DNA of 64,000 bases from Saprospira grandis str. Lewin. GTDB lineage: Bacteria; Bacteroidota; Bacteroidia; Chitinophagales; Saprospiraceae. How positions within the stretch are numbered: position 1 is the stretch's first letter; each line of letters starts with the position of its first letter. The notes beneath the pieces were generated by a model. It was not told the origin of the DNA. It made no database searches and saw only the letters and a list, made by a program, of their open reading frames with translations. Below, piece after piece: positions 1-64,000 of this stretch. The translations under genes were made by a program, and so were the position numbers. The DNA lies in contig NC_016940.1 in the NCBI RefSeq assembly GCF_000250635.1, positions 4,154,501-4,218,500 on the forward strand. The letters are read 5' to 3'.

Positions 1-2471
1 AGGTCCTAGAAATCCTTTCCGATGCCCTCTATGAGGCCCAAGAACAACTCGCTAAAATTCGTTCGGAACATGGGCAGCTCAAAATAGAAGTAGAACAATT
101 TCTGGAAGAGCAAAAGAGCATGCAAGAGCGTTTGGTACAGGCCGAAAAAGAAATGGCGGTCTATGAAACGGAACAAAACAACCTCAAAAAGCAGTATCGA
201 CAAATTGATGAGCGTTTGGCCCTACGTGCCGAAGAGCTCAAGGCGGTAGAGCTAGCCTATAGAGAAAGTGCTAGCGAGTTACAAACCCAAAAAGGCATAT
301 TGGAAGGGCTGCAACAGGCCGAAGAAATCCGAAAAAACGAACTAGAAAGCGTAGAGCAACAACTGGAAAGCGAAAGTCAAGTTTTGCAGCAGAAAAACCG
401 TTTATTGGATGCCAAAAGCAACGAAAAAAAGTTGTTGGAGGATTTGGTCAAGAGCATGGAGGGCTATGCCCAATCTGTAAAATTCTTGCATCAGAACGAT
501 AGCTGGACCGACAAGCCCACCCTCTTATCGGACCTCTTTTATTGTCCAGAAGAATATCGCTTAGCGGTAGAAAACTACCTCTCTCCCTACCTCAACTACT
601 ATCTGGTCCAAACCGCAGAAGAAGCCTATAAGGCGGTACAGCTACTAGAGGAAGCAGAAAAGGGAAAAGCCAACTTCTTCATCCTAGATTGGATAGCGCC
701 CAAAGACGAAAAACAATTATCGGTTCCAGGCGCTCGGGCCGTTTTGGAGCTAGTAGACTATGAGGCGGATTATGAGGCGCTGGCCCAACAACTATTCGCC
801 CAGGTCTATATATTGGAAGAGGGCCAAGAGCGGCCTGCTCAAAGCGAAGGACATTTTTTGTCTAAAGACGGAAAGCGAAGTTTTGGTCCCTACAGCCTAA
901 AAGGGGGCTCTGTTGGCGCCTTTGAGGGTAAAAAGATTGGGCGAAAGAAAAACTTGGCCCTTTTGGCCGAAGAAATCGAGCTATTGCAGACCGAAGTGAG
1001 TGGCCTACAGCAAACCGTAGACGAATTGCGGCTGCGCCAAAAACAATTGCGGCAAGCCGACCGCAGCCGAGAGATCCAAACCGCAGAAAGAGGCCATCAG
1101 CAGCTCTTGCAAAAGCATATTAGCTTGGAGGGAAAACTAGAGGGCTTCGAGCAATTTAAGGCAGAAACCAAAAGTCAAAAAGAGCAGCTCCGTACAGAGC
1201 TCAAGAAAATACGGAACGACAAAAGGGAAATAGAGGGAGAGCTGGAGTTTCAGGAAGATCAATTGGAGCAACTACAAAGACGCTTGGGCAAAAAGAATAT
1301 GGCCTTTAAGGAACAAGCCCAAGAGCTCTCTCAAGCCTCTTCTCAATACAACCAAAAACATATTGAGCAGCTCAGGCAACAAAACCGCCTAGAGGGCCTA
1401 GACAAAGAATGGCAGTTTGCCCAACGGCAGGCCCAAGAGCTACAGCAACAGCTCAAGGAAGACCAAGAAGCCTTAGAGGAGGGCGAAAAGAAAGAGCAAA
1501 GCCTGTTACTGGCCCAAGAAGATAGCCAAAAGCAGCTGCAAGAGCTCTATGAAGACCGACAACTCTATAAGGCTCGCCTCTCTGATGTGGAGCAACAATT
1601 CTTTAGTGGTCGTGGCGAAATCCAAACCCTAGAAGAACATTGGGAAGAGGGCCAAAAACAATTGCAAAAACGACAAGAGCTCTATCAATTGCAAAAAGAA
1701 CGCTTTGCCGAACTCAAAATGCAGTTGTCTAATATCGCCGAGCGCCTCCGCATTGAGTTTGAGCTGCAGCTCTCTCAGCTCCTAGAGCATGAAGTGCAAA
1801 GCGAACTGCCCGAAAAGGAATTGGACCAAAAGGTGGAGCAGCTCCGCCTGCGAATCAATAATTATGGGGCCGTCAATGAAATGGCGATCGAGGCCTTTGA
1901 TGAGGCCAAGGAACGCTTCGATTTTATTGGCGAACAGCGGCAGGATCTTATTGAGGCCAAGGACAGCCTGATGCAAACCATTGATGAAATTGATGATACG
2001 GCCAGCAAAAAGTTTATGGAGGCCTTTGAAGAGGCCCGTGAGCATTTTATTCGGGTCTTCCGCTCTCTCTTCCTAGAAGATGATACCTGCGACCTGCTGC
2101 TTTCTGATCCGCAAAATCCACTAGAGTCTCGCATCGAGATTATTGCGAAGCCCAAGGGCAAGCGCCCGCTTTCTATCAACCAGCTTTCGGGGGGAGAGAA
2201 AACCCTGACCGCTACGGCCCTGCTCTTTTCGCTCTATCTGCTCAAACCCGCCCCTTTCTGTATCTTTGATGAGGTGGATGCGCCTTTGGATGATACCAAT
2301 ATTGCCAAGTTCAATAACATCATCAAGGATTTTTCGGCCAATTCTCAGTTTATTATCGTTACGCACAATAAGAAGACCATGGCGGCAGTAGACGTAATGT
2401 ATGGGGTGAGCATGCAGCAGGGCGTTTCTCAGGTCATTCCCGTCGATTTCCGTATGTTGCAGCCTCAATAG
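1..2471 (+). CDS. smc: chromosome segregation protein SMC, 5'-truncated
   Basis: SMC is the ATPase core of bacterial condensin and organises and segregates the chromosome. The frame is open from base 3, so the N-terminal head (with Walker A) lies outside the window and about 822 residues are seen. In order there is coiled coil, a hinge domain at about nt 480-940 (recognisable by GKANFFILDW and the glycine-rich LKGGSVGAFEGKKIGRKKN), a second long Q/E/K-rich coiled coil, and the C-terminal ABC head. The head has the signature LSGGEKTLTATALLFS near nt 2185, the Walker B segment FCIFDEVDAPLDD near nt 2260 and the switch IIVTHNKKTM near nt 2355. All C-terminal catalytic motifs are intact. RecN and SbcC are less likely because the hinge and head match SMC. 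The next gene starts 33 bases downstream. Confidence 0.95.
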   Translation, partial: VLEILSDALYEAQEQLAKIRSEHGQLKIEVEQFLEEQKSMQERLVQAEKEMAVYETEQNNLKKQYRQIDERLALRAEELKAVELAYRESASELQTQKGILEGLQQAEEIRKNELESVEQQLESESQVLQQKNRLLDAKSNEKKLLEDLVKSMEGYAQSVKFLHQNDSWTDKPTLLSDLFYCPEEYRLAVENYLSPYLNYYLVQTAEEAYKAVQLLEEAEKGKANFFILDWIAPKDEKQLSVPGARAVLELVDYEADYEALAQQLFAQVYILEEGQERPAQSEGHFLSKDGKRSFGPYSLKGGSVGAFEGKKIGRKKNLALLAEEIELLQTEVSGLQQTVDELRLRQKQLRQADRSREIQTAERGHQQLLQKHISLEGKLEGFEQFKAETKSQKEQLRTELKKIRNDKREIEGELEFQEDQLEQLQRRLGKKNMAFKEQAQELSQASSQYNQKHIEQLRQQNRLEGLDKEWQFAQRQAQELQQQLKEDQEALEEGEKKEQSLLLAQEDSQKQLQELYEDRQLYKARLSDVEQQFFSGRGEIQTLEEHWEEGQKQLQKRQELYQLQKERFAELKMQLSNIAERLRIEFELQLSQLLEHEVQSELPEKELDQKVEQLRLRINNYGAVNEMAIEAFDEAKERFDFIGEQRQDLIEAKDSLMQTIDEIDDTASKKFMEAFEEAREHFIRVFRSLFLEDDTCDLLLSDPQNPLESRIEIIAKPKGKRPLSINQLSGGEKTLTATALLFSLYLLKPAPFCIFDEVDAPLDDTNIAKFNNIIKDFSANSQFIIVTHNKKTMAAVDVMYGVSMQQGVSQVIPVDFRMLQPQ

Positions 2472-2504
2472 GCCCAATTTATTTATCTCAGAATTAAAGT
2501 GAAT

Positions 2505-3488
2505 ATGCGTTTTTTCCCTTTGCCCTTTATTTTTGCCCTCTTTTTGGGCCTTCAGCTTGCTGCACAGCCCTACCAAGTCGGGATAGAAAATAATTTTGAG
2601 GGCTACTGGCAACTCAAACAGGTGGATAACCAACCTTTGCCCGAAAGTGCCAGCATTTACATCCAATTTGATGGCAATCAACTCTTGTTGGTCAATGGAG
2701 AGGACCAAAAGGGCGGCCGCTGGGCCTGGAATCATCCCCAAAGGCAGTTTATCGTAGAAACCGATAGCACGGAAATCTGGACCCTCATGGCTTTTGTCCC
2801 CAAAAGGCTGCTGGTCCTCAGAGAGGAAACTAGCCAAAAGTTACTGACGCTCTCGGCCATGCCCGCTCCGCCTCATAGCCAGTTTGTTCAGGCCTATGCC
2901 TCGGACCTCCTCGGCGAATGGCTGCTTTCTGCCGTGAATGATGTGGCCGCCCAAAATAGCCGCTCGGTCAGCCTGCAGCTTTCTGCCTATGGCCGCTTGT
3001 TTATTGATGCTGGGGTCGAAAAAGATAGCATTTTCTGGCGGATGGGGCCCAAAAGGGAGACGATCGTGACGATGGTGGGGCCCAATAATATGGAACAGTC
3101 CGAAAGCTGGTCTTTGCTCCAAATCGATAAGGAGAATATGGAATTTAAGGACCCCAATGGCGCTCGCCTCCGTTTTAGCCGCTACAGCCGCCCCGTCTTG
3201 CCTTCCGAGATGAAGCAGTTGCTGGGCCGCTGGCGGATTGTGGAGATCTCTGGCCAAGGTCCCGAACAGCTCAATTATCCCGCTTTTGAGTTTTTGGAAA
3301 ATGGCGAATTGCGCTTTTTCCTCGGCGACCAGTCTACCGAAAAAGGGGCCTGGGGCCTTAGCGATACTGGCGACCGCTTTCAGTTTGCGACCTCCGCAGG
3401 CAATGAAAGTTGGTCTATTTTGTACTGGACCAATAAGGAGATGCTCCTAGAAATGAATAATCTCAAAATGGTCCTCATCCGAGAGTAG
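2505..3488 (+). CDS. secreted protein with three lipocalin-like repeats
   Basis: A 327-residue protein of unknown function. It opens with a signal peptide (MRFFPLPFIFALFLGLQLAA) predicted to be cut after AAQ. The mature part has three similar modules of about 100 residues, each starting with a G-x-W strand (GYWQL near residue 25, GEWLL near 140, GRWRI near 243) followed by short beta strands. This is the pattern of the small lipocalin-like domains common in Bacteroidota envelope proteins. A GTG at 2499 is in frame, but the ATG at 2505 puts the charged residue directly before the hydrophobic core and is preferred. It follows smc closely and may be co-transcribed with it. A beta-barrel ligand-binding or quality-control role is only inferred from the fold. 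Confidence 0.7.
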   Translation: MRFFPLPFIFALFLGLQLAAQPYQVGIENNFEGYWQLKQVDNQPLPESASIYIQFDGNQLLLVNGEDQKGGRWAWNHPQRQFIVETDSTEIWTLMAFVPKRLLVLREETSQKLLTLSAMPAPPHSQFVQAYASDLLGEWLLSAVNDVAAQNSRSVSLQLSAYGRLFIDAGVEKDSIFWRMGPKRETIVTMVGPNNMEQSESWSLLQIDKENMEFKDPNGARLRFSRYSRPVLPSEMKQLLGRWRIVEISGQGPEQLNYPAFEFLENGELRFFLGDQSTEKGAWGLSDTGDRFQFATSAGNESWSILYWTNKEMLLEMNNLKMVLIRE

Positions 3489-3495
3489 CTATTTT

Positions 3496-3700
3496 GGGGC
3501 CCGCGGCCGCCCTGCAATTTGGGGCGGCCGCCGCTATGCTGCGGGGCTCACAGGTCTGTTCGGCCCTTCGCAAAACTTCGCTGGCGCTCGTTTTGCTCGG
3601 TCTGGCCTTCGGCCACCCCTCCGCAGCGCTGGGCCAATTGCTCGCTTCGCTCGCAGGCGGCAAAGCCGCCTTTGAGGCTCCGCTCTTGAGGGGCTACCCC
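3496..3700 (+). repeat. GC-rich hairpin element, copy 1
   Basis: It starts with TTTTGGGGCCC eight bases after the preceding stop codon. The first hairpin pairs GCGGCCGCC with GGCGGCCGC. The core GGGGCTCACAGGTCTGTTCGG follows, then GGCC-TTC-GGCC and the GCAGCGCTGGGCC end. It belongs to a subtype with GGGGCCCGCGGCCGCC and CGCTATGCTGCGG. Confidence 0.85.
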
Positions 3701-3731
3701 TTCTCTAAATCTCTTAAAGTTGTTTAATCCT

Positions 3732-4346
3732 ATGCGTCTGGCTCTATTTCTCCTCTTTTTTTCCCTATCTTTTGTATCCCTTTGGGGCCAAAGCAAAGCT
3801 ATAGATAAAATGCGCAAGAAAGAATTGCGTAGTCTTTGCCTAAAACAGCAAGAAGAGTTGCGCCAACTCCGGGCCGAAAAAGAAAAGCTGCAAGCCCAAT
3901 TGGCCGAAAAACGACTGCTCAATAGCTATTTGCAAATGGACCTTATGGATTGGAGCCACTGCTATGAGCAATTGGCCCAAAAACCGCCCATAGAAATCAT
4001 TATGCTGGATATCAAGCAGCTGGGGCTTTGGTCCACTAGCTTGCCCAATCAAGAAGAAAAACGGGAGCTCTTGCAATGGCTCATCAGCCAGCGACAAGAA
4101 CAGCTCAACCTCTTGAGAGACCGCTTAGCCGATCGCCAACTGCCCCAGAGCGAAAAAGAACGGCTCTTTGGCCTCTTTCAGCAAGCTTATGCCCCCTTTG
4201 CCAATAACTGGAGACGGAAAGATTTTGGACCAAACCTCCAACTTTGGGAACAAAAAAGCCGAAACTTGCTTTGGCAAAAAACGAGGGCTGATTTATCCAG
4301 CAGCCTAGCAGAAAACCAACTTATTGAAGCATCTTACCGTAATTAA
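3732..4346 (+). CDS. secreted coiled-coil protein, unknown function
   Basis: A 204-residue protein. The ATG at 3732 gives a signal peptide (MRLALFLLFFSLSFVSLWG) with a likely cut after WGQ; a TTG at 3720 is in frame but adds nothing. The next 45 residues are a heptad-like K/E/Q/L coiled coil, then comes a helical region rich in Q, L and W. No enzymatic motif is visible. The gene is five bases upstream of the YkvA-family gene and probably forms an operon with it, which suggests an envelope role. I do not recognise the family. Confidence 0.65.
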   Translation: MRLALFLLFFSLSFVSLWGQSKAIDKMRKKELRSLCLKQQEELRQLRAEKEKLQAQLAEKRLLNSYLQMDLMDWSHCYEQLAQKPPIEIIMLDIKQLGLWSTSLPNQEEKRELLQWLISQRQEQLNLLRDRLADRQLPQSEKERLFGLFQQAYAPFANNWRRKDFGPNLQLWEQKSRNLLWQKTRADLSSSLAENQLIEASYRN

Positions 4347-4351
4347 ATAAT

Positions 4352-4897
4352 ATGCAAGAAGAACATAAAGAAGAAGAAAAGGAATTGACTCCCGCCATGA
4401 AAGAGTTTGCCGATGGCGATGAACCCTTAGAAGACAAAGGCCTGCTGATTTCAGAAACTTGGTTGTATAAGATTTTTGTCAAATCGGCTTATCGTTTTCT
4501 CAACAAGCCCCTAGCTTTGCTGCAATTGCTCAAGCAATCTGCCGAGCGCCTACAGCGCTACGATAGCGCCCGAGAACTAGGCGCCGATGTGCTCGAACAA
4601 TTTCAACTACTCTTTAGAATGGTCCGAGCCTATGCCAAGGGCGAGTATAAGGGCGTTTCTTTGCAAGGAGTGGTGCTTTCTATTGCGGCCTTGCTTTATT
4701 TTGTAGCGCCCCTAGACTTTATTCCCGATTTCCTAGTCATTGGTTTGGTGGATGATATTGCCCTAATTCTATGGTTAGTTAAGAATTACCAAAAGGAATT
4801 GGAGGACTTTCAGTCTTGGGAGGATGCCCAGAAAATACAAATCGAAATTGAGCCTACTCCCATAGAGGAGGAAAAGGACCAAAGCCAAGAGCCATAA
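4352..4897 (+). CDS. YkvA/DUF1232-family membrane protein
   Basis: A 181-residue protein with the diagnostic YkvA segment near residues 105-150. There a hydrophobic helix is followed by YFVAPLDFIPDFLVIGLVDD and then a second hydrophobic helix. The flanks are acidic and helical: the N-terminal 30 residues and the last 25 are E/D/K-rich. YkvA proteins are small membrane proteins of unresolved function. It lies five bases after the coiled-coil gene. A perfect 14-bp stem hairpin follows the stop codon (see 4926-4960). Confidence 0.8.
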   Translation: MQEEHKEEEKELTPAMKEFADGDEPLEDKGLLISETWLYKIFVKSAYRFLNKPLALLQLLKQSAERLQRYDSARELGADVLEQFQLLFRMVRAYAKGEYKGVSLQGVVLSIAALLYFVAPLDFIPDFLVIGLVDDIALILWLVKNYQKELEDFQSWEDAQKIQIEIEPTPIEEEKDQSQEP

Positions 4898-4925
4898 GCA
4901 AACTGTTTTGGCCAAGAGCGAAGCG

Positions 4926-4960
4926 GCGGGGGCTGCATGTTTTAAACATGCAGCCCCCGC
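4926..4960 (+). terminator. strong hairpin, probable terminator of the YkvA gene
   Basis: A perfect 14-bp stem (GCGGGGGCTGCATG paired with its complement) surrounds a TTTTAAA loop and is followed by TTTTGG. It lies 29 bases past the YkvA-family stop. The loop resembles the TTnnAA-centred palindromes elsewhere in the window, so it may be one of those recruited as a terminator. Confidence 0.55.
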
Positions 4961-4964
4961 TTTT

Positions 4965-5128
4965 GGTCCAAAGGCGGCGCAGCCGCCACAGCCGTAGGCT
5001 GATGGCTTAGTGAGCTGTAAGGGGGCCGCGAAGCGGCAGACCAAAGCGGCGCAGCCGCTGCAGGGCCGAGCAGACCTGCGAGCCCTGAAAGGGAACGCCC
5101 CGAGCCCTTGAGGGCGAGGGGAAGCCCC
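4965..5128 (-). repeat. GC-rich hairpin element, copy 2
   Basis: Read on the minus strand it begins TTTTTTTGGGGC, has the GGGCTCGCAGGTCTGCTCGG core and paired arms such as GCAGCGGCTGCGCCGCTTTGG. It sits between the convergent YkvA and M36 protease genes, next to the protease terminator. Confidence 0.85.
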
Positions 5129-5162
5129 AAAAAAAGCCCCTCAACAAAAACGTTAAGGGGCT
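5129..5162 (-). terminator. intrinsic terminator of the M36 protease gene
   Basis: On the minus strand AGCCCCTTAAC pairs with GTTGAGGGGCT (one G-U pair) around a six-base loop. Seven T residues follow, and these run directly into the GGGGC start of GC-rich element copy 2. It lies 26 bases past the protease stop codon. Confidence 0.8.
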
Positions 5163-5187
5163 GAGAAAAAATAAGCGTCTATAATGA

Positions 5188-8100
5188 TTATTGGACCAGC
5201 AAGCGGAGGCTGTGGCTACCATTTTTATCCGTCAATCGAAGGATGTAAAAGGCAGGAACCAATTGCTCGAGGTCAATCTCTAGGCGGCTTTGGCCAATGG
5301 CCAACTGCCAGCTATTGAGCAGGCGGCCATCCAGGCTGATGAGTTCTAGTCTTTGTTCGCTTTCTAGCGGCTGGCTAAAGCTAAGCGTGCTGATCTCCTT
5401 GGCGGGATTGGGCTGTAGCTGCATGCTATTGCCATTGGCCAAGTTCTGAATGCTGCTTGCTGCGACCGTAATCGTTTCGCTATATACACAGCTGCTATTG
5501 CCATTAACACTGAGCGTAATGGTATAAGTACCTGGCAGGTTGTAGCTATGTGTAGGGTTTTGTAGGGTAGAGCTATTGCCATCGCCAAAATCCCAGGCCC
5601 AGCTAGAGGCATTGGCAGATTGGTCCGTAAAGCTGAGATCCAAATCGCTGGCCGTATAGCTAAATACCGCTCCATTGTTTACATTAACGCTCAGATTGCC
5701 CAAGGGAGAGCGGCAAGGCGCTTCCTCTACCTCCCAATCATAGACATAATACCAGAAGTCCAAAGGACCCGTAGTTGCCGAAGAGCTATTGATTGACAAT
5801 AGGCCGGGGACCACATAAGGATAACTAGCGCCGGCATTATTTCGGAAAAGATCGGTATAGGTCCCACCGAGGCTATAATTTCCTGGACTGGGAACCTCTA
5901 GGCCGAGTTCTACTCTTTGTGGACCTCTCACTGCGTTAATTGTCACTTGGTCCACAATATTTCCATTGCCATCCCAAAGATAAATTGTTCTTGGTCCAGC
6001 ACTTCCAGCATCAATCCAGCCAGAAACAATGACCAAAGGCTTGAAGGCCTCAAAGTTTTGGGTGCCCGTAAATCCAGTATTGTGGTAACCGCCATTTCCT
6101 GAGGCTCCAGCAGAATCAATACCGACAAAGCTTTTGGGGTAGAAGGTTACGCCCTCCATTTGGTAAGTGGTATTGCTATTGAGGTTGGGCGTAACGAAAG
6201 TGAGGCTAGTATCCAGAGGCGTTCCTTGGGCATCGTACCAAATCACGCTGTTGCTGCTCGTATTGGCGCTAATAGTTGTGCTGCCTGGGCAAATCGTTTG
6301 ATTGGCCGCGGTAGGCGCGCTAGGTATGCTAATCGTCACGGTACTGCTAATCGTATCGCTCCCTAGGCTATTGCTGACAATAAGGACCACATTATAAGTT
6401 CCATTGGCGCTATAGTTATGGCTAGGATTGGGGAGGGTATCCGTATTTCCGTCGCCAAAGTCCCAGCGCCATTGTTGGGGCACATCCGTAGACTGGTCTT
6501 CAAAATTAACGCTGCTGCCACAGGCCGAAACCAAAAGGCTATTAAAGTTGGCTGTGGGGGCAGTTACTGGCGTTTGGCAAGAAGTGGGTAGGTCAAAAGC
6601 CTCTGTTTGGTCCGAGCGGTTATTGCTACTTCCTTGGTCTGCACTAGCGCCCAAACCACGGCGGGCAAAAACTTCCCAGATCAAACATTGGTTGGCTCCG
6701 CCATAGAGCAATTGATCGGCTTGGAGGATAGCGTCACGGCCATCGACAAAGCCGGGGCCACAGGGCTGTAATTTGATCCCATTGATGACCAAATTCATCG
6801 CCATATTGTTTCCAGCAGTACCATTATAAAGGTCTGCATCATAGCCATATTGGTCAATAAGGGCCCAGTTGAGGTCCCAAAGCACCGTTGCCCAAACGAA
6901 ACCGACTCCATGAGGCTCAGAAAGGTTCGTATTATTCACATCCCCATAGGTATAGCTATTAATGGCCATATCTGTGGTATAAGGTGCTGGGCGAATTCCC
7001 GTTCCACTAACGGCTTGGCCGTTGGCAAACGTACCGATGCCACGGACATCAGTGGCTTGGTCGCCAGGCTCAATTGTCATCATCAAACCAAAGTAATCGG
7101 ACCAGCCTTCGCCCATTTGCTCTGCATTGCTGAGGCAACCAGAGTTAGAGGCGCCACCGGTCAGGCGAGTAGAAATGCCATGGCCATATTCATGGGCAAT
7201 AATTCCATTGTCAAAATCGCCATCTTTATCAAAGTTAGCCGAAAAGTTACCGATACTCGCATTGACGGTCCCATTGGCCATTTCGGCGACAATAGCGGCT
7301 CCATCGGTATCGCTAATCATAATGCTGGGAATATTGGTCGTTCCTGTTCCGCCCATAGTAATGGGGGCGCCAGCAGTATTATTGATCACAATAACGGCCA
7401 AGGCTCCAGCGGCTTCGGCGGCTTGCACCTTAGCCACAAAAGTACAGCTTCCTCGATATACCACAGCAATTTTTCCGTTGAGGCTGGCTGCATTGGTTAG
7501 CGGGTCGCAGGCATCATTGGGATCTGGTGCTGTGGCGTCATCGGCAAGGACCAAATCCTCTGTAATAGGTGTAGTGGGGACATTGGGGCCGAAAGTACCC
7601 TCAGTAGCCGTATAAGTTCCGGCGATGCTGCTAGGACTATTCACATCTAGTAGGCTAGTTGCGCCTCCGCCATTGGTCCAAAGAAACATTTGCATAGTAG
7701 GGTTGCTACCTTCTGGGGGCGTTCCAAAGTTAGCGTTGTTGGTTCCGCCGCCATCTTGGGCTTCGGCAAAGACATAATCGCCGCCTTGGCCGCCACGGCC
7801 ATAGTTATTCTCTTGAAAGTTTCCGCTGGCCTCATCAAAACCGTAGTGATACCAAACGTCATGCGTGAGGTTATTCCAATAAAAGAGGTTGGTTATCGCT
7901 GCATCCTCATAGGCTGCGGGTTGTTGATTCATATTGAGCGGAAAATCAAAGTTGAGGGCGCTACCTCCATCGGGCGAATAGCCTGGCTGATCTGCTGCGG
8001 CTCGGTCCTCATAGGCATGTACATTATTTCCGCGGGTGATGGTGTATTCTGCACCAGCTTGTCCGTCGGTATCATGCCAACCGAGGGGAGAGGCCGTTGT

Positions 8101-8898
8101 ATCGGCGGGGTCCACCTCTAGGGTTCGGCTACCGTGGTTGGGGCTCTCTAGGGGCTCTGCAAAAACTCGATATTGTGCGGGCAGCGCATTATTGGCCAAT
8201 GTTCCGCTTACTGTGGGCAGGTGGGGGACATCGGGGCGGCTACAATTGCCAAAAGCATGATCAGCAAAGCTACAATGCTTGACCCAATCCTCTTGGGCCA
8301 AAATTTCCCCGTTTTGGGCATCAATGCGGAGCGACCACCAATGCTGTTTGTTCGTTTGATGAATACTAAGGTCCCAAGCAAGGCGGATTTCGCCTTCTGG
8401 CCCTGGCTGATAGCAAAGTTTTAGGGGAATATTCTCTAGAGAAATGCCTGCGGGACTAAATAAATAGCTGTTTGCGCCGCTATTTTCTAGTTCTCTTAAA
8501 TCTTGCAAAGGGGGTAAATAAAGGGCATCGGCGGCTTTTTGGATGGCCGCTGCGGGCGTAATTTGGGCGCTTCCAGCCAAAACTCTTTGGGCCAAATTAG
8601 CTTCAAAGCGGTTGCCCAGACTAATCAGTTGCCCATCTTTAATATTGAGGTTAATCACGGCATTTTGGACCTCAATACCCTGGTACATTTGGCGAATATA
8701 AATGTGTTCTACGCCAGTTTGTTTGCTTTGGTGGCGGTCATAAACGCGCCATTCTGATAGGTCGGAGGGACTGAGTCCCAGCTGTTTTTGCTCTCCTAGC
8801 AGCAACTGTTGAATCTGTTCTTGGCTAGTTTGGGCCCGAACTTGGCCCCCGCAGAACAGCAACAACAGCAAAGTAGGGAGTAAAAGGTTGTTTTGCAT
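5188..8898 (-). CDS. secreted M36 (fungalysin-type) metalloprotease with PA and PKD domains
   Basis: A 1236-residue secreted zinc endopeptidase. In order: a signal peptide (residues 1-22), an FTP/propeptide region to about residue 200, then the M36 catalytic domain with HEYGHGIS near residues 567-574 and the downstream zinc-ligand segment EQMGEGWSDYFG. A protease-associated (PA) domain is inserted near residues 430-530. Two PKD domains follow, with WRWDFGDGN near 812 and WAWDFGDGN near 1100. Between them is a roughly 200-residue segment holding a jelly-roll-like module. The last 75 residues (LQPNPAKE to RLLVQ) resemble a type IX secretion sorting domain, so export to the cell surface or medium is expected. 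Catalytic residues look intact. A nutritional or predatory protein-degrading role is inferred. Confidence 0.92.
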   Translation of the reverse strand: MQNNLLLPTLLLLLFCGGQVRAQTSQEQIQQLLLGEQKQLGLSPSDLSEWRVYDRHQSKQTGVEHIYIRQMYQGIEVQNAVINLNIKDGQLISLGNRFEANLAQRVLAGSAQITPAAAIQKAADALYLPPLQDLRELENSGANSYLFSPAGISLENIPLKLCYQPGPEGEIRLAWDLSIHQTNKQHWWSLRIDAQNGEILAQEDWVKHCSFADHAFGNCSRPDVPHLPTVSGTLANNALPAQYRVFAEPLESPNHGSRTLEVDPADTTASPLGWHDTDGQAGAEYTITRGNNVHAYEDRAAADQPGYSPDGGSALNFDFPLNMNQQPAAYEDAAITNLFYWNNLTHDVWYHYGFDEASGNFQENNYGRGGQGGDYVFAEAQDGGGTNNANFGTPPEGSNPTMQMFLWTNGGGATSLLDVNSPSSIAGTYTATEGTFGPNVPTTPITEDLVLADDATAPDPNDACDPLTNAASLNGKIAVVYRGSCTFVAKVQAAEAAGALAVIVINNTAGAPITMGGTGTTNIPSIMISDTDGAAIVAEMANGTVNASIGNFSANFDKDGDFDNGIIAHEYGHGISTRLTGGASNSGCLSNAEQMGEGWSDYFGLMMTIEPGDQATDVRGIGTFANGQAVSGTGIRPAPYTTDMAINSYTYGDVNNTNLSEPHGVGFVWATVLWDLNWALIDQYGYDADLYNGTAGNNMAMNLVINGIKLQPCGPGFVDGRDAILQADQLLYGGANQCLIWEVFARRGLGASADQGSSNNRSDQTEAFDLPTSCQTPVTAPTANFNSLLVSACGSSVNFEDQSTDVPQQWRWDFGDGNTDTLPNPSHNYSANGTYNVVLIVSNSLGSDTISSTVTISIPSAPTAANQTICPGSTTISANTSSNSVIWYDAQGTPLDTSLTFVTPNLNSNTTYQMEGVTFYPKSFVGIDSAGASGNGGYHNTGFTGTQNFEAFKPLVIVSGWIDAGSAGPRTIYLWDGNGNIVDQVTINAVRGPQRVELGLEVPSPGNYSLGGTYTDLFRNNAGASYPYVVPGLLSINSSSATTGPLDFWYYVYDWEVEEAPCRSPLGNLSVNVNNGAVFSYTASDLDLSFTDQSANASSWAWDFGDGNSSTLQNPTHSYNLPGTYTITLSVNGNSSCVYSETITVAASSIQNLANGNSMQLQPNPAKEISTLSFSQPLESEQRLELISLDGRLLNSWQLAIGQSRLEIDLEQLVPAFYILRLTDKNGSHSLRLLVQ

Positions 8899-8932
8899 AA
8901 GAAATGAATCAAAAAGATTAGTAAAATCTGGG

Positions 8933-8963
8933 CAAAGATTCAGATTTTTGGCCTTAAATTCAA
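8933..8963 (-). promoter_or_regulatory. possible promoter of the M36 protease gene
   Basis: On the minus strand there is TTG, 20 bases, then AATCTTTG. This matches the Bacteroidota form TTG-N19-TAnnTTTG with one base change and one extra spacer base. The -7 box lies about 35 bases upstream of the ATG at 8898. Confidence 0.4.
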
Positions 8964-9064
8964 AATTAAAGCTTGTAAACTGCTGATTTTTGAAAATAAA
9001 TTTGGTTTTAGCTATTTCAGCTAATTAAATATAAGGTTTTATTTTATATATAGTATTTTGATTT

Positions 9065-9275
9065 GGGGCTTCCAGCTCGCCGAGGGCTCGCTGGCGTTAC
9101 GCTACGCAGCTCGCAGGTCTGCTCGGCCCTGCAGGCTTTTTCGCTTTGCTTCAAAAGCCTTTGGTCTGCCGCCTACGGCGGCACTGCTGCGCATCACTAA
9201 GCCGCTCAGCGGGAGAGGGGAGGCTAAAAGAAGCGGCTGCGGCAGTCTTGGTCCAATAAACGGTTTTGCAGGCCC
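9065..9275 (+). repeat. GC-rich hairpin element, copy 3
   Basis: It starts TTTGGGGC and has the core GCTCGCAGGTCTGCTCGG. The second hairpin pairs AGGCTTTT with AAAAGCCT and the third pairs GCCGCC with GGCGGC around TAC. It forms an inverted pair with copy 4. Confidence 0.85.
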
Positions 9276-9349
9276 GAAGGGCCGCAAGTAATAGCCAGAT
9301 TTAAATATACTCGCTTTTATAGCAAAGATGGCCAAAGCAGCGCCGTTAA

Positions 9350-9529
9350 ATCTGGCTGAGGGATAGATAGCAGTGGCCGAAGGCCAGACCGAGCTTTTTT
9401 GAGCGCAGCGAAAAAAAGCGACAACAAGGCTGAAAGCCGCAGTTCGATGACCGAAGGGAATAACGGCCGAGCAGACCTGCGAGCTGCGGTATAGCCCGAC
9501 CCAAGGCCAAAGGCCGCAGGGGCAGCCCC
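9350..9529 (-). repeat. GC-rich hairpin element, copy 4
   Basis: Minus-strand copy starting TTTTTTGGGGCTGCC, with the GCTCGCAGGTCTGCTCGGCC core and GGCC-TTC-GGCC. An extra module, GCAGTTCGATGACCGAAGGG on the plus strand, is inserted after the core; the same module recurs in copies 6, 8b, 16 and 20. Confidence 0.85.
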
Positions 9530-10074
9530 AAAAAAACAAACAGAAATAGAGCCGTAATAGATGAAAAAACGCCAAATTATTATCGATAGGGGGCATTTTG
9601 CGGAAGTCTATTTAACATAATATAAATTATAGGCAAATAGAGGGCTTACAAAAGGGAGAGAGGCCCTGTAGATCGGCCTTTGAGGGAATTCGGGCGTTTA
9701 TCGAGAGATTTATTTCTTAGTTTTCTGGACTTTGAGCAGCTGAGTTTGGCGCAATAAAATTTGTTTTAGGTTGATTTTGATGGCTTTGTTTCTTTTGGCT
9801 CCTTGGGTTTATTGCTGGGCCATTTTTCTGCATTTTCTTGGGCCTGATATATTTTCGTCTTCTTTTTGTTCGCTGCTGCGCTTGCTTTTTGGGGTTTTAT
9901 GGTCTTAGCGAGCCAAATTTGGCTCATCCCCCCAACTTTGGCTACGTTCTACTTCTTTGACCATTTTGATCTGCTCAAAAAAAGTCTTTAGCTAAAAAAA
10001 TCTTATAAATCACTGTTTTATAGTTAATTGCACCTAAAAACTAGCTTTAAACAAACATTTAGGCCCTTTAATCG
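9530..10074 (+). other. gene-free region upstream of mnmA
   Basis: About 545 bases with no supported gene. It is T-rich on the plus strand. A 42-codon hydrophobic reading frame at 9780-9908 has no family or start-site support. No RNA gene or terminator was recognised. Confidence 0.5.
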
Positions 10075-10104
10075 TTGAATCCACTATTTAGCGCCGTATA
10101 TTTG
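10075..10104 (+). promoter_or_regulatory. Bacteroidota-type promoter of mnmA
   Basis: TTG at 10075-10077, exactly 19 bases, then TATATTTG at 10097-10104. This is a full match to the primary sigma factor consensus TTG-N19-TAnnTTTG of the Bacteroidota. The ATG of mnmA is 50 bases downstream. Confidence 0.8.
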
Positions 10105-10153
10105 CGGCGCTTAGTAATGAGCATATTTTTAGCTCAGAAATCAGTAGGAAAAA

Positions 10154-11329
10154 ATGAATGGAAAACGAGTAGTTGTCGGCCTTTCGGGCGGTGTAGATTC
10201 GAGTGTAACAGCCTATCTCCTTTTGGAGCAAGGTTATGAGGTGATTGGTCTTTTTATGCGAAATTGGAATGATGATTCGGTCATTGAAGAAAGCGAGTGC
10301 CCTTGGATTGAGGACAGTAATGATGCGCTTTTGGTGGCTCAGGAGCTGGGGATTCCTTTTCAGGTCGTGGACCTAAGTGAGGACTATAAAGAGCGGATTG
10401 TCAATTATATGTTTGCAGAATATGAGGCGGGCCGCACCCCTAATCCCGACGTACTTTGCAACCGAGAAATCAAATTTGATGTCTTTTTGGAAAAGGCCTT
10501 AGAATTGGGTGCCGATTATGTGGCGACGGGCCATTATTGCCAAAAAACGAGTATTGAAAAAGATGGAAAATTGTATCATCAGCTAAAAGCTGGAGCTGAT
10601 CTGAACAAGGACCAAAGTTATTTTCTTTGTCAATTATCTCAGCAGCAATTGGCCAAGGCCCTCTTTCCTATTGGGCATTTGCAGAAATCTGAGGTTCGAG
10701 AAATTGCCAAGGAACAGGGATTGATTACCGCAGAGAAAAAAGATTCTCAGGGACTTTGTTTTGTGGGTAAAATCAAATTGCCTGTATTTTTGCAGCAGCA
10801 ATTGGCCCCAAAAACGGGGCAAGCCATAGAACTAGCCGCCGATTCGCCTATTTTTAAGCCTGTTGCTACAGATAACTTAGCCGATTTGGCGCGCCCCTAC
10901 CCTTTTTCGCCTGATTTGGGTAAAGTGGTGGGCGAACATACTGGCGCCCATTTTTTCACGGTGGGTCAGCGTAAAGGTTTGCAGCTAGGCGGATTCAAAG
11001 AGCCCCTTTTCGTTTTGCATACCGATACCGAGAAAAACATTGTTTATGTGGGCCAAGGCAAGCAGCATCCGGGTTTGTATCGTCCCGCCTTATTTATTCC
11101 TAAGAAAGATGCGCATTGGCTGCGTCCAGATTTGGCCCTAAAAGTGGGTGAAAAAATGAGCATTATGGCCCGTATTCGCTACCGCCAAGCCCTACAAAAA
11201 GCAGAATTGATTGCTCAGGAAGAAGGGCTTTACTTTTTGTTTGAGGAAGCGCAAAGAGGCGTTACTCCAGGGCAGTTTGCCGCCGCTTATTTAGGCGATG
11301 AGCTGATCTTTTCTGGCGTGATTCAGTAA
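10154..11329 (+). CDS. mnmA: tRNA-specific 2-thiouridylase MnmA
   Basis: MnmA uses ATP and a persulfide relay to make 2-thiouridine at position 34 of tRNA(Lys, Glu, Gln). The 391-residue protein has the PP-loop [10 protein letters not shown] at residues 9-18. It also has the first catalytic cysteine at residue 102 ([12 protein letters not shown]) and the second at residue 202 ([12 protein letters not shown]), followed by the C-terminal beta-barrel tRNA-binding region ([14 protein letters not shown]). It is slightly longer than the usual 360-380 residues because of the segment around residues 215-245. It has its own consensus promoter and terminator, so it is probably transcribed alone. Confidence 0.96.
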
Positions 11330-11378
11330 GCAAAAAATGATAGCAGCAGGCAAATATTGACGGCCTTTTTTTTAAAAC

Positions 11379-11418
11379 CCCACTGATAATCAAATTATTA
11401 TCGGTGGGATTATTTTTT
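11379..11418 (+). terminator. intrinsic terminator of mnmA
   Basis: CCACTGATAAT-type arms (11379-11390 and 11397-11408) pair with one G-T pair around a six-base loop, followed by ATTATTTTTT. It lies 50 bases after the mnmA stop and just before the next gene. Confidence 0.8.
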
Positions 11419-11453
11419 GTCTTCATTTGGTTTTTAACTAAAACCAAAATTAA

Positions 11454-12566
11454 ATGAAAGCGATTTTAGCCTTATTTATTTGTCTACTTAGCAGTGTTCT
11501 TCTTTTGGGCCAAGATTTGGTCCGCCCTGTGGTTGATCTGCAATTTAAAATTCCGCCTCTGGGCTCAAAAGTATTTTACTACAGCTTTGAAAAAGGGGAT
11601 AAAGTTCGGCTGAGCTGTGAAGAGCTCAAGGGGAAGAAAATCAAGAGCCTCAAGTTTGAGACAGATGAGGGGCAGCTTCTTTTTCAGGCCTATAAAGCGG
11701 AAAAGATAGAAAAAGAGATAGAAATTATGAGTCGGGGCGTTTATGCCCTACGGATCGGACATGGCAGTTTTGGGCGTCGGCTCTGTGCGCTCAAGATCAG
11801 TCGGGAGGCGGCCAGCGAGGCGTCTAAAGACTTTAATACTGCTTGGGTTTGGAAAGAATTGATTGACAGCAGCTATAGCAGTTATACCAAAGATACTATT
11901 ATTGGCTATGAAAGCTATTTGGTCAATAAGAGCAGAAGAGTTCTTGTTTCGGTGGATACTTCCTTTAGCTACATCATAGATAGAAAAGAGCGAGTACATT
12001 CTGAGACGGCCTTCGGCAAAAGCAATCTGAGTTTGGTCCAGTTCTATCTTCCCAATAATCAGTATGTGCCAAACAAGCTGCGGCCCTATAGCAGCAAAGA
12101 GTTGATTGCTTGGTCCTATTGGATTGGCGTGGGGCAAAAATCCTTAGAGCAATTTGAAGCCAGAGATAAGAAACTTAAAGGAGCGATTGCTTTGGTTGGT
12201 GCTATTTCGGGTTATGGACTTTTAGCGCAGGCGGCTACGGTGGGAGTAGATTTAACCAGCGACCCTAATTTGGGGGATAATGTCAAATATAGTTTTTCTT
12301 CCTCCTTGGGGGTTTTTCAGAAAGGGAATGGCCCAGAGGCCATGGCTAAGGTCCAAAGTCCCAAAGAGGGATTAGTTAATTTGCAGTTAGAAAACGACAA
12401 CTTTAGAGAGGGTATAGATGTGCATCTAAAGATTGGGGCCCTTTTTGTGCATAAACGCTGGAAAGATGAAAACTATCAAGTAGAAAAACAGCGGCCCATT
12501 ATCAAGAAGCTAGAGAAACAGAAATTAAAAACTAAAAGCAGAAAAATTAGAGTGCCCGCCCAGTAG
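11454..12566 (+). CDS. secreted protein of unknown function
   Basis: A 370-residue protein with a clear signal peptide (MKAILALFICLLSSVLLLGQ). After it comes a beta-rich segment with alternating charged and hydrophobic residues (residues 25-110), then a middle region with many S, Y and T residues. A glycine-rich hydrophobic stretch near residue 243 (GAIALVGAISGYGLLAQAA) could be a membrane-spanning or packing helix. The last 30 residues are very K/R-rich (about 15 basic residues). No enzymatic motif is seen. It stands alone between the mnmA terminator and a GC-rich element. Envelope location is inferred from the signal peptide only. Confidence 0.65.
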   Translation: MKAILALFICLLSSVLLLGQDLVRPVVDLQFKIPPLGSKVFYYSFEKGDKVRLSCEELKGKKIKSLKFETDEGQLLFQAYKAEKIEKEIEIMSRGVYALRIGHGSFGRRLCALKISREAASEASKDFNTAWVWKELIDSSYSSYTKDTIIGYESYLVNKSRRVLVSVDTSFSYIIDRKERVHSETAFGKSNLSLVQFYLPNNQYVPNKLRPYSSKELIAWSYWIGVGQKSLEQFEARDKKLKGAIALVGAISGYGLLAQAATVGVDLTSDPNLGDNVKYSFSSSLGVFQKGNGPEAMAKVQSPKEGLVNLQLENDNFREGIDVHLKIGALFVHKRWKDENYQVEKQRPIIKKLEKQKLKTKSRKIRVPAQ

Positions 12567-12604
12567 GTTTTATCCCCTCCTCCCCTCGGAGGCATAAATA
12601 CTGC

Positions 12605-12760
12605 CAGGCGCCATTTGGCCCAGCGCTGCGGAGCGGGTGGCCGAAGGCCAGACCGAGCAAAACGAGCGCTAGCGAAGTTTTGTGAAGGGCCGAACAGCCT
12701 TGTGAGCCCCGCAGCATAGCGGCGGCCGAGCTAGGCTTTGCCTAGCCGGCCGCGGGCCCC
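12605..12760 (-). repeat. GC-rich hairpin element, copy 5
   Basis: Minus-strand copy of the GGGGCCCGCGGCC subtype. The first hairpin pairs GGCTAGGC with GCCTAGC around TTT. The core carries GGGGCTCACAAGGCTGTTCGG with small changes. It ends 80 bases upstream of dprA. Confidence 0.85.
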
Positions 12761-12794
12761 AAAACAAAAAAACTAAATAAATAGTCCCTAAAAC

Positions 12795-12825
12795 TTGAGA
12801 GTATATTTTAAAGTTACTACCTTTA
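12795..12825 (+). promoter_or_regulatory. possible promoter of dprA
   Basis: TTG, 20 bases, then TACCTTTA, which has one mismatch in the -7 box and one extra spacer base. It is correctly placed 15 bases before the ATG at 12840. Weak on its own. Confidence 0.3.
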
Positions 12826-12839
12826 ATTAAACTAAAAAT

Positions 12840-13937
12840 ATGCTCGACGAAAAAGAAAAACTCTGGGCCATTGCCCTACAGCAATCTCCACAAATGGGGG
12901 CTATTCGGGCCAGAAGGTTATTGCGGGACTTTGGTTCTATTCAGGCCATTTATGAGGCCGATGCAGTGGCTTTGGCCCAGGCTAGTTATATTGGAAAAAC
13001 CGCCATGCGGCATATTTTGAGCCGAGAAGGGCTAGAAATGGCCAAAAGGGAGCTAGATTTTGTGGAAAAGAAGGGCATTGAGCTGCTGCTCTTTGGCCAA
13101 AGTAATTATCCGAGACGTTTGTTGCAGATCGAAGATGCGCCCTTTTTGCTCTATTATAAAGGTTCGGCGCCTTTGGACCAGCTGCGGACGCTTTCGGTGG
13201 TGGGCACCCGAAAACCTACAGAAAACGGTCGGGCGGCTTGTGAGCGTATTTTGACCGAAATCAAGGAGTTTTCGCCACTAATTGTTAGCGGCTTGGCTTA
13301 TGGTATAGATGCTTGCGCCCACCGAAAAGCCTTAGATTTGGGGCTAGAAACCGTGGCCGTTTTGGCCCATGGGCTCAACCGAATTTATCCGCCGCAGCAT
13401 CGCTCTTTGGCCGAGCAAATGCTAGAACAAGGGGGATTATTGACCGAATTTATTAGTCAGAATAAGCCTCTGGCTTGTAACTTCCCGATGCGCAACCGCA
13501 TTATTGCGGGCCTATCTGATGCGCTTTGGGTGGTAGAGACGGGGCCAAAAGGCGGCTCAATGATTAGCGCCCAAAAGGCCATAGATTACCAACGAAAGGT
13601 TTTTGCCCTGCCAGGGCGCTGGAACGATAAACAGTCTTTGGGCTGCAATGAATTGATTCGACAGCAAACAGCTTTGCTCCTGAGCCGAGGACAGCAATTG
13701 GCCCAAAGCATGAAATGGAGCCAACCAAAGCGAGGGCAACAACAACAGCTTTTTCAGCAACTATCGCCCAAAGAGCAGCAAATTACCGACCTCCTCTTGG
13801 GTGGACAGCAATTGCATTACAATCAGCTGTTGGCCCAATTGCCTTGGGGCCACAGCCAATTGATAGAACTTTTATTACAACTAGAAATGCGGGGGCTGAT
13901 CAAAGCCCTAGCTGGTAAATACTACCGCTTGGCCTGA
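12840..13937 (+). CDS. dprA: DNA-processing protein DprA
   Basis: DprA loads RecA on incoming single-stranded DNA during natural transformation. The 365-residue protein has an N-terminal helix-hairpin-helix-like region (residues 15-75). The central Rossmann-like DprA domain follows, with SVVGTRKPTENG near 119, SGLAYGIDACAH near 150, MRNRIIAGLSDALWVVE near 218 and KGGSMISAQKAI near 238. A C-terminal winged-helix-like segment spans about residues 300-365. The length is typical. The gene overlaps the 3' end of convergent coaD by 16 bases. No other competence genes are in the window. Confidence 0.95.
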   Translation: MLDEKEKLWAIALQQSPQMGAIRARRLLRDFGSIQAIYEADAVALAQASYIGKTAMRHILSREGLEMAKRELDFVEKKGIELLLFGQSNYPRRLLQIEDAPFLLYYKGSAPLDQLRTLSVVGTRKPTENGRAACERILTEIKEFSPLIVSGLAYGIDACAHRKALDLGLETVAVLAHGLNRIYPPQHRSLAEQMLEQGGLLTEFISQNKPLACNFPMRNRIIAGLSDALWVVETGPKGGSMISAQKAIDYQRKVFALPGRWNDKQSLGCNELIRQQTALLLSRGQQLAQSMKWSQPKRGQQQQLFQQLSPKEQQITDLLLGGQQLHYNQLLAQLPWGHSQLIELLLQLEMRGLIKALAGKYYRLA

Positions 13938-14404
13938 GCATCTCGGAGCAATTGCTGGCAATTGTCGGGCACGAAAAGAGCGCCATCTCCATTTCCCTTG
14001 AGGATTTCTCGGACCACCGTAGAACTATAATAAGAGTATTCGGGGGCGGTCAATAAGAAAATGGTTTCCAGGCCATCGCCCAAATCTCGGTTGAGCATGG
14101 CAATAGAGACCTCGTAATTAAAATCGTTGGAGTTGCGCAATCCTCTGAGGATAAAATCGGCCCCCTTCTCTTTACAGTAATCTACGGTAAGTTGCGGAAA
14201 GCGGTCGATTTCCACTTTGGGGTCATCGGCAAAGCTGGCTTTGAGAAAAGAAAGTCGCTCCTCTTCCGAAAAGTAGTAGGATTTTGTCGAGTTGGTCCCT
14301 AGGGCCACAATAATTTTATCAAATAAAGGCAGGGCTCGGCGGACAATGTCTTCATGGCCTTTTGTAATGGGGTCAAAAGAACCCGGGAAAACAGCAATTT
14401 TCAT
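13922..14404 (-). CDS. coaD: phosphopantetheine adenylyltransferase
   Basis: CoaD converts 4'-phosphopantetheine and ATP to dephospho-CoA, the penultimate step of coenzyme A synthesis. With the start MKIAVFPGSFDPIT the protein has 160 residues, the usual length. The nucleotidyltransferase motifs are intact: GSFDPITKGHED near the start (T/HxGH type), RGLRNSNDFNYE in the middle, and YSYYSSTVVREIL near residue 130. An upstream frame extension to 14425 would add seven residues before the conserved start and is rejected. It lies downstream of tyrS on the same strand but after a strong terminator. Confidence 0.96.
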   Translation of the reverse strand: MKIAVFPGSFDPITKGHEDIVRRALPLFDKIIVALGTNSTKSYYFSEEERLSFLKASFADDPKVEIDRFPQLTVDYCKEKGADFILRGLRNSNDFNYEVSIAMLNRDLGDGLETIFLLTAPEYSYYSSTVVREILKGNGDGALFVPDNCQQLLRDAQAKR

Positions 14405-14423
14405 AAAAAAGATATTCTGAGTC

Positions 14424-14457
14424 AAAAAAAGGCGCCAAACCTTCGTTTGGCGCCTTT
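14424..14457 (-). terminator. intrinsic terminator of tyrS
   Basis: On the minus strand AAAGGCGCCAAAC pairs perfectly with GTTTGGCGCCTTT around a GAAG loop, continuing into a run of seven T residues. It lies between the tyrS stop and the coaD start. Confidence 0.88.
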
Positions 14458-14477
14458 AAGTTAATCAACTTGATGGC

Positions 14478-15749
14478 CTATTCGGCAATTACGATAAATT
14501 TATTCTTCTTTCCGTTTTGGCAGAAGAGGTAGCGCTCGGCAAGGAGGTCCTCACTGCTTAGCTCTTGGTTGAAGTCGCTCACTTTTTTTGCATTTAGTGC
14601 AATCGCTCCCCCCTTTACGGCCCGACGAAGATCGCCATTAGAGCCAAGGCTCTTATGCTTACCCACCAAAAGATCGGCCAAGCTAATACCTGCTTCCAGT
14701 TGGCTTTTCTCGACCTTGACCACCTCCAGTTCTTGGGCCAAAACAGCAAAATCTTTAGCCGAAAGGCTTTCCAAAAATTCCGCTTTTAGCTTTTTGCTAA
14801 AGGCAATATTTGTGGCTTTTTGGGCAGAAGCTAGGGCCTCCTCTCCATGTAGGCGGATGGTCATTTCCTCAGCCAACACCTCTTTGAGCCCTCTGGGGTT
14901 TTCGGCATATTCTGCCTCCAAAGCTTCGATTTCTTCTCGGCTCTTGAGCGAGAAAATACGGATGAGCTTGCTCAAATCAGCATCATCTACATTCAGCCAA
15001 AACTGATAAAACTGATAAGGAGAAGTTTTCTCGGCATCTAGCCAGATATTTCCTTTTTCAGACTTACCAAACTTCTTTCCGTCCGATTTGGTCAAAAGCG
15101 GACAAACCAAACCATAGCCTTTTCCACCGCCTTTACGGACAAATTCAGTTCCCGTCGTGATATTCCCCCATTGGTCACTACCACCCATTTGCAAAAGGCA
15201 ATCGTAGTTTTTATTGAGGTGATGAAAATCATTTCCTTGGATCAATTGGTAAGAAAACTCGGTAAAAGATAGGCCCGTTTCCAAGCGCTTTTTCACCGAT
15301 TCCTTAGCCATCATATAGCTCACCGTAACATTTTTGCCAATATCGCGCAAAAAGTCAAAGATGCTCATCCCCTTGTAAAAGTCGTAGTTGTTGAGCAAAA
15401 TAGCGGGGTTCTCCCCTTCAAAATCAAGCAGTTGCTTAAACTGCGCAGTTTGGCGGTCAATATTCGCCTGCAAAGTATCATAATCCAAGAGCTGACGTTC
15501 TTCGTCCTTGAAAGAGGGGTCGCCAATTCGACCAGTGGCCCCACCCAACAAAACGATAGGACGATAACCCGCTCTTTGCCAATGCTTGAGCAACATAATG
15601 GTCACCAAGTTCCCAATGGTCAATGAGGGAGCGGTGGGGTCATAACCAATATAGGCCGTTTTGGGTCCTTCCTGGTTCAGGGCATCTTCTAGGCCCTCCG
15701 TCATTTCTTTCAACAAGCCACGCCATCGCAGCTCTTCGATAAAGTTCAT
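14478..15749 (-). CDS. tyrS: tyrosyl-tRNA synthetase
   Basis: Class I aminoacyl-tRNA synthetase charging tRNA(Tyr), 423 residues. The N-terminal catalytic domain has GYDPTAPSLTIGNL near residues 35-48. QLIQGNDFHHLN and MGGSDQWGNITTGTEF bind tyrosine, and KKFGKSEKGN is the KMSKS-type loop near residue 232. The C-terminal 80 residues are an S4-like RNA-binding domain (KGGAIALNAKKVSD). The HIGH motif reads TIGN, with Thr at the first histidine position; all other motifs look standard. The gene ends at a strong terminator. Confidence 0.95.
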   Translation of the reverse strand: MNFIEELRWRGLLKEMTEGLEDALNQEGPKTAYIGYDPTAPSLTIGNLVTIMLLKHWQRAGYRPIVLLGGATGRIGDPSFKDEERQLLDYDTLQANIDRQTAQFKQLLDFEGENPAILLNNYDFYKGMSIFDFLRDIGKNVTVSYMMAKESVKKRLETGLSFTEFSYQLIQGNDFHHLNKNYDCLLQMGGSDQWGNITTGTEFVRKGGGKGYGLVCPLLTKSDGKKFGKSEKGNIWLDAEKTSPYQFYQFWLNVDDADLSKLIRIFSLKSREEIEALEAEYAENPRGLKEVLAEEMTIRLHGEEALASAQKATNIAFSKKLKAEFLESLSAKDFAVLAQELEVVKVEKSQLEAGISLADLLVGKHKSLGSNGDLRRAVKGGAIALNAKKVSDFNQELSSEDLLAERYLFCQNGKKNKFIVIAE

Positions 15750-15866
15750 GCCTTTATTTTTTCAATTCGTAAATAGTCATTCTCTTCGCAAAGAGAAATT
15801 GTCCATGCTCGGAAATTTAACGCTTCAAGATAAAGTTCCCAACAACTTCTCTGTTTTTATTTTTTT

Positions 15867-16100
15867 GGGGCCTCCGCAGCTTTGCTGCGGCGGTTACTCC
15901 CTTTGGTCGTCGAACTGCGAACTAAAGTTCTTGTTGTCGTTTCGCAGCTCGCTGCTGTTTTGGGGCCTCCGCCTCGCTTCGCTCCTCGGCGCTACGTTTC
16001 GCAGCTCGCAGGTTTGCTCGGCCCTTCGCCAGCTTCGCTGGCTCGGTCTGGCCTGACGGCCACTGCTTCACATCGCTAGGCCGCTCATCTGGGTTCTTTG
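15867..16100 (+). repeat. GC-rich hairpin element, copy 6 (double start)
   Basis: Two GGGGCCTCC starts occur, at 15867 and 15962, each after a T-tract. Between them is the module GGTTACTCCCTTTGGTCGTC. The second part is complete, with the GCTCGCAGGTTTGCTCGG core, GCCAGC-TTC-GCTGGC and GGCC-TGAC-GGCC. It looks like one element inside another. Confidence 0.85.
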
Positions 16101-16137
16101 CGCTGGGCTTTTTGCTTCGGCCCGCCAAAACTAGAAA

Positions 16138-18279
16138 TTACTTCACAATGCCCAAAATCTGGGGCAACCCCCAAAGGTTTTTAAATGTAGCCTGCTGAAA
16201 GCGACCAGTTTGGACCTGCTCCTCTTCTCTTTCCCAAAAGTGCAGATTAGAAACCGAATAGAGATAACCAAAAGCATAGGCCGTATGCCCTTCTTTAAGC
16301 TGGGCAATATACTCCAAAGGGTAGCGATAGAGCGTTTCTTGCTTTTTGACCAGTTTTTGGGCCTCTTCTCGGCAGCTTTTTGCTTTTTCCAGCCACTTAT
16401 TGGGATCTTCAAACTTCTCTTTGCGCAGTTTTGCCCGTCTTTTGTCTAGCAAATAATTTAGGGTGTAGGCTCGGTGTCTGGCCCGCAAAGCCGTTATTTG
16501 TAGACTATTGGCCAGTTCTTCTCCCAATTGCTTTTGTTTCCCCTGCTGAGGAAAATGTCTTTTTTGAAGGGCCAAAAGTTCTTCTGTTCTTAGGGCAAAG
16601 TCTAACAAAGGGGCCACCACGGTCTGGCTCACGGTATCTAGTTGGTGCGGCGCTGCCTGATTCTGGATGTAGGGATAGCTATAAAGCGGACGAGGTTGGA
16701 ACTCCATTTCGACCAAACGGCCAGGTAGCTCGTCTGTAGTGCTAGAGGGCGCCATATAGCGAATGAGTTCTTTGTCCTTAATGAATTCCTCTTGCAAACG
16801 GAGCATGGACCAAACGGGATCGGTCCAAAGGTCATTTTGCATCAATTCGGCCAAATACTGCAAGGGGTCATTGATCTCCTTTTCTCCCTGAATTTGATGC
16901 TCCCAAGACCAACGAGCGATGCTCCAATCAATCAACCAATAGCTCCACTCCCAACCCGAACTAAAGGTAATATGTCCTTCGGCCTTCAAAGAATCCATAA
17001 GTTGGATATCTTCTAAGCGAGCAGAGAGATAAGGTAAGAGCGTCATGGGCACCGAATTATCAAAAGTGAGCCAATAAGCAGACCCTGGAAAATACCAACA
17101 TTCTCTTTTCTTGGCCTCCTCTTGGTAGAGGGCCAAGATGGCTTTTAGGTTTTTGTTATTGTAAACTGGGGCACGTTCGTCTTCTAGGTCATAAAACATG
17201 ACGGTATGGACCATTAGGCCATGGCTGCGCTCTAGCTTCTGTTCTTCGGCAGATAGTTCGGGCAGTTCCTCTTTTTTGTCTAGCATGGCCTCTTCTTGGA
17301 CCAGATGCGCTCGGCTCATAAAATGGGCCTTATAACGGTTTTTGATTAGGTCCGCTAAGAAGATTTCTAGTTCCTGTTTCTTTTTTTGCTTCCCCTTGCC
17401 AAACTCTGTCGTAGAAAATTCTACATTATAGACATCCCAACCAGCTTGGGCCAAATAATCCATATTCTCCTCAATCTGTTTCTCTTTTGATTTGAGGCTA
17501 TTGGGAAAGGTCTGGTAGAGTTGAAAAGCTTTTTGCTGGGTCATATGCATAGAAATATCAATGCCCATCAACAAGCCTCTTTTTTGGCCATAATCTACTA
17601 TTTTCTTAATGTAGGGCATCCAGCTCTTGCGGTCGATGCTATTGAGTAAGTTGAACTCAAAGTAATTTTGTTGGTTTCGGGCCAACCAATCAATGTACCC
17701 TTTCACTTCTTTTTCTGCATCGGGATAATTGGGGTCCAAGAGGGCTTCTGTTAGCTCAATGGGGTGCATGCTATGTAAATGAAAGCCTTTTTTGGCAAAG
17801 CGGGGACGAGCCTGCCAGTCTAGCCCTTCGGCTACGGGCCAAGTCGTAATTTGGGGAATCAGGCTTTCTTTGGGATGAAAAAACTGAAAGCCCAATTGCT
17901 CTTGCAACAAACCATAAAGGCCCATACTCACTCCTTGGTAAGAATTAGTGAGTAGTTCCATTTTTATTTGCTGGCCAGACATTTTACTGCTCCAGTTATA
18001 GGCATGTTCAGGAACATAGAAGCCTGTCCCTTCTTTATCGGCCTGCCCCTGATGGATATAAGGCAGAATAATCAGAACTTCAGCATCGGCTTTATTGTAG
18101 CTCAACTCACAGCGGCAAGCCTGTTCCAAAAGGCGGCTGGCATCCTCAATAGCATACTTACTGATAGAGACCTCAAAAAGCTCGGCATCTGCCATGATGC
18201 TAATGGACCGAATGGCAAAACTATTAGGCATAAAGGCCCAAAAGAAAAAGAGAGAAAAAAAGAGTGGATGTAGCCGCAT
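16138..18279 (-). CDS. secreted glycoside-hydrolase-like protein
   Basis: A 713-residue protein with a signal peptide (MRLHPLFFSLFFFWAFMPNS). Residues 30-150 look like the alpha/beta N-terminal domain that precedes the barrel in alpha-glucuronidases and hexosaminidases, including YGLLQEQLGFQFFHPKE. The next 300 residues alternate strands and helices as in a TIM barrel (GYIDWLARNQQNYFEFN, GLLMGIDISMHM, AGWDVYNVEFSTTEF). The C-terminal third is helical and rich in K, E and Q. The similarity to the GH67/GH115/DUF4838 type is my reading of the pattern; the substrate and catalytic acids cannot be assigned. The gene is single, between a GC-rich element and the ggt-like gene. Confidence 0.6.
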   Translation of the reverse strand: MRLHPLFFSLFFFWAFMPNSFAIRSISIMADAELFEVSISKYAIEDASRLLEQACRCELSYNKADAEVLIILPYIHQGQADKEGTGFYVPEHAYNWSSKMSGQQIKMELLTNSYQGVSMGLYGLLQEQLGFQFFHPKESLIPQITTWPVAEGLDWQARPRFAKKGFHLHSMHPIELTEALLDPNYPDAEKEVKGYIDWLARNQQNYFEFNLLNSIDRKSWMPYIKKIVDYGQKRGLLMGIDISMHMTQQKAFQLYQTFPNSLKSKEKQIEENMDYLAQAGWDVYNVEFSTTEFGKGKQKKKQELEIFLADLIKNRYKAHFMSRAHLVQEEAMLDKKEELPELSAEEQKLERSHGLMVHTVMFYDLEDERAPVYNNKNLKAILALYQEEAKKRECWYFPGSAYWLTFDNSVPMTLLPYLSARLEDIQLMDSLKAEGHITFSSGWEWSYWLIDWSIARWSWEHQIQGEKEINDPLQYLAELMQNDLWTDPVWSMLRLQEEFIKDKELIRYMAPSSTTDELPGRLVEMEFQPRPLYSYPYIQNQAAPHQLDTVSQTVVAPLLDFALRTEELLALQKRHFPQQGKQKQLGEELANSLQITALRARHRAYTLNYLLDKRRAKLRKEKFEDPNKWLEKAKSCREEAQKLVKKQETLYRYPLEYIAQLKEGHTAYAFGYLYSVSNLHFWEREEEQVQTGRFQQATFKNLWGLPQILGIVK

Positions 18280-18377
18280 AATAACTTAAGTATTGCTGTT
18301 TGAAGCTGTGGGTAGAAGACACCACAGTTTGGCCATTTAGGGGCCTAGGGTCAGAAATGCGGCAAAGATAAGAACTG

Positions 18378-18408
18378 AAGGCCGAAAAGAAAATCTCTTT
18401 TCGGCCTT
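18378..18408 (-). terminator. hairpin downstream of the gamma-glutamyltranspeptidase gene
   Basis: A perfect 13-bp stem (AAGGCCGAAAAGA with its complement) with a five-base loop lies 34 bases past the stop codon. The following minus-strand bases TTCAGTTCTT are only moderately T-rich, so termination is likely but not certain. Confidence 0.6.
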
Positions 18409-18441
18409 TAGGATATCCTTCTATTTTTGGTCCAAAACGGT

Positions 18442-19917
18442 TTATAGCTCGATAGCATAGCCCTCGCGGCGGTCATCGCCTACTGCTTGGAGTTGGCCAT
18501 TTTTATGGCGTAAAATAGAATTGAGTCCTCCGAAGAACATGGCTTTTTCGGGCCATTCGACTAATTGTTCTAGTTTGGGGTCTTCGGTATTGGCTAGGCC
18601 TGCGTATTCGGGTTCTAGATTGAGGCGGCCATGTTCGTAGTGCAGGCGGCTGGCGGTGGTGGCCGCTTGCAGGTCCATCTTTTGGTCCAAAACATGGTGC
18701 AGGAGTTGAAGGACCATGCCGGGGATGCGGCTAGCTCCGCCCGTCCCTGTTGCCAGATGAAATTGATTCTCTTTGAGGACCAAAGTGGGCGCCATCATAG
18801 AAGACAAACGGCTATTGGGAATCCAGTTATGAAAGCCATCGGGTAAAAGGGCCGCCTCGCCCAGCATATTATTCATCATGATGTTGGTCCCAGGGATCAT
18901 ATAACCACAGCCTTCTCCATTGGAGAGGGTAATGCTGATGGCATTGCCCAATTCATCGGCAATATTGAGGTGAGTGGTGCTGCCCCATTTGCTATTGAGC
19001 TTTTTGGGGTTGCGGTCTATACTATAAATATCGCCAAGGACCTTTTGCAGGCGGGCCAGTTGTTGTTTAGTATGGAGCGGATCAATGGGGAGGGGCTCCA
19101 AAGCGGACAAACCTTCTGCAATGAGGACCCCGCCCGTGCTGGGCAGTGGGTTGGTCAGTAGCTGATGTCCTTTATAATTTAATTGTAGGGGCTTGCGCCA
19201 AATTACTTCATATTGGGCCAAGTCATCTGCTCGGAGCAGGCCGCCTTGGGCTATACTATCTTTTAGGAGCAGCTTAGCCGCTTCGCCCAGATAAATATCT
19301 TTGGCCCAATCCTTTTCATGGCTGAGGTAATCAAAGTAATCGGCTAGGCCAGGCATGCGCTGTATTTGGCCCACAGGCAAAGGTTTACCATCGGGATAAA
19401 AAATAGCTGCAGATTCTGCAGAGCGGGTCATAATGGGCTGCAATACCCGAATATCAAAAAACTGGAAATCGGTCATGGCGAGGCCCTCTTTGGCCAAAAT
19501 CTTAGCCGGTTCGATGAGGACCGAAATAGGCAGGCTAGCGTAGCGTTCATGCAAGGCCGAAATGCCCGCCATCATGCCAGGAGTGGCCATGGAACCCATA
19601 CCAATGTGAAAGGTTTCTTGGGCCGAGCCAAAATCTACCTGCATGGGGTAAAACTCTAGTTCGGAGGGGGCGATTTTCTTGAATGGGGTTTGCACAAAAA
19701 AATCGAGCAGCAAATTTTGTCCAGCAGCGGTATGCAAACAGGCAAATCCGCCTGCGCCCAAAGAGGCCATACAGGGCTCGGCTACAGAGGCCGCAAAAAG
19801 AGCCGCAATAGCGGCATCAAAGGCATTGCCTCCTTCCTTAATAATTAGGGCGGCAGCTTCTGCTGTTTTTTGGTGGCCAGCGGCAATGCTGGCGCTTAGC
19901 GGAGTAGATAGCGACAT
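18442..19917 (-). CDS. gamma-glutamyltranspeptidase family protein
   Basis: An N-terminal-nucleophile hydrolase that cleaves or transfers gamma-glutamyl groups, for example from glutathione. It is 491 residues long, shorter than the usual 560-590. The family start GGNAFDAAIAALFAASVAEP is at about residues 28-47. The autoprocessing site GSTTHLNIAD near residue 300 supplies the catalytic threonine, and SNGEGCGYMIPGTNIMMNN follows as expected. The ATG at 19917 is preferred over the TTG at 19923. Unlike classical periplasmic enzymes there is no obvious signal peptide: the sequence begins directly with the hydrolase fold. The physiological substrate is not clear. Confidence 0.85.
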   Translation of the reverse strand: MSLSTPLSASIAAGHQKTAEAAALIIKEGGNAFDAAIAALFAASVAEPCMASLGAGGFACLHTAAGQNLLLDFFVQTPFKKIAPSELEFYPMQVDFGSAQETFHIGMGSMATPGMMAGISALHERYASLPISVLIEPAKILAKEGLAMTDFQFFDIRVLQPIMTRSAESAAIFYPDGKPLPVGQIQRMPGLADYFDYLSHEKDWAKDIYLGEAAKLLLKDSIAQGGLLRADDLAQYEVIWRKPLQLNYKGHQLLTNPLPSTGGVLIAEGLSALEPLPIDPLHTKQQLARLQKVLGDIYSIDRNPKKLNSKWGSTTHLNIADELGNAISITLSNGEGCGYMIPGTNIMMNNMLGEAALLPDGFHNWIPNSRLSSMMAPTLVLKENQFHLATGTGGASRIPGMVLQLLHHVLDQKMDLQAATTASRLHYEHGRLNLEPEYAGLANTEDPKLEQLVEWPEKAMFFGGLNSILRHKNGQLQAVGDDRREGYAIEL

Positions 19918-19974
19918 AAACAAGGGTTGTGGAGTAGATAAATCTCTTGGCTAATTATTTTGGACCTAGAAGCG

Positions 19975-20103
19975 GGGCGAAGCCCCGCTGGCCTAGCGAT
20001 GTGAAAGGGTGGCCCGAAGGGCCAGACCAAGGCGCTTTGCGCCGCAGGGCCGAGCAGACCTGCGAGCCCTGAAACGTAGCGCCTGCCGTAGGCAGGAGGC
20101 CCC
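19975..20103 (-). repeat. GC-rich hairpin element, copy 7
   Basis: Minus-strand copy with the first hairpin CCTGCC-TAC-GGCAGG, the GCTACGTTTCAGGGCTCGCA core, GGCGC-AAA-GCGCC and GGCCC-TTC-GGGCC. It lies between ggt and the thrS terminator. Confidence 0.85.
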
Positions 20104-20118
20104 AAAAGGCAATTAAAA

Positions 20119-20149
20119 TAAAAAACCCTTTCCAGGAAAATGGAAAGGG
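20119..20149 (-). terminator. intrinsic terminator of thrS
   Basis: On the minus strand CCCTTTCCA pairs with TGGAAAGGG around a six-base loop and is followed by TTTTTTATTTT. It lies 31 bases after the thrS stop codon. Confidence 0.85.
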
Positions 20150-20179
20150 CCAAAATTATTTTGTGTTGCTTGCTAAGAA

Positions 20180-22120
20180 CTAGCCTTCTTTGGCCAATAA
20201 TTCTTGGAAGAAAGCGATGAAGTCGGCCACGGGCATACTGCCTTTGTCGCCATCTTCGACTCCCTGAATACGGACCGAAATGCTGCCTTCTTCGGCTTCT
20301 TTCTCGCCGAGAATGAGCATAATGGGAATGCGTTTCAGTTCGGTATCGCGGATTTTGCGGCCCAAAGTTTCGTTGCGGTTATCGACATAGCCACGGATAT
20401 CGGCGGCGGCCAATTCCTGTTGTACTTTGGTCGCATAATCGCCAAAGCGATCAGAAACGGGCAAAATAGCGTACTGCTCGGGCATGAGCCAAAGCGGGAA
20501 TTTTCCTGCCGTATGCTCGATGAGGACCGAAATAAAGCGTTCTAGCGAGCCAAAAGGCGCACGGTGAATCATCACGGGGCGGTGCTTTTGGTTATCGGCG
20601 CCCACATACTCCAGTTGGAAGCGTTCGGGTAGGTTGTAATCTACTTGGATGGTCCCGAGCTGCCAAGAGCGGCCGAGGGCATCCTTGACCATAAAGTCGA
20701 GTTTGGGACCATAAAAAGCAGCCTCGCCCAATTCGGTAACCGTGGGTAGGCCCACCTCTTGAGTGGCCTCGATAATGGCTTTTTCTGCGGCCTCCCAGTT
20801 TTCCTTGCTTCCGATATACTTTTCGGGTTTTTCTGGGTCGCGCAAAGAGATTTGGGCCGTAAAATCGGTAAAGCCCATTTTGCGGAAGACCATCATGGTC
20901 AAGTCAAGTACATTGAGGAATTCGGTTTTGAGTTGGTCGGGCGTACAAAAAATGTGGCCATCATCTTGAGTAAAAGAGCGGACACGAGAAAGGCCGTGTA
21001 GTTCTCCACTTTGCTCATAGCGGTAAACGGTACCGAATTCGGCTAGGCGGATGGGCAACTCTTTATAAGAATGTGGTTTATGGGCAAAAATTTCGCAGTG
21101 GTGCGGGCAGTTCATGGGTTTGAGCATGAACTCTTCGCCTTCTTTGGGCGTGTTGATGGGTTGGAAGCTATCCTCGCCATATTTTTCATAGTGGCCCGAA
21201 GTGACATAAAGATTTTTGTGACCGATATGAGGAGTAGCTACCAATTGATAACCTCGGCGCATCTGCTCCTGCTTGAGAAAATCTTGCAGGCGGTCGCGCA
21301 AGGCAGCCCCTTTAGGCAGCCAGATGGGAAGACCCATCCCTACTTTTTCCGAAAACATAAAGAGTTCGAGTTCGGCACCTAGTTTACGGTGATCTCTTTT
21401 CTTGGCTTCCTCGAGCATAGCCAAATACTGCTTGAGCTCTTTGGCTTTGGGAAAAGTGATTCCGTAGATACGGGTTAGGGTTTGGCGGCTTTCATCTCCG
21501 CGCCAGTAAGCGCCAGCTACATTAAGTAATTTGACGGCTTTGATCAGCCCTGTATTGGGAATATGAGGCCCACGGCAGAGGTCGGTAAATCCGCCCTGCT
21601 CATAGAAGGTGATCGTTCCGTCTTCTAGGTCCTCCAATAATTCGAGCTTATATTCATCGCCTTTTTCTTGGAAATAGGCAATGGCATCAGCCTTAGAAAT
21701 CTCTTTACGGATATAGGGATTTTTTTGGCGAGCGAGCTCGATCATTTTCTTTTCTAGGGCTTCTAGTTCCTTAAGGCCAATCGTTTTGCCTTCGGGCAAA
21801 TCGATATCATAGTAAAAGCCATTTTCGATGGGTGGGCCAATGGCGAATTTCACGCCGGGGTAAAGGGCCTCGATGGCTTCGGCCAAAAGGTGGGCGCTAG
21901 AGTGCCAGAAGGCATATTTGCCTCCATCATCTTGAAAGCTGAGTAGCTGAACGCTGGCGTCTTTCGTTAGGGGGCGAGTAGCATCCCAAATTTCGCCATC
22001 TACTTTAGCGGCAATAATTTTACGAGCTAAGCCTTCGCTAATCGACTTGGCCACATCCAAGCTGTTCACTCCCGACTCATACTTACGAACGCTGCCATCG
22101 GGAAGAGTAATCTCAATCAT
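20180..22120 (-). CDS. thrS: threonyl-tRNA synthetase
   Basis: Class II synthetase charging tRNA(Thr), 646 residues with the start [11 protein letters not shown]. An in-frame start at 22198 would add 26 residues that are not family-like. Domains: TGS (residues 1-62), the editing and SAD domain with [10 protein letters not shown] near residue 73, and the class II catalytic core with the zinc ligand in [12 protein letters not shown] near 335. Motif 2 is [20 protein letters not shown] and motif 3 is in [11 protein letters not shown]. The C-terminal anticodon-binding domain is [12 protein letters not shown] onward. All motifs are intact. It is transcribed divergently from the glycan locus. Confidence 0.97.
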
Positions 22121-22195
22121 TTTGTAAAAGATATAATGAACTTCTGCGGCCTTGAGCCTTTGGAAGTTCGATGTGTAAAAAATAGGTATAGGTGT

Positions 22196-22225
22196 CAAAG
22201 CTAAGTTTTTTTGTGCAGTTGTCTA
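22196..22225 (-). promoter_or_regulatory. possible promoter of thrS
   Basis: On the minus strand TAG is followed by exactly 19 bases and a perfect -7 box TAGCTTTG. The -33 trimer departs from TTG. It shares the CTAG at 22223-22226 with the divergent promoter of the next gene. The box is about 76 bases upstream of the thrS ATG. Confidence 0.45.
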
Positions 22226-22253
22226 GTTTTGGACCTAGATAATTCTATTTTTG
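22224..22253 (+). promoter_or_regulatory. possible promoter of the polysaccharide locus
   Basis: TAG at 22224-22226, exactly 19 bases, then TATTTTTG at 22246-22253, a full match to the -7 box. The first glycosyltransferase starts 31 bases downstream. The -33 trimer TAG overlaps that of the thrS promoter on the other strand. Confidence 0.45.
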
Positions 22254-22284
22254 CCCCATGATTTGAAAATTCATTTAAAGTAAA

Positions 22285-23214
22285 ATGCCAAACACCTCCC
22301 TTGTAGATGTATGCATGATCACCTATGCGCATGAGCCTTTTTTGAGGCAAGCCATAGAGAGCATCTTAATGCAGAAAACTGATTTTCCCTTTCGTCTAGT
22401 TATTGGAGAAGACTGCAGTCCCGACAACAGCCGAGCAATTTGTGAGGAATACGCCCAAGCTCATCCAGAGCGAGTCGTTTTACTCCCTTCTGACAAGAAC
22501 TGGGGGGCAATTCCCAATTTTGAGCGAACCATTGCGGCCTGTACGGCCCCTTATATTGCCTTTTGTGAGGGGGATGACTATTGGACCGACCCGCATAAGT
22601 TGCAAAAGCAATTAAATTTGCTAGAGGCTAGACCAGAAGCGGTACTTAGTTTTCATGAAGTTCAATTTTTAGAAGATGATGAATTTCGCCCTTTGGTCCA
22701 ACCTTTTGAGGAGGGACAACTCTTGGGCTTTTTTGAGCTTTTTGATCGTCACATTGTGCCCAACACCTCTACGGTTATGATTCGCAAGCCCAAGAAAGCT
22801 CCCAAGCGATTTGCAGAGGTATTTAATGGGGATACGCTTTACTTCTACTATGCGCTTAACTTTGGAAAGGCGCTATTTAGCCGAAGCATTTTGCCTTCTA
22901 CCTATCGTTTGCATGCGGGCGGAATTTTCTCTAGCTTGGCCCAATTTGGCCGCCGAGAGAAGGCCCTAAAAACCTACCGTATTTTGGCCCAAAACATGCA
23001 GGGCGAGGCCGAGCAAAAAGCGGTTGAGGCCCTCTTGCTGCAACTTTATCGAGAATACCTTATCTTGGCCCTCAAAGAAAAAGCGCTGACTGAATACTTA
23101 AAAAAGAAATGGGCTTATTTTGGCTTTGCCTTTAGTCTAGGGCAATACAAGGCCCCTTGGCTTCATTTAAAAGACCTACTTTATCACCTTAGCCTTTATT
23201 TTAAAAGAAAGTAA
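22285..23214 (+). CDS. family 2 glycosyltransferase
   Basis: A cytoplasmic GT-A transferase of 309 residues that would add one sugar from a nucleotide-sugar donor to a surface glycan. The start VDVCMITYAHEPFLRQAIES is the family 2 nucleotide-binding strand. GEDCSPDNS near residue 43 and CEGDDYWTDPHK near residue 95 provide the two acidic motifs, the second being the metal-binding D-x-D equivalent. The C-terminal 100 residues are helical. Its stop overlaps the start of the ABC permease gene by one base (TAATG), which shows translational coupling and puts it in the same operon as the exporter. Acceptor and donor cannot be predicted. Confidence 0.88.
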   Translation: MPNTSLVDVCMITYAHEPFLRQAIESILMQKTDFPFRLVIGEDCSPDNSRAICEEYAQAHPERVVLLPSDKNWGAIPNFERTIAACTAPYIAFCEGDDYWTDPHKLQKQLNLLEARPEAVLSFHEVQFLEDDEFRPLVQPFEEGQLLGFFELFDRHIVPNTSTVMIRKPKKAPKRFAEVFNGDTLYFYYALNFGKALFSRSILPSTYRLHAGGIFSSLAQFGRREKALKTYRILAQNMQGEAEQKAVEALLLQLYREYLILALKEKALTEYLKKKWAYFGFAFSLGQYKAPWLHLKDLLYHLSLYFKRK

Positions 23215-24068
23215 TGAAAGAAACAGAAGAAAACTGGAGCTTAGTGATTGGCCCAAAACGCTCGCTTTGGTCCCTAGATTTGGCCGAGCTTTGGCAATAT
23301 CGCGATTTGCTACAGATGTTCGTTCGCCGAGATGTAGTGACCGTTTACAAACAGACGGTATTGGGGCCGATCTGGTTTTTTGTGCAGCCCATTATGACTA
23401 TGTTGGTCTATGTCGTCATTTTTGGCAATATTGCAGGCCTACCCACAGATGATATCCCTCAGCCGCTCTTTTATTTGTCGGGCATTATTATCTGGAATTA
23501 TTTTTCAGATTGCTTTATGCAAACCTCCGATACCTTTTCACTTAACCAAGATATGTTTGGCAAGGTCTATTTTCCTCGCCTCATTATGCCACTTTCTAAG
23601 GTGGTGGCTGGTCTGATTAAGTTTGGGATTCAGTTTATGCTCTTTTTAGCCGTTTATGCCTACTTTTTTATCAAAGGGGTAGATTTGGCGCCCAATGTGG
23701 CCTTGGCTTTGGTGCCCGTTTATATCCTACTTATGGCGGCTTTGGGATTGGGTTTTGGGCTGATTTTCACTTCGCTAACCACTAAATACCGCGACCTTAA
23801 ATTTTTGGTCCAATTTGGTGTGCAGCTCCTGATGTATGCCAGTCCCATCATTTACCCCATGAGCATGATTGACCAACCCTTGCTCAAAAAGGTCATTTAC
23901 TACAATCCTTTGGCCCAGGTGATTGAGGGCTTTAAATATGCTTTTTTGGGCCGTGGCGAACTGAGCTGGACGGGCTTTGCCTATGCGGCTGTTTTTGCTT
24001 TTGTGGTCCTTTTTCTAGGCGTTTTTATCTTTAACAAGACGGAGCGCAGTTTTATGGATACGGTTTAG
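23214..24068 (+). CDS. ABC-2 type polysaccharide exporter, permease subunit
   Basis: A 284-residue inner-membrane protein of the Wzm/TagG/KpsM class that exports undecaprenyl-linked O-antigen or similar glycans. The N-terminal amphipathic segment (DLAELWQYRDLLQMFVRRD) and the motif YKQTVLGPIWFFVQPIMTML are typical of the class. About six membrane helices follow, and YASPIIYPMS lies near residue 205. Its ATPase partner is the next gene, 366 bases downstream across an inverted pair of GC-rich elements. The stop codon lies in the first bases of the element. Confidence 0.92.
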   Translation: MKETEENWSLVIGPKRSLWSLDLAELWQYRDLLQMFVRRDVVTVYKQTVLGPIWFFVQPIMTMLVYVVIFGNIAGLPTDDIPQPLFYLSGIIIWNYFSDCFMQTSDTFSLNQDMFGKVYFPRLIMPLSKVVAGLIKFGIQFMLFLAVYAYFFIKGVDLAPNVALALVPVYILLMAALGLGFGLIFTSLTTKYRDLKFLVQFGVQLLMYASPIIYPMSMIDQPLLKKVIYYNPLAQVIEGFKYAFLGRGELSWTGFAYAAVFAFVVLFLGVFIFNKTERSFMDTV

Positions 24069-24195
24069 GGGCTTGCGGGCTTTGCCCGCCGGGCCCCTTC
24101 AGGGCTCGCAGGTCTGCTCGGCCCTGCAGCGGCTGTGCCGCTTTGGTCTGGCCCTGCGGGCCACCCATTCCGGGCCCCTAAGCCGCTCATCGGGA
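24068..24195 (+). repeat. GC-rich hairpin element, copy 8a
   Basis: It starts at the permease stop codon (TAGGGGC) and has GCGGGC-TTT-GCCCGC, the GGGCTCGCAGGTCTGCTCGG core, GCGGC-TGT-GCCGC and GGCC-CTGC-GGGCC. It forms an inverted pair with copy 8b inside the exporter operon. Confidence 0.85.
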
Positions 24196-24229
24196 CCCAT
24201 AGCTTTGGGCTGCAGGGCCAGGCACTAAA

Positions 24230-24393
24230 TGGCCACAACAAGCCCTTTAGGGCGAAGTTCGACGACCGAAGGGAGTAACCGATGTGCAGCAGTGGCCGAA
24301 GGCCAGACCGAAGCGCTTTAGCGCTGAAGGGCCGAGCAGACTTGCGAGCTGCGAAACGTAGCGCCACAAGGCCGCAGGCCGCAGTGGAGGCCC
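24230..24393 (-). repeat. GC-rich hairpin element, copy 8b
   Basis: Minus-strand copy starting TTTTTTTGGGCC with the GCTCGCAAGTCTGCTCGG core and the GTTCGACGACCGAAGGGAGT module. It ends 42 bases upstream of the exporter ATPase start. Confidence 0.85.
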
Positions 24394-24434
24394 AAAAAAA
24401 TAAAATTAACAACAATCTGCTTTAAAATAGAGTC

Positions 24435-25721
24435 ATGTCAAAAATAGCCTTAAGTGTAGAAAACCTCTCTAAACAATATCGTTTGGGAGAAATTGGAACG
24501 GGCACGATTTCCCATGATTTGAACCGTTGGTGGGCAAAAATGCGGGGAAAAGAAGACCCTTTTTCTTTGGTCGGCCAAGAAAATGACCGAACCCAAAAGG
24601 CCGAATCAGATTTTGTTTGGGCCTTGAGAGACATTAACTTCAAGGTAGAACAGGGCGAAGTATTGGGCATTATTGGTAAAAATGGAGCGGGAAAATCCAC
24701 CCTGCTCAAGCTCATTTCTAGAATTACCGCCCCCACTCAAGGATTTATTAAAGCCAAGGGCCGAATTGCCTCTTTACTGGAGGTGGGAACGGGCATGCAC
24801 CCCGAAATGACGGCCAGAGAAAATATTTTCCTCAACGGGGCCATCATGGGAATGACCAAAAAGGAAATTCGCCGCAAATTTGATGAAATTGTAGACTTTG
24901 CCGGCTGCGCTATGTATGTAGACACCCCCGTTAAGCGCTATTCTTCGGGCATGCGGGTGCGTTTGGGCTTTGCCGTTGCGGCCTTTTTAGAGCCAGAAAT
25001 CTTAATTGTAGATGAGGTTTTGGCCGTGGGAGATGCTGAGTTTCAGAAAAAGGCGGTGGGCAAAATGAAAGATGTGAGTAGTGGCGAAGGGCGGACCGTT
25101 TTGTTTGTGAGCCACAATATGGGTAGTGTTCGGGCGCTTTGCAACAAAGGCTTGGTGCTCAAAAATGGCCAAATGCAGTTTCAGGGAACGGCAGATGCGG
25201 CGGTGCAAAACTATTTGGACAACTACGTAGAAGAAAGCCGAGAAATTGAATGGTCCAGAGAAGAAGCACCAGGCACGCATGAAGTCAAATTGCTTTCGGC
25301 CAAGGTGAAAAAAGCAGGCGCTAGCAGCAGCCGTGAAATGATTGAACAAGGCGATGCCGTAGAGCTCGACTTTGTCATTGAGAAATTGACCGAAGGCGAA
25401 GAGCAGGTAGATTTTACCTTTCATTTTTATGATGAGATGAACAACTTTGTTTTTATGGCCAGCTCTGCTTTGCAAAATGACATTCCTAAGTCGCGCAAGG
25501 GCCTATTGCACTATAAAGCCCTCATTCCTGCCAACCTTTTACATGAGGGAAATTATAGTTTGGATAAAATCTTCATTGTTAAAAACAAAGCGAGCCTCCT
25601 TTACCGTCATGGAAGCAGCCTCAACTTTGAGGTGGTGCGTAGAATCTCTGGTTTTGGTTGGCAGGGCGCCAAGGAAGGAGTGGTCAAACCAGATATTAAA
25701 TGGAGCTTAGAGCAACTATAG
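24435..25721 (+). CDS. ABC-type polysaccharide exporter, ATP-binding subunit
   Basis: The 428-residue ATPase partner of the preceding permease (Wzt/TagH class). Walker A is GIIGKNGAGKSTLL near residue 80. The signature is YSSGMRVRLGFA, Walker B is EILIVDEVLAVGDAEF and the H-loop is FVSHNMGSV. Residues 270-428 form an added beta-rich domain like the Wzt C-terminal carbohydrate-binding domain, which in that family recognises the non-reducing end of the finished glycan. This suggests export of a chain with a terminal modification. The next gene begins 11 bases after its stop. Confidence 0.93.
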   Translation: MSKIALSVENLSKQYRLGEIGTGTISHDLNRWWAKMRGKEDPFSLVGQENDRTQKAESDFVWALRDINFKVEQGEVLGIIGKNGAGKSTLLKLISRITAPTQGFIKAKGRIASLLEVGTGMHPEMTARENIFLNGAIMGMTKKEIRRKFDEIVDFAGCAMYVDTPVKRYSSGMRVRLGFAVAAFLEPEILIVDEVLAVGDAEFQKKAVGKMKDVSSGEGRTVLFVSHNMGSVRALCNKGLVLKNGQMQFQGTADAAVQNYLDNYVEESREIEWSREEAPGTHEVKLLSAKVKKAGASSSREMIEQGDAVELDFVIEKLTEGEEQVDFTFHFYDEMNNFVFMASSALQNDIPKSRKGLLHYKALIPANLLHEGNYSLDKIFIVKNKASLLYRHGSSLNFEVVRRISGFGWQGAKEGVVKPDIKWSLEQL

Positions 25722-25732
25722 ATAAAAAGGAT

Positions 25733-26902
25733 ATGGCTAAAGAAAAACAGATCGTACACTTTTGTCGAGACAGTGTGTTTCATCGAATCATTATAGACCT
25801 TTATGAGGCAGTTGCTCCAGGTCAAAATCGCTATATTTTGGTCAAGGAGAAAGAAGCTTATGTATCTTTCAAGTTGGAGCCAGAAATGGAAAAACTGACT
25901 AAAGCAGAGGCTAAGGAGGCATTGGCCCAGCATGAGGTGGCCATTTTCCACTCATTGAGTGAAAACAATCTTTGGTTGGCGGCTCAGGCTGGAGATCAAC
26001 AAAAGGTTGTTTGGTGTAGTTGGGGGAGTGATTTGGGAGCTAACCATAGCTACTGCTCTGATGAGACTATTCTAGATCCAAAATCTTATCAGGCGAATCA
26101 GCAAAATAGAAAAGCTGTATTAAGAGCAGCTAAAATAACACTATACAAGCTTTTACACCAGTTTCCTAGCCTGCAAGCTGCTTATTTCAACTGGCGGATT
26201 GCCAAAGAAAAACAGCCATTAAAAGAACAGGCACTTTCGAAGATAGACTATGTGTCTACCATACTTCCACCAGAAAAAGAAATTTTAAGTAGCCTTCCTC
26301 AGCTGAAAGCGGATTATCAGTGGGTAAACTATGGTGCGGTGGATATGTTTGTTGGGGACTTTTACAAAAAAGACACTCCTTTGGGGCAAGGGATGTTTGT
26401 GGGACATGCAGCTTTCTTTACCTGTAATCATCTAGATATTTTACCCCAAATCAAAGCGCTAGACTACCCCCATTCTATATTTATCCCGATGGCTTATGGC
26501 AATAAATATTGTAAAGCCGCTCTGGCCGAAGAAGCACCCAAGCTTTTTGGCCAACAGCTAATTTTGCAAAAAGAAGTGCTTCCTAAAGCCGATTACTTAA
26601 AGCAGCTCCTGGCTTGCAACATTGCCGTACTTAATACAAAGCGACAGGAAGCTTTAGGGACCCTAATCACTGTGCTCTATTTGGGAATGCATACTTATTT
26701 ACATCCAGAAGGAGTGCTGTATAAATTTTGTACGGAACAAGGGCTAAAAGTTTATACTACCCAAGCCCTAAAAAAGGGAATGGATTTCCCTAAGGGGAAG
26801 GCTAAAGAGATGGAACACAATAGGGCACAATTAGAAAAGATATATGGTCGAGAGGTGGTCCTCTCTAGAATAGAAAATTTGCTAAAAAAACTACTGGACT
26901 AA
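25733..26902 (+). CDS. WecF-like glycosyltransferase (family 56 type)
   Basis: A 389-residue cytoplasmic protein resembling the TDP-Fuc4NAc:lipid II transferase WecF. Support comes from VHFCRDSVFHRIII at the N terminus, VVWCSWGSDLG near residue 98 and GHAAFFTCNHLDILPQIKAL near 225. IAVLNTKRQEALGTLITVLY near 302 is the conserved family 56 segment. The start is MAKEKQIVHF; a longer in-frame start at 25700 overlaps the ATPase gene and is rejected. The coding sequence is more AT-rich than its neighbours, as are the next gene and parts of many glycan loci. The family is known from enterobacterial common antigen synthesis; the sugar transferred here is unknown. Confidence 0.75.
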   Translation: MAKEKQIVHFCRDSVFHRIIIDLYEAVAPGQNRYILVKEKEAYVSFKLEPEMEKLTKAEAKEALAQHEVAIFHSLSENNLWLAAQAGDQQKVVWCSWGSDLGANHSYCSDETILDPKSYQANQQNRKAVLRAAKITLYKLLHQFPSLQAAYFNWRIAKEKQPLKEQALSKIDYVSTILPPEKEILSSLPQLKADYQWVNYGAVDMFVGDFYKKDTPLGQGMFVGHAAFFTCNHLDILPQIKALDYPHSIFIPMAYGNKYCKAALAEEAPKLFGQQLILQKEVLPKADYLKQLLACNIAVLNTKRQEALGTLITVLYLGMHTYLHPEGVLYKFCTEQGLKVYTTQALKKGMDFPKGKAKEMEHNRAQLEKIYGREVVLSRIENLLKKLLD

Positions 26903-26903
26903 G

Positions 26904-27869
26904 ATGACAAAGCCTTTACTTTCTGTAGTACTCTCTGTTTATAATGCAGCGCCCTACCTTGAAGAATGCCTCGAATCCCTAGCTGCCCAAACCTATAGCC
27001 CCATAGAATTTTGGTTGGCAGACGATGGCTCTAGCGATGATAGTCGCGCTATTCTAGACCGCTGGGCCGCCAAAGACAGTCGCTTTAAAACAGATCATAA
27101 CGATAAAAATATAGGCAAAATCAAAACGATTAACCGTTTGCTATTAGAGCGGGCAAAAGGAAAATATCTTTCTGTTCATGATGCAGATGACTATTCCGCA
27201 CCCAATCGCTTTGAGTTACAACTACAGTTTTTAGAGGCTAAACCCGACTATGGTTTATGTGGAACATTTTACACTAAAGTATCAGATGATAATAAAGTCT
27301 TAAGAAAGGAAAAGAAACATGTTTCGGCTGATGTTATTCGAGCAGAGCTCAAAAATTTCAATCAGTTTTGTGGCCCAACTATGGTTTATCGAGCCGACTT
27401 GTTTAAACGCTTAGGAGGTTATCGCCTTTTTCTCAACCGAATTGGTAATGAAGATTACGATTTGTCTTATCGGGCCGCAGAACAAATGAAATGTAGCAAT
27501 GTTCCCCATTTCCTATATTACTATAGACAATCTGAAAATTCGCTATCTAAAACCCTAAAGGCAGAAAATGCAGTTAGCCATAAGTTGGTCCAATGGCTAG
27601 CTCTAGAAAGAGCCGAAGAAGGAAAGGACGCCCTGCAAAAGAATGAAGTAGATCGCTGTGTCGCCCAATTAGAAAAGCTTTGCCAACCCTATAAAGAAGA
27701 ACCCGATTTGCTCTGCCGAGAGTATGCCGCAGCATATATGTATGAAAAGCTTTATCGCTCTGCCTTTTTTGCCGCCCTGCAGGCCATAAAAATCAATCCT
27801 AAAAAATTGATTAACTACCGAACTGCTTTTTATATCTTACGCAAAGCTAATATTAACCTCTTGAACTAA
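26904..27869 (+). CDS. family 2 glycosyltransferase
   Basis: A 321-residue GT-A transferase. PLLSVVLSVYNAAPYLEECL and WLADDGSSDDSR near residue 38 form the nucleotide-binding part. KYLSVHDADDYSAPNRFELQ near residue 90 carries the metal-binding aspartates, and GNEDYDLSYRAAE near 190 is the catalytic-loop equivalent. The C-terminal region resembles a helical repeat extension. It follows the WecF-like gene with one base between them and precedes asnB by five bases, so all are in one transcript. The product would be one more linkage in the exported glycan. Confidence 0.9.
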   Translation: MTKPLLSVVLSVYNAAPYLEECLESLAAQTYSPIEFWLADDGSSDDSRAILDRWAAKDSRFKTDHNDKNIGKIKTINRLLLERAKGKYLSVHDADDYSAPNRFELQLQFLEAKPDYGLCGTFYTKVSDDNKVLRKEKKHVSADVIRAELKNFNQFCGPTMVYRADLFKRLGGYRLFLNRIGNEDYDLSYRAAEQMKCSNVPHFLYYYRQSENSLSKTLKAENAVSHKLVQWLALERAEEGKDALQKNEVDRCVAQLEKLCQPYKEEPDLLCREYAAAYMYEKLYRSAFFAALQAIKINPKKLINYRTAFYILRKANINLLN

Positions 27870-27874
27870 TCTCT

Positions 27875-29743
27875 ATGTGTGGTATCGCCGGACAATTTAA
27901 TCGCTCGGGCCAAGCTTTTTCTCCCGCCCAAAAGGAGTTTATCTTTAACGCCCTAAAAAGACGTGGCCCAGAGGCCAAAGGCGAAAAATCTTTTGCTCTC
28001 CCCGCCGGACAATTAGAACTCTTCCACCGCCGACTCTCTATTATCGAACTCTCCGAAGAAGGCCAACAACCTATGCAGTCCGCTAGTGGCCGCTGCTGGA
28101 TTAGCTTCAATGGAGAAATCTATAATTATCAAGCTATCCGAACAGCACTAAGTCAGGAGTACGTCAAACTCAATACGCTGAGTGATACAGAGGTGATTAT
28201 GGCCGCCTACGAACAATGGGGCCTGCAAACAATGCTAGATAAAATCGATGGGATGTTCGCTTTTGCCCTTTTTGACCAAAAGGAAAATAAATTGTTTTTG
28301 GTCCGCGACCGCCTAGGTAAAAAACCTCTTTACTACAGCTGGACCGGCCAAGCGCTTTTTTTCTCTTCCGATATCCGCATCGTTAAAGCTCAACTTCCCC
28401 AAGCACAGCTAGACCTCGCTAGCCTCGATTATTATTTGACGGAGCTATCCAGCCCTCAACCGCATACAATCTGGCAGGAGATTAAACAAGTCCCCCCCGC
28501 TCAGCTCCTAGAACTCGAGCTGCAAAGCGGAGCGCCTCAGTTGTCTACTTACTGGCGCCTGAAAAAGAAAGAACCCTTAGATCTCAATTTGAATGAGGCC
28601 CTAGAGCAAACTGAAAATATGCTCCGAAAAGCAATCCGCAAACGCTTAGTGAGCGATGTCCCTATCGCTTGCTTTCTCAGCGGTGGCGTAGATTCTGGCC
28701 TGATTACGGCCCTGATGGCCGAGGAGTCTAGCCAAAGAGTCCCTAGCTTTACGATCGGCTTTGCCGAAGCAATTGATATGAACGAATTTGCCGAGGCCAA
28801 GGCCTTGGCCCAACGCTATGATTGCGATCATCACGAAATTGTGGTGGAAGATCAACTCTTTGATCAATTGGAGGACCTAATGGATTATTTCGGCGAACCC
28901 TTTGCCGATGCCAGTATTTTGCCTTCTTCGCTGGTCTGCCAAGCGGTATCTAAAGAATATAAGGTGGCCCTCTCCGGCGATGGAGGCGATGAGCTTTTTG
29001 GTGGCTATCCCGATTATGGCCTGGCGTTCAGAAGTAGCCAGTTTGCCAAAAAATATCCCCAAAATCAATACCTCATCAGCCAGTTGGATAAGCTGCTGAA
29101 CCGACTCAAAGGCAAAAAGGAAAATATGGGCGCCTATTATGCCTATTTGCAATTGCCGCCAGAAAAACGCCTCTTCCGACAAATGGGGTTTTGGTCCAAA
29201 GAGGCCCTCTATGCCCAAAAACAAGCCCCCAAGGCCCAAGAACATTTACAAACAATATGGAGCAATTTTGCAGGCTCAGGAACTGCTGTGGACCAACTGA
29301 TGCGCAGCTCCCTACATAGCCGCCTGCTCAACGATTATCTGCCCAAGGTGGACCGCGCCTCTATGTACCACTCCCTAGAGGTCCGCTCGCCTTTTCTCGA
29401 TATCGATTTGCTCAATTTTGCCTTTAATCTGCCCGATGAACTGAAGTTTTATCAAAACCAAAATAAGTTTTTACTCAAGCAATTGGCCAAAACGAAAATT
29501 GATCCCCAAATTTTAAATCGCCCCAAAAAAGGCTTTAGTATTCCCATCGGCGACTGGCTGCGGGGGAGCGCCAAAAACTGGGGCGAAGAATTGCTCCAGC
29601 AACTCAAAAAACGCCCTTATTTTCAAGCCCATTATCTCGATACGCTCTGGGAAAATCACCAAAAAGCAAGCAATAATGCAGACGCACTCCGCATTTGGAC
29701 CCTGCTCTGCTTCGAGCTTTGGGCCGAAAAACATCTGGATTAG
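27875..29743 (+). CDS. asnB: asparagine synthase-type glutamine amidotransferase
   Basis: A 622-residue class II amidotransferase. Cys2 (MCGIAGQF) is the glutaminase nucleophile. The C-terminal synthetase half has the ATP PP-loop FLSGGVDSGLITAL near residue 267 and LSGDGGDELFGGYPDY near 367. It could make asparagine, but its place within a polysaccharide locus and beside a WlbA-like uronic-acid dehydrogenase also fits amidation of a sugar acid, as proposed for AsnB homologues in other O-antigen loci. The sequence does not decide between the two. It follows the second glycosyltransferase by five bases. Confidence 0.93.
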   Translation: MCGIAGQFNRSGQAFSPAQKEFIFNALKRRGPEAKGEKSFALPAGQLELFHRRLSIIELSEEGQQPMQSASGRCWISFNGEIYNYQAIRTALSQEYVKLNTLSDTEVIMAAYEQWGLQTMLDKIDGMFAFALFDQKENKLFLVRDRLGKKPLYYSWTGQALFFSSDIRIVKAQLPQAQLDLASLDYYLTELSSPQPHTIWQEIKQVPPAQLLELELQSGAPQLSTYWRLKKKEPLDLNLNEALEQTENMLRKAIRKRLVSDVPIACFLSGGVDSGLITALMAEESSQRVPSFTIGFAEAIDMNEFAEAKALAQRYDCDHHEIVVEDQLFDQLEDLMDYFGEPFADASILPSSLVCQAVSKEYKVALSGDGGDELFGGYPDYGLAFRSSQFAKKYPQNQYLISQLDKLLNRLKGKKENMGAYYAYLQLPPEKRLFRQMGFWSKEALYAQKQAPKAQEHLQTIWSNFAGSGTAVDQLMRSSLHSRLLNDYLPKVDRASMYHSLEVRSPFLDIDLLNFAFNLPDELKFYQNQNKFLLKQLAKTKIDPQILNRPKKGFSIPIGDWLRGSAKNWGEELLQQLKKRPYFQAHYLDTLWENHQKASNNADALRIWTLLCFELWAEKHLD

Positions 29744-29751
29744 TTTGTTTT

Positions 29752-29925
29752 GGGGCCTCCCTTCGCCCTCAAGGGCTCAGGGCGCTAGGTTGCGGGGCTC
29801 GCTATTCGCTCGGCCCTTCAGCGCTACGCGCTTCGGTCTGGCCTGCGGCCACCCCTCCACAGCGCTAGGCCATTTGGCCTGCGGCCAAGGCGGCACCGCC
29901 GCCTGCATTCCTAGACCCTTTGGAC
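29752..29925 (+). repeat. GC-rich hairpin element, copy 9
   Basis: It starts TTTTGGGGCCTCC eight bases after the asnB stop. It carries GCCCT-CAAG-GGC, a core altered to GGGGCTCGCTATTCGCTCGG (the same variant as copy 19), GCGC-TAC-GCGC, then GGCC-TGC-GGCC. Confidence 0.85.
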
Positions 29926-29935
29926 CATTTTAACT

Positions 29936-31081
29936 ATGAATATTCTGTATTTAGCCGACCCCGGCCTTATTCACGATCTTAAATGGATGCGCTTTTTTAC
30001 TAAAGACCATCCTTGTTTTGTCGTCTCTAGAGCACATCATCAAGCGCATCTCCAATCTCCACAATGGAAGCAGTTTTTGGCCGAGGAGCAGGTAGAATAT
30101 CTGGGCCAAATAGAAGATTTTTCTATCCGCCACTTTTTTCGCAGCCGCCAAGAAATGAACAAATTGGCAGGCTGGATTAAAGAACATAAAATTGATTTAT
30201 TACATCTGTTTTATGCCGAACCCAACGCGCTTTGGGCCTATTTCCGCAAAAGCCTAGGCGTAAAAATCGTCTTGACCAGCCGAGGAACCGATGTGCTGCA
30301 AACAATTCCCCAGTTTTTTCAGGCCGGAGGCTGGAAAAATGGTCTCATTCGCCATTTTTATGGCCGGGCTTTCGGCCAATTGGACCAGATTGTTTCTACC
30401 TCTTTGCGACAGGCCCAAAGTATTGAGCAGTATTTTCCTCAGGTCCAAAAAGAAATTGCCATCATCCGCACTGGTGTAGATGTAGACCTATTTGAAGCGC
30501 CGCAACCTCAGGCTTTACCCAAGGAGCTCAAAGGAAAACAATTTGTCTTTTTTCCTAGAGCCATGCGCCCACTTTATCAACATGAATTGGCTATTGCAGC
30601 CATTGAGCTTCTACCTAAGTCTATTCTGGACCAATACCAGTTCGTTTTTGTCAATAAAGACGGAAAAGAGCAAGCTTATTTGGACAAAATTGCCCAGTTG
30701 ATGCAAACAGGCCAAGCCAATTATATCTGGCTGCCGAATTTGGACCAAAAGGCCCTTTGGCAAACTTATAAATCCGCTAGCTTGGTGGTGATGACCCCTA
30801 AATCAGATGGAACTCCAGTAACGGCCATAGAAGCCATGCTCAGCAAAACGCCCCTCATTTTACCGCCTTTAGCCTATGATGAGGACCTTTTTTCGGGCAC
30901 CTGCCTGCAGTTTAAGGCATGGACCGCCAAATCTTTGGCCCAAGAAATTCAAAAAGCTTTGGAGCAAGCCCAAACAGAAATGATCGAAGAGGCTTATCTT
31001 CGGGCGAAGGGCCTAGCCAACCGAAAAACAGAAATGAGCCGTTTGGGCCAGATTTACAATGATTTGGTCCCTAAAGGTTAG
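29936..31081 (+). CDS. GT4-type glycosyltransferase
   Basis: A 381-residue GT-B transferase. The N-terminal Rossmann half begins MNILYLADPGLIHDLKW and includes KIVLTSRGTDVLQT. The C-terminal half carries the donor-binding pattern KSASLVVMTPKSDGTPVTAI near residue 280, where the E-x7-E region is represented by VTAIEAMLSK. Family 4 includes mannosyl-, glucosyl- and N-acetylhexosaminyl-transferases; donor and linkage are unknown. It is separated from asnB by one GC-rich element and from the next transferase by another, but all are on one strand. Confidence 0.85.
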   Translation: MNILYLADPGLIHDLKWMRFFTKDHPCFVVSRAHHQAHLQSPQWKQFLAEEQVEYLGQIEDFSIRHFFRSRQEMNKLAGWIKEHKIDLLHLFYAEPNALWAYFRKSLGVKIVLTSRGTDVLQTIPQFFQAGGWKNGLIRHFYGRAFGQLDQIVSTSLRQAQSIEQYFPQVQKEIAIIRTGVDVDLFEAPQPQALPKELKGKQFVFFPRAMRPLYQHELAIAAIELLPKSILDQYQFVFVNKDGKEQAYLDKIAQLMQTGQANYIWLPNLDQKALWQTYKSASLVVMTPKSDGTPVTAIEAMLSKTPLILPPLAYDEDLFSGTCLQFKAWTAKSLAQEIQKALEQAQTEMIEEAYLRAKGLANRKTEMSRLGQIYNDLVPKG

Positions 31082-31082
31082 C

Positions 31083-31242
31083 TTTGGGCTGGCGAAGCCA
31101 GCCTGGCCGCAGGCCAAATGGCCTAGCGATGTGGAGCCGTGGCCCGAAGGGCCAGACCAAGGAGCGAAGCGACGCAGGGCCGAGCAGACCTGCGAGCGGC
31201 GGAACGTAGCGCCCTGAGCCCCTAAGGGCGAAGGGAGGCCCC
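31083..31242 (-). repeat. GC-rich hairpin element, copy 10
   Basis: Minus-strand copy starting TTTTTTTGGGGCCTCC, with GCCC-TTA-GGGGC, the GCTCGCAGGTCTGCTCGG core, a CGTCGCTTCGCTCC segment and GGCCC-TTC-GGGCC. It fills the whole gap between two glycosyltransferase genes. Confidence 0.85.
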
Positions 31243-31268
31243 AAAAAAACAACTAGAAAAAAGCAATT

Positions 31269-32372
31269 ATGAATATTCTTCGAGGGAAGAGCATCTTTAT
31301 TTTATCGCCCGAAGCTTGGGGCAAAAGTTTTGTTTCTAAGCATCATTATGCCAGTTTATTGGCCCAAAAAGGCAATCGCGTTTATTTTGTGAACCCGCCT
31401 TCAGACAAATGGGCCAAGCAAAAAGTGGCGCCCAATTTATGGGTTTTGGATTATAGCACTGGCTGGCGTAAAGGCGTACAGCGTTGGCCCAACTTTTTGC
31501 GAAAATGGGCCAATGCCGGCTTGATTCGGCGGCTGTATCAATTGGCCGAAGCCGAGGCAGATATTGTTTGGAGTTTTGACCCTTTTCGTTTTCAGGATTT
31601 AAGGCAATTTGGGGCCGATTATCGCATCTATCATCCTGTAGACCCGCATATTTGTCCTTTGGAGCAGGCCGTCATCAATTCGGCCCAAGTTCTTTTTGCT
31701 AGTTCGCACAAAATCATCCAGCGGTTCCAGGCCAATGGACCTACCCCCATGTATTTTATCAATCATGGTTTGGCCCAGCATTTTTTGGCTGCAGCGCCCA
31801 AGCTAGATTTTTCGCCTCGATCGGGGCGAATTAAAGTGGGTTATGTGGGCAACCTCAACTATCCTTTTTTAGATGAGCAGGCCTTATTGAGCATTCTGAA
31901 GCAGCAGGGAGAAGTTGATTTTTATTTTATTGGACCTTATAAAAAGGGGAATTTGTCGGGCAGAGAGCGCAAATCATTGATTGCGCAATTGATGGAGCTA
32001 GAAAACTGCTTTTTACTGGGCCCCAAACCCTCGACAGAGCTACCCGCTTATTTGGACCATTTCGATTTGTTTTTGATGACTTATGAGGGCGATAAAAATC
32101 CTGCGGCCATGGCCAACCCGCATAAAATATTAGAGTATTTGAGTCGGGGAAAAGCCGTGATTAGCCATTTTATAGATGAGTATAAGGAGCGAAAAGATTG
32201 GGTCTATATGGTGGAAGATAATGCAGACTTGCCCGCTAAATTTGCTTGGGCTTTGGCCAATTTAGACAAGATCAATAGCGAGCAGTTGCAGGCAGAGCGC
32301 AAAGCTTATGCACAGGCCAATAGCTATTTGGCGCAGCTGCAGCGGATAGATGCTTATTTGCAAGAAATTTAA
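31269..32372 (+). CDS. glycosyltransferase of the GT-B type
   Basis: A 367-residue transferase. The N-terminal half has SFVSKHHYASLLAQKGNRVY and VYFVNPPSDKWA, typical of family 1/4-like enzymes in which the pair NPP marks the end of the second strand. IKVGYVGNLNYPFLDEQAL near residue 186 starts the donor-binding half. NPHKILEYLSRGKAVISH near 286 is the conserved E-containing nucleotide-sugar loop. The last gene of the locus starts ten bases after its stop. Donor unknown. Confidence 0.85.
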   Translation: MNILRGKSIFILSPEAWGKSFVSKHHYASLLAQKGNRVYFVNPPSDKWAKQKVAPNLWVLDYSTGWRKGVQRWPNFLRKWANAGLIRRLYQLAEAEADIVWSFDPFRFQDLRQFGADYRIYHPVDPHICPLEQAVINSAQVLFASSHKIIQRFQANGPTPMYFINHGLAQHFLAAAPKLDFSPRSGRIKVGYVGNLNYPFLDEQALLSILKQQGEVDFYFIGPYKKGNLSGRERKSLIAQLMELENCFLLGPKPSTELPAYLDHFDLFLMTYEGDKNPAAMANPHKILEYLSRGKAVISHFIDEYKERKDWVYMVEDNADLPAKFAWALANLDKINSEQLQAERKAYAQANSYLAQLQRIDAYLQEI

Positions 32373-32382
32373 GAACATAGAG

Positions 32383-33411
32383 ATGTCAGAAAAGATAAAA
32401 TTTGCCGTTGTGGGCCTTGGTTTTGTGGGCAAACGGCACTTGGCCATGATTCGGCAGCAGCAGGAGGCCGAAGCGGTTGCGCTTTGCGATATTCGGCCAA
32501 AGTCAGCGCTCAACTTGCCAGATTGGGCCGAAGAACTGCCCTTTTATAGTAGCTTAGAGGAGCTCTTGGCCCAAGAAAAATCGGTCCGAGTGCTTTGCAT
32601 TTGTACGCCCAATGGCTGCCATGCCGAGCAGGGATTACTGGGCCTAGAAGCGGGCAAAGAAGTGGTAATTGAAAAGCCCATGGCCCTTACTAAAGTGGAT
32701 TGTGAGGCCCTAATTTATAAATCCCTACAAATGTCTAAACAGATCTTTGTGGTGATGCAAAACCGCTATTCGCCCCCCGCCAAATGGCTCAAGCAACTGC
32801 TGTTGGAGCAGCGCCTGGGCAACATCCAATTGGTCCAAATCAACTGCTACTGGAACCGAGACGAGCGCTATTATCGCCCCGGCGGGCAGCCACACCCCTG
32901 GAAAGGCCAAGCCGCAGCCGATGGAGGCACTCTATTTACCCAGTTCTCTCATTTTGTCGATATGATGTACTGGCTTTTTGGCGACATCAAGAACATCTCG
33001 GCCCGCTTTGCCGATTTTCAGCATCAGGAAATGACCGATTTTGAGGATTCGGGCTTGGTCCAATTTGATTTTGTCAATGGAGGCATGGGCTGTATCAATT
33101 ACTCCACCGCCGTCTATCAACAAAATATGGAAAGTAGCCTGACGGTTATCGGGGCCAAGGGCAGCCTGAAAATTGGCGGCCAATACATGAATGAGGTAGA
33201 ATATTGCAAAATTGAAGATTATGAAATGCCCGAACTGCCCCCCGCCAATCCCCCAAATGATTATGGGCATTACAAAGGCTCTGCGGCCAATCATTCTTAT
33301 GTGATAGAAAATGTGGTGGATGTGCTCAAGGGGCGAAAAAACATCAGCACCAACGCCCTAGAAGGACTGAAGGTGGTCGAGATTATAGAAAAGATTTATG
33401 CCTTAAAATAA
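32383..33411 (+). CDS. Gfo/Idh/MocA oxidoreductase, WlbA-like
   Basis: A 342-residue NAD-dependent sugar dehydrogenase. The dinucleotide fold is FAVVGLGFVGKRHLAMI at residues 6-22. EKPMALTKVDCEAL near 101 has the conserved Lys, followed by the substrate domain. NPPNDYGHYKGSAANHSY near residue 300 and GGQPHPWKGQAAADGGTL near 168 resemble WlbA/WbpB, which oxidise UDP-GlcNAcA at C3 en route to di-N-acetylated mannuronic acids. The start MSEKIKF is chosen over a longer frame that overlaps the preceding gene. The partner aminotransferase (WlbC) is not in the window. Confidence 0.88.
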   Translation: MSEKIKFAVVGLGFVGKRHLAMIRQQQEAEAVALCDIRPKSALNLPDWAEELPFYSSLEELLAQEKSVRVLCICTPNGCHAEQGLLGLEAGKEVVIEKPMALTKVDCEALIYKSLQMSKQIFVVMQNRYSPPAKWLKQLLLEQRLGNIQLVQINCYWNRDERYYRPGGQPHPWKGQAAADGGTLFTQFSHFVDMMYWLFGDIKNISARFADFQHQEMTDFEDSGLVQFDFVNGGMGCINYSTAVYQQNMESSLTVIGAKGSLKIGGQYMNEVEYCKIEDYEMPELPPANPPNDYGHYKGSAANHSYVIENVVDVLKGRKNISTNALEGLKVVEIIEKIYALK

Positions 33412-33435
33412 AAAGAAACTTAATAATGAGAATTT

Positions 33436-33585
33436 GGGGCCCGCGGCCGCCTTGGCAAAGCCAAGGCGGCCGCCGCTATGCTGCGGGGCTCACAGGTCTG
33501 TTCGGCCCTGCAGGCAGGCGATGCCTGCCTTTGGTCTGGCCCTTCGGGCCACCCGCTCCGCAGCGCTGGGCCGCTCAGCTGTCTT
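33436..33585 (+). repeat. GC-rich hairpin element, copy 11
   Basis: Same subtype as copy 1, with a longer first hairpin: GCGGCCGCCTTGG paired with its complement around CAAAG. The second hairpin pairs AGGCAGGC with GCCTGCCT and the third is GGCCC-TTC-GGGCC. It starts 25 bases after the WlbA-like gene. Confidence 0.88.
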
Positions 33586-33732
33586 TTTTTCTTTGGGCCA
33601 TATTCTTCGGCCGCTGAACAAGGCCTTTGGACAAGCTACTTCTCTGCGATAACAACTGAACAAGACCTTGTATATCAACAGTTGAGGCCCTCGCAGAGTC
33701 TGTTTAAAATTTTGTGTTTCTCCTTTTTGCTG

Positions 33733-33752
33733 CCTAGGGACAAGCCCCTAGG
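33733..33752. repeat. CCTAGG palindrome, copy 1
   Basis: CCTAGGGACAAGCCCCTAGG, a hairpin with 7-8 bp arms. It is the reverse orientation of the copies at 33876, 44563 and 50330. AAAATTTTGTGT occurs just upstream, as in the 53.2 kb copy. Confidence 0.75.
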
Positions 33753-33841
33753 CTAGCTTTTTCAGACAGCCCTCTAAAGAGGGCCTTTGGATGAGGTTCT
33801 TCTTTGAAATAACTACTTAGCAAGGCCGTGTATATCAGCCT

Positions 33842-33920
33842 TTGAGGCCCTTTAGGGCTGACTCCATTGGATTAGCCTAGGGGCTTGTCCCTAGGCGACT
33901 ATTGGCCAAATCCTAACAAG
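33842..33920 (+). repeat. dispersed repeat with CCTAGG palindrome, copy 2
   Basis: GAGGCCCTTTAGGGCTGACT is followed after about 15 bases by AGCCTAGGGGCTTGTCCCTA and later by CAAATCCTAA. The same order and spacing are found at 44531-44607. The palindrome itself is at 33876-33895. Confidence 0.8.
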
Positions 33921-33981
33921 CTAAAGGCCCAAATTTTATTCTAATACACAAAATTCTGAACAGTCCCCCCTCGCAGGATTA

Positions 33982-34317
33982 GCTAGTTATGTTTTTTACC
34001 AAACCAGTTAACTCCCAGACATAGCCAGTTATGTTTTTTACTAAGCCAGTTAACCTCCAGACATAGCCAGTTATGTTTTTTACTAAGCCAGTTAACCTCC
34101 AGACATAGCTAGTTATGTTTTTTACCAAACCAGTTAACTCCCAGACATAGCCAGTTATGTTTTTTACCAAACCAGTTAACTCCCAGACATAGCTAGTTAT
34201 GTTTTTTACTAAGCCAGTTAACCTCCAGACATAGCCAGTTATGTTTTTTACTAAGCCAGTTAACCTCCAGACATAGCCAGTTATGTTTTTTACTAAACTA
34301 GTTAACTCCCAGACATA
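33982..34317. repeat. eight tandem 42-bp units
   Basis: Eight units of exactly 42 bp lie head to tail. Each contains AGTTATGTTTTTTAC, CAGTTAAC and CAGACATA. Two variants alternate: units 1, 4 and 5 read ACCAAACCAGTTAACTCCC and units 2, 3, 6 and 7 read ACTAAGCCAGTTAACCTCC; unit 8 is mixed. One minus-strand frame is open through the array, but it lacks an ATG start and any flanking coding sequence, so I treat the array as non-coding. A T6 tract recurs every 42 bp, which is four helical turns. Confidence 0.93.
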
Positions 34318-34389
34318 ACTTTTAGCATTTTTGATTTTGTTACGTTTTTTAAGTTTTTAACAAAACCCTAACAAATTAGCTCAAAATGG

Positions 34390-34573
34390 GCCAAAAAAAG
34401 GCCGTTTTAGGGCCGAAGCCGAGCCCCCAAGCCTGAAAAACCCAAGAAGAGCGGCTGAGCTGCCGAAGCAGGGCCGCCGAAGGCGGCAGACCAAAGCGCT
34501 GAAAGCGCTGCAGGGCCGAGCAGACCTGCGAGCTGCGCAGTGGAGCGACCCGACCAAAGGGCGGGGCAGCCCC
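34390..34573 (-). repeat. GC-rich hairpin element, copy 12
   Basis: Minus-strand copy with the GCAGCTCGCAGGTCTGCTCG core, GCAGCGC-TTTC-AGCGC and GCCGCC-TTC-GGCGGC. It lies just past the end of the giant ATPase gene. Confidence 0.85.
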
Positions 34574-34643
34574 AAAACAAAAAAATAGCGAAACCAGTCC
34601 TTGACCAGCTTCGCTATTGGGCAGTATAAAACGCCTCTTTTAT

Positions 34644-37600
34644 TTAATCCTCCTTCACTTTGAGTTGGCTATTTTGGGCCAAACTAAGCAATTGGCTGAG
34701 GAGCTCCTCGGGTAAATCTTGTAGGTTGAAGGACATAGACAATTGGGCCTCCTTCTCGCTGCTCTTGATGGCCTGCAATTGCTCCAATTTTGGAGACTGG
34801 ATAGCGGCCTCTTCCAAAGCTTTGAGCTCTCGGACCGTTTCGCTGCGGACCGCCTGCACTTCTTCCTTCTTGTTCAATTCGTTTTTGTAGCGCAACAGCT
34901 GCAAAAGGGCCATTTCGGAAACCGTTTGGCGGCCAGCAATGGCAAAAAGCGCCTCTTCGAGATTATCCGCTTGGCTATTGAGGTAAATTTCCCCATCAAT
35001 GAAAACGGCATCGCCTTGGCGGACAATCTTGACCATCTCCTCTTGGAAATAGACGGTATAAGGAATTGCGCCCTGCAATAAAAAGATACTTTGCTTAAAC
35101 TCTTCCTTCCATTTGAGGTAGTGGGGGGCGGCCCATTCTTGGGCAGTTTCCTCCAGACTCTCACGGTCCAGCTCCTCCCGGCTATCGGCTTGGAAGAGCG
35201 GATAATACTTGAGGGTTTTATCGAATAAGCGTTTGTTGGTTTGGGCCAAAAGGCCGAGTAGTTTAGCGACAGGCAGCTCGTATTTTTCTACAAAGTCGCT
35301 GAGCTCGCTACTGGGCGTATAGCAATAGGTCCAGTCCTCTGTTTGCCCCAGTGCATACTGCAAAACAACTCCCTCTTCGCCCATCTCTGCAGATTGGATA
35401 TAAGGCAAAGCCAAGCCCTTCATTTGCGATTCAGACAAGCTATTGTAGAGCTTGCGCAACCAGAAAATGCGTTCATCCTGAGAAGAAAAAAGCAGCTCTT
35501 TTTGGGCCAAAAAGTGGACCGTTTGCGGCAAGAGCGGCGCATGGCTATTTTGGACCTCATTGATCTGTTTTTGAGAAGTCGTTTCGCCCTGGCCTTCGGC
35601 CAAATAGCGGCGCAAATTCACCACTGCAGATTGTGGACCTTGTAGGCCCAGGGCCAGCATAAAGCTCAGGCGATTAAGCGGTAAATCCGCATCGGGCTCG
35701 GCATCATAGGGAATAGAGTCGGCATCCTCGCCCAAATACTCTTGTAAAAGCGGGGGCAATTGTTCCTCTTGCAGGGCATATTCTGGACTAAAGAGATAGG
35801 CAGAGAGGTCCATTTTTTCGCCCAGCTGTTGCTTTTGGCCAAAATAAATCTCTATAGACTGCTTTGGATCTCCTTGTTCGGCCCAAAGTGGATAAACGGC
35901 CTCTAGCAAGCGACGGAGCAAAGCGGCCTTGGGTTCGTTCTCTTGCAAAGCCCGTAGGGGCGCAGCAAAAAAGCGGTTGCGTTCCAGATAAGGCTGAAAA
36001 GCGATGTATTGGCCAGCGAACTCAAAAGCTTGGCGGCTACTACTCTCTGGATCCATCCGAAGGATTTCGGGCAAATCGGCATAGCGCTCTGGATGTAGGC
36101 AAGCTTGGGGGTGGATATAATCGGGGGCATTGAAATAGAAGGCCTCTAGACTTTCTAGGGGCAACCATTCTTCATTGGCCAATTGGACCCAAAAATTGCG
36201 GGCCAAAATGGGGCGTTCCTTCCGTTTGACCTGCAAGAGCACTACGGCTAGCTGTTGGGCATTTTGCAATTCCACTCTATCGCCTTTGAGCAAATCATAA
36301 AGCTGCTCTAAGGTCAGTTCCTCTAATTCAAAGCAGCGGCGGCGCAGGCTGTTGGGGGCCTCATAATCGACCAATTGCTCCATCAACTTATTGGTCAGGG
36401 CCTGCCATTTTTTATGCTTAGGCGAAATGGCCGCCACATCCAGTTGATATTTACCATCTCGCTCGATGCTGACGGTAGTTTGCGGGGCAAAAGAGATGCT
36501 GCTCAGCTTCATCAGGCCGCCTTCAATGGCCTCTACAAAGACCTTAGAACGGATTTTGGCATGTTCGGCATCTTTGTTTCTGAAAATCTGCAAAGCCTGA
36601 TGCTCAAAACTGTCCTTATCATAAATGCGATCTTCTTTTAGGACAATCCGTTCGATCTTAGAAAAGACCTGTTCTTGCAAAGAGGCATTGCCAGATTCTA
36701 CAATCATGGCAGAAAGCAGCTCTGGACTTGCATTTTTATGGCGAGAGAGTTCCTTGTATAATTTTGGACCGAGCAAAAGGCCTTCATAATCTAGGCCTTC
36801 TTTATATAGGCTATAGGGAAATAGCTTATAGCTTTCGCCAAAATTCTCCTTAATGACAGCCGCCATTTTCTGGGCCGACTTATCGAGATAGTAGGGGGTG
36901 TTTTTAGCTCTACGGCCCAGCTCATAAAGGCGACCTTCTCCGGCGGTCACATACATAAACTTAAAGAGGGGCGTTTTGGCCAAGCTCAAAAACTCTTGTA
37001 GGGCCAAAACGGCATCTTTGTCCAATTGCTGCGGCTCTAAATGTAGCAAACGGCCCAAAACAGCATCTCGAGTTTTTAGGGCCCTTTGGTTGAGGTAGGG
37101 CAATACCAACTTATTGGGACAGCGGTAAGGCGTTAAGCTTTCTAGGGCCTGGACCAAAGCGGGATAATCCTCTACCTGCTCCATGGCCTGATGATAGAAA
37201 ATGCCTTCGCCAATAAAGCCCTCTTCTTTGGAGAGGAAGACATATTTTTCGCCAATCAGCGGCTTAACCGAATTGGCTAGTTCGCTATACTTGCTAATCA
37301 TTTCATAGAACGCCTCTGGGGCATCCAAAACGGCTTCTTGCTCAATGAGCTCGCTCCAGTTTCTATGAATAATCTTATTAAAGAGGTCCTTTTCGGCAGA
37401 GAGGAGCAGGGCCAAATCCTCCATATATTCCTCTTCCTTAATTTGGTAGGGCAGCAAAAAGGGCTCAAACTGCTCTTCGCTGCTCAATAGCTCTTGCAAA
37501 GGTCGTCTTTGGCCCAATTGATTCTCAAACAAGCAAAGCTTTTTGAGCTCTAGGCTATGCAGGGCTGCATTGAGGATAGGGTAAACAGCTTGTTTTTCCT

Positions 37601-40172
37601 TGGGACTAAGCGGCTGGCTCTCGGCCTGCACCAAAATGGCCCGAGAGGCTTGTCGCCAATCTTTGTGGCTAGAGCTGGCCCGAATCTTAAAGGGCCCCTG
37701 ATTGAGATAATCTAGAATAGCGGGATCGGGCAGTTCTAGGCCCATGAGTTTGCGCACAGCCGTGCGCAAAGCGGGATATAGCCTAGGGGCAACCGCTAAG
37801 AGGCTATTGTGATAAAAGACTTTTTCGGCGGGAAGGAAACCTTCTGTGGCAGACACAAAAACGAGTTTTTTCTCAGCCAAATCAGGCAGGGAGCTAGCTT
37901 GTTTGTATAGGGCAATACTTTGCTCATAAAGCGATTGCACCTGATCAATCTCCATTAAGCTCGGGTGCTCCGTCAATTGCTCCCAATAGGCCCAAATGAT
38001 ATTTTGGTAAAGCTCTGGCCCCTCTGCAGAACAATAATAATCGGCTAATTGGCTATTGTCTTCTAACTCCAAGACCTCGAAGCCCTCCAAATAGCTATTG
38101 GGCGCTTGGCCCAAAGGCAAAATAGCCGCCAAAGGCAATTGCTGTTGATAGTGGTTGGCAAAAAGGGGAATAGCCCGCAGGTCTTCTGCGTTAATTTGGC
38201 CCAAACTACTCAAGAAAGCAAATAGGCGGTTTTTCTGTGCTGCCGAAAGCGTAGAGACCGCAGCCCGCTCGGCAATCTTCTGAAAAAGCGCCTTGGGCTG
38301 GCTAAGATAATCCAGTTCATTTTGCAGCTGCTCCAAAATGGCCGCATAATCCTGAATATCAAAAGAGAGGACCGAGAAGCCCAGCGCCTTGATTTCTTCC
38401 TTATAAGGCAGGGTTTGGGCATTCATCAAAAAGATTTGCTCTTCCTCCTTGAGGTCCAAGATAGAGAGGTATTCCTCCCCGCCGCCTTGTTGGCTAAAGC
38501 GGAAGCAGTTGATATATTGGAATTGGGCCAAAAAGTCTTCATCAAAATCAATTTGGCGCAATTCGGCCACAAAGGCCGCATAATCCTCCTCATCTAGGCT
38601 TTCAATCCAGCTATTGATGAGGGCTGGCGTACCTTGCAATAGCAATTCTTTGAGGCCCCAGCTTTTGAGGTCCAATTTGGCCGAGTTGGCGGCTTCTCTT
38701 TGCAAATGCTCGTCTTCGGTCCAATAAAACCATTCTTTACCAATGCCCAATTGCATGGGATCAATGGGAAGGGCCGTCTTTTTAATGACGACTAGGTCCT
38801 TGGGGTAAAAGTTGCGCTTATTGGTGGGAATAGATTGCTGAATGTACTTGAGGTTCGGTCGATATAAATGCTGATTGAGCAATTCCGCATCATATTCCTC
38901 AGAAGGATCAGAAAGGAGCAGCGATTTATAAATGCTCAAGAAGTGCTCAAAATCTTTGTTTCTTTTGCTATTGAGGCTTTTCTGCAAGGCCTTAGCAATG
39001 TACTTAAAGGTCTCAATATTGGCCTCGCCTTGGTCATCTAGACGGGTACGGTCGGTAATTTTAGCAAAAGAGCTAGCATGAATGAGATAGGCCAAATTAT
39101 GCCGCTCATTGCGCATAGGAAAAAACTGATAGAGGGAGGGACTCTGCTTCATCCGCTTAGCCTCTAGGGTATCATCTGGAAAACCTAGGGCGATTTCGAT
39201 GGGACAAAAGGCAAATTCGGGATCAATTCGCTCAAAATCGGCTGTTTTGGGCAAAACGGTAAATTGTTCAAAGCGCAGACTTTGGCGCTCGATCACTTTG
39301 TCCTGCAAAACTACCTTATTTAGGGTTTTGAGGGTGTTCATGGCATAGCCAATGCCCGATTGGATATTGAGCAAAGACTCTTTGAGCTTCTCATGCTTTT
39401 TTGGTCCAAACTTTAGGAAGAAGAGCGAGCCCTGAGAAAGGTCCAAAGCCGATAGTTGCTCTTGGTTTCGTTGCAAAAAGGCCTGTAATTCCAGCAATTC
39501 CGCTTCCTTAAAGAGTGTTTGCGGCTGATAATTCAAATCTTTTACCTCTTCCTCTAGGCCAGTGGGAAAACAAGCCAAGATGATCTTGAGCAGCCAAGGC
39601 AAATCGGCTGTAGTTTCTGTGGTCCTTTGATAAGCTCCTTTTTGATAGGCCATCAGTTCCTCAAATTCGCTAGCATTTTGCCAACTAAAGAGGAGCGGTC
39701 CAGCCAAATCTTTTAATAGTTCCTCTGCGCCATCAGATTTGCCCATTAGGCGATAGGCTAACTTAAAGCCAATACCATAGCGGCCAATTTTGCCACAGTT
39801 TTCGGCCTTACTTTTATCGGCTTTGGTCCCTTGAAAAGAGTTGAGTAGGGCCTTGAGGTCCTTATCCGTAAACGCCCGTCCATTATTGAGCACCATAAAA
39901 TACTGCTCATCATAAATGACGGCACAATCGCTCGCTTGGCTATCGGCTGCATTTTGCAAAAACTCATAAATGGCTTGTTCATCCTGTGCATTTTGGAGTT
40001 TGGGACTCAAATCGGCCTTAATATTATCCACAATTCCGTTGACCATTCGGTAAAAACCGAATTGCTGGCCCTCATGGACACTACCGATAAAATTTTCATC
40101 CCAGGCTTGCATATCATAGCCTTCGGCTTTGCGCCAATCTGTGCGAAAGGCTTGGACGTTTTTTCTGCGCAT
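34644..40172 (-). CDS. giant sacsin-like Bergerat-fold ATPase
   Basis: A 1842-residue cytoplasmic protein. Its N-terminal 150 residues form a GHKL/HSP90-type ATP-binding fold of the sacsin subclass. The N box is YEFLQNAADSQASD near residue 69, with the catalytic Glu and the metal-binding Asn. MVLNNGRAFTDKDL near 100 replaces the usual DxGxG by NNG, as sacsins do. KIGRYGIGFKLAYRL near 126 is the glycine lid. The remaining 1650 residues are E/L-rich helical and mixed repeats with recurring motifs such as KLVFVSATEGFLPAEKVFY and KYVFLSKEEGFIGEGIFYH, which indicates internal duplication. Such large ATPases occur in bacterial defence islands, but the role here is unknown. The gene is single, with hemF and an OLD-type gene next to it. 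Confidence 0.8.
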   Translation of the reverse strand: MRRKNVQAFRTDWRKAEGYDMQAWDENFIGSVHEGQQFGFYRMVNGIVDNIKADLSPKLQNAQDEQAIYEFLQNAADSQASDCAVIYDEQYFMVLNNGRAFTDKDLKALLNSFQGTKADKSKAENCGKIGRYGIGFKLAYRLMGKSDGAEELLKDLAGPLLFSWQNASEFEELMAYQKGAYQRTTETTADLPWLLKIILACFPTGLEEEVKDLNYQPQTLFKEAELLELQAFLQRNQEQLSALDLSQGSLFFLKFGPKKHEKLKESLLNIQSGIGYAMNTLKTLNKVVLQDKVIERQSLRFEQFTVLPKTADFERIDPEFAFCPIEIALGFPDDTLEAKRMKQSPSLYQFFPMRNERHNLAYLIHASSFAKITDRTRLDDQGEANIETFKYIAKALQKSLNSKRNKDFEHFLSIYKSLLLSDPSEEYDAELLNQHLYRPNLKYIQQSIPTNKRNFYPKDLVVIKKTALPIDPMQLGIGKEWFYWTEDEHLQREAANSAKLDLKSWGLKELLLQGTPALINSWIESLDEEDYAAFVAELRQIDFDEDFLAQFQYINCFRFSQQGGGEEYLSILDLKEEEQIFLMNAQTLPYKEEIKALGFSVLSFDIQDYAAILEQLQNELDYLSQPKALFQKIAERAAVSTLSAAQKNRLFAFLSSLGQINAEDLRAIPLFANHYQQQLPLAAILPLGQAPNSYLEGFEVLELEDNSQLADYYCSAEGPELYQNIIWAYWEQLTEHPSLMEIDQVQSLYEQSIALYKQASSLPDLAEKKLVFVSATEGFLPAEKVFYHNSLLAVAPRLYPALRTAVRKLMGLELPDPAILDYLNQGPFKIRASSSHKDWRQASRAILVQAESQPLSPKEKQAVYPILNAALHSLELKKLCLFENQLGQRRPLQELLSSEEQFEPFLLPYQIKEEEYMEDLALLLSAEKDLFNKIIHRNWSELIEQEAVLDAPEAFYEMISKYSELANSVKPLIGEKYVFLSKEEGFIGEGIFYHQAMEQVEDYPALVQALESLTPYRCPNKLVLPYLNQRALKTRDAVLGRLLHLEPQQLDKDAVLALQEFLSLAKTPLFKFMYVTAGEGRLYELGRRAKNTPYYLDKSAQKMAAVIKENFGESYKLFPYSLYKEGLDYEGLLLGPKLYKELSRHKNASPELLSAMIVESGNASLQEQVFSKIERIVLKEDRIYDKDSFEHQALQIFRNKDAEHAKIRSKVFVEAIEGGLMKLSSISFAPQTTVSIERDGKYQLDVAAISPKHKKWQALTNKLMEQLVDYEAPNSLRRRCFELEELTLEQLYDLLKGDRVELQNAQQLAVVLLQVKRKERPILARNFWVQLANEEWLPLESLEAFYFNAPDYIHPQACLHPERYADLPEILRMDPESSSRQAFEFAGQYIAFQPYLERNRFFAAPLRALQENEPKAALLRRLLEAVYPLWAEQGDPKQSIEIYFGQKQQLGEKMDLSAYLFSPEYALQEEQLPPLLQEYLGEDADSIPYDAEPDADLPLNRLSFMLALGLQGPQSAVVNLRRYLAEGQGETTSQKQINEVQNSHAPLLPQTVHFLAQKELLFSSQDERIFWLRKLYNSLSESQMKGLALPYIQSAEMGEEGVVLQYALGQTEDWTYCYTPSSELSDFVEKYELPVAKLLGLLAQTNKRLFDKTLKYYPLFQADSREELDRESLEETAQEWAAPHYLKWKEEFKQSIFLLQGAIPYTVYFQEEMVKIVRQGDAVFIDGEIYLNSQADNLEEALFAIAGRQTVSEMALLQLLRYKNELNKKEEVQAVRSETVRELKALEEAAIQSPKLEQLQAIKSSEKEAQLSMSFNLQDLPEELLSQLLSLAQNSQLKVKED

Positions 40173-40194
40173 GCTTTGTTTTTTTGTGTGTTGG

Positions 40195-40225
40195 CAAGTT
40201 TAAGGTATTTTCTACTCTTCTTCAA
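40195..40225 (-). promoter_or_regulatory. possible promoter of the sacsin-like gene
   Basis: On the minus strand TTG, 20 bases, then TAAACTTG, one mismatch from TAnnTTTG. The -7 box lies 23 bases upstream of the ATG at 40172. Confidence 0.4.
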
Positions 40226-40346
40226 GTGCTGCCCCCCTTGTTTTTTGACCATTTTATGACCTTTTTGGCCCTAATTAGCCTCATTCTAAATATCTGTATC
40301 CTATAGGGATCCCTAAAATTTGTTTTATCTTTGAGGCATTGGATTT

Positions 40347-40465
40347 GGGGCCTCCTGCCTTCGGCAGGCGCTACGTTTCGGGGCTCGCAGGTCTGCTCGG
40401 CCCTGCGCGGGCTTTGCCCGCTGGGTCTGCGGCTTCGCCGCCCCCCTGCACATCGCTAGGCCATG
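40347..40465 (+). repeat. GC-rich hairpin element, copy 13a
   Basis: CCTGCC-TTC-GGCAGG, the GCTACGTTTCGGGGCTCGCA core, GCGGGC-TTT-GCCCGC and GCGGC-TTC-GCCGC. It forms an inverted pair with copy 13b between two divergent genes. Confidence 0.88.
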
Positions 40466-40469
40466 AACG

Positions 40470-40629
40470 AGCGCAGCGAGCTGCGCCCAGCAGGCCGCAA
40501 AGCGGCCGCAGGCTTAGGGATGGAAAGCAGTGGCGCGAAGCGCCAGACCGAGCCGCTGAAAGCGGCGAAGGGCCGAGCGAACAGCGAGCTGCGACACAGC
40601 CCGACCTGAGCGCAGCGAAGGGAAGCCCC
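40470..40629 (-). repeat. GC-rich hairpin element, copy 13b
   Basis: Minus-strand copy starting TTTTTTTGGGGCTTCC, with GCTCGCTGTTCGCTCGG as a core variant, GCCGC-TTTC-AGCGGC and GGCGC-TTC-GCGCC. It ends 47 bases before hemF. Confidence 0.85.
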
Positions 40630-40675
40630 AAAAAAATAGAACTAAACTCGCCTTCGGGCATAAAAATATAGTGAA

Positions 40676-41602
40676 ATGAAAAACGAGCAACAAAAGATTC
40701 AGACGGCTTTGCAAGATTTGCAGGACCATATTTGTGCGGGCCTAGAGGCCATGGATGGCAAAGGGAAATTTGAGGAAGATTTGTGGGAGCGCCCCGGTGG
40801 TGGCGGTGGCCGCACTCGCCTAATTGGCGATGGAAATGTATTGGTTAAGGGCGGCGTGAATTTTTCTGCCGTAGAGGGCGAGGCGCCAGATGCTTTGCTC
40901 AAAACCTTGAAAATTGAGGCCAAAGGAGAGGAAAGTTTGCGCTTTTTTGCCTCTGGAGTCTCTATTGTTTTGCATCCGGAGAGTCCTTATGTGCCCATCA
41001 CGCATATGAACGTTCGTTATTTTGAATTGAGCGATGGAACTTGGTGGTTTGGCGGAGGAATCGACTTGACGCCACATTATGTGTTTCCGGAATTGGCCCA
41101 GCAATTTCACCAGCGGATGAAAGCCGTTTGCGATGAGTTTCACCCTAGCTTTTACGAGCGTTTCAAGCCTTGGTGCGATGATTATTTCTATTTGCCTCAT
41201 CGTGGTGAAATGCGAGGTATTGGCGGCATTTTCTTCGATCGTTTAGGTCCAGAAGAAGAGTTGTCTAAGGAAGAATTATTGGACTTTATCATTGCGGTGG
41301 GTAAAGCTTTTGTGCCCGCTTATGCAGAGCAGGTGGCCGCCACCAAAGAGATGTCTTATGGTCAAAAAGAGTTGGATTGGCAGGCGCTTCGCCGTGGCCG
41401 TTATGTAGAATTCAACTTGGTATTGGACCGTGGCACTAAGTTCGGTTTGCAAACCAATGGCCGCACCGAATCTATCTTGATGAGCATGCCGCCCACTGCG
41501 GGTTGGGCCTATGATCATCAGCCAGAGGCTGGCAGCGCAGAAGCGCAAACCTTGGGCTATTTGGTCAAGGGAATTGATTGGCTCGCTCCTTTGGAGGTCT
41601 AG
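40676..41602 (+). CDS. hemF: oxygen-dependent coproporphyrinogen III oxidase
   Basis: HemF decarboxylates coproporphyrinogen III to protoporphyrinogen IX with oxygen, a step of heme synthesis. The 308-residue protein matches the family throughout: DLWERPGGGGGRTRLI near residue 38, GVNFSAVEG, PITHMNVRYF near 103 and WWFGGGIDLTPHY near 119. DDYFYLPHRGEMRGIGGIFF near 165 and RGRYVEFNLVLDRGTKFGL near 237 complete it. The conserved active-site histidine and acidic residues are present. It indicates aerobic metabolism. It is flanked by the two defence-like genes but looks like an ordinary housekeeping gene with its own terminator. Confidence 0.96.
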   Translation: MKNEQQKIQTALQDLQDHICAGLEAMDGKGKFEEDLWERPGGGGGRTRLIGDGNVLVKGGVNFSAVEGEAPDALLKTLKIEAKGEESLRFFASGVSIVLHPESPYVPITHMNVRYFELSDGTWWFGGGIDLTPHYVFPELAQQFHQRMKAVCDEFHPSFYERFKPWCDDYFYLPHRGEMRGIGGIFFDRLGPEEELSKEELLDFIIAVGKAFVPAYAEQVAATKEMSYGQKELDWQALRRGRYVEFNLVLDRGTKFGLQTNGRTESILMSMPPTAGWAYDHQPEAGSAEAQTLGYLVKGIDWLAPLEV

Positions 41603-41619
41603 GAGTTTGGAGAGGAGAA

Positions 41620-41655
41620 AACGCCCAGTTGAGTTGTCGGCTGGGCGTTTTTTTG
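41620..41655 (+). terminator. intrinsic terminator of hemF
   Basis: AACGCCCAG pairs with CTGGGCGTT around a 12-base loop, followed by seven T residues. It starts 18 bases past the hemF stop. Confidence 0.88.
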
Positions 41656-41727
41656 TGCAAAAGTGAAAGTTTTTCTCTATAATCGTTATTGATTTTATCA
41701 ACTACTGATTTTCAATACCTATACAAA

Positions 41728-44013
41728 ATGGAAGAAACAAATAAACCAAAGAAGACCTATCTGCTGACTAGTTTTGCGAGAATGGAAGGAGTCGATCAGA
41801 GCAAAACCCTATTTAGAGAGTTTGAGTACACCCCAGAAAATAAGGAATTAGAGTATACTTTTCTAGAGTATGATAAGGAGGAGAAAACCCCTTTGCCTGT
41901 TTTAGGCCCTTTAAGCCAGATCAATGTTTTTATAGGACAAAACAACTCTCGAAAAAGTCGCTTGCTCCGCCAAATTGCTGCGGCTAAAGAAGATACGCTC
42001 TTTATTTTTGATTGGCATAGAAACCCTATGGAAGAAATTGGGGAGTTTTTGGAGCTTGCTCGGGAATTAGTTAAAGAGAATGGGTTCTTCTCGCCTTATG
42101 ACCGAGTTCTTGAATTCAAAAACTATTTTAGAAATGGGCCAAAGAAAAACCTCTATACAGAGGAAGAGTTAGAGACCCTTTCAAAATATGAGATTAGTGT
42201 TGGGGCATTTGATGATATAATAAATATTAGCCAAGATGATTCACTTCATCAGTTATTGAACCATTTGAGATTTTTAGCTTACCTTATTTCCCTAGCACAT
42301 AAAGTATTTAATACTTTTGAGGAAAGTTATACCACATATTATAATAGGCCAGCAATACAAAAACCATCATATTATTGGAATAACTTTCGTTTTTATGAAC
42401 TACATTACAAACACTATTCTAAATACGCACGAGGATTCAACAATAGAAGCAAAGTGCCGCTCTTAGAAGTACCTCGGTATAAAGATTTTGAAAATTGGCT
42501 TACCAAAGCCAATTCCTTTATTGATTTCGCAAATCATTTGCTTAAGGTCATTTCAAATTCAGAACAAAAAAATAGGCTCTACATCCCCACGCTTCGGGGG
42601 GCGGGCACTCTCTACCAAAAGCAAAAGGACAAACTCACAAGCATAAGTCAGGATATTTACCGAGAGTCGGTCTATAAATATTACTACGGACTAGATAAAG
42701 ACAGTATCTACACAGGCCAATCTTTATACAAGGATATCCGAAAAAGTAGGAATGGGCGTAAAAAGCAGCGAGATGCTTTTAGTGAATTTGAAAAATTCAT
42801 ACAAGAGCAGTTTTTCCCTAATCATGATGAGGTAGACATTGTCGCTCTGGAAGAGGAAGAAGGTGGAAATATCAACATTTATTTATCCAAAGATTCCGAT
42901 CAGGGCAGAGAGCTACATGACTTAGGTGATGGTTTACAGGCTTTAATCTTGATGCTTTATCCCATTTTCATGGCAGAAAAAGGCAGTATTTTTCTGATAG
43001 AAGAACCTGAAATGCATTTGCATCCAGGGCTACTCTCCACCTTTATTCGGACCTTATTGAGAGAGGAAGAAATTAAAAAGAAGGAGTTGCGCTTCTTCTT
43101 CAGCACGCATTCCACTCATCTGCTAGACTTTGTCTATGAAGCTCCAGAAGATTTTAGTCTTTTCGCCTTAGAACAAAACCACCAATCAAAGGGAAGCAGC
43201 TATATTCGACAGATCAAAGAAAAGGACATAGCGCTACTCAATTTGATGGGCGTAAATAATAGCTCTTTATTCATCGCCAATTCGAGCATTTGGGTAGAAG
43301 GGCATACGGACCGCAAATATATTCAGGGCTTGCTCTATGCTTTTGAGCAATATTTGAAAGAAAAACTGGAACGTATTCCCTCTTTGCAGGAAGATTTACA
43401 CTATTGCTTTTTTGAATTTGCGGGTTCGAATATCGGACATTATTTATTTGGAGAGGAGGAAGAAAATGAGCCCGAAAGTAAAATCACTGCTAACTTTTTG
43501 CAGAATAAAATCTGTTTAGTACATGACCAAGACCATTTAGGTCGGAAAGCAAAGAGCAAGGCTGAACAACATGAAAGACTGGACAAAGCAGAAAATGAAG
43601 CATTCGCTTATTCTTGTACAGATGGCGTTGAAATGGAAAATATTTTATCAGTTAAAACTTGGGAGTATTTAATTGACCATGTTATCCTTAGGAAAAAGGA
43701 AAACTTTTCTTTTGGGGAAGCTATCCAATATGAGAGTTATAAGAATGAAAAAATTGCTGACTTTCTCAACGAGCAACTGAGCGATAAAGAGTGTTACGCT
43801 TTCTTAGCTGAGAAAGAAATAAAATCTGAAGGAAAAGGAAAACTCGCTGATGCCTTTCTAAAAGCAGTATTAAATGGCGACTTAAAATGGGCAGAGATTG
43901 CATCGCCAGGGACAAAAGCCATGCTCAAGGAAGTCTATTTATTTATTGCTGAGCATAATCCCAACTTATTTTCGACTGAGACAATTGATGAAATCAAAGA
44001 ACTATTAGCCTAA
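41728..44013 (+). CDS. OLD-family-like ATPase/TOPRIM nuclease
   Basis: A 761-residue protein with an ABC-type ATPase followed by a TOPRIM nuclease domain, the plan of overcoming-lysogenisation-defect (OLD) proteins. Walker A is FIGQNNSRKSRLLRQ near residues 68-82, with Arg in place of the usual Gly before Lys-Ser. The signature region is ELHDLGDGLQALIL near 390, Walker B is IFLIEEPEMHLHPG near 420 and the H-loop is FFSTHSTHLLDF. TOPRIM begins IWVEGHTDRKYIQGL near 519 and has the metal-binding LVHDQDHLG near 597. The start is MEETNKPK. No UvrD-like helicase follows, so this is a stand-alone (class 1-like) protein. OLD nucleases act in phage defence in several systems; that role is inferred here. 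Confidence 0.82.
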   Translation: MEETNKPKKTYLLTSFARMEGVDQSKTLFREFEYTPENKELEYTFLEYDKEEKTPLPVLGPLSQINVFIGQNNSRKSRLLRQIAAAKEDTLFIFDWHRNPMEEIGEFLELARELVKENGFFSPYDRVLEFKNYFRNGPKKNLYTEEELETLSKYEISVGAFDDIINISQDDSLHQLLNHLRFLAYLISLAHKVFNTFEESYTTYYNRPAIQKPSYYWNNFRFYELHYKHYSKYARGFNNRSKVPLLEVPRYKDFENWLTKANSFIDFANHLLKVISNSEQKNRLYIPTLRGAGTLYQKQKDKLTSISQDIYRESVYKYYYGLDKDSIYTGQSLYKDIRKSRNGRKKQRDAFSEFEKFIQEQFFPNHDEVDIVALEEEEGGNINIYLSKDSDQGRELHDLGDGLQALILMLYPIFMAEKGSIFLIEEPEMHLHPGLLSTFIRTLLREEEIKKKELRFFFSTHSTHLLDFVYEAPEDFSLFALEQNHQSKGSSYIRQIKEKDIALLNLMGVNNSSLFIANSSIWVEGHTDRKYIQGLLYAFEQYLKEKLERIPSLQEDLHYCFFEFAGSNIGHYLFGEEEENEPESKITANFLQNKICLVHDQDHLGRKAKSKAEQHERLDKAENEAFAYSCTDGVEMENILSVKTWEYLIDHVILRKKENFSFGEAIQYESYKNEKIADFLNEQLSDKECYAFLAEKEIKSEGKGKLADAFLKAVLNGDLKWAEIASPGTKAMLKEVYLFIAEHNPNLFSTETIDEIKELLA

Positions 44014-44030
44014 TTAAGCTTCGCTCCCCA

Positions 44031-44066
44031 AAAGCCCGAACTAAACTTTAGTTCGGGCTTTTTTTT
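44031..44066 (+). terminator. intrinsic terminator of the OLD-like gene
   Basis: AGCCCGAACTAAA pairs perfectly with TTTAGTTCGGGCT, followed by TTTTTTT. It lies 20 bases past the stop codon. Confidence 0.9.
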
Positions 44067-44190
44067 GTCCCCCTCTCCCCCACTACCAAACAATATTCTC
44101 CCACCCATCTAGCATAACGCTACCCGCCTTATACGACGCCCATTTTTGATTTTAAAATTTCGTTTACATCATTTTCCTTGAGAGACGTCA

Positions 44191-44209
44191 GAAAAAGTTG
44201 AGGGACTAA
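44191..44209 (+). repeat. 19-bp direct repeat, copy 1
   Basis: GAAAAAGTTGAGGGACTAA, preceded by CA and followed by T. First of seven copies, all on the plus strand. The next copy begins 247 bases later. Confidence 0.9.
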
Positions 44210-44437
44210 TAATAATTTAAGGGGAAATAGCCTAAATCCTTCTCTACAAATTGTTTAGGGATTCGGTTTTGGGTGGACCGAAGATGCAAATGCGGATTGT
44301 TTTGGCTAAAAAGGCTGAAACTTAATGTTTATCGATATTTCAGCGGCTAAGTCCTTAGTTGTCTGATCGATAAGTCAGTAAAACAAAGCCTTTTTGGCTA
44401 AGGCTGTTTCTATTGCTTTTCTGGTCCAAATAGATCA

Positions 44438-44456
44438 GAAAAAGTTGAGGGACTAA
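44438..44456 (+). repeat. 19-bp direct repeat, copy 2
   Basis: An exact copy of GAAAAAGTTGAGGGACTAA, again preceded by CA and followed by T. The next copy begins 248 bases later. Confidence 0.9.
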
Positions 44457-44530
44457 TGGTTTAAACTTATTTTGCTCATCCTAGCTAAGCATCTTCTCTA
44501 CAATAAGTATTTAATGTAGATCTACTTTTG

Positions 44531-44607
44531 AGGCCCTTTAGGGCTGACTGCATTTAGATTAGCCTAGGGGCTTGTCCCTAGGCGATTCTTAGTCAAATCC
44601 TAATTTT
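44531..44607 (+). repeat. dispersed repeat with CCTAGG palindrome, copy 3
   Basis: GAGGCCCTTTAGGGCTGACT, then AGCCTAGGGGCTTGTCCCTA, then CAAATCCTAA, in the same order as at 33842-33920. The palindrome is at 44563-44582. It lies between 19-bp repeat copies 2 and 3. Confidence 0.8.
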
Positions 44608-44685
44608 TTAGCCTAAACTCAGGAGGCAAACTTCTCCTCATTGGCCTAAGCGATCTGACAGCCTAAAATTGTCCCCATACATCCA

Positions 44686-44704
44686 GAAAAAGTTGAGGGA
44701 CTAA
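44686..44704 (+). repeat. 19-bp direct repeat, copy 3
   Basis: An exact copy of the 19-bp motif. The next copy begins 240 bases later. Confidence 0.9.
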
Positions 44705-44804
44705 TATTTTTATTTACCCTTTGCCGCCTAGCGCTGCGGAGGACCTTTTTTCGGTAGGTTAAAACCCACCGCAACAATGCTATCGCTTCGCGATAATTTA
44801 TGAA

Positions 44805-44824
44805 ATGAGGGTTGAAACCCTCAT
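44805..44824. repeat. TTnnAA-centred palindrome
   Basis: ATGAGGGTTGAAACCCTCAT, with perfect nine-base arms around GA. Nearby at 44781-44795 is another hairpin, TATCGC-TTC-GCGATA. Confidence 0.75.
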
Positions 44825-44833
44825 GAATTTAAA

Positions 44834-44879
44834 CATAGCGGCGGCCGAGCTAGGCAAAGCCTAGCCGGCCGTGGGCCCC
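44834..44879 (-). repeat. partial GC-rich hairpin element, copy 14
   Basis: Only the first hairpin of the GGGGCCC subtype is left (GGCTAGGC-TTT-GCCTAGC with CGCCGCTATG). It matches copy 5 nearly base for base. The core and the other hairpins are absent. Confidence 0.75.
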
Positions 44880-44925
44880 AAATCCTTCTATTACAAAAGA
44901 AAAGAGCGCCAGTTATTCTTTGGCA

Positions 44926-44944
44926 GAAAAAGTTGAGGGACTAA
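44926..44944 (+). repeat. 19-bp direct repeat, copy 4
   Basis: An exact copy of the motif, 86 bases upstream of the antiporter start. The following base is A instead of T. Confidence 0.9.
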
Positions 44945-45029
44945 AAACTATTAAAGTAATCCAAATATTAACTTCTATAGATATGACTATTCTATTTAAT
45001 AACTATTATAGCGGCCTAAATAGTTAAAG

Positions 45030-46481
45030 ATGGATACGGTACACATTATTTTTTCTGGGGCGCTCTTATTGTTGCTTAGTGTTTTGGCTGGGAAAACCTC
45101 TTTTCGCTTAGGGTTACCCACCTTAATTTTATTCTTATTGGTGGGTATGTTAGCGGGTTCTGAGGGATTTGGCGGCATTTACTTTGATGATTCTCAGTTG
45201 GCTCAATTTATAGGCATCATTGCCTTAAACATCATTTTATTTTCGGGGGGCTTAGATACTCGCTGGGGAGCTGTTCGCTTGGTTTTGGGCAAAGGATTGA
45301 CCTTGGCGACCTTGGGCGTTTTTATTACGGCGGCGGCTGTGGGAATTTTTGCTCATTACTTTTTTGATTGGAGTTGGTTAGACGCTTTTTTATTGGGCGC
45401 TATTGTATCCTCAACTGATGCTGCGGCTGTTTTTTCTATTTTGGGTTCGACCAATATTCACTTAAAGCATGGGATTCGGCCTATTTTGGAGTTAGAAAGC
45501 GGGAGTAATGACCCTATGGCTTATTTTCTGACCAGTTTGCTTGCTGGAGCGGTATTAAAAGGTGATATGAATTTGGCTCCAGCCCTTCTACAACTAATTC
45601 TGCAATTAGTTGTAGGTGTTTCTATTGGCTACCTTATGGGCAGGTTGAGCAAATGGTTAATTAACAATATTCGCTTAGATTTTAAGGGCTTGTATCCCGT
45701 TTTGGCCCTTTCGCTTAGTTTTTTGGCCTATGCTAGCAGCGAGCTCTTGTCTGGTAATGGCTTTCTAGCGGTTTATGTGTCTGCTGTTTTCTTGGCCAAC
45801 AGTCAATTGACTCAGAAGCTGAGTATTCGACAATTTTTTGATGGTTTTGCCTGGTTGATGCAAATCATTCTCTTCTTGAGTTTGGGCCTTTTGGTTTTTC
45901 CTTCTCAACTCTTGGCCGTTTGGCCCATGGGCTTAGCCCTTGCCTTTTTCCTGATGTTCATTGCTCGACCAATTAGTGTTTTTATTGGCTTATCTTGGAC
46001 CAAACTCGATTTTAAATCTAAATTGTTTATTTCTTGGGTAGGGCTTCGTGGGGCGGCTCCTATTGTTTTTGCCACCATTCCGATGGTCATGGGCATTCAG
46101 TCCTCTAATCTCATTTTTAATTTGGTCTTTTTTCTCACCTTAGTTTCTATTGCTCTGCAGGGCATGAGCATTCCCTTTTTTGCCCGTTTATTAGGTTTAG
46201 TAGACCTCAAAGTGTCTGCTTTAACTCAAGCTCGTTCTTTGGCACTAGAGGAAGAAAGTAAGGTAGAAACTGCAGAGGTCTACATTTCTGCAGAAAGTCC
46301 TTTAATTGATCAAAAGTTGGCCGATATTCACTTTCCTGCCGATTGTATGGTGGTCCTAATTATCCGAAAACAGCAGTATTTGGTCCCTACCGCTCATACC
46401 AAAATAGAAGCTGGCGACACTTTGCAATTACTAGCTAGCAAAGCCGAAGATCTAGCCAGTTTGCAAATGGAGCTGGGCTAA
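45030..46481 (+). CDS. cation/proton antiporter, NhaP2 (CvrA) type
   Basis: A 483-residue inner-membrane antiporter of the CPA1 family that exchanges K+ or Na+ for protons. About 12 membrane helices span residues 1-395. The conserved ion-binding segment is AIVSSTDAAAVFSILGST near 127, followed by ELESGSNDPMAYFLTSLL near 152. The last 80 residues form a cytoplasmic TrkA-C/RCK-C-like domain (SPLIDQKLADIHFPADCMVV and GDTLQLLAS). That tail distinguishes NhaP2 from simple NhaP proteins and suggests ligand or ion gating. The gene is single and is bounded on both sides by the 19-bp repeat (44926 and 46545). Confidence 0.92.
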   Translation: MDTVHIIFSGALLLLLSVLAGKTSFRLGLPTLILFLLVGMLAGSEGFGGIYFDDSQLAQFIGIIALNIILFSGGLDTRWGAVRLVLGKGLTLATLGVFITAAAVGIFAHYFFDWSWLDAFLLGAIVSSTDAAAVFSILGSTNIHLKHGIRPILELESGSNDPMAYFLTSLLAGAVLKGDMNLAPALLQLILQLVVGVSIGYLMGRLSKWLINNIRLDFKGLYPVLALSLSFLAYASSELLSGNGFLAVYVSAVFLANSQLTQKLSIRQFFDGFAWLMQIILFLSLGLLVFPSQLLAVWPMGLALAFFLMFIARPISVFIGLSWTKLDFKSKLFISWVGLRGAAPIVFATIPMVMGIQSSNLIFNLVFFLTLVSIALQGMSIPFFARLLGLVDLKVSALTQARSLALEEESKVETAEVYISAESPLIDQKLADIHFPADCMVVLIIRKQQYLVPTAHTKIEAGDTLQLLASKAEDLASLQMELG

Positions 46482-46544
46482 GACGATCTCAACAGCCCCT
46501 CTACCCTAGCAAAATTCTATTGAGATTTCTTTTTGTTAACTCCA

Positions 46545-46563
46545 GAAAAAGTTGAAGGACTAA
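46545..46563 (+). repeat. 19-bp direct repeat, copy 5
   Basis: GAAAAAGTTGAAGGACTAA, with one base differing from the other copies. It lies 63 bases after the antiporter stop and 12 bases before the end of the convergent GNAT gene. Confidence 0.85.
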
Positions 46564-46575
46564 AAAATGTAATCA

Positions 46576-47667
46576 TTAAGTAAAAGCGGCATCGCCATCG
46601 CCATCCTGAATAGGAAAAGGCTGATCGCCTAGGGTTTTGGCCAAGGGATGCGTGATAATATAATGTCTTGCTTGGGGGCGGCTGCCCAAAAAGGGCCATT
46701 TCTTGGCCTGCAGGGCCTCTACAAGTTGTTCTTGATAAGTAGTTAGATAAATGACTCGTTTTTGGCGCATCCAAAATAGTAGCGCGCGAATGAGCTCGCT
46801 GGCATCGGCCTGGGGCATAAAGACATAAGGTAGGCGCAAATGACCGTCTCGCAACAAATACAAAACGGCTGCTTTTAGCGTTTGACCCTCATAAAAATAG
46901 AGATAGCCATTGTCCAGACTTTTGGCTTTGCTAGAAAAATAATAGCGTTTGGCCGCTTCATCTTCTGGACCTTCTTGTAGCCAGGGATAATTTAATATCC
47001 AGTCAAAATCTTTTGGTCCCCGAAGAAAGCCCTCTTTTTGCTCGCTCAGTAGCTTATTCGCTTCGGGCCGCCAATTTTTGTCTGATTCGCAGCGGTATTT
47101 TCCTTTGGCCAAAAAGAGCATGCGCATATTTTGGGGACCAAAAGACAGCTGTTCCAACAAATTGAAGATCGGCAAATAGGGTCGCCATTTTTTGGGGTCT
47201 TTTTTGGGCAGCACCTTGGCTAGGGGGCTATACAAATAAAGACGGAGGCCCTTGGGTTGGGCCAAATCTTGGAAATAACCACTTTTGTCGTAGAGTCCTT
47301 TGGCGGCGGGAGTAAACTCCGTAATCATCAGGCGGCCCGACCAAGCCATATACATCTGTTCCAAAAGTGATTTAGCCAAGCCTCTTCCCCGCATATTGGG
47401 ATCAATCCAGAGGCAAGACAACCAAGCAAAGCGCTCCTCTCCTACTTTTCCCTGCAAACGGTTGGGCAAGGCGCCCAAATAACCGACCAAAAGCCCATCT
47501 TCCTCAGCCAAAAGGAGCAAAACGTCCTCGGCTTCAGCTTGGGGATTGGCGGCATGAGAAGCGCCACGAATTTGGCTAATCGCAATAGGCCCAGCCCCGG
47601 CAAAACTGGGGTCATGGGCCAAAAAGTCAGTCATTTCTCGCTGTCGGATAGCACGATAAACAATCAT
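46576..47667 (-). CDS. GNAT-family acetyltransferase
   Basis: A 363-residue protein. The N-terminal GNAT fold has LLLLAEEDGLLVGYLGALP near residue 45 and the acetyl-CoA loop LWIDPNMRGRGLAKSLLEQ near 75 (R/Q-x-x-G-x-G/A type). LYDKSGYFQ near 117 is the C-terminal end of the fold. Residues 140-363 look like a second, degenerate GNAT-like half with W- and Y-rich strands. The start MIVYRAIRQREM is preferred; an upstream frame extension runs back into the TPR gene. The start lies one base after the stop of the TPR lipoprotein gene, so they are co-transcribed. The acceptor is unknown; a peptide or amino-sugar role would be a guess. Confidence 0.82.
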   Translation of the reverse strand: MIVYRAIRQREMTDFLAHDPSFAGAGPIAISQIRGASHAANPQAEAEDVLLLLAEEDGLLVGYLGALPNRLQGKVGEERFAWLSCLWIDPNMRGRGLAKSLLEQMYMAWSGRLMITEFTPAAKGLYDKSGYFQDLAQPKGLRLYLYSPLAKVLPKKDPKKWRPYLPIFNLLEQLSFGPQNMRMLFLAKGKYRCESDKNWRPEANKLLSEQKEGFLRGPKDFDWILNYPWLQEGPEDEAAKRYYFSSKAKSLDNGYLYFYEGQTLKAAVLYLLRDGHLRLPYVFMPQADASELIRALLFWMRQKRVIYLTTYQEQLVEALQAKKWPFLGSRPQARHYIITHPLAKTLGDQPFPIQDGDGDAAFT

Positions 47668-47668
47668 C

Positions 47669-48511
47669 TTAAGAATTTTGAGCGCAGTATTCTGCCTGTA
47701 GTTCGGCCGCATCTTCATCGCCAGCCTCGGCTGCTTTTTGCAGATAATCGCAAGCCTCGGCATTTTCGCCCATATTGAGTGCCATGACAGCGGCTAGATA
47801 ATAGAAGTCGCGTTGGGTGGGATCTAATTCTAGGGCTTTTCGGCAGCCGTCCAAAGCTAGGGCATCTTCTCCAAGTTCGCTAAGAATAAGGGCGTAAGTG
47901 TAATAGTAATTTGCATTTTTATCATCCATACGCAGGGCCAACTCTGCCTCTTTTCGGGCTCTTTTCATATTGCCCAAACTATAGTAAATATTGGCCAGCT
48001 TATCTCTAAAGTCCGGCCGCTGAGGTTGCAAACGCAAAAAGGCCTGATAATCATCTAGGGCGCCCAAGGTATCGCCTTGTTGCAAATGAATATCGCCTAA
48101 AAGTGAGTGCAGGCTTTCATTTTCGGGACTAATTTCCACGGCTTTTCGCAAAGCGGGCAAAGCCAAATCAAACTGTTCTTCTTCGGCATAAATGACGGCT
48201 TGTGCATGATAGTATTTGGCCTGACTTTCATCCAACTTAATCGCTTGGGCATAATCGGCTAGGGCCTCCTTATAGCGGTCCATATCATAGAGCAAGCGCC
48301 CTCTTTCATAATAAAATTCGGCTTCTTCCGGAATAGCTTCGATGGCTGCTGTATATAGTACATAGGCCGTATCAAACTTCCCGTGGTTGTGTTTTTCTTG
48401 GGCCAGATAGAAGTACTCTAGGCTAGAAAAGCTAGGATTATCCGCAGAAGGGAGATCCAAATTGCAGGCGGCAAGGCCAAAAAGCAAAAGTAAAAGGCTA
48501 AGAAATCGCAT
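47669..48511 (-). CDS. TPR-repeat lipoprotein
   Basis: A 280-residue protein with a lipoprotein signal peptide (MRFLSLLLLLFGLAAC, with the lipid-bearing Cys at residue 16). At least six tetratricopeptide repeats run from residue 27 to 265. Examples are AFYYERGRLLYDMDRYKEAL-like units and SLHSLLGDIHLQQGDTLGAL. It is predicted to sit in the periplasm or on the outer membrane as a protein-protein interaction scaffold. It lies between the WYL regulator (10 bases upstream) and the GNAT gene. Confidence 0.88.
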   Translation of the reverse strand: MRFLSLLLLLFGLAACNLDLPSADNPSFSSLEYFYLAQEKHNHGKFDTAYVLYTAAIEAIPEEAEFYYERGRLLYDMDRYKEALADYAQAIKLDESQAKYYHAQAVIYAEEEQFDLALPALRKAVEISPENESLHSLLGDIHLQQGDTLGALDDYQAFLRLQPQRPDFRDKLANIYYSLGNMKRARKEAELALRMDDKNANYYYTYALILSELGEDALALDGCRKALELDPTQRDFYYLAAVMALNMGENAEACDYLQKAAEAGDEDAAELQAEYCAQNS

Positions 48512-48521
48512 AAGACTAAAT

Positions 48522-49538
48522 TTAGGGTTCGTAACGCTCTACCGCCTTTTTGAGGCGATGGTATAATAAAGTTTGTAAAGAAGCTGGCGATAAGACCTTA
48601 TATTTTTCGGCCGCCATCAGCAGTTGTTGTTGCAGTTCATAATTGGGGCGCAGCTCTAGGCTAATCACAATACTGCCATCCTCTCTACGCTCAAGCAATT
48701 TTTGAGAAGAATGAATGGGTTTACTTTCGGTATAGGGGGCTTGTTCGGCCGCCACCCAAATTTTTATCTCTTCTTTTTGCTGCTCCCAATCCTTAGACAC
48801 CCCAATGATGTCCTTAAAGAAATCATTTTCCCAGTCAATTTCCACTTTTTTATAAGCCAAAAGGCTATCCTCTAACTTTTGGATGCGGTCTAGAGCCAAA
48901 TTGCGATAGTCAAAATCTCGGTCTTCATCTCGCCCAAAAACAAACCAGCGCTTATTGTATTGTTTGAGGACCTGTGGATGAAAATTGAACTCCTCTTTTC
49001 CCGATTCTTCCCGAAAACTTTGGTAGGCAATACGCAAACACTGCTCTTCTTTTATCGCTGTAAACAAAGGGCGCAAATGCTCTAGGCCCTGATAGTCTTT
49101 ATTTTCATCAAAAAAGATGATTGAGGCTTGTTCGGGGCGAGCAAAGCCCAGTTTCTGCTTAATCTTGGGCAAGAGCTCTGTCAACCAATCAAAGCTCTGA
49201 AAGCTCTCTAGGCGCTCCAAAATATTCAGGGCATCTTCTAATTGTGCATTTTCTTTGGGCCCCAAAGGCGTTTTATGAATCGAGAAATCTATGGGATCAT
49301 AGCGCATATAAACCTTATGCCCCTCTCGTAGGCGCTTAATTGGCGCCCGATAGCCCAACTCACTTTCCATGTACTTAATGTCATTATAAATCTGACTTCG
49401 CCCCACCTTACAGCCCTCATCGGCCAAGGCATCATTAACCGCAGCAATAAGGTCTTGTATAAAATACTTTCGGTAGGGGTTTCCAAAACAATTATTCAAC
49501 ACTTGATAGCGCAATAAAGCATTTTTGTTTGTGGGCAT
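48522..49538 (-). CDS. WYL-domain transcriptional regulator
   Basis: A 338-residue cytoplasmic regulator. The N-terminal 75 residues form a winged helix-turn-helix (FIQDLIAAVNDALAD, then VGRSQIYNDIKYMESELGY). Residues 145-230 form a WYL ligand-sensing fold, with CLRIAYQSFREES and KQYNKRWFVFGRDE, in which RWFVFG stands for the WYL core. The C-terminal region is a WCX-like extension. It is the first gene of the WYL-TPR-GNAT operon and may regulate it. WYL proteins often sense nucleotides and are common near defence genes; no defence gene is directly adjacent here. Confidence 0.85.
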   Translation of the reverse strand: MPTNKNALLRYQVLNNCFGNPYRKYFIQDLIAAVNDALADEGCKVGRSQIYNDIKYMESELGYRAPIKRLREGHKVYMRYDPIDFSIHKTPLGPKENAQLEDALNILERLESFQSFDWLTELLPKIKQKLGFARPEQASIIFFDENKDYQGLEHLRPLFTAIKEEQCLRIAYQSFREESGKEEFNFHPQVLKQYNKRWFVFGRDEDRDFDYRNLALDRIQKLEDSLLAYKKVEIDWENDFFKDIIGVSKDWEQQKEEIKIWVAAEQAPYTESKPIHSSQKLLERREDGSIVISLELRPNYELQQQLLMAAEKYKVLSPASLQTLLYHRLKKAVERYEP

Positions 49539-49730
49539 GGCAATTTTTTTTGATTTCTGTCCAAAATAAGAAATTGTTTCCAGATAGGATGGACAGCCCC
49601 GCCTTTCTTTTGCCCCCGGCGCCTTTTTCAGGGCCCCACGGCCTCCCCTAACAGGCTTTTCCCAAACCTAAACAAGGGTTCAAGTTATTAGTTCTTGGCC
49701 CTTTTTTTTATTGTTCGATTTTTATTTTTT

Positions 49731-49880
49731 GGGGCCTGCCGCCAAAGGCGGCCGGGCCCTTTCAGGGCTCGCAGGTCTGCTCGGCCCTGCGCCAGCAAGC
49801 TGGCTAGGTCTGCCGCTGCGCGGCACCCTTTCAGGCCCCTAGGCCAAGTCGCTTCGCTCCTTTGCGGCGGCTTCGCCGCC
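49731..49880 (+). repeat. GC-rich hairpin element, copy 15
   Basis: Third subtype: TTTTTTGGGGCCTGCC, GCCGCC-AAA-GGCGGC, GCCCT-TTC-AGGGC, the GCTCGCAGGTCTGCTCGG core, GCCAGC-AA-GCTGGC and GCCGC-TGC-GCGGC. Confidence 0.88.
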
Positions 49881-49942
49881 TGTAGGATGGATATATATAA
49901 CCTACAGCCATACAACAACCCCTTTCTGCATCTATAGTGCGG

Positions 49943-49960
49943 AGAGGATTAAAATCCTCT
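49943..49960. repeat. TTnnAA-centred palindrome
   Basis: AGAGGATTAAAATCCTCT, perfect eight-base arms around AA, with outer GCGG and CCGC adding further pairs. Confidence 0.7.
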
Positions 49961-50035
49961 ACCGCTTTGAACAAGGGTTATTTTTTCTTCGGTTGTTTGA
50001 TTTTGTTTTGTCTCCCCCATAAATTTCATAGGAAC

Positions 50036-50055
50036 CCTAGGGCCAAGGCCCTAGG
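50036..50055. repeat. CCTAGG palindrome, divergent copy
   Basis: CCTAGGGCCAAGGCCCTAGG, with nine-base perfect arms around AA. It has the same outer bases as the other CCTAGG copies but a different inner stem. Confidence 0.7.
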
Positions 50056-50198
50056 CTATCGAAAAAATTGCCATCCCCTCATTCGAGGGGATTTTTCTTT
50101 GCGGTTGTGGTTGGGCGGTTGTTGTTTTTCTTGGAGCGAACCTTTTCCATTTTATAGCAAACAAGGGCTTTAGCCCGCCAGTTTGCATAGCCCCACAA

Positions 50199-50218
50199 CC
50201 ATGGGCTTCAGCCCATGG
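50199..50218. repeat. palindrome pair with GGCTTYAGCC centres
   Basis: CCATGGGCTTCAGCCCATGG, preceded at 50165-50176 by GGGCTTTAGCCC. The same two-hairpin arrangement, including CCGCCAGTTTGC between them, recurs near 52338-52398. Confidence 0.75.
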
Positions 50219-50279
50219 AACCAAAACCAACTAGTTCTTAAAAGGCTTATTCTCTCTCCCCTCCCTTCCAAGCTCACAA

Positions 50280-50298
50280 GAAAAAGTTGAGGGACTAA
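50280..50298 (+). repeat. 19-bp direct repeat, copy 6
   Basis: An exact copy of the motif. It is followed by TATTAAAATCTTGTGT and, 32 bases later, by the CCTAGG palindrome at 50330-50349. Copy 7 has the same downstream context. Confidence 0.9.
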
Positions 50299-50329
50299 TA
50301 TTAAAATCTTGTGTATGCCCTTTCCTGCG

Positions 50330-50349
50330 CCTAGGGGCTTGTCCCTAGG
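50330..50349. repeat. CCTAGG palindrome, copy 4
   Basis: CCTAGGGGCTTGTCCCTAGG, identical to the copies at 33876 and 44563, followed by CGATGAATAGC as at 53256. Confidence 0.8.
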
Positions 50350-50354
50350 CGATG

Positions 50355-50548
50355 AATAGCAGGCGGCGAAGCCGCCATGGCCGAAGGCCAAACGGCCACA
50401 ACAAGCCCTTTAGGGCGCAGTTCGACGACCAACGGGAGTAACCGATGTGCAGGGGTGGCCAAAGGCCAGACCCAGTGGGCGAAGCCCGCGCAGGGCCGAG
50501 CGAGCAGCGAGCCCCGAAACGTAGCGCCCGCCGAAGGCGGGAGGCCCC
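50355..50548 (-). repeat. GC-rich hairpin element, copy 16
   Basis: Minus-strand copy with CCCGCC-TTC-GGCGGG, the GCTACGTTTCGGGGCTCGCT core variant, GCGGGC-TTC-GCCCAC and GGCC-TTT-GGCC. It then carries the GTTCGACGACCAACGGGAGT module seen in copies 4, 6, 8b and 20. Confidence 0.85.
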
Positions 50549-50622
50549 AACGGCAAATCAATACAGATGAGACAACTGGCGTGAAAAGATGGGGTCTGCT
50601 ACTATTACGGATGAACAGCTAT

Positions 50623-50994
50623 CTACCTTAGAAAGGTAAAATTCCCAGACTGTTCATCTAAATAAACAATCTCTTTAGGATTTATACCTATTAGTTCTCC
50701 AACAGCATGAATCAAGACATAGATGATCATCATTGGTGTTGTATCTATGGGAAAAGCAGTAATAGAAGAAATATTAACTTTTAAATACTTATTAGCAACA
50801 AATGAATAATGATACTCAATTAAACTTGCTCCTAATTTTAGATACTGCTGCCATTCTAAACCAATACTAGTATCAAACGAAATATCTATTTGACACTTAG
50901 AATTAACACGTTCTTCCAGTAACTTGCATTGAATTTCTGCAATGTAGCCTCTACCGTTTATTATTTTCTTTAGTCTATATTCTGATTCATTCAT
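50623..50994 (-). CDS. small protein of unknown function
   Basis: A 123-residue, probably cytoplasmic protein (no signal peptide). It has alternating strands in the first 90 residues (RGYIAEIQCKLLEERV, KCQIDISFDTS, KYLKVNISSITAFPIDTT) and an amphipathic to hydrophobic helix near residue 88 (MMIIYVLIHAVGELIGI). The composition is clearly more AT-rich than the neighbouring housekeeping genes. Size, composition and isolation resemble immunity proteins of contact-dependent toxins, but no toxin gene is adjacent, so this is only a thought. No family recognised. Confidence 0.6.
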   Translation of the reverse strand: MNESEYRLKKIINGRGYIAEIQCKLLEERVNSKCQIDISFDTSIGLEWQQYLKLGASLIEYHYSFVANKYLKVNISSITAFPIDTTPMMIIYVLIHAVGELIGINPKEIVYLDEQSGNFTFLR

Positions 50995-51068
50995 TCTGTT
51001 TACGGTTTATACTTTTTTAATAAGAACCCGTCCTAATTTAGGGGCAAGGGCAGTTTCATTTCCCCCCT

Positions 51069-51974
51069 TTACTCTTCTACATTAGATTTATAAGCTATAT
51101 CAGCACGAAAAAAAGTATTCGGAAAATGATCCAGTTTCACTTGCGCTGCATTATAGGCGGCCTTCCATTCCGGATAATAATAATGTACAGCTATGCTATC
51201 CGCAGCATAAAGTTCTAAGCGAGCAAATGGCTCCCCTTTTTGGGGAACAGGACGAGCCCAAGCTTTTCTATGCATCATATCCCATTTGCAATCTGGTCTA
51301 TCAGCCCAATATATAACTGCTGCCCCATTTTCATAACTAATCGGAAATTCAAAATAACACTGCATATTATACATATACAACATGTTTCGTTCCGTAAATT
51401 TCAAAGTGATGCCATTTGAGCTCCCCCAAACGCTATCCTCCTGCACCACAAAAGGTAGTTGGTAGTTTTCTCCCAGCACTAAGCTATCCGGAAAAAACTG
51501 AGGATATTTTCGAGGCAAAAGGCTATCCCTATAAGTGGCCAAAAAGTGATCTTCGCCTGCATTCAGCTTATAAATCGCAAAAAGAGAATCGGCTTGCACA
51601 GCAGCATGAAATGGCAGTTCTTTTAGACAGTCTTCACTAATTAGTTCATAGTAAGAACTATATTTACGTATAACCTGCATTTCTTTAGGCCAATACACCA
51701 ATAACTGCTTTTCCTGCCACTCATAAGAAAAAGGATAAACACAATCCTTACTGAAAAAATAGTACAACTCCTCTCCTTTCAGCTTAAACTTAATGTCCTT
51801 TGCCCTAGCCGTTTTTTGAAACCAAACTTCTGCTTCTTTTTCTTCCTCTACTGTAATTTTCTGCTCTTCTACTGCAGCCAAAGGCCGTTTTTCTTCTGCT
51901 GTTGGTGCTTGTACCGCTGGTTGGCAAGACAATAAGCCCAAGCTCAAAATAACTAAGGATAATAACTTTTTCAT
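51069..51974 (-). CDS. lipoprotein of unknown function
   Basis: A 301-residue protein with a lipoprotein signal peptide (MKKLLSLVILSLGLLSC, lipidated Cys at residue 17). A short E/K-rich linker follows (residues 24-48), then about 250 residues of beta-rich, aromatic-rich sequence with many Y and W. No catalytic motif is seen. It is probably anchored in the outer membrane or faces the periplasm. It is AT-rich like the genes on either side. Each gene here is separated by repeats, so there is no operon evidence. Confidence 0.7.
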   Translation of the reverse strand: MKKLLSLVILSLGLLSCQPAVQAPTAEEKRPLAAVEEQKITVEEEKEAEVWFQKTARAKDIKFKLKGEELYYFFSKDCVYPFSYEWQEKQLLVYWPKEMQVIRKYSSYYELISEDCLKELPFHAAVQADSLFAIYKLNAGEDHFLATYRDSLLPRKYPQFFPDSLVLGENYQLPFVVQEDSVWGSSNGITLKFTERNMLYMYNMQCYFEFPISYENGAAVIYWADRPDCKWDMMHRKAWARPVPQKGEPFARLELYAADSIAVHYYYPEWKAAYNAAQVKLDHFPNTFFRADIAYKSNVEE

Positions 51975-52007
51975 TTTCAGGTTTTTATTTTACGATTTAT
52001 GTTTTTT

Positions 52008-52145
52008 GGGGCCTGCCGCCTTCGGCGGCCGGGCCCTTGCAGGGCTCGCAGGTCTGCTCGGCCCTGCGCCAGCAAGCTGGCTCGGTCTGCCGCTGCGCGG
52101 CCCCCTTTCAGGCCCCTAGGCCTGCGGCCCTTCGGGCCTGTAGGA
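52008..52145 (+). repeat. GC-rich hairpin element, copy 17
   Basis: Third subtype, almost identical to copy 15 but with GCCGCC-TTC-GGCGGC as first hairpin and GCCCT-TGC-AGGGC. It ends with CCCCTAGGCCTGC and GGCCC-TTC-GGGCC. It starts at the T-tract upstream of the lipoprotein gene. Confidence 0.88.
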
Positions 52146-52212
52146 TGGATATATATACATTGGGTTGAAACCTACAGCAACAAAAGAAGCTATACTAAAC
52201 GCAATAAAATGA

Positions 52213-52234
52213 GCCGATGGTTGAAACCATCGGC
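52213..52234. repeat. TTnnAA-centred palindrome
   Basis: GCCGATGGTT and its exact complement around GA, a ten-base stem. Confidence 0.75.
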
Positions 52235-52274
52235 CCATAATATCTTCTAATACAAGGAAAGCTGTTTATTTATG

Positions 52275-52290
52275 GAGGGTTTTAACCCTC
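52275..52290. repeat. TTnnAA-centred palindrome
   Basis: GAGGGTTTTAACCCTC, seven-base arms around TT. Confidence 0.7.
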
Positions 52291-52320
52291 TATTTTATAT
52301 TAAAATGTATTCGTTAATTG

Positions 52321-52342
52321 GCTGTAGGTTTTAACCTACAGC
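52321..52342. repeat. TTnnAA-centred palindrome
   Basis: GCTGTAGGTT and its exact complement around TT, a ten-base stem. Confidence 0.75.
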
Positions 52343-52463
52343 TTTAGCCCGCCAGTTTGCTCAGTCTACAAGCATAGGCTTCAGCCCATGGGCCCAAAAC
52401 TGACTAACCGCCGAAGAAAACAGCCCAAAGAAAAAAGAGAAACGACAGAAGGGCTAAGGATAT

Positions 52464-53060
52464 CTATTCATCCTTAGGTATAGTCCACCCTCCTGTTGCA
52501 CGGTATAAGGAATCCAATTCCTTTTTAAATTCTTCTGGAAACTCATAAAATTCGCAAACTCGATTCATTTCTGTTATCTTTTGTTTACTCCTATCATTTT
52601 CAGAAGTTATGATTAACTGGCGCTTTGAAGGACGGAAATAACCTTTTAAATCATACAACCAGTTTTCTCTAAGTGTCCCTACGTAAAATGCATATTCTAT
52701 ATCTACAAAAGAATCTCTTACGGAAAAACAACCATACTTACCCTGCCGCCAAGTCTTGTTTTCCAATTCAAAAACAATATTAAACTTTGCTATATCAAAC
52801 ATCATATCTGCTGTTTCTACGTCATATGCACCTCTCAAAAAAAACTCCCCATTTTGACCAAACATATAATGATACCAGCTTCCATCTTCCGTTTGAAAAA
52901 TATAATACCCATCGAATAATACAGAACGACGACTAGATAGTGAGGCTTCATTAAACTTACCGTAATTCCTAAAACTTTCAAAGCGAATGTAAGAACCACT
53001 AGGAGCACAGCCAAACAAGCAAATAAAGAATAATATAAATACTATAACCTTCTTTTTCAT
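52464..53060 (-). CDS. lipoprotein of unknown function
   Basis: A 198-residue lipoprotein: MKKKVIVFILFFICLFGC with the lipidated Cys at residue 18. The start at 53060 gives a canonical signal; an upstream frame extension to 53111 adds a poor N terminus. The mature part has repeated YYIFQTEDGSWYHYMFG-like beta strands and many aromatic residues. It is AT-rich. Neighbours and strand match the lipoprotein at 51069-51974, but no sequence similarity is evident between them. No family recognised. Confidence 0.65.
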   Translation of the reverse strand: MKKKVIVFILFFICLFGCAPSGSYIRFESFRNYGKFNEASLSSRRSVLFDGYYIFQTEDGSWYHYMFGQNGEFFLRGAYDVETADMMFDIAKFNIVFELENKTWRQGKYGCFSVRDSFVDIEYAFYVGTLRENWLYDLKGYFRPSKRQLIITSENDRSKQKITEMNRVCEFYEFPEEFKKELDSLYRATGGWTIPKDE

Positions 53061-53200
53061 AAAATTTAATTTTCTAATTCCCAAAATCACTTTCAACTCC
53101 AGCCCCCACATAAGGAACTAGCTTTCCATTAAGCTTCAGCCCAAAACTGACTAACCGCCAAAAGACACTTTCTTTATTTCTCCTTTTTTTAAAAGGCCGA

Positions 53201-53219
53201 GAAAAAGTTGAGGGACTAA
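53201..53219 (+). repeat. 19-bp direct repeat, copy 7
   Basis: An exact copy of the motif, followed by TATTAAAATTTTGTGT and a half CCTAGG palindrome at about 53249. This is the same arrangement as copy 6 with the palindrome's left half lost. Confidence 0.9.
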
Positions 53220-53274
53220 TATTAAAATTTTGTGTCTGCCCTTTCTTGCCCCTAGGCGATGAATAGCTGGTGGC

Positions 53275-53428
53275 TTCGCCGCCATGGCCGAAGGCCAAAC
53301 GGCCTAGCGATGCGAAAGGGGGCGGCGAAGCCGCAGACCCAAGTTTTTGAGCGTAGCGAAAAAACTGCAGGGCCGAGCAGACCTGCGAGCCCTGAAGCGT
53401 AGCGCCGCAGCTTTGCTGCGGAGGCCCC
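53275..53428 (-). repeat. GC-rich hairpin element, copy 18
   Basis: Minus-strand copy with CCGCAGC-AAA-GCTGCGG, the GCTACG...GGGCTCGCAGGTCTGCTCGG core, a TTTTTTCGCTACGCTCAAAAA second hairpin and GCGGC-TTC-GCCGC. Confidence 0.85.
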
Positions 53429-53439
53429 AAAACAGTCCA

Positions 53440-53652
53440 CTACTCCCCCATCAGTGATTTGCCCTTTTTGAGCATTTGGAAGGTTCGGAAGAGGCTAAAG
53501 AGCAAATAGGCCAAAAGCAGCCAATTCATCCAGGGATCATTGTCTAGATAAAAGAAAAGTAGCCCGATAACGACTAGCTTTATCGCCAATAATCCATAGG
53601 CTTTGTACTGTAGGTTGCGCATAAAGGCAGCCCGTTCTTTCTCTGTTTGCAT
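53440..53652 (-). CDS. small membrane protein of unknown function
   Basis: A 70-residue protein. Two hydrophobic helices (KLVVIGLLFFYLD near residue 24 and WMNWLLLAYLLFSLFRTF near 42) are joined by a short acidic turn, DNDPW. Both ends are basic, so both termini probably face the cytoplasm. The start MQTEKERAAF is chosen over an upstream one at 53676. It lies 12 bases from a GC-rich element and is divergent from the Hsp70 gene. Confidence 0.6.
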   Translation of the reverse strand: MQTEKERAAFMRNLQYKAYGLLAIKLVVIGLLFFYLDNDPWMNWLLLAYLLFSLFRTFQMLKKGKSLMGE

Positions 53653-53834
53653 AAACTTAAGTTCTAAAATTGGCAAGATACAATAAGCCCGTAAAAAACA
53701 ATCAATATTTGACAGGGGCTATCAGTTTATGCAGAGGCCAAAAGGACTAAACCCCTATAAATCAAGGGCTGTAGAGTTGGCCAAATTTTTTATTTGCTGC
53801 CTGCATTCACATTACTATAAACAGGCGACAAATT

Positions 53835-56093
53835 ATGCAGAAAGTCATTGGAATTGATTTGGGCACCACCAATAGCGTGATGGCCTATAAGGTGCTTGAT
53901 ACCAAGATATTGCCCAATATTGAAAAAGAAGAAAACACCCCCTCGGTGGTGCATATTGATAGTAGTGGGCAGGCGAGTATTGGAAAAATAGCGGTAGATA
54001 GCAAACTGGCTCTAGACCCCAAAAACACTGTTTTTTCGGCCAAGCGCTTGATGGGCATGCCCTTTAGCCACCCTATGGTGCAAGAAATGGTTAAGGAGAG
54101 CAAAAAAAATGATGGCTACTATAAATATAGCATTCGCAAAAAGCACAATTCAGAAGATGCCCTAGCCATTGTTCTTCATGGTCGGGAATACTCTCCCGAA
54201 GATATTTCGGCGGAGGTATTGCGTAAAATCAAGCGCGATGCAGAGAGCCATTTGGGCGATAAGGTGAGCCATGCCGTGATTACGGTCCCGGCCTATTTTA
54301 ATGACAAGCAGAAGAATGCGACCAAAAAGGCGGCGGAGAAATCGGGCTTGATTGTCTCTAAACTATTGGCAGAGCCCACAGCGGCCGCTATTGCCTATGG
54401 TGTAGACCAAAAAACGGAAGAAAGCAAAACCATTTTGGTCTATGATTTTGGTGGTGGCACCTTTGACCTTTCGGTCCTCACGGTAGCTAATGGGCTATTT
54501 ATGGAGCAAGGCACAGGCGGCGACCGTTGGTTGGGCGGCGATGATATTGACCGCTTGTTGAGCCAACATATTTACCAGCTAGTTGAAAATGAGTTTGACT
54601 TAGAAGAAGGGCATATTCATCGGTTTTTGGAAAATGCGCCAGAGAAAACTCGTTTTGCCTTTGCGGCCGAGAGTCGCAAGCAAGTAGAGCGCATCAAAAA
54701 GGACTTGAGTAAGCGCAAAAGGAGCCATTTTGAATTGGATGATTTGTTAGAAGATGAAGAAGGCGACCTTATTGACATTGACATAGAGATTAGTCGAGTT
54801 GATTTTGAGGACCTCATTCGGCCCACTATTGCCAAAACCATTCGCTTGATTGATGATCTATTGGCCGAACTGAACTATGAGGAAAATATGATCGATGCCA
54901 TTTTACTGGTGGGGGGAAGTTCTAGAATCCCTTTGGTCAATGAGATGTTGATGCAGCGATTTGGGGCCGCCAAAGTACAGCTGAGCGAAGACCCCATGAA
55001 TGCCGTAGCCAAAGGCGCGGCTATTTTGGCCCATCGTCTGGGCAACAGTGGAGAACTGGAGCAGCAGGAAGACTGGGGAGAAGAAGAGGAAGAATTTCAG
55101 GTCCTCTACAGCTCTTCTCATGATATTTATGTGCGCCTAGAAGATGAAAACGGCCAAGAAGAGTTTGAGCGGGTTGTTGAGCGACAGATTCCGCTCCCCA
55201 TTGTGGAGCAAAGAGAGTACAAAACAGCGGCAGATCAGCAAAGGTTGATTAAGGTGGAACTCTTTTCTAATAAAGAGGAAGGCGGAAAAGAAGAAATTGG
55301 CTTGGGCTTTTTGGTTTTAGAAGAAGATTATCCCGCCAACAGCAGCTTTATTTTTCATTTTGAAGTAGACACCGACAATACCCTCAAGCTATTGGTTGCG
55401 CCCAAGAACAAACCCAATCAAAAGTCGGAAATTCATATTACCCGAGGCAATAAGGACCAGAAGTTTTACCGCACAATTGATGAGGAGATCAACAACTTTA
55501 ACCGCTCTGGGGCCAATGCTAGCCAGATGCAAAAACTACAAAGCGATTTGGTCAAACGCCTCAAGGCCACCAACCAACTGGCCCAAACCGCAGATGACGA
55601 TAGCCAGCTTTGGGACAAGCACATCTATGAAGTAAAAGAAGAAGTGGCCCAAGCCCAGCATTATCAAGAAGAAAGCAGCCATGAGCCAGCCGATGGCAAT
55701 ATAATGATTGCTCGGATTCTGCTCAATAATTACGAAAACCTAATCGGTAGAGAAGCCAGTGAGTTGATCCGTATGTTGCTGCAAAAAATTGAGCTAGAAA
55801 ACGACATTCTGGCCATTCAGCAGGCGCGGCAAAAGCTAGAGGAGCTCATTAGTAACTTTATGGGGCTACTAGACCTCTTTCTATTTATTGTGGCCGCCAA
55901 TCGGGCCAAAGAAAAAGGAAGTATGAGCGACTCTCGACGCCTCAGAGACATTCACGACCAAGCCGAGCGAAAAATGGAGCGGGGTCAAGTTGATGAAGGC
56001 TTTGCCATATTGAATGAACATCAGGACCTCAGACAAAAATACTTGGGAGAAGACAGTTCAGCCGCCTTTATCAATACTAGCCTCAAGCGATAG
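53835..56093 (+). CDS. accessory Hsp70 (DnaK-like) chaperone
   Basis: A 752-residue ATP-dependent chaperone, longer than the usual 600-640 of DnaK. The nucleotide-binding domain is intact: phosphate-1 IGIDLGTTNSVMAYK at residues 5-19, VITVPAYFND near 155, phosphate-2 VYDFGGGTFDLSVL near 202 and the adenosine motif LLVGGSSRIPLV near 356. The typical linker and start of the substrate domain (DVTPLSLG in DnaK) are missing. In their place is VLYSSSHDIYVRLEDEN with an acidic stretch before it, and the substrate domain is only weakly like DnaK. A roughly 150-residue helical C-terminal extension, rich in E, Q and R, follows. It leads a gene group that also has J-like and GrpE-like genes. Confidence 0.9.
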   Translation: MQKVIGIDLGTTNSVMAYKVLDTKILPNIEKEENTPSVVHIDSSGQASIGKIAVDSKLALDPKNTVFSAKRLMGMPFSHPMVQEMVKESKKNDGYYKYSIRKKHNSEDALAIVLHGREYSPEDISAEVLRKIKRDAESHLGDKVSHAVITVPAYFNDKQKNATKKAAEKSGLIVSKLLAEPTAAAIAYGVDQKTEESKTILVYDFGGGTFDLSVLTVANGLFMEQGTGGDRWLGGDDIDRLLSQHIYQLVENEFDLEEGHIHRFLENAPEKTRFAFAAESRKQVERIKKDLSKRKRSHFELDDLLEDEEGDLIDIDIEISRVDFEDLIRPTIAKTIRLIDDLLAELNYEENMIDAILLVGGSSRIPLVNEMLMQRFGAAKVQLSEDPMNAVAKGAAILAHRLGNSGELEQQEDWGEEEEEFQVLYSSSHDIYVRLEDENGQEEFERVVERQIPLPIVEQREYKTAADQQRLIKVELFSNKEEGGKEEIGLGFLVLEEDYPANSSFIFHFEVDTDNTLKLLVAPKNKPNQKSEIHITRGNKDQKFYRTIDEEINNFNRSGANASQMQKLQSDLVKRLKATNQLAQTADDDSQLWDKHIYEVKEEVAQAQHYQEESSHEPADGNIMIARILLNNYENLIGREASELIRMLLQKIELENDILAIQQARQKLEELISNFMGLLDLFLFIVAANRAKEKGSMSDSRRLRDIHDQAERKMERGQVDEGFAILNEHQDLRQKYLGEDSSAAFINTSLKR

Positions 56094-56116
56094 GCCAGTT
56101 CCTCATTTTATTTTGG

Positions 56117-56144
56117 AGCCGCCGCAGCAAGCTGCGGCGGTTTC
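56117..56144 (+). terminator. hairpin after the accessory Hsp70 gene
   Basis: CCGCCGCAG pairs perfectly with CTGCGGCGG around CAAG and is followed by TTTCTATT. It may attenuate transcription before the next gene; the T-tract is short. Confidence 0.45.
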
Positions 56145-56188
56145 TATTCTAGTCTGCAAAATCAGGTTTAGCCCAAAAACTCAAGAAG

Positions 56189-56734
56189 ATGAATTGTCCT
56201 ATTTGTGAACTAGCTGGTTTGGAAGAAAACCGCCAGCAATGTCCCCAATGCGAAAGCGATTTGCGGCCCTTTTTCTTATTGCAAGCACTTGATGAACAAG
56301 AGCGTATAGAAAAAGAGCAACTTAAACAACAAGCCAAAAAAAGAGAGCAGGCTGCGCTGCGTCGAGGCAGAACCCCCATTTTAATCGCTTGGGGAGCTAG
56401 TTTTCTGGCCCTGGCAGTCCTTTTATATTTTATTTGGCCCAAAAAGGCCGTAGCTCCAGTGGCCAAGCAAGAAGAGTCCTCAAAAGAAGAAATGCTGGCC
56501 TTGCAAAAGCAACTTAAGCAAGCGAAAACAGAAAGCGACAGCCTCCGCCAAGCCTTAGCAGAACAGCCTAAGTCCGTTTATGTCTACACCGTAAAAGCAG
56601 GTGATTCGCCCATTCGCTTGGCTCGTTTCTTTTATGGCCAAGACGAAGAATACAAACGCCTCTTAGAAGCCAATGAGCTCGCCTTAGATGCCATGCTTAA
56701 AGTAGGCCAAAAACTGACTATTCCAGCCCTATAA
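56189..56734 (+). CDS. zinc-ribbon, membrane and LysM domain protein
   Basis: A 181-residue protein. Its first 25 residues contain two CPxC-type pairs (NCPICE and QCPQCES) forming a zinc ribbon. A basic/acidic coil follows (residues 35-65), then one membrane helix (PILIAWGASFLALAVLLYFIW near 67-88). A second coil follows (QKQLKQAKTESDSLRQALAE), then a C-terminal LysM-like domain: YTVKAGDSPIRLARFFYG near 131 and LKVGQKLTI near the end. The LysM part suggests contact with peptidoglycan or another glycan across the membrane; the zinc ribbon would be on the other, cytoplasmic side. It lies 10 bases before the giant repeat protein gene. Confidence 0.82.
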   Translation: MNCPICELAGLEENRQQCPQCESDLRPFFLLQALDEQERIEKEQLKQQAKKREQAALRRGRTPILIAWGASFLALAVLLYFIWPKKAVAPVAKQEESSKEEMLALQKQLKQAKTESDSLRQALAEQPKSVYVYTVKAGDSPIRLARFFYGQDEEYKRLLEANELALDAMLKVGQKLTIPAL

Positions 56735-56743
56735 ACCCAAGTT

Positions 56744-59700
56744 ATGTACCTTATTGTCATTGTCCTCATTTTGGCCCTAGCAGGAGGCTACAGCGCCTAC
56801 TACAACAACTACGGCACGGTCCTCAAAAAGGCCAAAAAACGCCTAGAACAAGGCCAGCCCCAAATTGCCCTAAAGCTATTTAAATCGGGGAACAAACAAT
56901 ACCCCATAATAGCCGAGAAATTTTTGCGGCAAGATGGGCCAGCCCTACTGCAAATCGAAAACAAACAGGCCGCTATTGACTTTCTGCTTCCTTTGGCAGA
57001 AGACTACCCTTTCGTTGCAAATTGGTTGGCTGAACATGCGGCTCAGCTATTGGCCCAAAAAGAGTTTATTCCCTTTCGGCACCTGATCCTTTCTGCCCCC
57101 GAGGCGGACTGGTCCAAAAAGCTACTCTTTAAGTACATAGAACTGCCTGAGGCCCAAAGCAAGCTAAAAATTAGCGACAAAAAGCAGCTTTTACAGCCTT
57201 TGCTGGACCAAAAAGAGGCAAATGCTATCCGTTTATGGATCCTCCTTTTGGCGCCCTTTTTTGAACAGGACAAAAAAGCAGAACAATATCTGCCCGAAAT
57301 TAGAACCTACAAGGCCCAATCGGCTAAGGCTCAGCGGCTCTTTTATCTCTTTTTAAGCAATCGTCAAAAAAAGAGAGAACTGGCCCCTTACCTAAGCGAG
57401 CTACAGCAGTTGGCCAAAGAAAGTACAACTGCACAGGAGATTATCTTAGCTGAGGCCAAAGCGCTTTTTGAAAGAAAAAATGAAGCGACTGCTTTGACGC
57501 TTATCCAACCTTTTTGGGAAAAGAGCGCAGACGCCCAGCGCCTCTATAATCGCATTTATTTAAAGAAAATGAGGGCCGAAAAGAAGCCCCAAGCTCTGGC
57601 TCAAGTGCTTCAGGCTTTAGAGCGCTTTCCCAGCCAATTAAGCAGCCAAGAAAAAAGGGAGCTACAAACCGCCTTAGCCAATCTACAGCTCCAACAGCTA
57701 GAATATAGCTTTAAACCCCTACGCAAAAAAGCCAACCTAAATGATTGGGCCAGCTTTGTGCAGCAACTCTTGGCCGCAGCCAAACTGAGCTATAAAACAA
57801 GCGCCCTAGAAGCCTTTTTAGAAGAAAAAGTAAATTATCTGCTGCAGTTTTCCCTAGAAGAGGGCCAAAGTGCAGAAAAAGCCAAAAAATATAAACAGGC
57901 GGCGGCCACCTATAAAAAAGCGGCGGACTATGCCCGTCTGCTCAAAGATAAGTTTAGCCAAGCCCGCAGCCATATTGGCCGATTTGATTTTAGATATGTT
58001 TTGACGGCTATTTATGGGGATATCCCCTCTAGTCGCATTCAATATTATGAGTACTACCTCCACCGACATACGGATAAAAAAGAGGTGGCCGCCATCCGCT
58101 ATGCGCTAGCCTTTCAACTGGCCCAAAAGAAACAGTTTAAAGCCGCCCTAGAGCAGATTAGCTGGTTAGAAACCTATAGCCGAAACCCCCAAATTATTGA
58201 GCTTAAACGCTACTGCCTACAGCAAAAACAAAAAACAATGTTGAGCTTGCTGGCGGTCTATAATGCTACAATTTATGGAAGCGATTTGCGAAAGCTCAAA
58301 GCCCTAGAGGAGAACTGGGATACTTATTCGGAGGCCTTGTCTTTCTTTTATCCGGAGCGAAGAAGGGAGTTTCCTATGATCAAAAAGTATATCCATGAGC
58401 GAATCGTAGGCCTTTACCAACAACAAGAAAAGTTTGTTGATCTCTTCCAATTGCTTACTGCCCGACAGAATTTTTTTAAGGTATCGCCCGACCAGCTAAA
58501 AATGATGGCCGTTACTGCTTTCAAAATACTAACTGCTGAAGAAGGACCTAGCTTAAGCGATACATTTATTCAGAAGTTATTGGCCGTTTTTCTTTCCGCC
58601 ATCTATAATAATGAAGTTATCTTCTACTCCTTGGAGGATACCGAATGGGATGACGACTATCAGTTTAGCCAAAGACAAATTATTGGAAGTCGCCCCAAAA
58701 GAGCTAGCTTCTCCTACCCTGAAAATATAAATAATCAAGCCGTCTCTTCCGACAATATTGACTTAGGAGCAGTACAAAAGCGCTTACTCAAAACCCTAGA
58801 AGATCATCTACAGTCTTCTTATTCTGCTACTTTATTGCAGTTTTATGAAGCAGAGAAAATAGCTATTCAGCTAGCTTGCCAATACTTTCCTCTTGCAAGC
58901 CTTAATATCCCTAGCCCTTTCTTGGGTAAATATGACAAAAGCAGTGCGAATGAACTATATCTAAAGCTAGCCGATCAACTTCCCATTCCCATTCAAGACA
59001 AAACAGAAATTGATGCAATTAGGCGATATGCTCATGCCCCTCACCAAAAAGCCAAGCCCATAATCGCTTACGATAAATTACAAAAAATAGAAGCGGAAAT
59101 AGAATTAAGGCTTAAAGGAGATCGACAAAGACAGCTCAGTCAGTCTTGCTCCCTAAGCGAGCAAAATCTTATTCAAAAATACTTTCCTCTAGACTATCAA
59201 GAGCTTTTACAAAGAGCATTGCGCTACCTAGAAAATGGAAGAGGCGGAGATCGTGGAGACCGCAATTATACAACAGCTAATATTCGCCTCCTACAGCAAA
59301 ATATTTTTCGCGGAGAGAAAGAGCTAGACTACTTACTAGCCACACATCTGGCCAATCTTGCTATCGGAGAGGTTAATGAAGATCAAATTACGCAGTATGA
59401 GGCCTTTCAAAAAATGAGAGTTGCCCAAAGCTACCACGAAGATAGTGCTTACATTTTGCGCAATACGATTGCTATTAGCAAGCATTTGCTTCTAGAGCAT
59501 GTTTTCTCTGGCCTAGAAACTAAGCAGGCTAATGAGGTGAAACAGTTTGCCAAAAGCTTAACCTATAACTATCAAAAGGAATTTAAAGAGGCCGCCCAAG
59601 AAGCCCTACAGTTTTCTCTAGAACAGTTTGGTGAGCCCGGCTCTGAAAACAGAGTACTTTTCGAAAGAGAAATAGGATATACAGGCCGAAGAGGTCTTCT

Positions 59701-59818
59701 TGATGATTACAGTTTCCTCTATGAGACTCGAGCCAGCTCAAGCAGCTTAAATCGTAAGGGGCTAGCTATTGCAGGACGCATGAAATGGGTAAAACAACTT
59801 TCTGAAGGTCATTTTTGA
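56744..59818 (+). CDS. membrane-anchored helical-repeat protein
   Basis: A 1024-residue protein anchored by one N-terminal membrane helix (MYLIVIVLILALAGGYSAYY). The rest is a long helical-repeat solenoid of TPR or related type. Examples are KKRLEQGQPQIALKLFKSG near residue 31, AEKAKKYKQAAATYKKAADY near 385 and AIRYALAFQLAQKKQFKAAL near 450. The C-terminal third is less repetitive. The 3' part is more AT-rich. The chain is very K/Q/A/L-rich. A scaffold role for the Hsp70 group is inferred from its position, ten bases after the LysM gene. No named family is recognised. Confidence 0.75.
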   Translation: MYLIVIVLILALAGGYSAYYNNYGTVLKKAKKRLEQGQPQIALKLFKSGNKQYPIIAEKFLRQDGPALLQIENKQAAIDFLLPLAEDYPFVANWLAEHAAQLLAQKEFIPFRHLILSAPEADWSKKLLFKYIELPEAQSKLKISDKKQLLQPLLDQKEANAIRLWILLLAPFFEQDKKAEQYLPEIRTYKAQSAKAQRLFYLFLSNRQKKRELAPYLSELQQLAKESTTAQEIILAEAKALFERKNEATALTLIQPFWEKSADAQRLYNRIYLKKMRAEKKPQALAQVLQALERFPSQLSSQEKRELQTALANLQLQQLEYSFKPLRKKANLNDWASFVQQLLAAAKLSYKTSALEAFLEEKVNYLLQFSLEEGQSAEKAKKYKQAAATYKKAADYARLLKDKFSQARSHIGRFDFRYVLTAIYGDIPSSRIQYYEYYLHRHTDKKEVAAIRYALAFQLAQKKQFKAALEQISWLETYSRNPQIIELKRYCLQQKQKTMLSLLAVYNATIYGSDLRKLKALEENWDTYSEALSFFYPERRREFPMIKKYIHERIVGLYQQQEKFVDLFQLLTARQNFFKVSPDQLKMMAVTAFKILTAEEGPSLSDTFIQKLLAVFLSAIYNNEVIFYSLEDTEWDDDYQFSQRQIIGSRPKRASFSYPENINNQAVSSDNIDLGAVQKRLLKTLEDHLQSSYSATLLQFYEAEKIAIQLACQYFPLASLNIPSPFLGKYDKSSANELYLKLADQLPIPIQDKTEIDAIRRYAHAPHQKAKPIIAYDKLQKIEAEIELRLKGDRQRQLSQSCSLSEQNLIQKYFPLDYQELLQRALRYLENGRGGDRGDRNYTTANIRLLQQNIFRGEKELDYLLATHLANLAIGEVNEDQITQYEAFQKMRVAQSYHEDSAYILRNTIAISKHLLLEHVFSGLETKQANEVKQFAKSLTYNYQKEFKEAAQEALQFSLEQFGEPGSENRVLFEREIGYTGRRGLLDDYSFLYETRASSSSLNRKGLAIAGRMKWVKQLSEGHF

Positions 59819-59827
59819 TTTTTTTTC

Positions 59828-59970
59828 GGGGCCTCCCGCCTTCGGCGGGCGCTACGTTTCGCAGCTCGCTATTCGCTCGGCCCTTCGCCGCTTTCAGCGG
59901 CTCGGTCTGGCCTAACGGCCACTGCTGCACATCGCTAGGCCGTTTAGGGCCCTGCGGGCCCTAAATCAAG
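59828..59970 (+). repeat. GC-rich hairpin element, copy 19
   Basis: CCCGCC-TTC-GGCGGG, a GCTACGTTTCGCAGCTCGCT core with the ATTCGCTCGG variant, GCCGCT-TTC-AGCGGC, GGCC-TAAC-GGCC and a GGGCCC-TGC-GGGCCC end. It starts 10 bases after the preceding stop. Confidence 0.88.
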
Positions 59971-60009
59971 ATATTCCACTCGCTTTACTTCAAAAATCTA
60001 ATTATAGCT

Positions 60010-60306
60010 ATGCTACACAATCCATACGATGTTTTGGACCTAGACCAAAACGCCAGCAAAAAAGACATCCAAAAAGCGCTACCCTTGGCCCTAGCCAAAC
60101 AACGCAAAGAAAAAAAATACTCGCCCAAAGATATTATGCAGGCCCAAAAAGAACTGCTCGATCCAGCCAAACGCCTAGCCGCCGACTTTCTATTCCTGGA
60201 CCGTATTCGGGCCAAGCGCCCCCGAAAGTTTGAGCAGCCAGAGCTGCCCAAAATCAAAGCATTAAACCAACTCGCCCAAAACCCTTTTGATCCCAACCAA
60301 CTCTAA
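60010..60306 (+). CDS. J-domain-like protein lacking HPD
   Basis: A 98-residue protein that follows the J-domain pattern. NPYDVLDLDQNASKKDIQKAL gives helix I and the start of helix II, and QAQKELLDPAKRLAADFLF gives helix III and the conserved D-x-x-x-R-x-x-x-D-like end. The HPD tripeptide, which in DnaJ triggers Hsp70 ATP hydrolysis, is absent: helix II runs LALAKQRKEKKYSPKD straight into helix III. Since the neighbour is an Hsp70 gene and a GrpE-like gene follows 13 bases later, I read it as a divergent co-chaperone or a non-stimulating adaptor. The alternative is an unrelated short helical protein. Confidence 0.7.
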   Translation: MLHNPYDVLDLDQNASKKDIQKALPLALAKQRKEKKYSPKDIMQAQKELLDPAKRLAADFLFLDRIRAKRPRKFEQPELPKIKALNQLAQNPFDPNQL

Positions 60307-60319
60307 AACAACTTCTAAA

Positions 60320-60775
60320 ATGGATAAAGCAGCTATAGAAAAAGAACTCAATGATTATTTCGTTGCCTTTGGCCGAAAAGAAATCCAACTCAAAAACCAA
60401 ATAGAAAAGGCAGAAAGAGCCCAATACGAACAGCTAAAAGACTTTGCCGTGGGCCTAATTGAAATGATTGATGGCCTCGACCGAAAAATAGAACGCCAAA
60501 ACAATAAAGAAGAAGAGGAAGAAAGCAAAGAAGCTCGAAAAGCCCTTAAAACGCTAATCAATATGCGCAAAAAAATGCTGCGCTTACTCGACCGCTTTGG
60601 TATTCGACCTATTGTGTTTCCCGATAATCAGCTCATTGAATCCTATGCCAAGGTCTTGGGCAGCGAACCTAGTCGAGACCATCAGGACCGAGAAATCCTC
60701 CGCATTATTCTCCCCGGCTATATGCAGGCTAGCCAAATTATCCGTCAAGCAGAGGTAATTGTCGTAAAAAATTAA
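60320..60775 (+). CDS. short GrpE-like nucleotide-exchange factor
   Basis: A 151-residue protein. The N-terminal 90 residues form a long amphipathic coiled coil (KELNDYFVAFGRKEIQLKNQ onward). The end resembles the GrpE beta domain: RLLDRFGIRPI near residue 88 matches the family LxxxGVxPI strand, REILRIILPGYM matches VxxVxxxGYxL, and IIRQAEVIVVKN matches the final LRPAxVxVxK strand. The HPD-less J-like gene is just upstream. An in-frame start 33 bases upstream is rejected because the ATG at 60320 avoids overlap. It would release ADP from the accessory Hsp70. Confidence 0.78.
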   Translation: MDKAAIEKELNDYFVAFGRKEIQLKNQIEKAERAQYEQLKDFAVGLIEMIDGLDRKIERQNNKEEEEESKEARKALKTLINMRKKMLRLLDRFGIRPIVFPDNQLIESYAKVLGSEPSRDHQDREILRIILPGYMQASQIIRQAEVIVVKN

Positions 60776-60837
60776 AGGCCTTGGCCCATCCCCCCATAAA
60801 TTTAACCGCCGAAGAATATAGCCAAAAGAAAAAAGAC

Positions 60838-60958
60838 AGCTGAGCGGCCACAACAAGCCCTTTAGGGCGTCTTCGACGACCAAAGGGAGTAACCACCCGC
60901 CAAAGGCGGACAACAAGGCTGCAAGCCGCAGTTCGACGACCAACGGGAGTAACGCCCC
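60838..60958 (-). repeat. GC-rich hairpin element fragment, copy 20
   Basis: Two tandem copies of the variable module (TTCGACGACCAAAGGGAGTAA and TTCGACGACCAACGGGAGTAA) with GGCGGACAACAAGGC between them, and a terminal AACGCCCCAAAA. The GCAGGTCTGC core is absent. It shows that the module can exist apart from the rest. Confidence 0.75.
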
Positions 60959-61031
60959 AAAAACAACACAGTTCACTTAAAGCTCTTAGAGAAGAAAAAC
61001 AAACCACTTCAATAAACAAAAATTAATACCT

Positions 61032-61577
61032 ATGATTATTATTCTACTCATTGTTATCGCTTTTATCCTCTGGAAGATTTACAGCCAAGAAGAGCGCCCT
61101 ATCAAAAGTAAAGCGACAAAAGCTAGCCCTTCATCGACCAAAAGGGGCAGCTACAGCCCTAGCCTGAGCAGCCGAAAAAGAGAAAACCTCAGCCACCTTC
61201 AGCTCTTGGTCAGCTTAGCCATGTCTGATGGAGTATTAGATAAGGCAGAGCTGAAGTTCATTACTCATATTGCCGTTCAAAGGGGCATTCCCGAAGATCA
61301 TTTTTTGGCCATCTTTAGAGATCCAACCATCATCAGCTATGTTCCGCCTAGCTCCGATGCTAGCCGCCTGATCAACCTTTATGAGATGGTCATGCTGATG
61401 ATGATTGATGGGGATATTGACAAAAACGAGATCTATGTCTGTGTAGCAACTGCCCGGAAATTGGGCTTCAAAGCTGAAGTGGTCTCCCTATTGGTTGAAG
61501 TACTGATAAAACAGATTGCCGAGGGCATTGCCAAGGAAATTATTTTGAGAGACCTAGAAAAAAGAATGCGCGCCTAA
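61032..61577 (+). CDS. TerB-like membrane-anchored protein
   Basis: A 181-residue protein. One membrane helix (IIILLIVIAFILWKIY) is followed by a basic, Ser-rich linker (residues 25-60) and a helical TerB-like domain. The pattern LVSLAMSDGVLDKAELKFI near 64-82 and MLMMIDGDIDKNEIYVCVA near 124-142 is two acidic, D-x-D-like loops at the start of helices, as in TerB. TerB proteins are linked to tellurite and other stress or phage-resistance gene sets. Its stop overlaps the next start by one base (TAATG). Confidence 0.75.
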   Translation: MIIILLIVIAFILWKIYSQEERPIKSKATKASPSSTKRGSYSPSLSSRKRENLSHLQLLVSLAMSDGVLDKAELKFITHIAVQRGIPEDHFLAIFRDPTIISYVPPSSDASRLINLYEMVMLMMIDGDIDKNEIYVCVATARKLGFKAEVVSLLVEVLIKQIAEGIAKEIILRDLEKRMRA

Positions 61578-62830
61578 TGCTGAATAAAAATAAAGTATTG
61601 ATCCTGACCGCTTTGGCCATCATTATTGTCTTTTTGGTTGCGGCCTGGGATGGACAACAGCGGCAAAAACGATTTGAGCAAGAAGAGCTTCCTCAAATTT
61701 TGGCCAAGAGAAAACAAGCTGCGCTTCAGCTAAGAGAAGCGCTTATCCAGCAACAAACGCCAGAAATTCAGGCCCTTATTAAGCAAAATGACAGCTTTCA
61801 GCTAGACAGCATTCCTTATGATACCAGCATTGGCGTCTTTGTTTTCTACAAGCAATTTTGGCTCAACAAATACCCCGTTGAGCGGCAGATGCAGGACCAT
61901 ATTGAGCTAGCAAAAATTAGCTTTCAAAATGCAAAAGTAGATAGCCAATGGGCCCAAATTGAGGCCAAAATTGCCAAGCGCTTTGATGCCGAATTTGTGG
62001 ATAAAATCCAGATCGAAATCAAACGCCAACTCATTAGCGAGAGCAAAGCAGAGGGCCAAGGGTTTTTAGAATTACCCGATTATAAACTCATCAAAACAGT
62101 GCCCGAAGAAGAATTTGAAGCCCTTTGGCAACAAATTGATGAGCAAATTGCCGCCAACCGCTCGCAAGCGGCCCAAAAACAACTCGATCGAGACTGGAAC
62201 AGCTATCGTCGCCGACTCAATAGCAAGGGGAAAAACTTGCTCGATCAGCGAGGGAAAACGGCTTTTATTAGTTTTGCCACAGGGCAGAGTAAAACGCTAC
62301 AATCGGGCGCCCTGAGCATAGATTGGCCCAGCAGCACAAGCAGTTATCATGCGGCGGCCCTCTCCAGTTTTGTAGAAGAAATTGAGGTCCAACAATACCA
62401 GGGCAACAGTCTGTATACAGGAGCTCAGCCCTATGCCAACTGCTTCGGCCGCGGACTAAGTTGTGGCTATCGGAGCAATTGCTCAGAAATTCGGGTGCGC
62501 GCCCCTTATGAATCTGATGTGATTGTGAGCATTAAAGACCGCTGGGATGAGGTGGTCGACCACGCCTATATTTCTGCGGGCGGCAGCTATACCTTTCGCC
62601 TGCCCAATGGCTCCTATCAGCCCTTTTTCTACTATGGCAAAAGCTGGCATCCCTATAAAAAAATGCCCTCCAAGGCCTGTAACAACCTAAAAGGCGGCTT
62701 TCTGCAAAACACCCTCACGGGCAAAGATGGCCTGCAATATCTCTCTAACCAAATACTCACTTACACCCTTCGCCTACAGCGCAATGGTAATTTTTCTACT
62801 CGGCCCTCTTCTTTTTCAGAGGCCTTTTAA
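61577..62830 (+). CDS. membrane-anchored protein with C-terminal Cys-rich beta domain
   Basis: A 417-residue protein. One N-terminal membrane helix (VLILTALAIIIVFLVAAW) is followed by about 230 residues of coiled-coil and helical sequence. A C-terminal domain of about 110 residues starts near 295 with PYANCFGRGLSCGYRSNCSE, which has three closely spaced cysteines. VSIKDRWDEVVDHAYISAGG then leads to YQPFFYYGKSWHP. I recall similar cysteine-containing beta domains in other uncharacterised Bacteroidota proteins, but I cannot name the family. The topology puts this domain on the outer side if the helix is an N-in anchor. It is coupled to the TerB-like gene. Confidence 0.65.
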   Translation: MLNKNKVLILTALAIIIVFLVAAWDGQQRQKRFEQEELPQILAKRKQAALQLREALIQQQTPEIQALIKQNDSFQLDSIPYDTSIGVFVFYKQFWLNKYPVERQMQDHIELAKISFQNAKVDSQWAQIEAKIAKRFDAEFVDKIQIEIKRQLISESKAEGQGFLELPDYKLIKTVPEEEFEALWQQIDEQIAANRSQAAQKQLDRDWNSYRRRLNSKGKNLLDQRGKTAFISFATGQSKTLQSGALSIDWPSSTSSYHAAALSSFVEEIEVQQYQGNSLYTGAQPYANCFGRGLSCGYRSNCSEIRVRAPYESDVIVSIKDRWDEVVDHAYISAGGSYTFRLPNGSYQPFFYYGKSWHPYKKMPSKACNNLKGGFLQNTLTGKDGLQYLSNQILTYTLRLQRNGNFSTRPSSFSEAF

Positions 62831-62839
62831 ATCAAAAAT

Positions 62840-63043
62840 ATGTCTGAGCAAAACAATCCTCCACAAAACACAATTGGCCCTATTGGCTGCATAGCTATCG
62901 GCATTGTTATCCTTTTTGTATTGGCTATTATTGGCCAACTCGCAGAGGGTATTGATCGAGTTTTTGCCATGATGCCTTGGTGGGCCCATGCCCTACTAAC
63001 GGCCTCCGTTTTCTACCTTGCTTATAAATATCTAGATAAATAA
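62840..63043 (+). CDS. small membrane protein of unknown function
   Basis: A 67-residue protein with a polar N-terminal 12 residues (MSEQNNPPQNTI) and two hydrophobic segments (GCIAIGIVILFVLAIIG near residue 15 and WAHALLTASVFYLAYKYL near 48). It sits 9 bases after the preceding stop and 6 bases before the next start, so it is in the same operon. Function unknown. Confidence 0.65.
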   Translation: MSEQNNPPQNTIGPIGCIAIGIVILFVLAIIGQLAEGIDRVFAMMPWWAHALLTASVFYLAYKYLDK

Positions 63044-63049
63044 TAACAT

Positions 63050-63487
63050 ATGTTCAGCTCCATTGTCATTATAGGCCTGGCAATCCTGGCCTACAGCCTC
63101 TTCAAATTCTCCTCGGCCCTAAGCGAGGACCGCTACGAACTAGAGGAGCAAAGCCTAGCCGAAAAATTTTCGACTGTAGTCCATACACTCAACCAAGCCG
63201 CCTTTAATGGACAGGGCAAAATCGTCCCGCTAGACCAGCGATCTTTTAATCTTTGGCAGCAAGGAAAAAACCAGATCATCAACTTTCATTATAGTACCGG
63301 GCACCTCAGTATTTGCTGGAAATACAAGTATTTGCAAAAAGAATTGGTACATGAACGACAATTTGATAATGTCCGAAATTTGAGTTTGCTAGAACAACAA
63401 CAACTAGCCGAACGCATGATCCAAGAAATGAGGCCACTAATCGCTCAACATCAACAAAATGTTTTGCTGCGCGGCAGAGAGTTCTAA
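63050..63487 (+). CDS. membrane-anchored protein of unknown function
   Basis: A 145-residue protein. One membrane helix (SSIVIIGLAILAYSLFKF) is followed by an alpha/beta domain with NFHYSTGHLSICWKYKYLQK near residue 78 and a helical end rich in Q. It is the last gene of the Hsp70-associated group and ends eight bases before a strong terminator. No family is recognised. The first 20 residues would place the rest on one side of the inner membrane. Confidence 0.65.
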   Translation: MFSSIVIIGLAILAYSLFKFSSALSEDRYELEEQSLAEKFSTVVHTLNQAAFNGQGKIVPLDQRSFNLWQQGKNQIINFHYSTGHLSICWKYKYLQKELVHERQFDNVRNLSLLEQQQLAERMIQEMRPLIAQHQQNVLLRGREF

Positions 63488-63495
63488 ACTATACG

Positions 63496-63521
63496 ATCCC
63501 CTCTTTGGAGGGGATTTTTTT
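63496..63521 (+). terminator. intrinsic terminator at the end of the Hsp70 locus
   Basis: ATCCCCTC pairs perfectly with GAGGGGAT around TTTG and is followed by seven T residues, which join directly to the GGGGCC of GC-rich element copy 21. Confidence 0.88.
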
Positions 63522-63660
63522 GGGGCCTGCCGCCTGCGGCGGCCGGGCCCTTGCAGGGCTCGCAGGTCTGCTCGGCCCTTCGCCAGCAAGCTGGCTGGGT
63601 CTGCCGGCTACGCGGCCCCCTTACAGGCCCCTAGGCCTGCGGCCCTTCGGGCCTGCTAGC
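63522..63660 (+). repeat. GC-rich hairpin element, copy 21
   Basis: Third subtype: GCCGCC-TGC-GGCGGC, GCCCT-TGC-AGGGC, the GCTCGCAGGTCTGCTCGG core, GCCAGC-AA-GCTGGC, then a changed third hairpin GCCGGCTACGCGGC and GGCCC-TTC-GGGCC. Confidence 0.88.
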
Positions 63661-63854
63661 TGTGGCTGCAGGTTGAAACCAGCAGCCAATTTAGGTGCAG
63701 CACAGCCCACTCCTCACCAACAACTGGCCTGCAGCTTAAAAGCCGCAGGACCTGAAAACCGAATAGCTCCTTTCCACAAACAAAGCAGGGGCTTTTAAGC
63801 CGCTGCGGCGAGAAAGACCAAAGCCCAATAAGAATTTAGGCTGCAGATAGCGGC
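63661..63854. other. short gene-free segment with palindromes
   Basis: Contains an imperfect TTnnAA palindrome (GCTGCAGGTTGAAACCAGCAGC-like, from 63665) and the related CTGCAGCTTAAAAGCCGCAG. No gene or RNA seen. Confidence 0.6.
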
Positions 63855-63993
63855 AAAGCCGCCATGGCCGAAGGCCAAACGGCCTAGCGATGTGAAAGGG
63901 GGCGGCGAAGCCGCAGACCAAGGCCGTCAGGTCGCAGGGCCGAGCAGACCTGCGAGCCCTGAAACGTAGCGCCCGCCGAAGGCGGGAGGCCCC
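63855..63993 (-). repeat. GC-rich hairpin element, copy 22
   Basis: Minus-strand copy with CCCGCC-TTC-GGCGGG, the GCTACGTTTCAGGGCTCGCA core, GCGACC-TGAC-GGCC and GCGGC-TTC-GCCGC. The window ends just past its first bases. Confidence 0.85.
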
Positions 63994-64000
63994 TAAAAAA

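Follow-up and report, generated by a model that had tools for sequence, protein, structure and literature searches.

A mobile five-gene cassette of Bacteroidota encoding an Hsp70, an HPD-less J-like protein and a GrpE-like protein, predicted to act as a membrane-tethered switch

A locus of Saprospira grandis str. Lewin begins with five genes that form a conserved and mobile cassette, encoding an Hsp70, a zinc-ribbon/LysM protein, a large helical protein, a J-like protein without the HPD motif and a GrpE-like protein. We predict that the cassette is a membrane-tethered Hsp70 switch with the J-like protein as its adaptor, most likely serving anti-phage or anti-invader surveillance, and we give this reading about an even chance. 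The HPD is regarded as indispensable to J proteins. A transferable unit that has lost the HPD together with its contacts on the Hsp70, yet keeps a predicted J fold, the ATPase motifs and a GrpE-like protein, offers a natural test of whether an Hsp70 can be cycled or steered free of the HPD relay.

The S. grandis locus and its conserved core

The locus spans positions 53835-63487 of a 64,000-nucleotide stretch (the window) and contains nine ORFs, every one on the + strand. All the components named in the initial annotation, including the TerB-like protein and three further membrane proteins, are found on this single strand.

53835..56093, +, Hsp70, 752 aa; intact ATPase motifs, divergent SBD-beta (Pfam HSP70)
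55041..55124, +, stretch replacing the DnaK linker VLLLDV in the Hsp70 (alignment)
56189..56734, +, 181-aa protein with zinc ribbon (CxxC...CxxC), membrane segment at aa 64-82 and C-terminal LysM (Pfam, alignment, hydropathy)
56744..59818, +, helical-repeat (TPR-like) protein, 1024 aa, with N-terminal anchor (all-helical model, hydropathy)
58361..59818, +, C-terminal half of the helical protein, aa ~540-1024 (strain comparison)
60010..60306, +, J-like protein without HPD, 98 aa (Pfam, structure model)
60112..60123, +, KKYS in the J-like protein, at the canonical HPD place (alignment, model)
60320..60775, +, GrpE-like protein, 151 aa (Pfam)
61032..61577, +, TerB-like protein, 181 aa, with N-terminal membrane anchor (Pfam, hydropathy)
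61577..62830, +, anchored protein, 417 aa (hydropathy, relatives)
62840..63043, +, membrane protein, 67 aa (ORF, hydropathy)
63050..63487, +, 145-aa protein with N-terminal membrane segment (ORF, hydropathy)
63495..63516, +, terminator-like stem-loop and T run (terminator scan)

Pfam scores above the cut-offs are obtained for HSP70 (333 bits), GrpE (55), LysM (36.3) and TerB (25.9), and none of the nine proteins matches a nuclease or known toxin family in Pfam. The helical, LysM, TerB-like, 417-, 67- and 145-aa proteins each have a single membrane segment predicted by a simple hydropathy scan, and the anchoring and sidedness of all membrane proteins of the locus are read from hydropathy only. 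The genes had been described as mostly 1-15 bases apart, which holds for five of the eight intergenic gaps (-1 to 13 bases) and fails for the other three (95, 191 and 256 bases). By eye, the 191- and 256-base gaps contain GC-rich repeat-like sequence. The single closing terminator described earlier corresponds to the stem-loop at 63495-63516, which counts as a good candidate only, because the region is rich in terminator-like sites (35, where shuffled sequences average 16.4).

When 84,980 species genomes were scanned, 11 relatives' loci were returned, and all 11 carry the five core genes in identical order and strand. Eight loci are complete. The three partial ones comprise L049, with a cut GrpE and a short ORF at the LysM position, L055, with the Hsp70 split in two pieces and a helical gene containing N, and L057, whose Hsp70 lacks its start. 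Outside S. grandis, 34 of 36 core gaps measure -14 to 24 bases and the remaining two 83 and 85 bases (nine loci, L055 left out). Pairwise identities of the five core proteins correlate at 0.79-0.96 across 8 loci (Mantel p <= 0.0015); the five proteins diverge together. Conserved adjacency in related genomes had been named as a point on which the proposed system could fail, and the five genes are adjacent in all 11 loci. The same neighbour search in other Bacteroidota keeps Hsp70, J-like and GrpE-like genes together (11/11), but finds the TerB-like gene only in two S. grandis strains.

The initial annotation had treated all nine genes as a single system. This is ruled out, since the TerB-like and later membrane genes differ between loci, and the general unit consists of the first five genes only. 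Over 12 loci including S. grandis Lewin, two of which stop at a contig edge directly after the core, the 417-aa protein occurs in three, the TerB-like protein only in both S. grandis strains and the 67-aa protein only in Lewin. The 417-aa protein has relatives in L048 and in S. grandis DSM 2844, and only a 75-aa ORF corresponds to the 145-aa protein in DSM 2844.

The GrpE-like protein, which starts at ATG 60320, exceeds the 25.8-bit Pfam GrpE cut-off by a wide margin, as noted above. Its GrpE identity, also named beforehand as refutable, is therefore upheld, and the copies from the L048, L053, L054 and L056 genomes exceed the cut-off as well. A second GrpE match is present in 12 of 298 genomes of the order, and four of eight that were looked up exceed the cut-off. 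An accessory GrpE was therefore rejected as a general marker of such machines: only one of these four copies adjoins an Hsp70 (L069), and L071 ends at a contig edge.

The four Cys of the zinc ribbon are invariant across 11 aligned rows including S. grandis Lewin (L049 left out). The model of the helical protein is weak (pTM 0.37), and a fold search with it retrieves TPR/HEAT-type proteins at TM 0.09-0.16 among the best 50 listed. The predicted protein can be read only as a helical solenoid, and nothing finer.

Transfer, strain exchange and genomic neighbours

The accessory GrpE proteins of L053 and L054 are 91% identical, whereas the canonical GrpE proteins from these genomes share 43% (the L056 genome's canonical copy was left out of this comparison). 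By this sequence measure, the core unit has been transferred horizontally among Bacteroidota. Its occurrence is patchy: the helical protein is present in 3 of 298 genomes of the order and in 1 of 395 genomes sampled across the phylum, namely S. grandis Lewin itself, and no orthologous Hsp70 is listed for three of the four other genomes of the genus. No relative was confirmed in viral contigs using the Hsp70, its signature segment, the GrpE-like and the J-like proteins as queries; confirmation mostly used the divergent S. grandis copy, which may have hidden distant members. Plasmid records gave no match to the GrpE-like or 421-aa proteins of L047, and phage records none to its LysM protein.

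Comparison of Lewin with S. grandis DSM 2844 reveals an exchange within the locus. The core is 93-99% identical between the two strains, and aa 1-529 of the helical protein are 94% identical, whereas from aa 530 the identity is 36%. In addition, the TerB-like counterpart in DSM 2844 shows 26% identity. Between the two strains, replacement has thus affected the TerB-like protein as well as the C-terminal half of the helical protein. This swap was not retained as a general pattern, as six other pairs compared show no comparably sharp step.

These observations bear on an envelope proteostasis role, in which the scaffold and the LysM protein would hold the Hsp70 at the membrane for the folding, extraction or sorting of envelope proteins, with any defence neighbours hitchhiking in the same island. 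Hsp70, GrpE and TPR proteins are quality-control components, the ATPase motifs of the Hsp70 are intact with a recognisable SBD-beta, and L050 and L052 are surrounded by housekeeping genes (by eye). However, housekeeping quality control is seldom patchy, mobile or module-swapped, and this cassette occurs sparsely in order and phylum, moves horizontally and has had its scaffold half exchanged between strains. We regard the proteostasis role as rather unlikely, though it is the best of the alternatives.

The neighbouring genes lend some weight to a role in defence; like the mobility and the module exchange, they go unmentioned in the initial annotation. BREX genes lie near L048, HsdR (type I) near L055, ZorA/B/E (Zorya) near L051 and a type IIG gene near L056. 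Defence-gene neighbours are found at 4 of 9 informative loci against about 1 of 15 control windows (one-sided Fisher p 0.047), in a small test whose controls come from four genomes and whose positive loci were scanned via hand-picked neighbours. The control windows matched the PADLOC families SspA and DndA with one member each, which we take for a single housekeeping cysteine desulfurase. By eye, the surroundings of L053 and L054 show nothing but mobile-element-type genes, among them an integrase at L053 identified by Pfam. A PADLOC mad3 match near L053 was rejected as a defence gene, the protein being, by its sequence, an ABC transporter. Within 10 kb, the S. grandis flanks contain no PADLOC match at 1e-30; weaker matches there are a WYL regulator (1e-23) and an AAA protein (6e-19). 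The cassette could alternatively be an accessory that folds or gates the large proteins of the adjoining restriction, BREX or Zorya systems, as their proximity might suggest, but the four positive loci each have a different partner and the other five informative places are without a strong PADLOC match of such kind, which makes this role improbable.

The J-like protein and its partner Hsp70

The Hsp70 family carries the signature GTGGDRWLGGDD. The motifs GIDLGTTNS/TSNS, KR, EPT and DFGGGT are retained in all 10 members covering the region, and the Pfam HSP70 match of the S. grandis protein extends to model position 569 of 599. SBD-beta is weakly detectable (hhalign to the DnaK SBD, 92 columns, E 2e-5, probability 76%), and the C-terminal region is not alignable to the DnaK lid. 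The DnaK linker motif VLLLDV is absent in 12 of 12 members; although the alignment across the linker is uncertain, the motif is clearly missing. This agrees with the earlier description of an Hsp70 with an intact ATPase domain and an altered linker and substrate domain. At the linker position, the L055 Hsp70 has a zinc-ribbon-like insert. In the tree, 10 family rows stand apart from 5 DnaK rows (support 100/99 for DnaK, 96/96 for the family), but the program warns that long branches separate type B from the others. The S. grandis genome also has DnaK, DnaJ and GrpE.

The altered positions include those contacted by the HPD. N170 of DnaK, which we take to be an HPD-contact position, is replaced by A and R167 by K in 10 of 10 members covering the region, and the linker residue D393 is missing in 12 of 12. 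R167 and D393 are HPD targets according to the available text of PMC7289447. D481, the third HPD-relay residue, is uninformative here, as Bacteroidota DnaKs themselves have N (by motif placement).

The J-like partner is altered correspondingly. HPD occurs in 0 of 12 J-like proteins and in all three PF00226 matches of the S. grandis genome. Pfam DnaJ scores the 98-aa protein at 19.4 bits, below the 27.8 cut-off, and matches 11 of 12 J-like members at E <= 1 (best 3.5e-5). The model (pLDDT 78.8) contains helices at 5-8, 17-34, 39-50 and 52-61, and KKYS falls in the loop joining helices 17-34 and 39-50, at the place of the HPD. Of the best 50 of 92 Foldseek matches, 40 are titled J-domain or Hsp40 (best TMt 0.73), with no E-value <= 0.001 among the matches listed. 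The protein is predicted to have a four-helix J fold. Both the predicted J fold, on which the original proposal had also staked itself, and the missing HPD are in line with that proposal.

Judged from the alignments, the HPD has been lost jointly with its target positions on the partner Hsp70. The initial annotation had left it between recruiting and restraining the Hsp70; the joint loss speaks against braking of a normal Hsp70 and favours an adaptor that serves a dedicated one. Type C cousins pair a J protein bearing TPE with an Hsp70 that retains R, N and D. L039 is mixed: its Hsp70 has lost R, kept N and lost the linker D, and its J-like protein starts with HPN. Tim16/Pam16 likewise has a J fold but no HPD and belongs to a membrane-bound Hsp70 motor, where it is paired with the HPD-bearing Pam18 on normal mitochondrial Hsp70; in the cassette, the Hsp70 itself is altered and no Pam18-like partner was noticed. 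A Pam16-type brake, in which the J-like protein fills the J site to keep an HPD-bearing J protein (DnaJ) from firing the Hsp70, would suit a predicted J fold without HPD, but is very improbable, because an HPD protein should find little to trigger on an Hsp70 that has lost R, N and the linker D, and no second J gene was noticed in the cassettes (by eye).

Proposed function and related systems

The conserved five-gene unit, the predicted J fold and the GrpE match support the earlier view that a dedicated machine is built around the Hsp70, with a GrpE-like and an HPD-less J-like protein as partners and two membrane-anchored proteins as scaffolds. In the switch that we propose, the Hsp70 would operate separately from the cellular DnaK-DnaJ-GrpE. 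The helical protein, with an inner-membrane anchor and a cytoplasmic orientation, would assemble the machine and sense or bind the target, chiefly via its exchangeable C-terminal half, and the zinc-ribbon/LysM protein may connect the complex with the side of the cell wall. Instead of an HPD trigger, the J-like protein would be a structural adaptor, docking the Hsp70 onto the helical scaffold. The Hsp70 would pass through ATP and ADP states in turn, with the dedicated GrpE-like protein resetting it, and its state would control assembly or release of membrane effectors from the variable downstream genes; candidates are DUF6804, the 417-aa protein, the TerB-like protein and small membrane proteins. 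The likeliest purpose would be surveillance against phages or other invaders.

More tentatively, the cassette may represent a new class of defence, with an HPD-independent Hsp70 switch, and not a nuclease or NLR, as decision element. The exchangeable half of a helical sensor would be matched to the co-exchanged TerB-like partner, the J-like adaptor would load the Hsp70, and small membrane effectors would be fired, by a natural J-Hsp70 pair that has discarded the HPD-R167-linker relay on both sides. We consider this possible. If the defence reading is true, a chaperone cycle becomes a further decision element of bacterial immunity, and the exchanged half of the helical protein indicates what gets recognised.

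The original remark that no named system has this set holds in part. In PADLOC 2.0.0, the Hsp70 and the helical protein, the two core proteins scanned, are without match at E <= 0.1, but a related HSP70/GrpE/DnaJ-or-TPR theme is published (PMC7159879, available text). This theme makes the GAP1-N2 GTPase-centric predicted conflict systems (Kaur et al. 2020, PMC7159879) the nearest published precedent. There, HSP70 goes with GrpE, DnaJ-domain or TPR components in a predicted anti-invader role, and GAP1-N2 systems elsewhere carry membrane proteins, zinc ribbons and peptidoglycan-binding domains. As that text describes them, these systems have GAP1 and GTPases at their centre, along with FNIII proteins; the HSP70/GrpE theme is found mainly in actinobacteria and firmicutes, and the DnaJ domain is fused. 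In contrast, our five-gene unit belongs to Bacteroidota, its J-like protein stands alone and lacks HPD, and it has a single helical scaffold, which is anchored; none of the nine S. grandis locus proteins matches a GTPase or FNIII family in Pfam.

The cassette resembles DnaK-DnaJ-GrpE in its Hsp70 ATPase motifs, the J fold of the model and the GrpE family match. It differs in lacking the linker motif, R167, N170, D393 and HPD, in its unrecognised lid, in its mobility and in its membrane-anchored scaffolds. CnuD of CoCoNuT is likewise homologous to Hsp70 and predicted to serve in defence; helical repeats accompany it, and some types include TerY-P genes. In the available part of PMC11090510, it goes with McrBC homologues and its ATP motifs are degenerate, whereas the cassette Hsp70 has intact ATP motifs and comes with a GrpE-like and a J-like partner, and no McrBC was noticed. 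Moreover, phage sensing by the NLR-related bNACHT25 involves the J protein DnaJ, and for this pair the available text of PMC12169576 makes no dedicated Hsp70 cassette apparent, unlike the five-gene unit.

Small proteins adjoining other accessory Hsp70s, at L037 (no family in Pfam) and L038, resemble TerB by eye.

Distribution of the five-gene cassette

Nine genes on the + strand fill the region 53835-63487 of the window. Among their products, HSP70, LysM, GrpE and TerB are found above the Pfam cut-offs and DnaJ below its cut-off. A simple hydropathy scan predicts membrane segments in six of the proteins; a peak at the Hsp70 C-terminus (1.64 against a threshold of 1.6) is regarded as noise. The initial annotation regarded the Hsp70, the HPD-less J-like protein and the GrpE-like protein as a dedicated set. 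This machine is indeed real and dedicated: the host genome (4.40 Mb, two contigs) separately encodes a canonical DnaK, a second Hsp70 (presumably HscA-like), its own GrpE and three J proteins, all three with HPD, so that the window set constitutes an extra machine. GC-rich repeats are interspersed in the window (one 14-mer has 13 copies over the 64 kb), and by eye its two longest intergenic gaps within the cassette (191 and 256 bases) are filled by repeat-like GC-rich sequence.

That annotation suggested looking for the same neighbours in other Bacteroidota, and the Hsp70, J-like and GrpE-like genes are found together there. A scan of 84,980 species genomes used aligned Hsp70 sequences from around GTGGDRWLGGDD; 370 stretches fit a pattern and 11 loci were confirmed, more divergent members escaping because the scan requires one of two short patterns. 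In all 11 loci the order is Hsp70, zinc-ribbon/LysM membrane protein, helical-repeat protein, J-like protein and GrpE-like protein. Eight cassettes are complete, and three are partial: L049 (a 101-aa ORF at the LysM place, GrpE cut), L055 (Hsp70 in two pieces, helical gene interrupted by N) and L057 (Hsp70 start absent). L058 is a second S. grandis, strain DSM 2844. By record title the hosts are Bacteroidota, with one exception: L057 is a 5.3-kb contig whose bin is labelled 'Staskawiczbacteria' and whose binning may be wrong. Within the order, 3 of 298 genomes have the helical protein (single-sequence query); of 395 genomes sampled across the phylum one has it, namely the host genome (profile, E <= 1e-10). 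No orthologous Hsp70 was found for three of the four other genomes of the genus (one only 63% complete). The five-gene unit is thus rare. In addition, L072 contains adjoining zinc-ribbon/LysM-like and GrpE-like genes (7675-8674), with no Hsp70 match within the 18-kb stretch.

Co-divergence, transfer and module exchange

Across the eight loci with five full proteins (28 pairs; L049, L055, L057 and the near-copy L058 excluded), the pairwise identities of one cassette protein follow those of the others, with correlations of 0.79-0.96 (Mantel p no higher than 0.0015); part of this is common descent, since host relatedness is still in it. L053 (a Bacteroidales MAG) and L054 (Flavihumibacter) share 91% identity in their GrpE-like proteins, against 43% in their canonical GrpEs. 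Unless the L053 contig is misbinned, this is horizontal transfer. The cassette is a real, dedicated and mobile Hsp70 machine.

Between the window and DSM 2844, identity is 99% for the Hsp70, 93% for the LysM protein, 97% for both the J-like and GrpE-like proteins, and 96% for the 417-aa protein. In the helical protein, aa 1-529 share 94% identity and the remainder 36%; the change is sharp near aa 540, where nucleotide identity drops to 37-58% and dS is not computable. No such step is found in six other pairs of loci compared. The TerB-like protein is 26% identical, so that the nearly unchanged J-like and GrpE-like genes sit between two changed segments. Nothing in DSM 2844 matches the 67-aa gene, and the sole match of the 145-aa gene there is a 75-aa ORF. 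We read this pattern, seen in one strain pair, as a probable swap in which a recognition half would have been exchanged with a partner. The relative order of the cassette and the neighbouring block also differs between the strains (window 53367-64000 plus the following 15.8 kb, compared with 3990000-4032900 of DSM 2844 contig C2).

The predicted J fold and loss of the HPD relay

HPD is missing from all 12 J-like proteins of the family (the window cassette and the 11 loci); its place is taken mostly by KKY/KKF, elsewhere by KEY, KEF or RLY. A J fold is nevertheless predicted for the window protein (pLDDT 78.8, pTM 0.55; final 37 residues poorer). This model has 92 PDB matches; 40 of the best 50 listed are J-domain/Hsp40 entries by title, including the DnaK-bound J domain 5nro chain B among those listed, none of which has an E-value at or under 0.001.

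In DnaK, N170 contacts HPD; the relay positions were placed by motif in Bacteroidota DnaKs, with DnaK residue numbers presumed to match the motif residues. PMC7289447 describes an ion-pair network, formed by R167 (NBD), D393 (linker) and D481 (SBD), that is disturbed by the Asp of HPD. All 10 family members that have the region show K in place of R167 and A in place of N170, and the linker motif with its D is missing in 12 of 12 (linker alignment loose), both counts including two S. grandis near-copies. D481 is uninformative, because by motif placement Bacteroidota DnaKs themselves have N there. The ATP motifs are intact and SBD-beta is recognisable; no alignment of the C-terminal part to the DnaK lid was obtained. 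The L055 Hsp70 (3038-4690) carries a zinc-ribbon-like CxxC...CxxC insert at the linker place, in this row alone of the 12.

Other accessory Hsp70 operons
Type C, L043 2585-7895 and L069 4979-10336: helical-looking, J-like, GrpE-like and Hsp70 proteins (L043 J-like and GrpE by Pfam)
Type B, L037 3274-10916 and L038 257-8199: a protein beginning with a J-like segment, one of ~310 aa, an Hsp70 of 816-854 aa, a kinase-type protein and a TerB-looking protein (by eye)
L039 4258-11039: two tandem Hsp70 genes next to a 985-aa protein whose J-like start has HPN

In type C, TPE replaces HPD and the Hsp70 keeps R, N and the D in TILVD/TILID. In type B, R, N and the linker motif are all missing in four of four Hsp70s (L037, L038, L040, L041), and the neighbour protein starts with a J-like NPYR segment in which HPD is missing (L037 and L038 inspected). 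L039 is mixed, with R lost, N kept and the linker motif lost. Taken with the family, these patterns, from a small number of independent cases, suggest that a relay lost on one side tends to be lost on the other too. L038 comes from a genome of the window's genus; the L037 kinase-type protein combines kinase and AAA domains (Pfam), and its operon also contains DUF6804.

Genomic neighbours and a possible role

Neighbours of the cassettes (up to about 10 kb away, or less where the contig ends sooner)
L048 (scanned as L047): BrxA 9e-98, BrxB 1e-72, BrxC 2e-270 (PADLOC)
L055 (scanned as L035): HsdR 1e-303; TIR protein, PADLOC 7e-18, Pfam TIR_2 3e-24
L051: ZorA 4e-143, ZorB 3e-82, ZorE 7e-84, 342 bases downstream of the GrpE-like gene, same strand
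L056: upstream type IIG gene in two ORFs, 4e-183 and 1e-93; phage integrase downstream

An integrase lies near L053, and transposase- and integrase-like ORFs near L054 (by eye); L050 and L052 are surrounded by housekeeping genes (by eye). Flanking ORFs 200 aa or longer, 31 in all from L050, L052, L053, L054 and the two S. grandis strains, gave a single PADLOC match at 1e-30, presumably an ABC transporter judging from its sequence. Controls were 162 proteins from fifteen 20-kb windows, whose positions in four of the genomes had been fixed beforehand; their PADLOC matches are one member each of SspA and DndA, taken to be one cysteine desulfurase. Known defence genes occur at 4 of 9 informative places and 1 of 15 controls (one-sided Fisher p 0.047; 0.012 with the control match discounted), a test tilted towards matches because the neighbours at the four positive loci were picked by eye; the two S. 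grandis strains count as one place, L049 and L057 lack flanks, and flank lengths differ. A defence purpose of the cassette is a good hypothesis.

Building on the parts, order, joint descent, transfer, joint relay loss and swap documented by sequence comparison, and on the predicted J fold, the anchored helical protein would serve as scaffold and sensor, joined by the J-like adaptor to the Hsp70. The Hsp70 would act as a nucleotide-driven switch reset by the GrpE-like protein, with downstream membrane proteins as possible effectors. DUF6804 comes after the GrpE-like gene in L048, L053 and L054 (the last by similarity only) and lies farther away in L051, behind Zorya; 38 of 296 genomes in the order have it, mostly outside the cassette, of which it is no exclusive part.

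No description of the cassette was recognised among the open-licence PMC matches listed. The closest precedent among them is the second theme of GAP1-N2 neighbourhoods, where HSP70 and GrpE occur alongside an FNIII protein that carries a fused DnaJ or TPR part (PMC7159879). CoCoNuT systems include Hsp70-like proteins with degenerate ATP motifs, according to an excerpt of PMC11090510, whereas those of the cassette Hsp70 are intact.

In L051 the cassette is preceded on its own strand by a TerY-P-like triad of kinase, VWA and PP2C genes (1958-4922), with Zorya downstream. Two further window genes lie outside the neighbour count or match only weakly:
34644-40172, - strand: 1842-aa HATPase/sacsin-like protein, 13.7 kb upstream of the cassette and outside the neighbour count, with a PADLOC TmtA match of 1463 bits (TmtA presumably being Tiamat)
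41689-44013, + strand: 774-aa AAA protein with weak AriA/GajA/OLD-like matches
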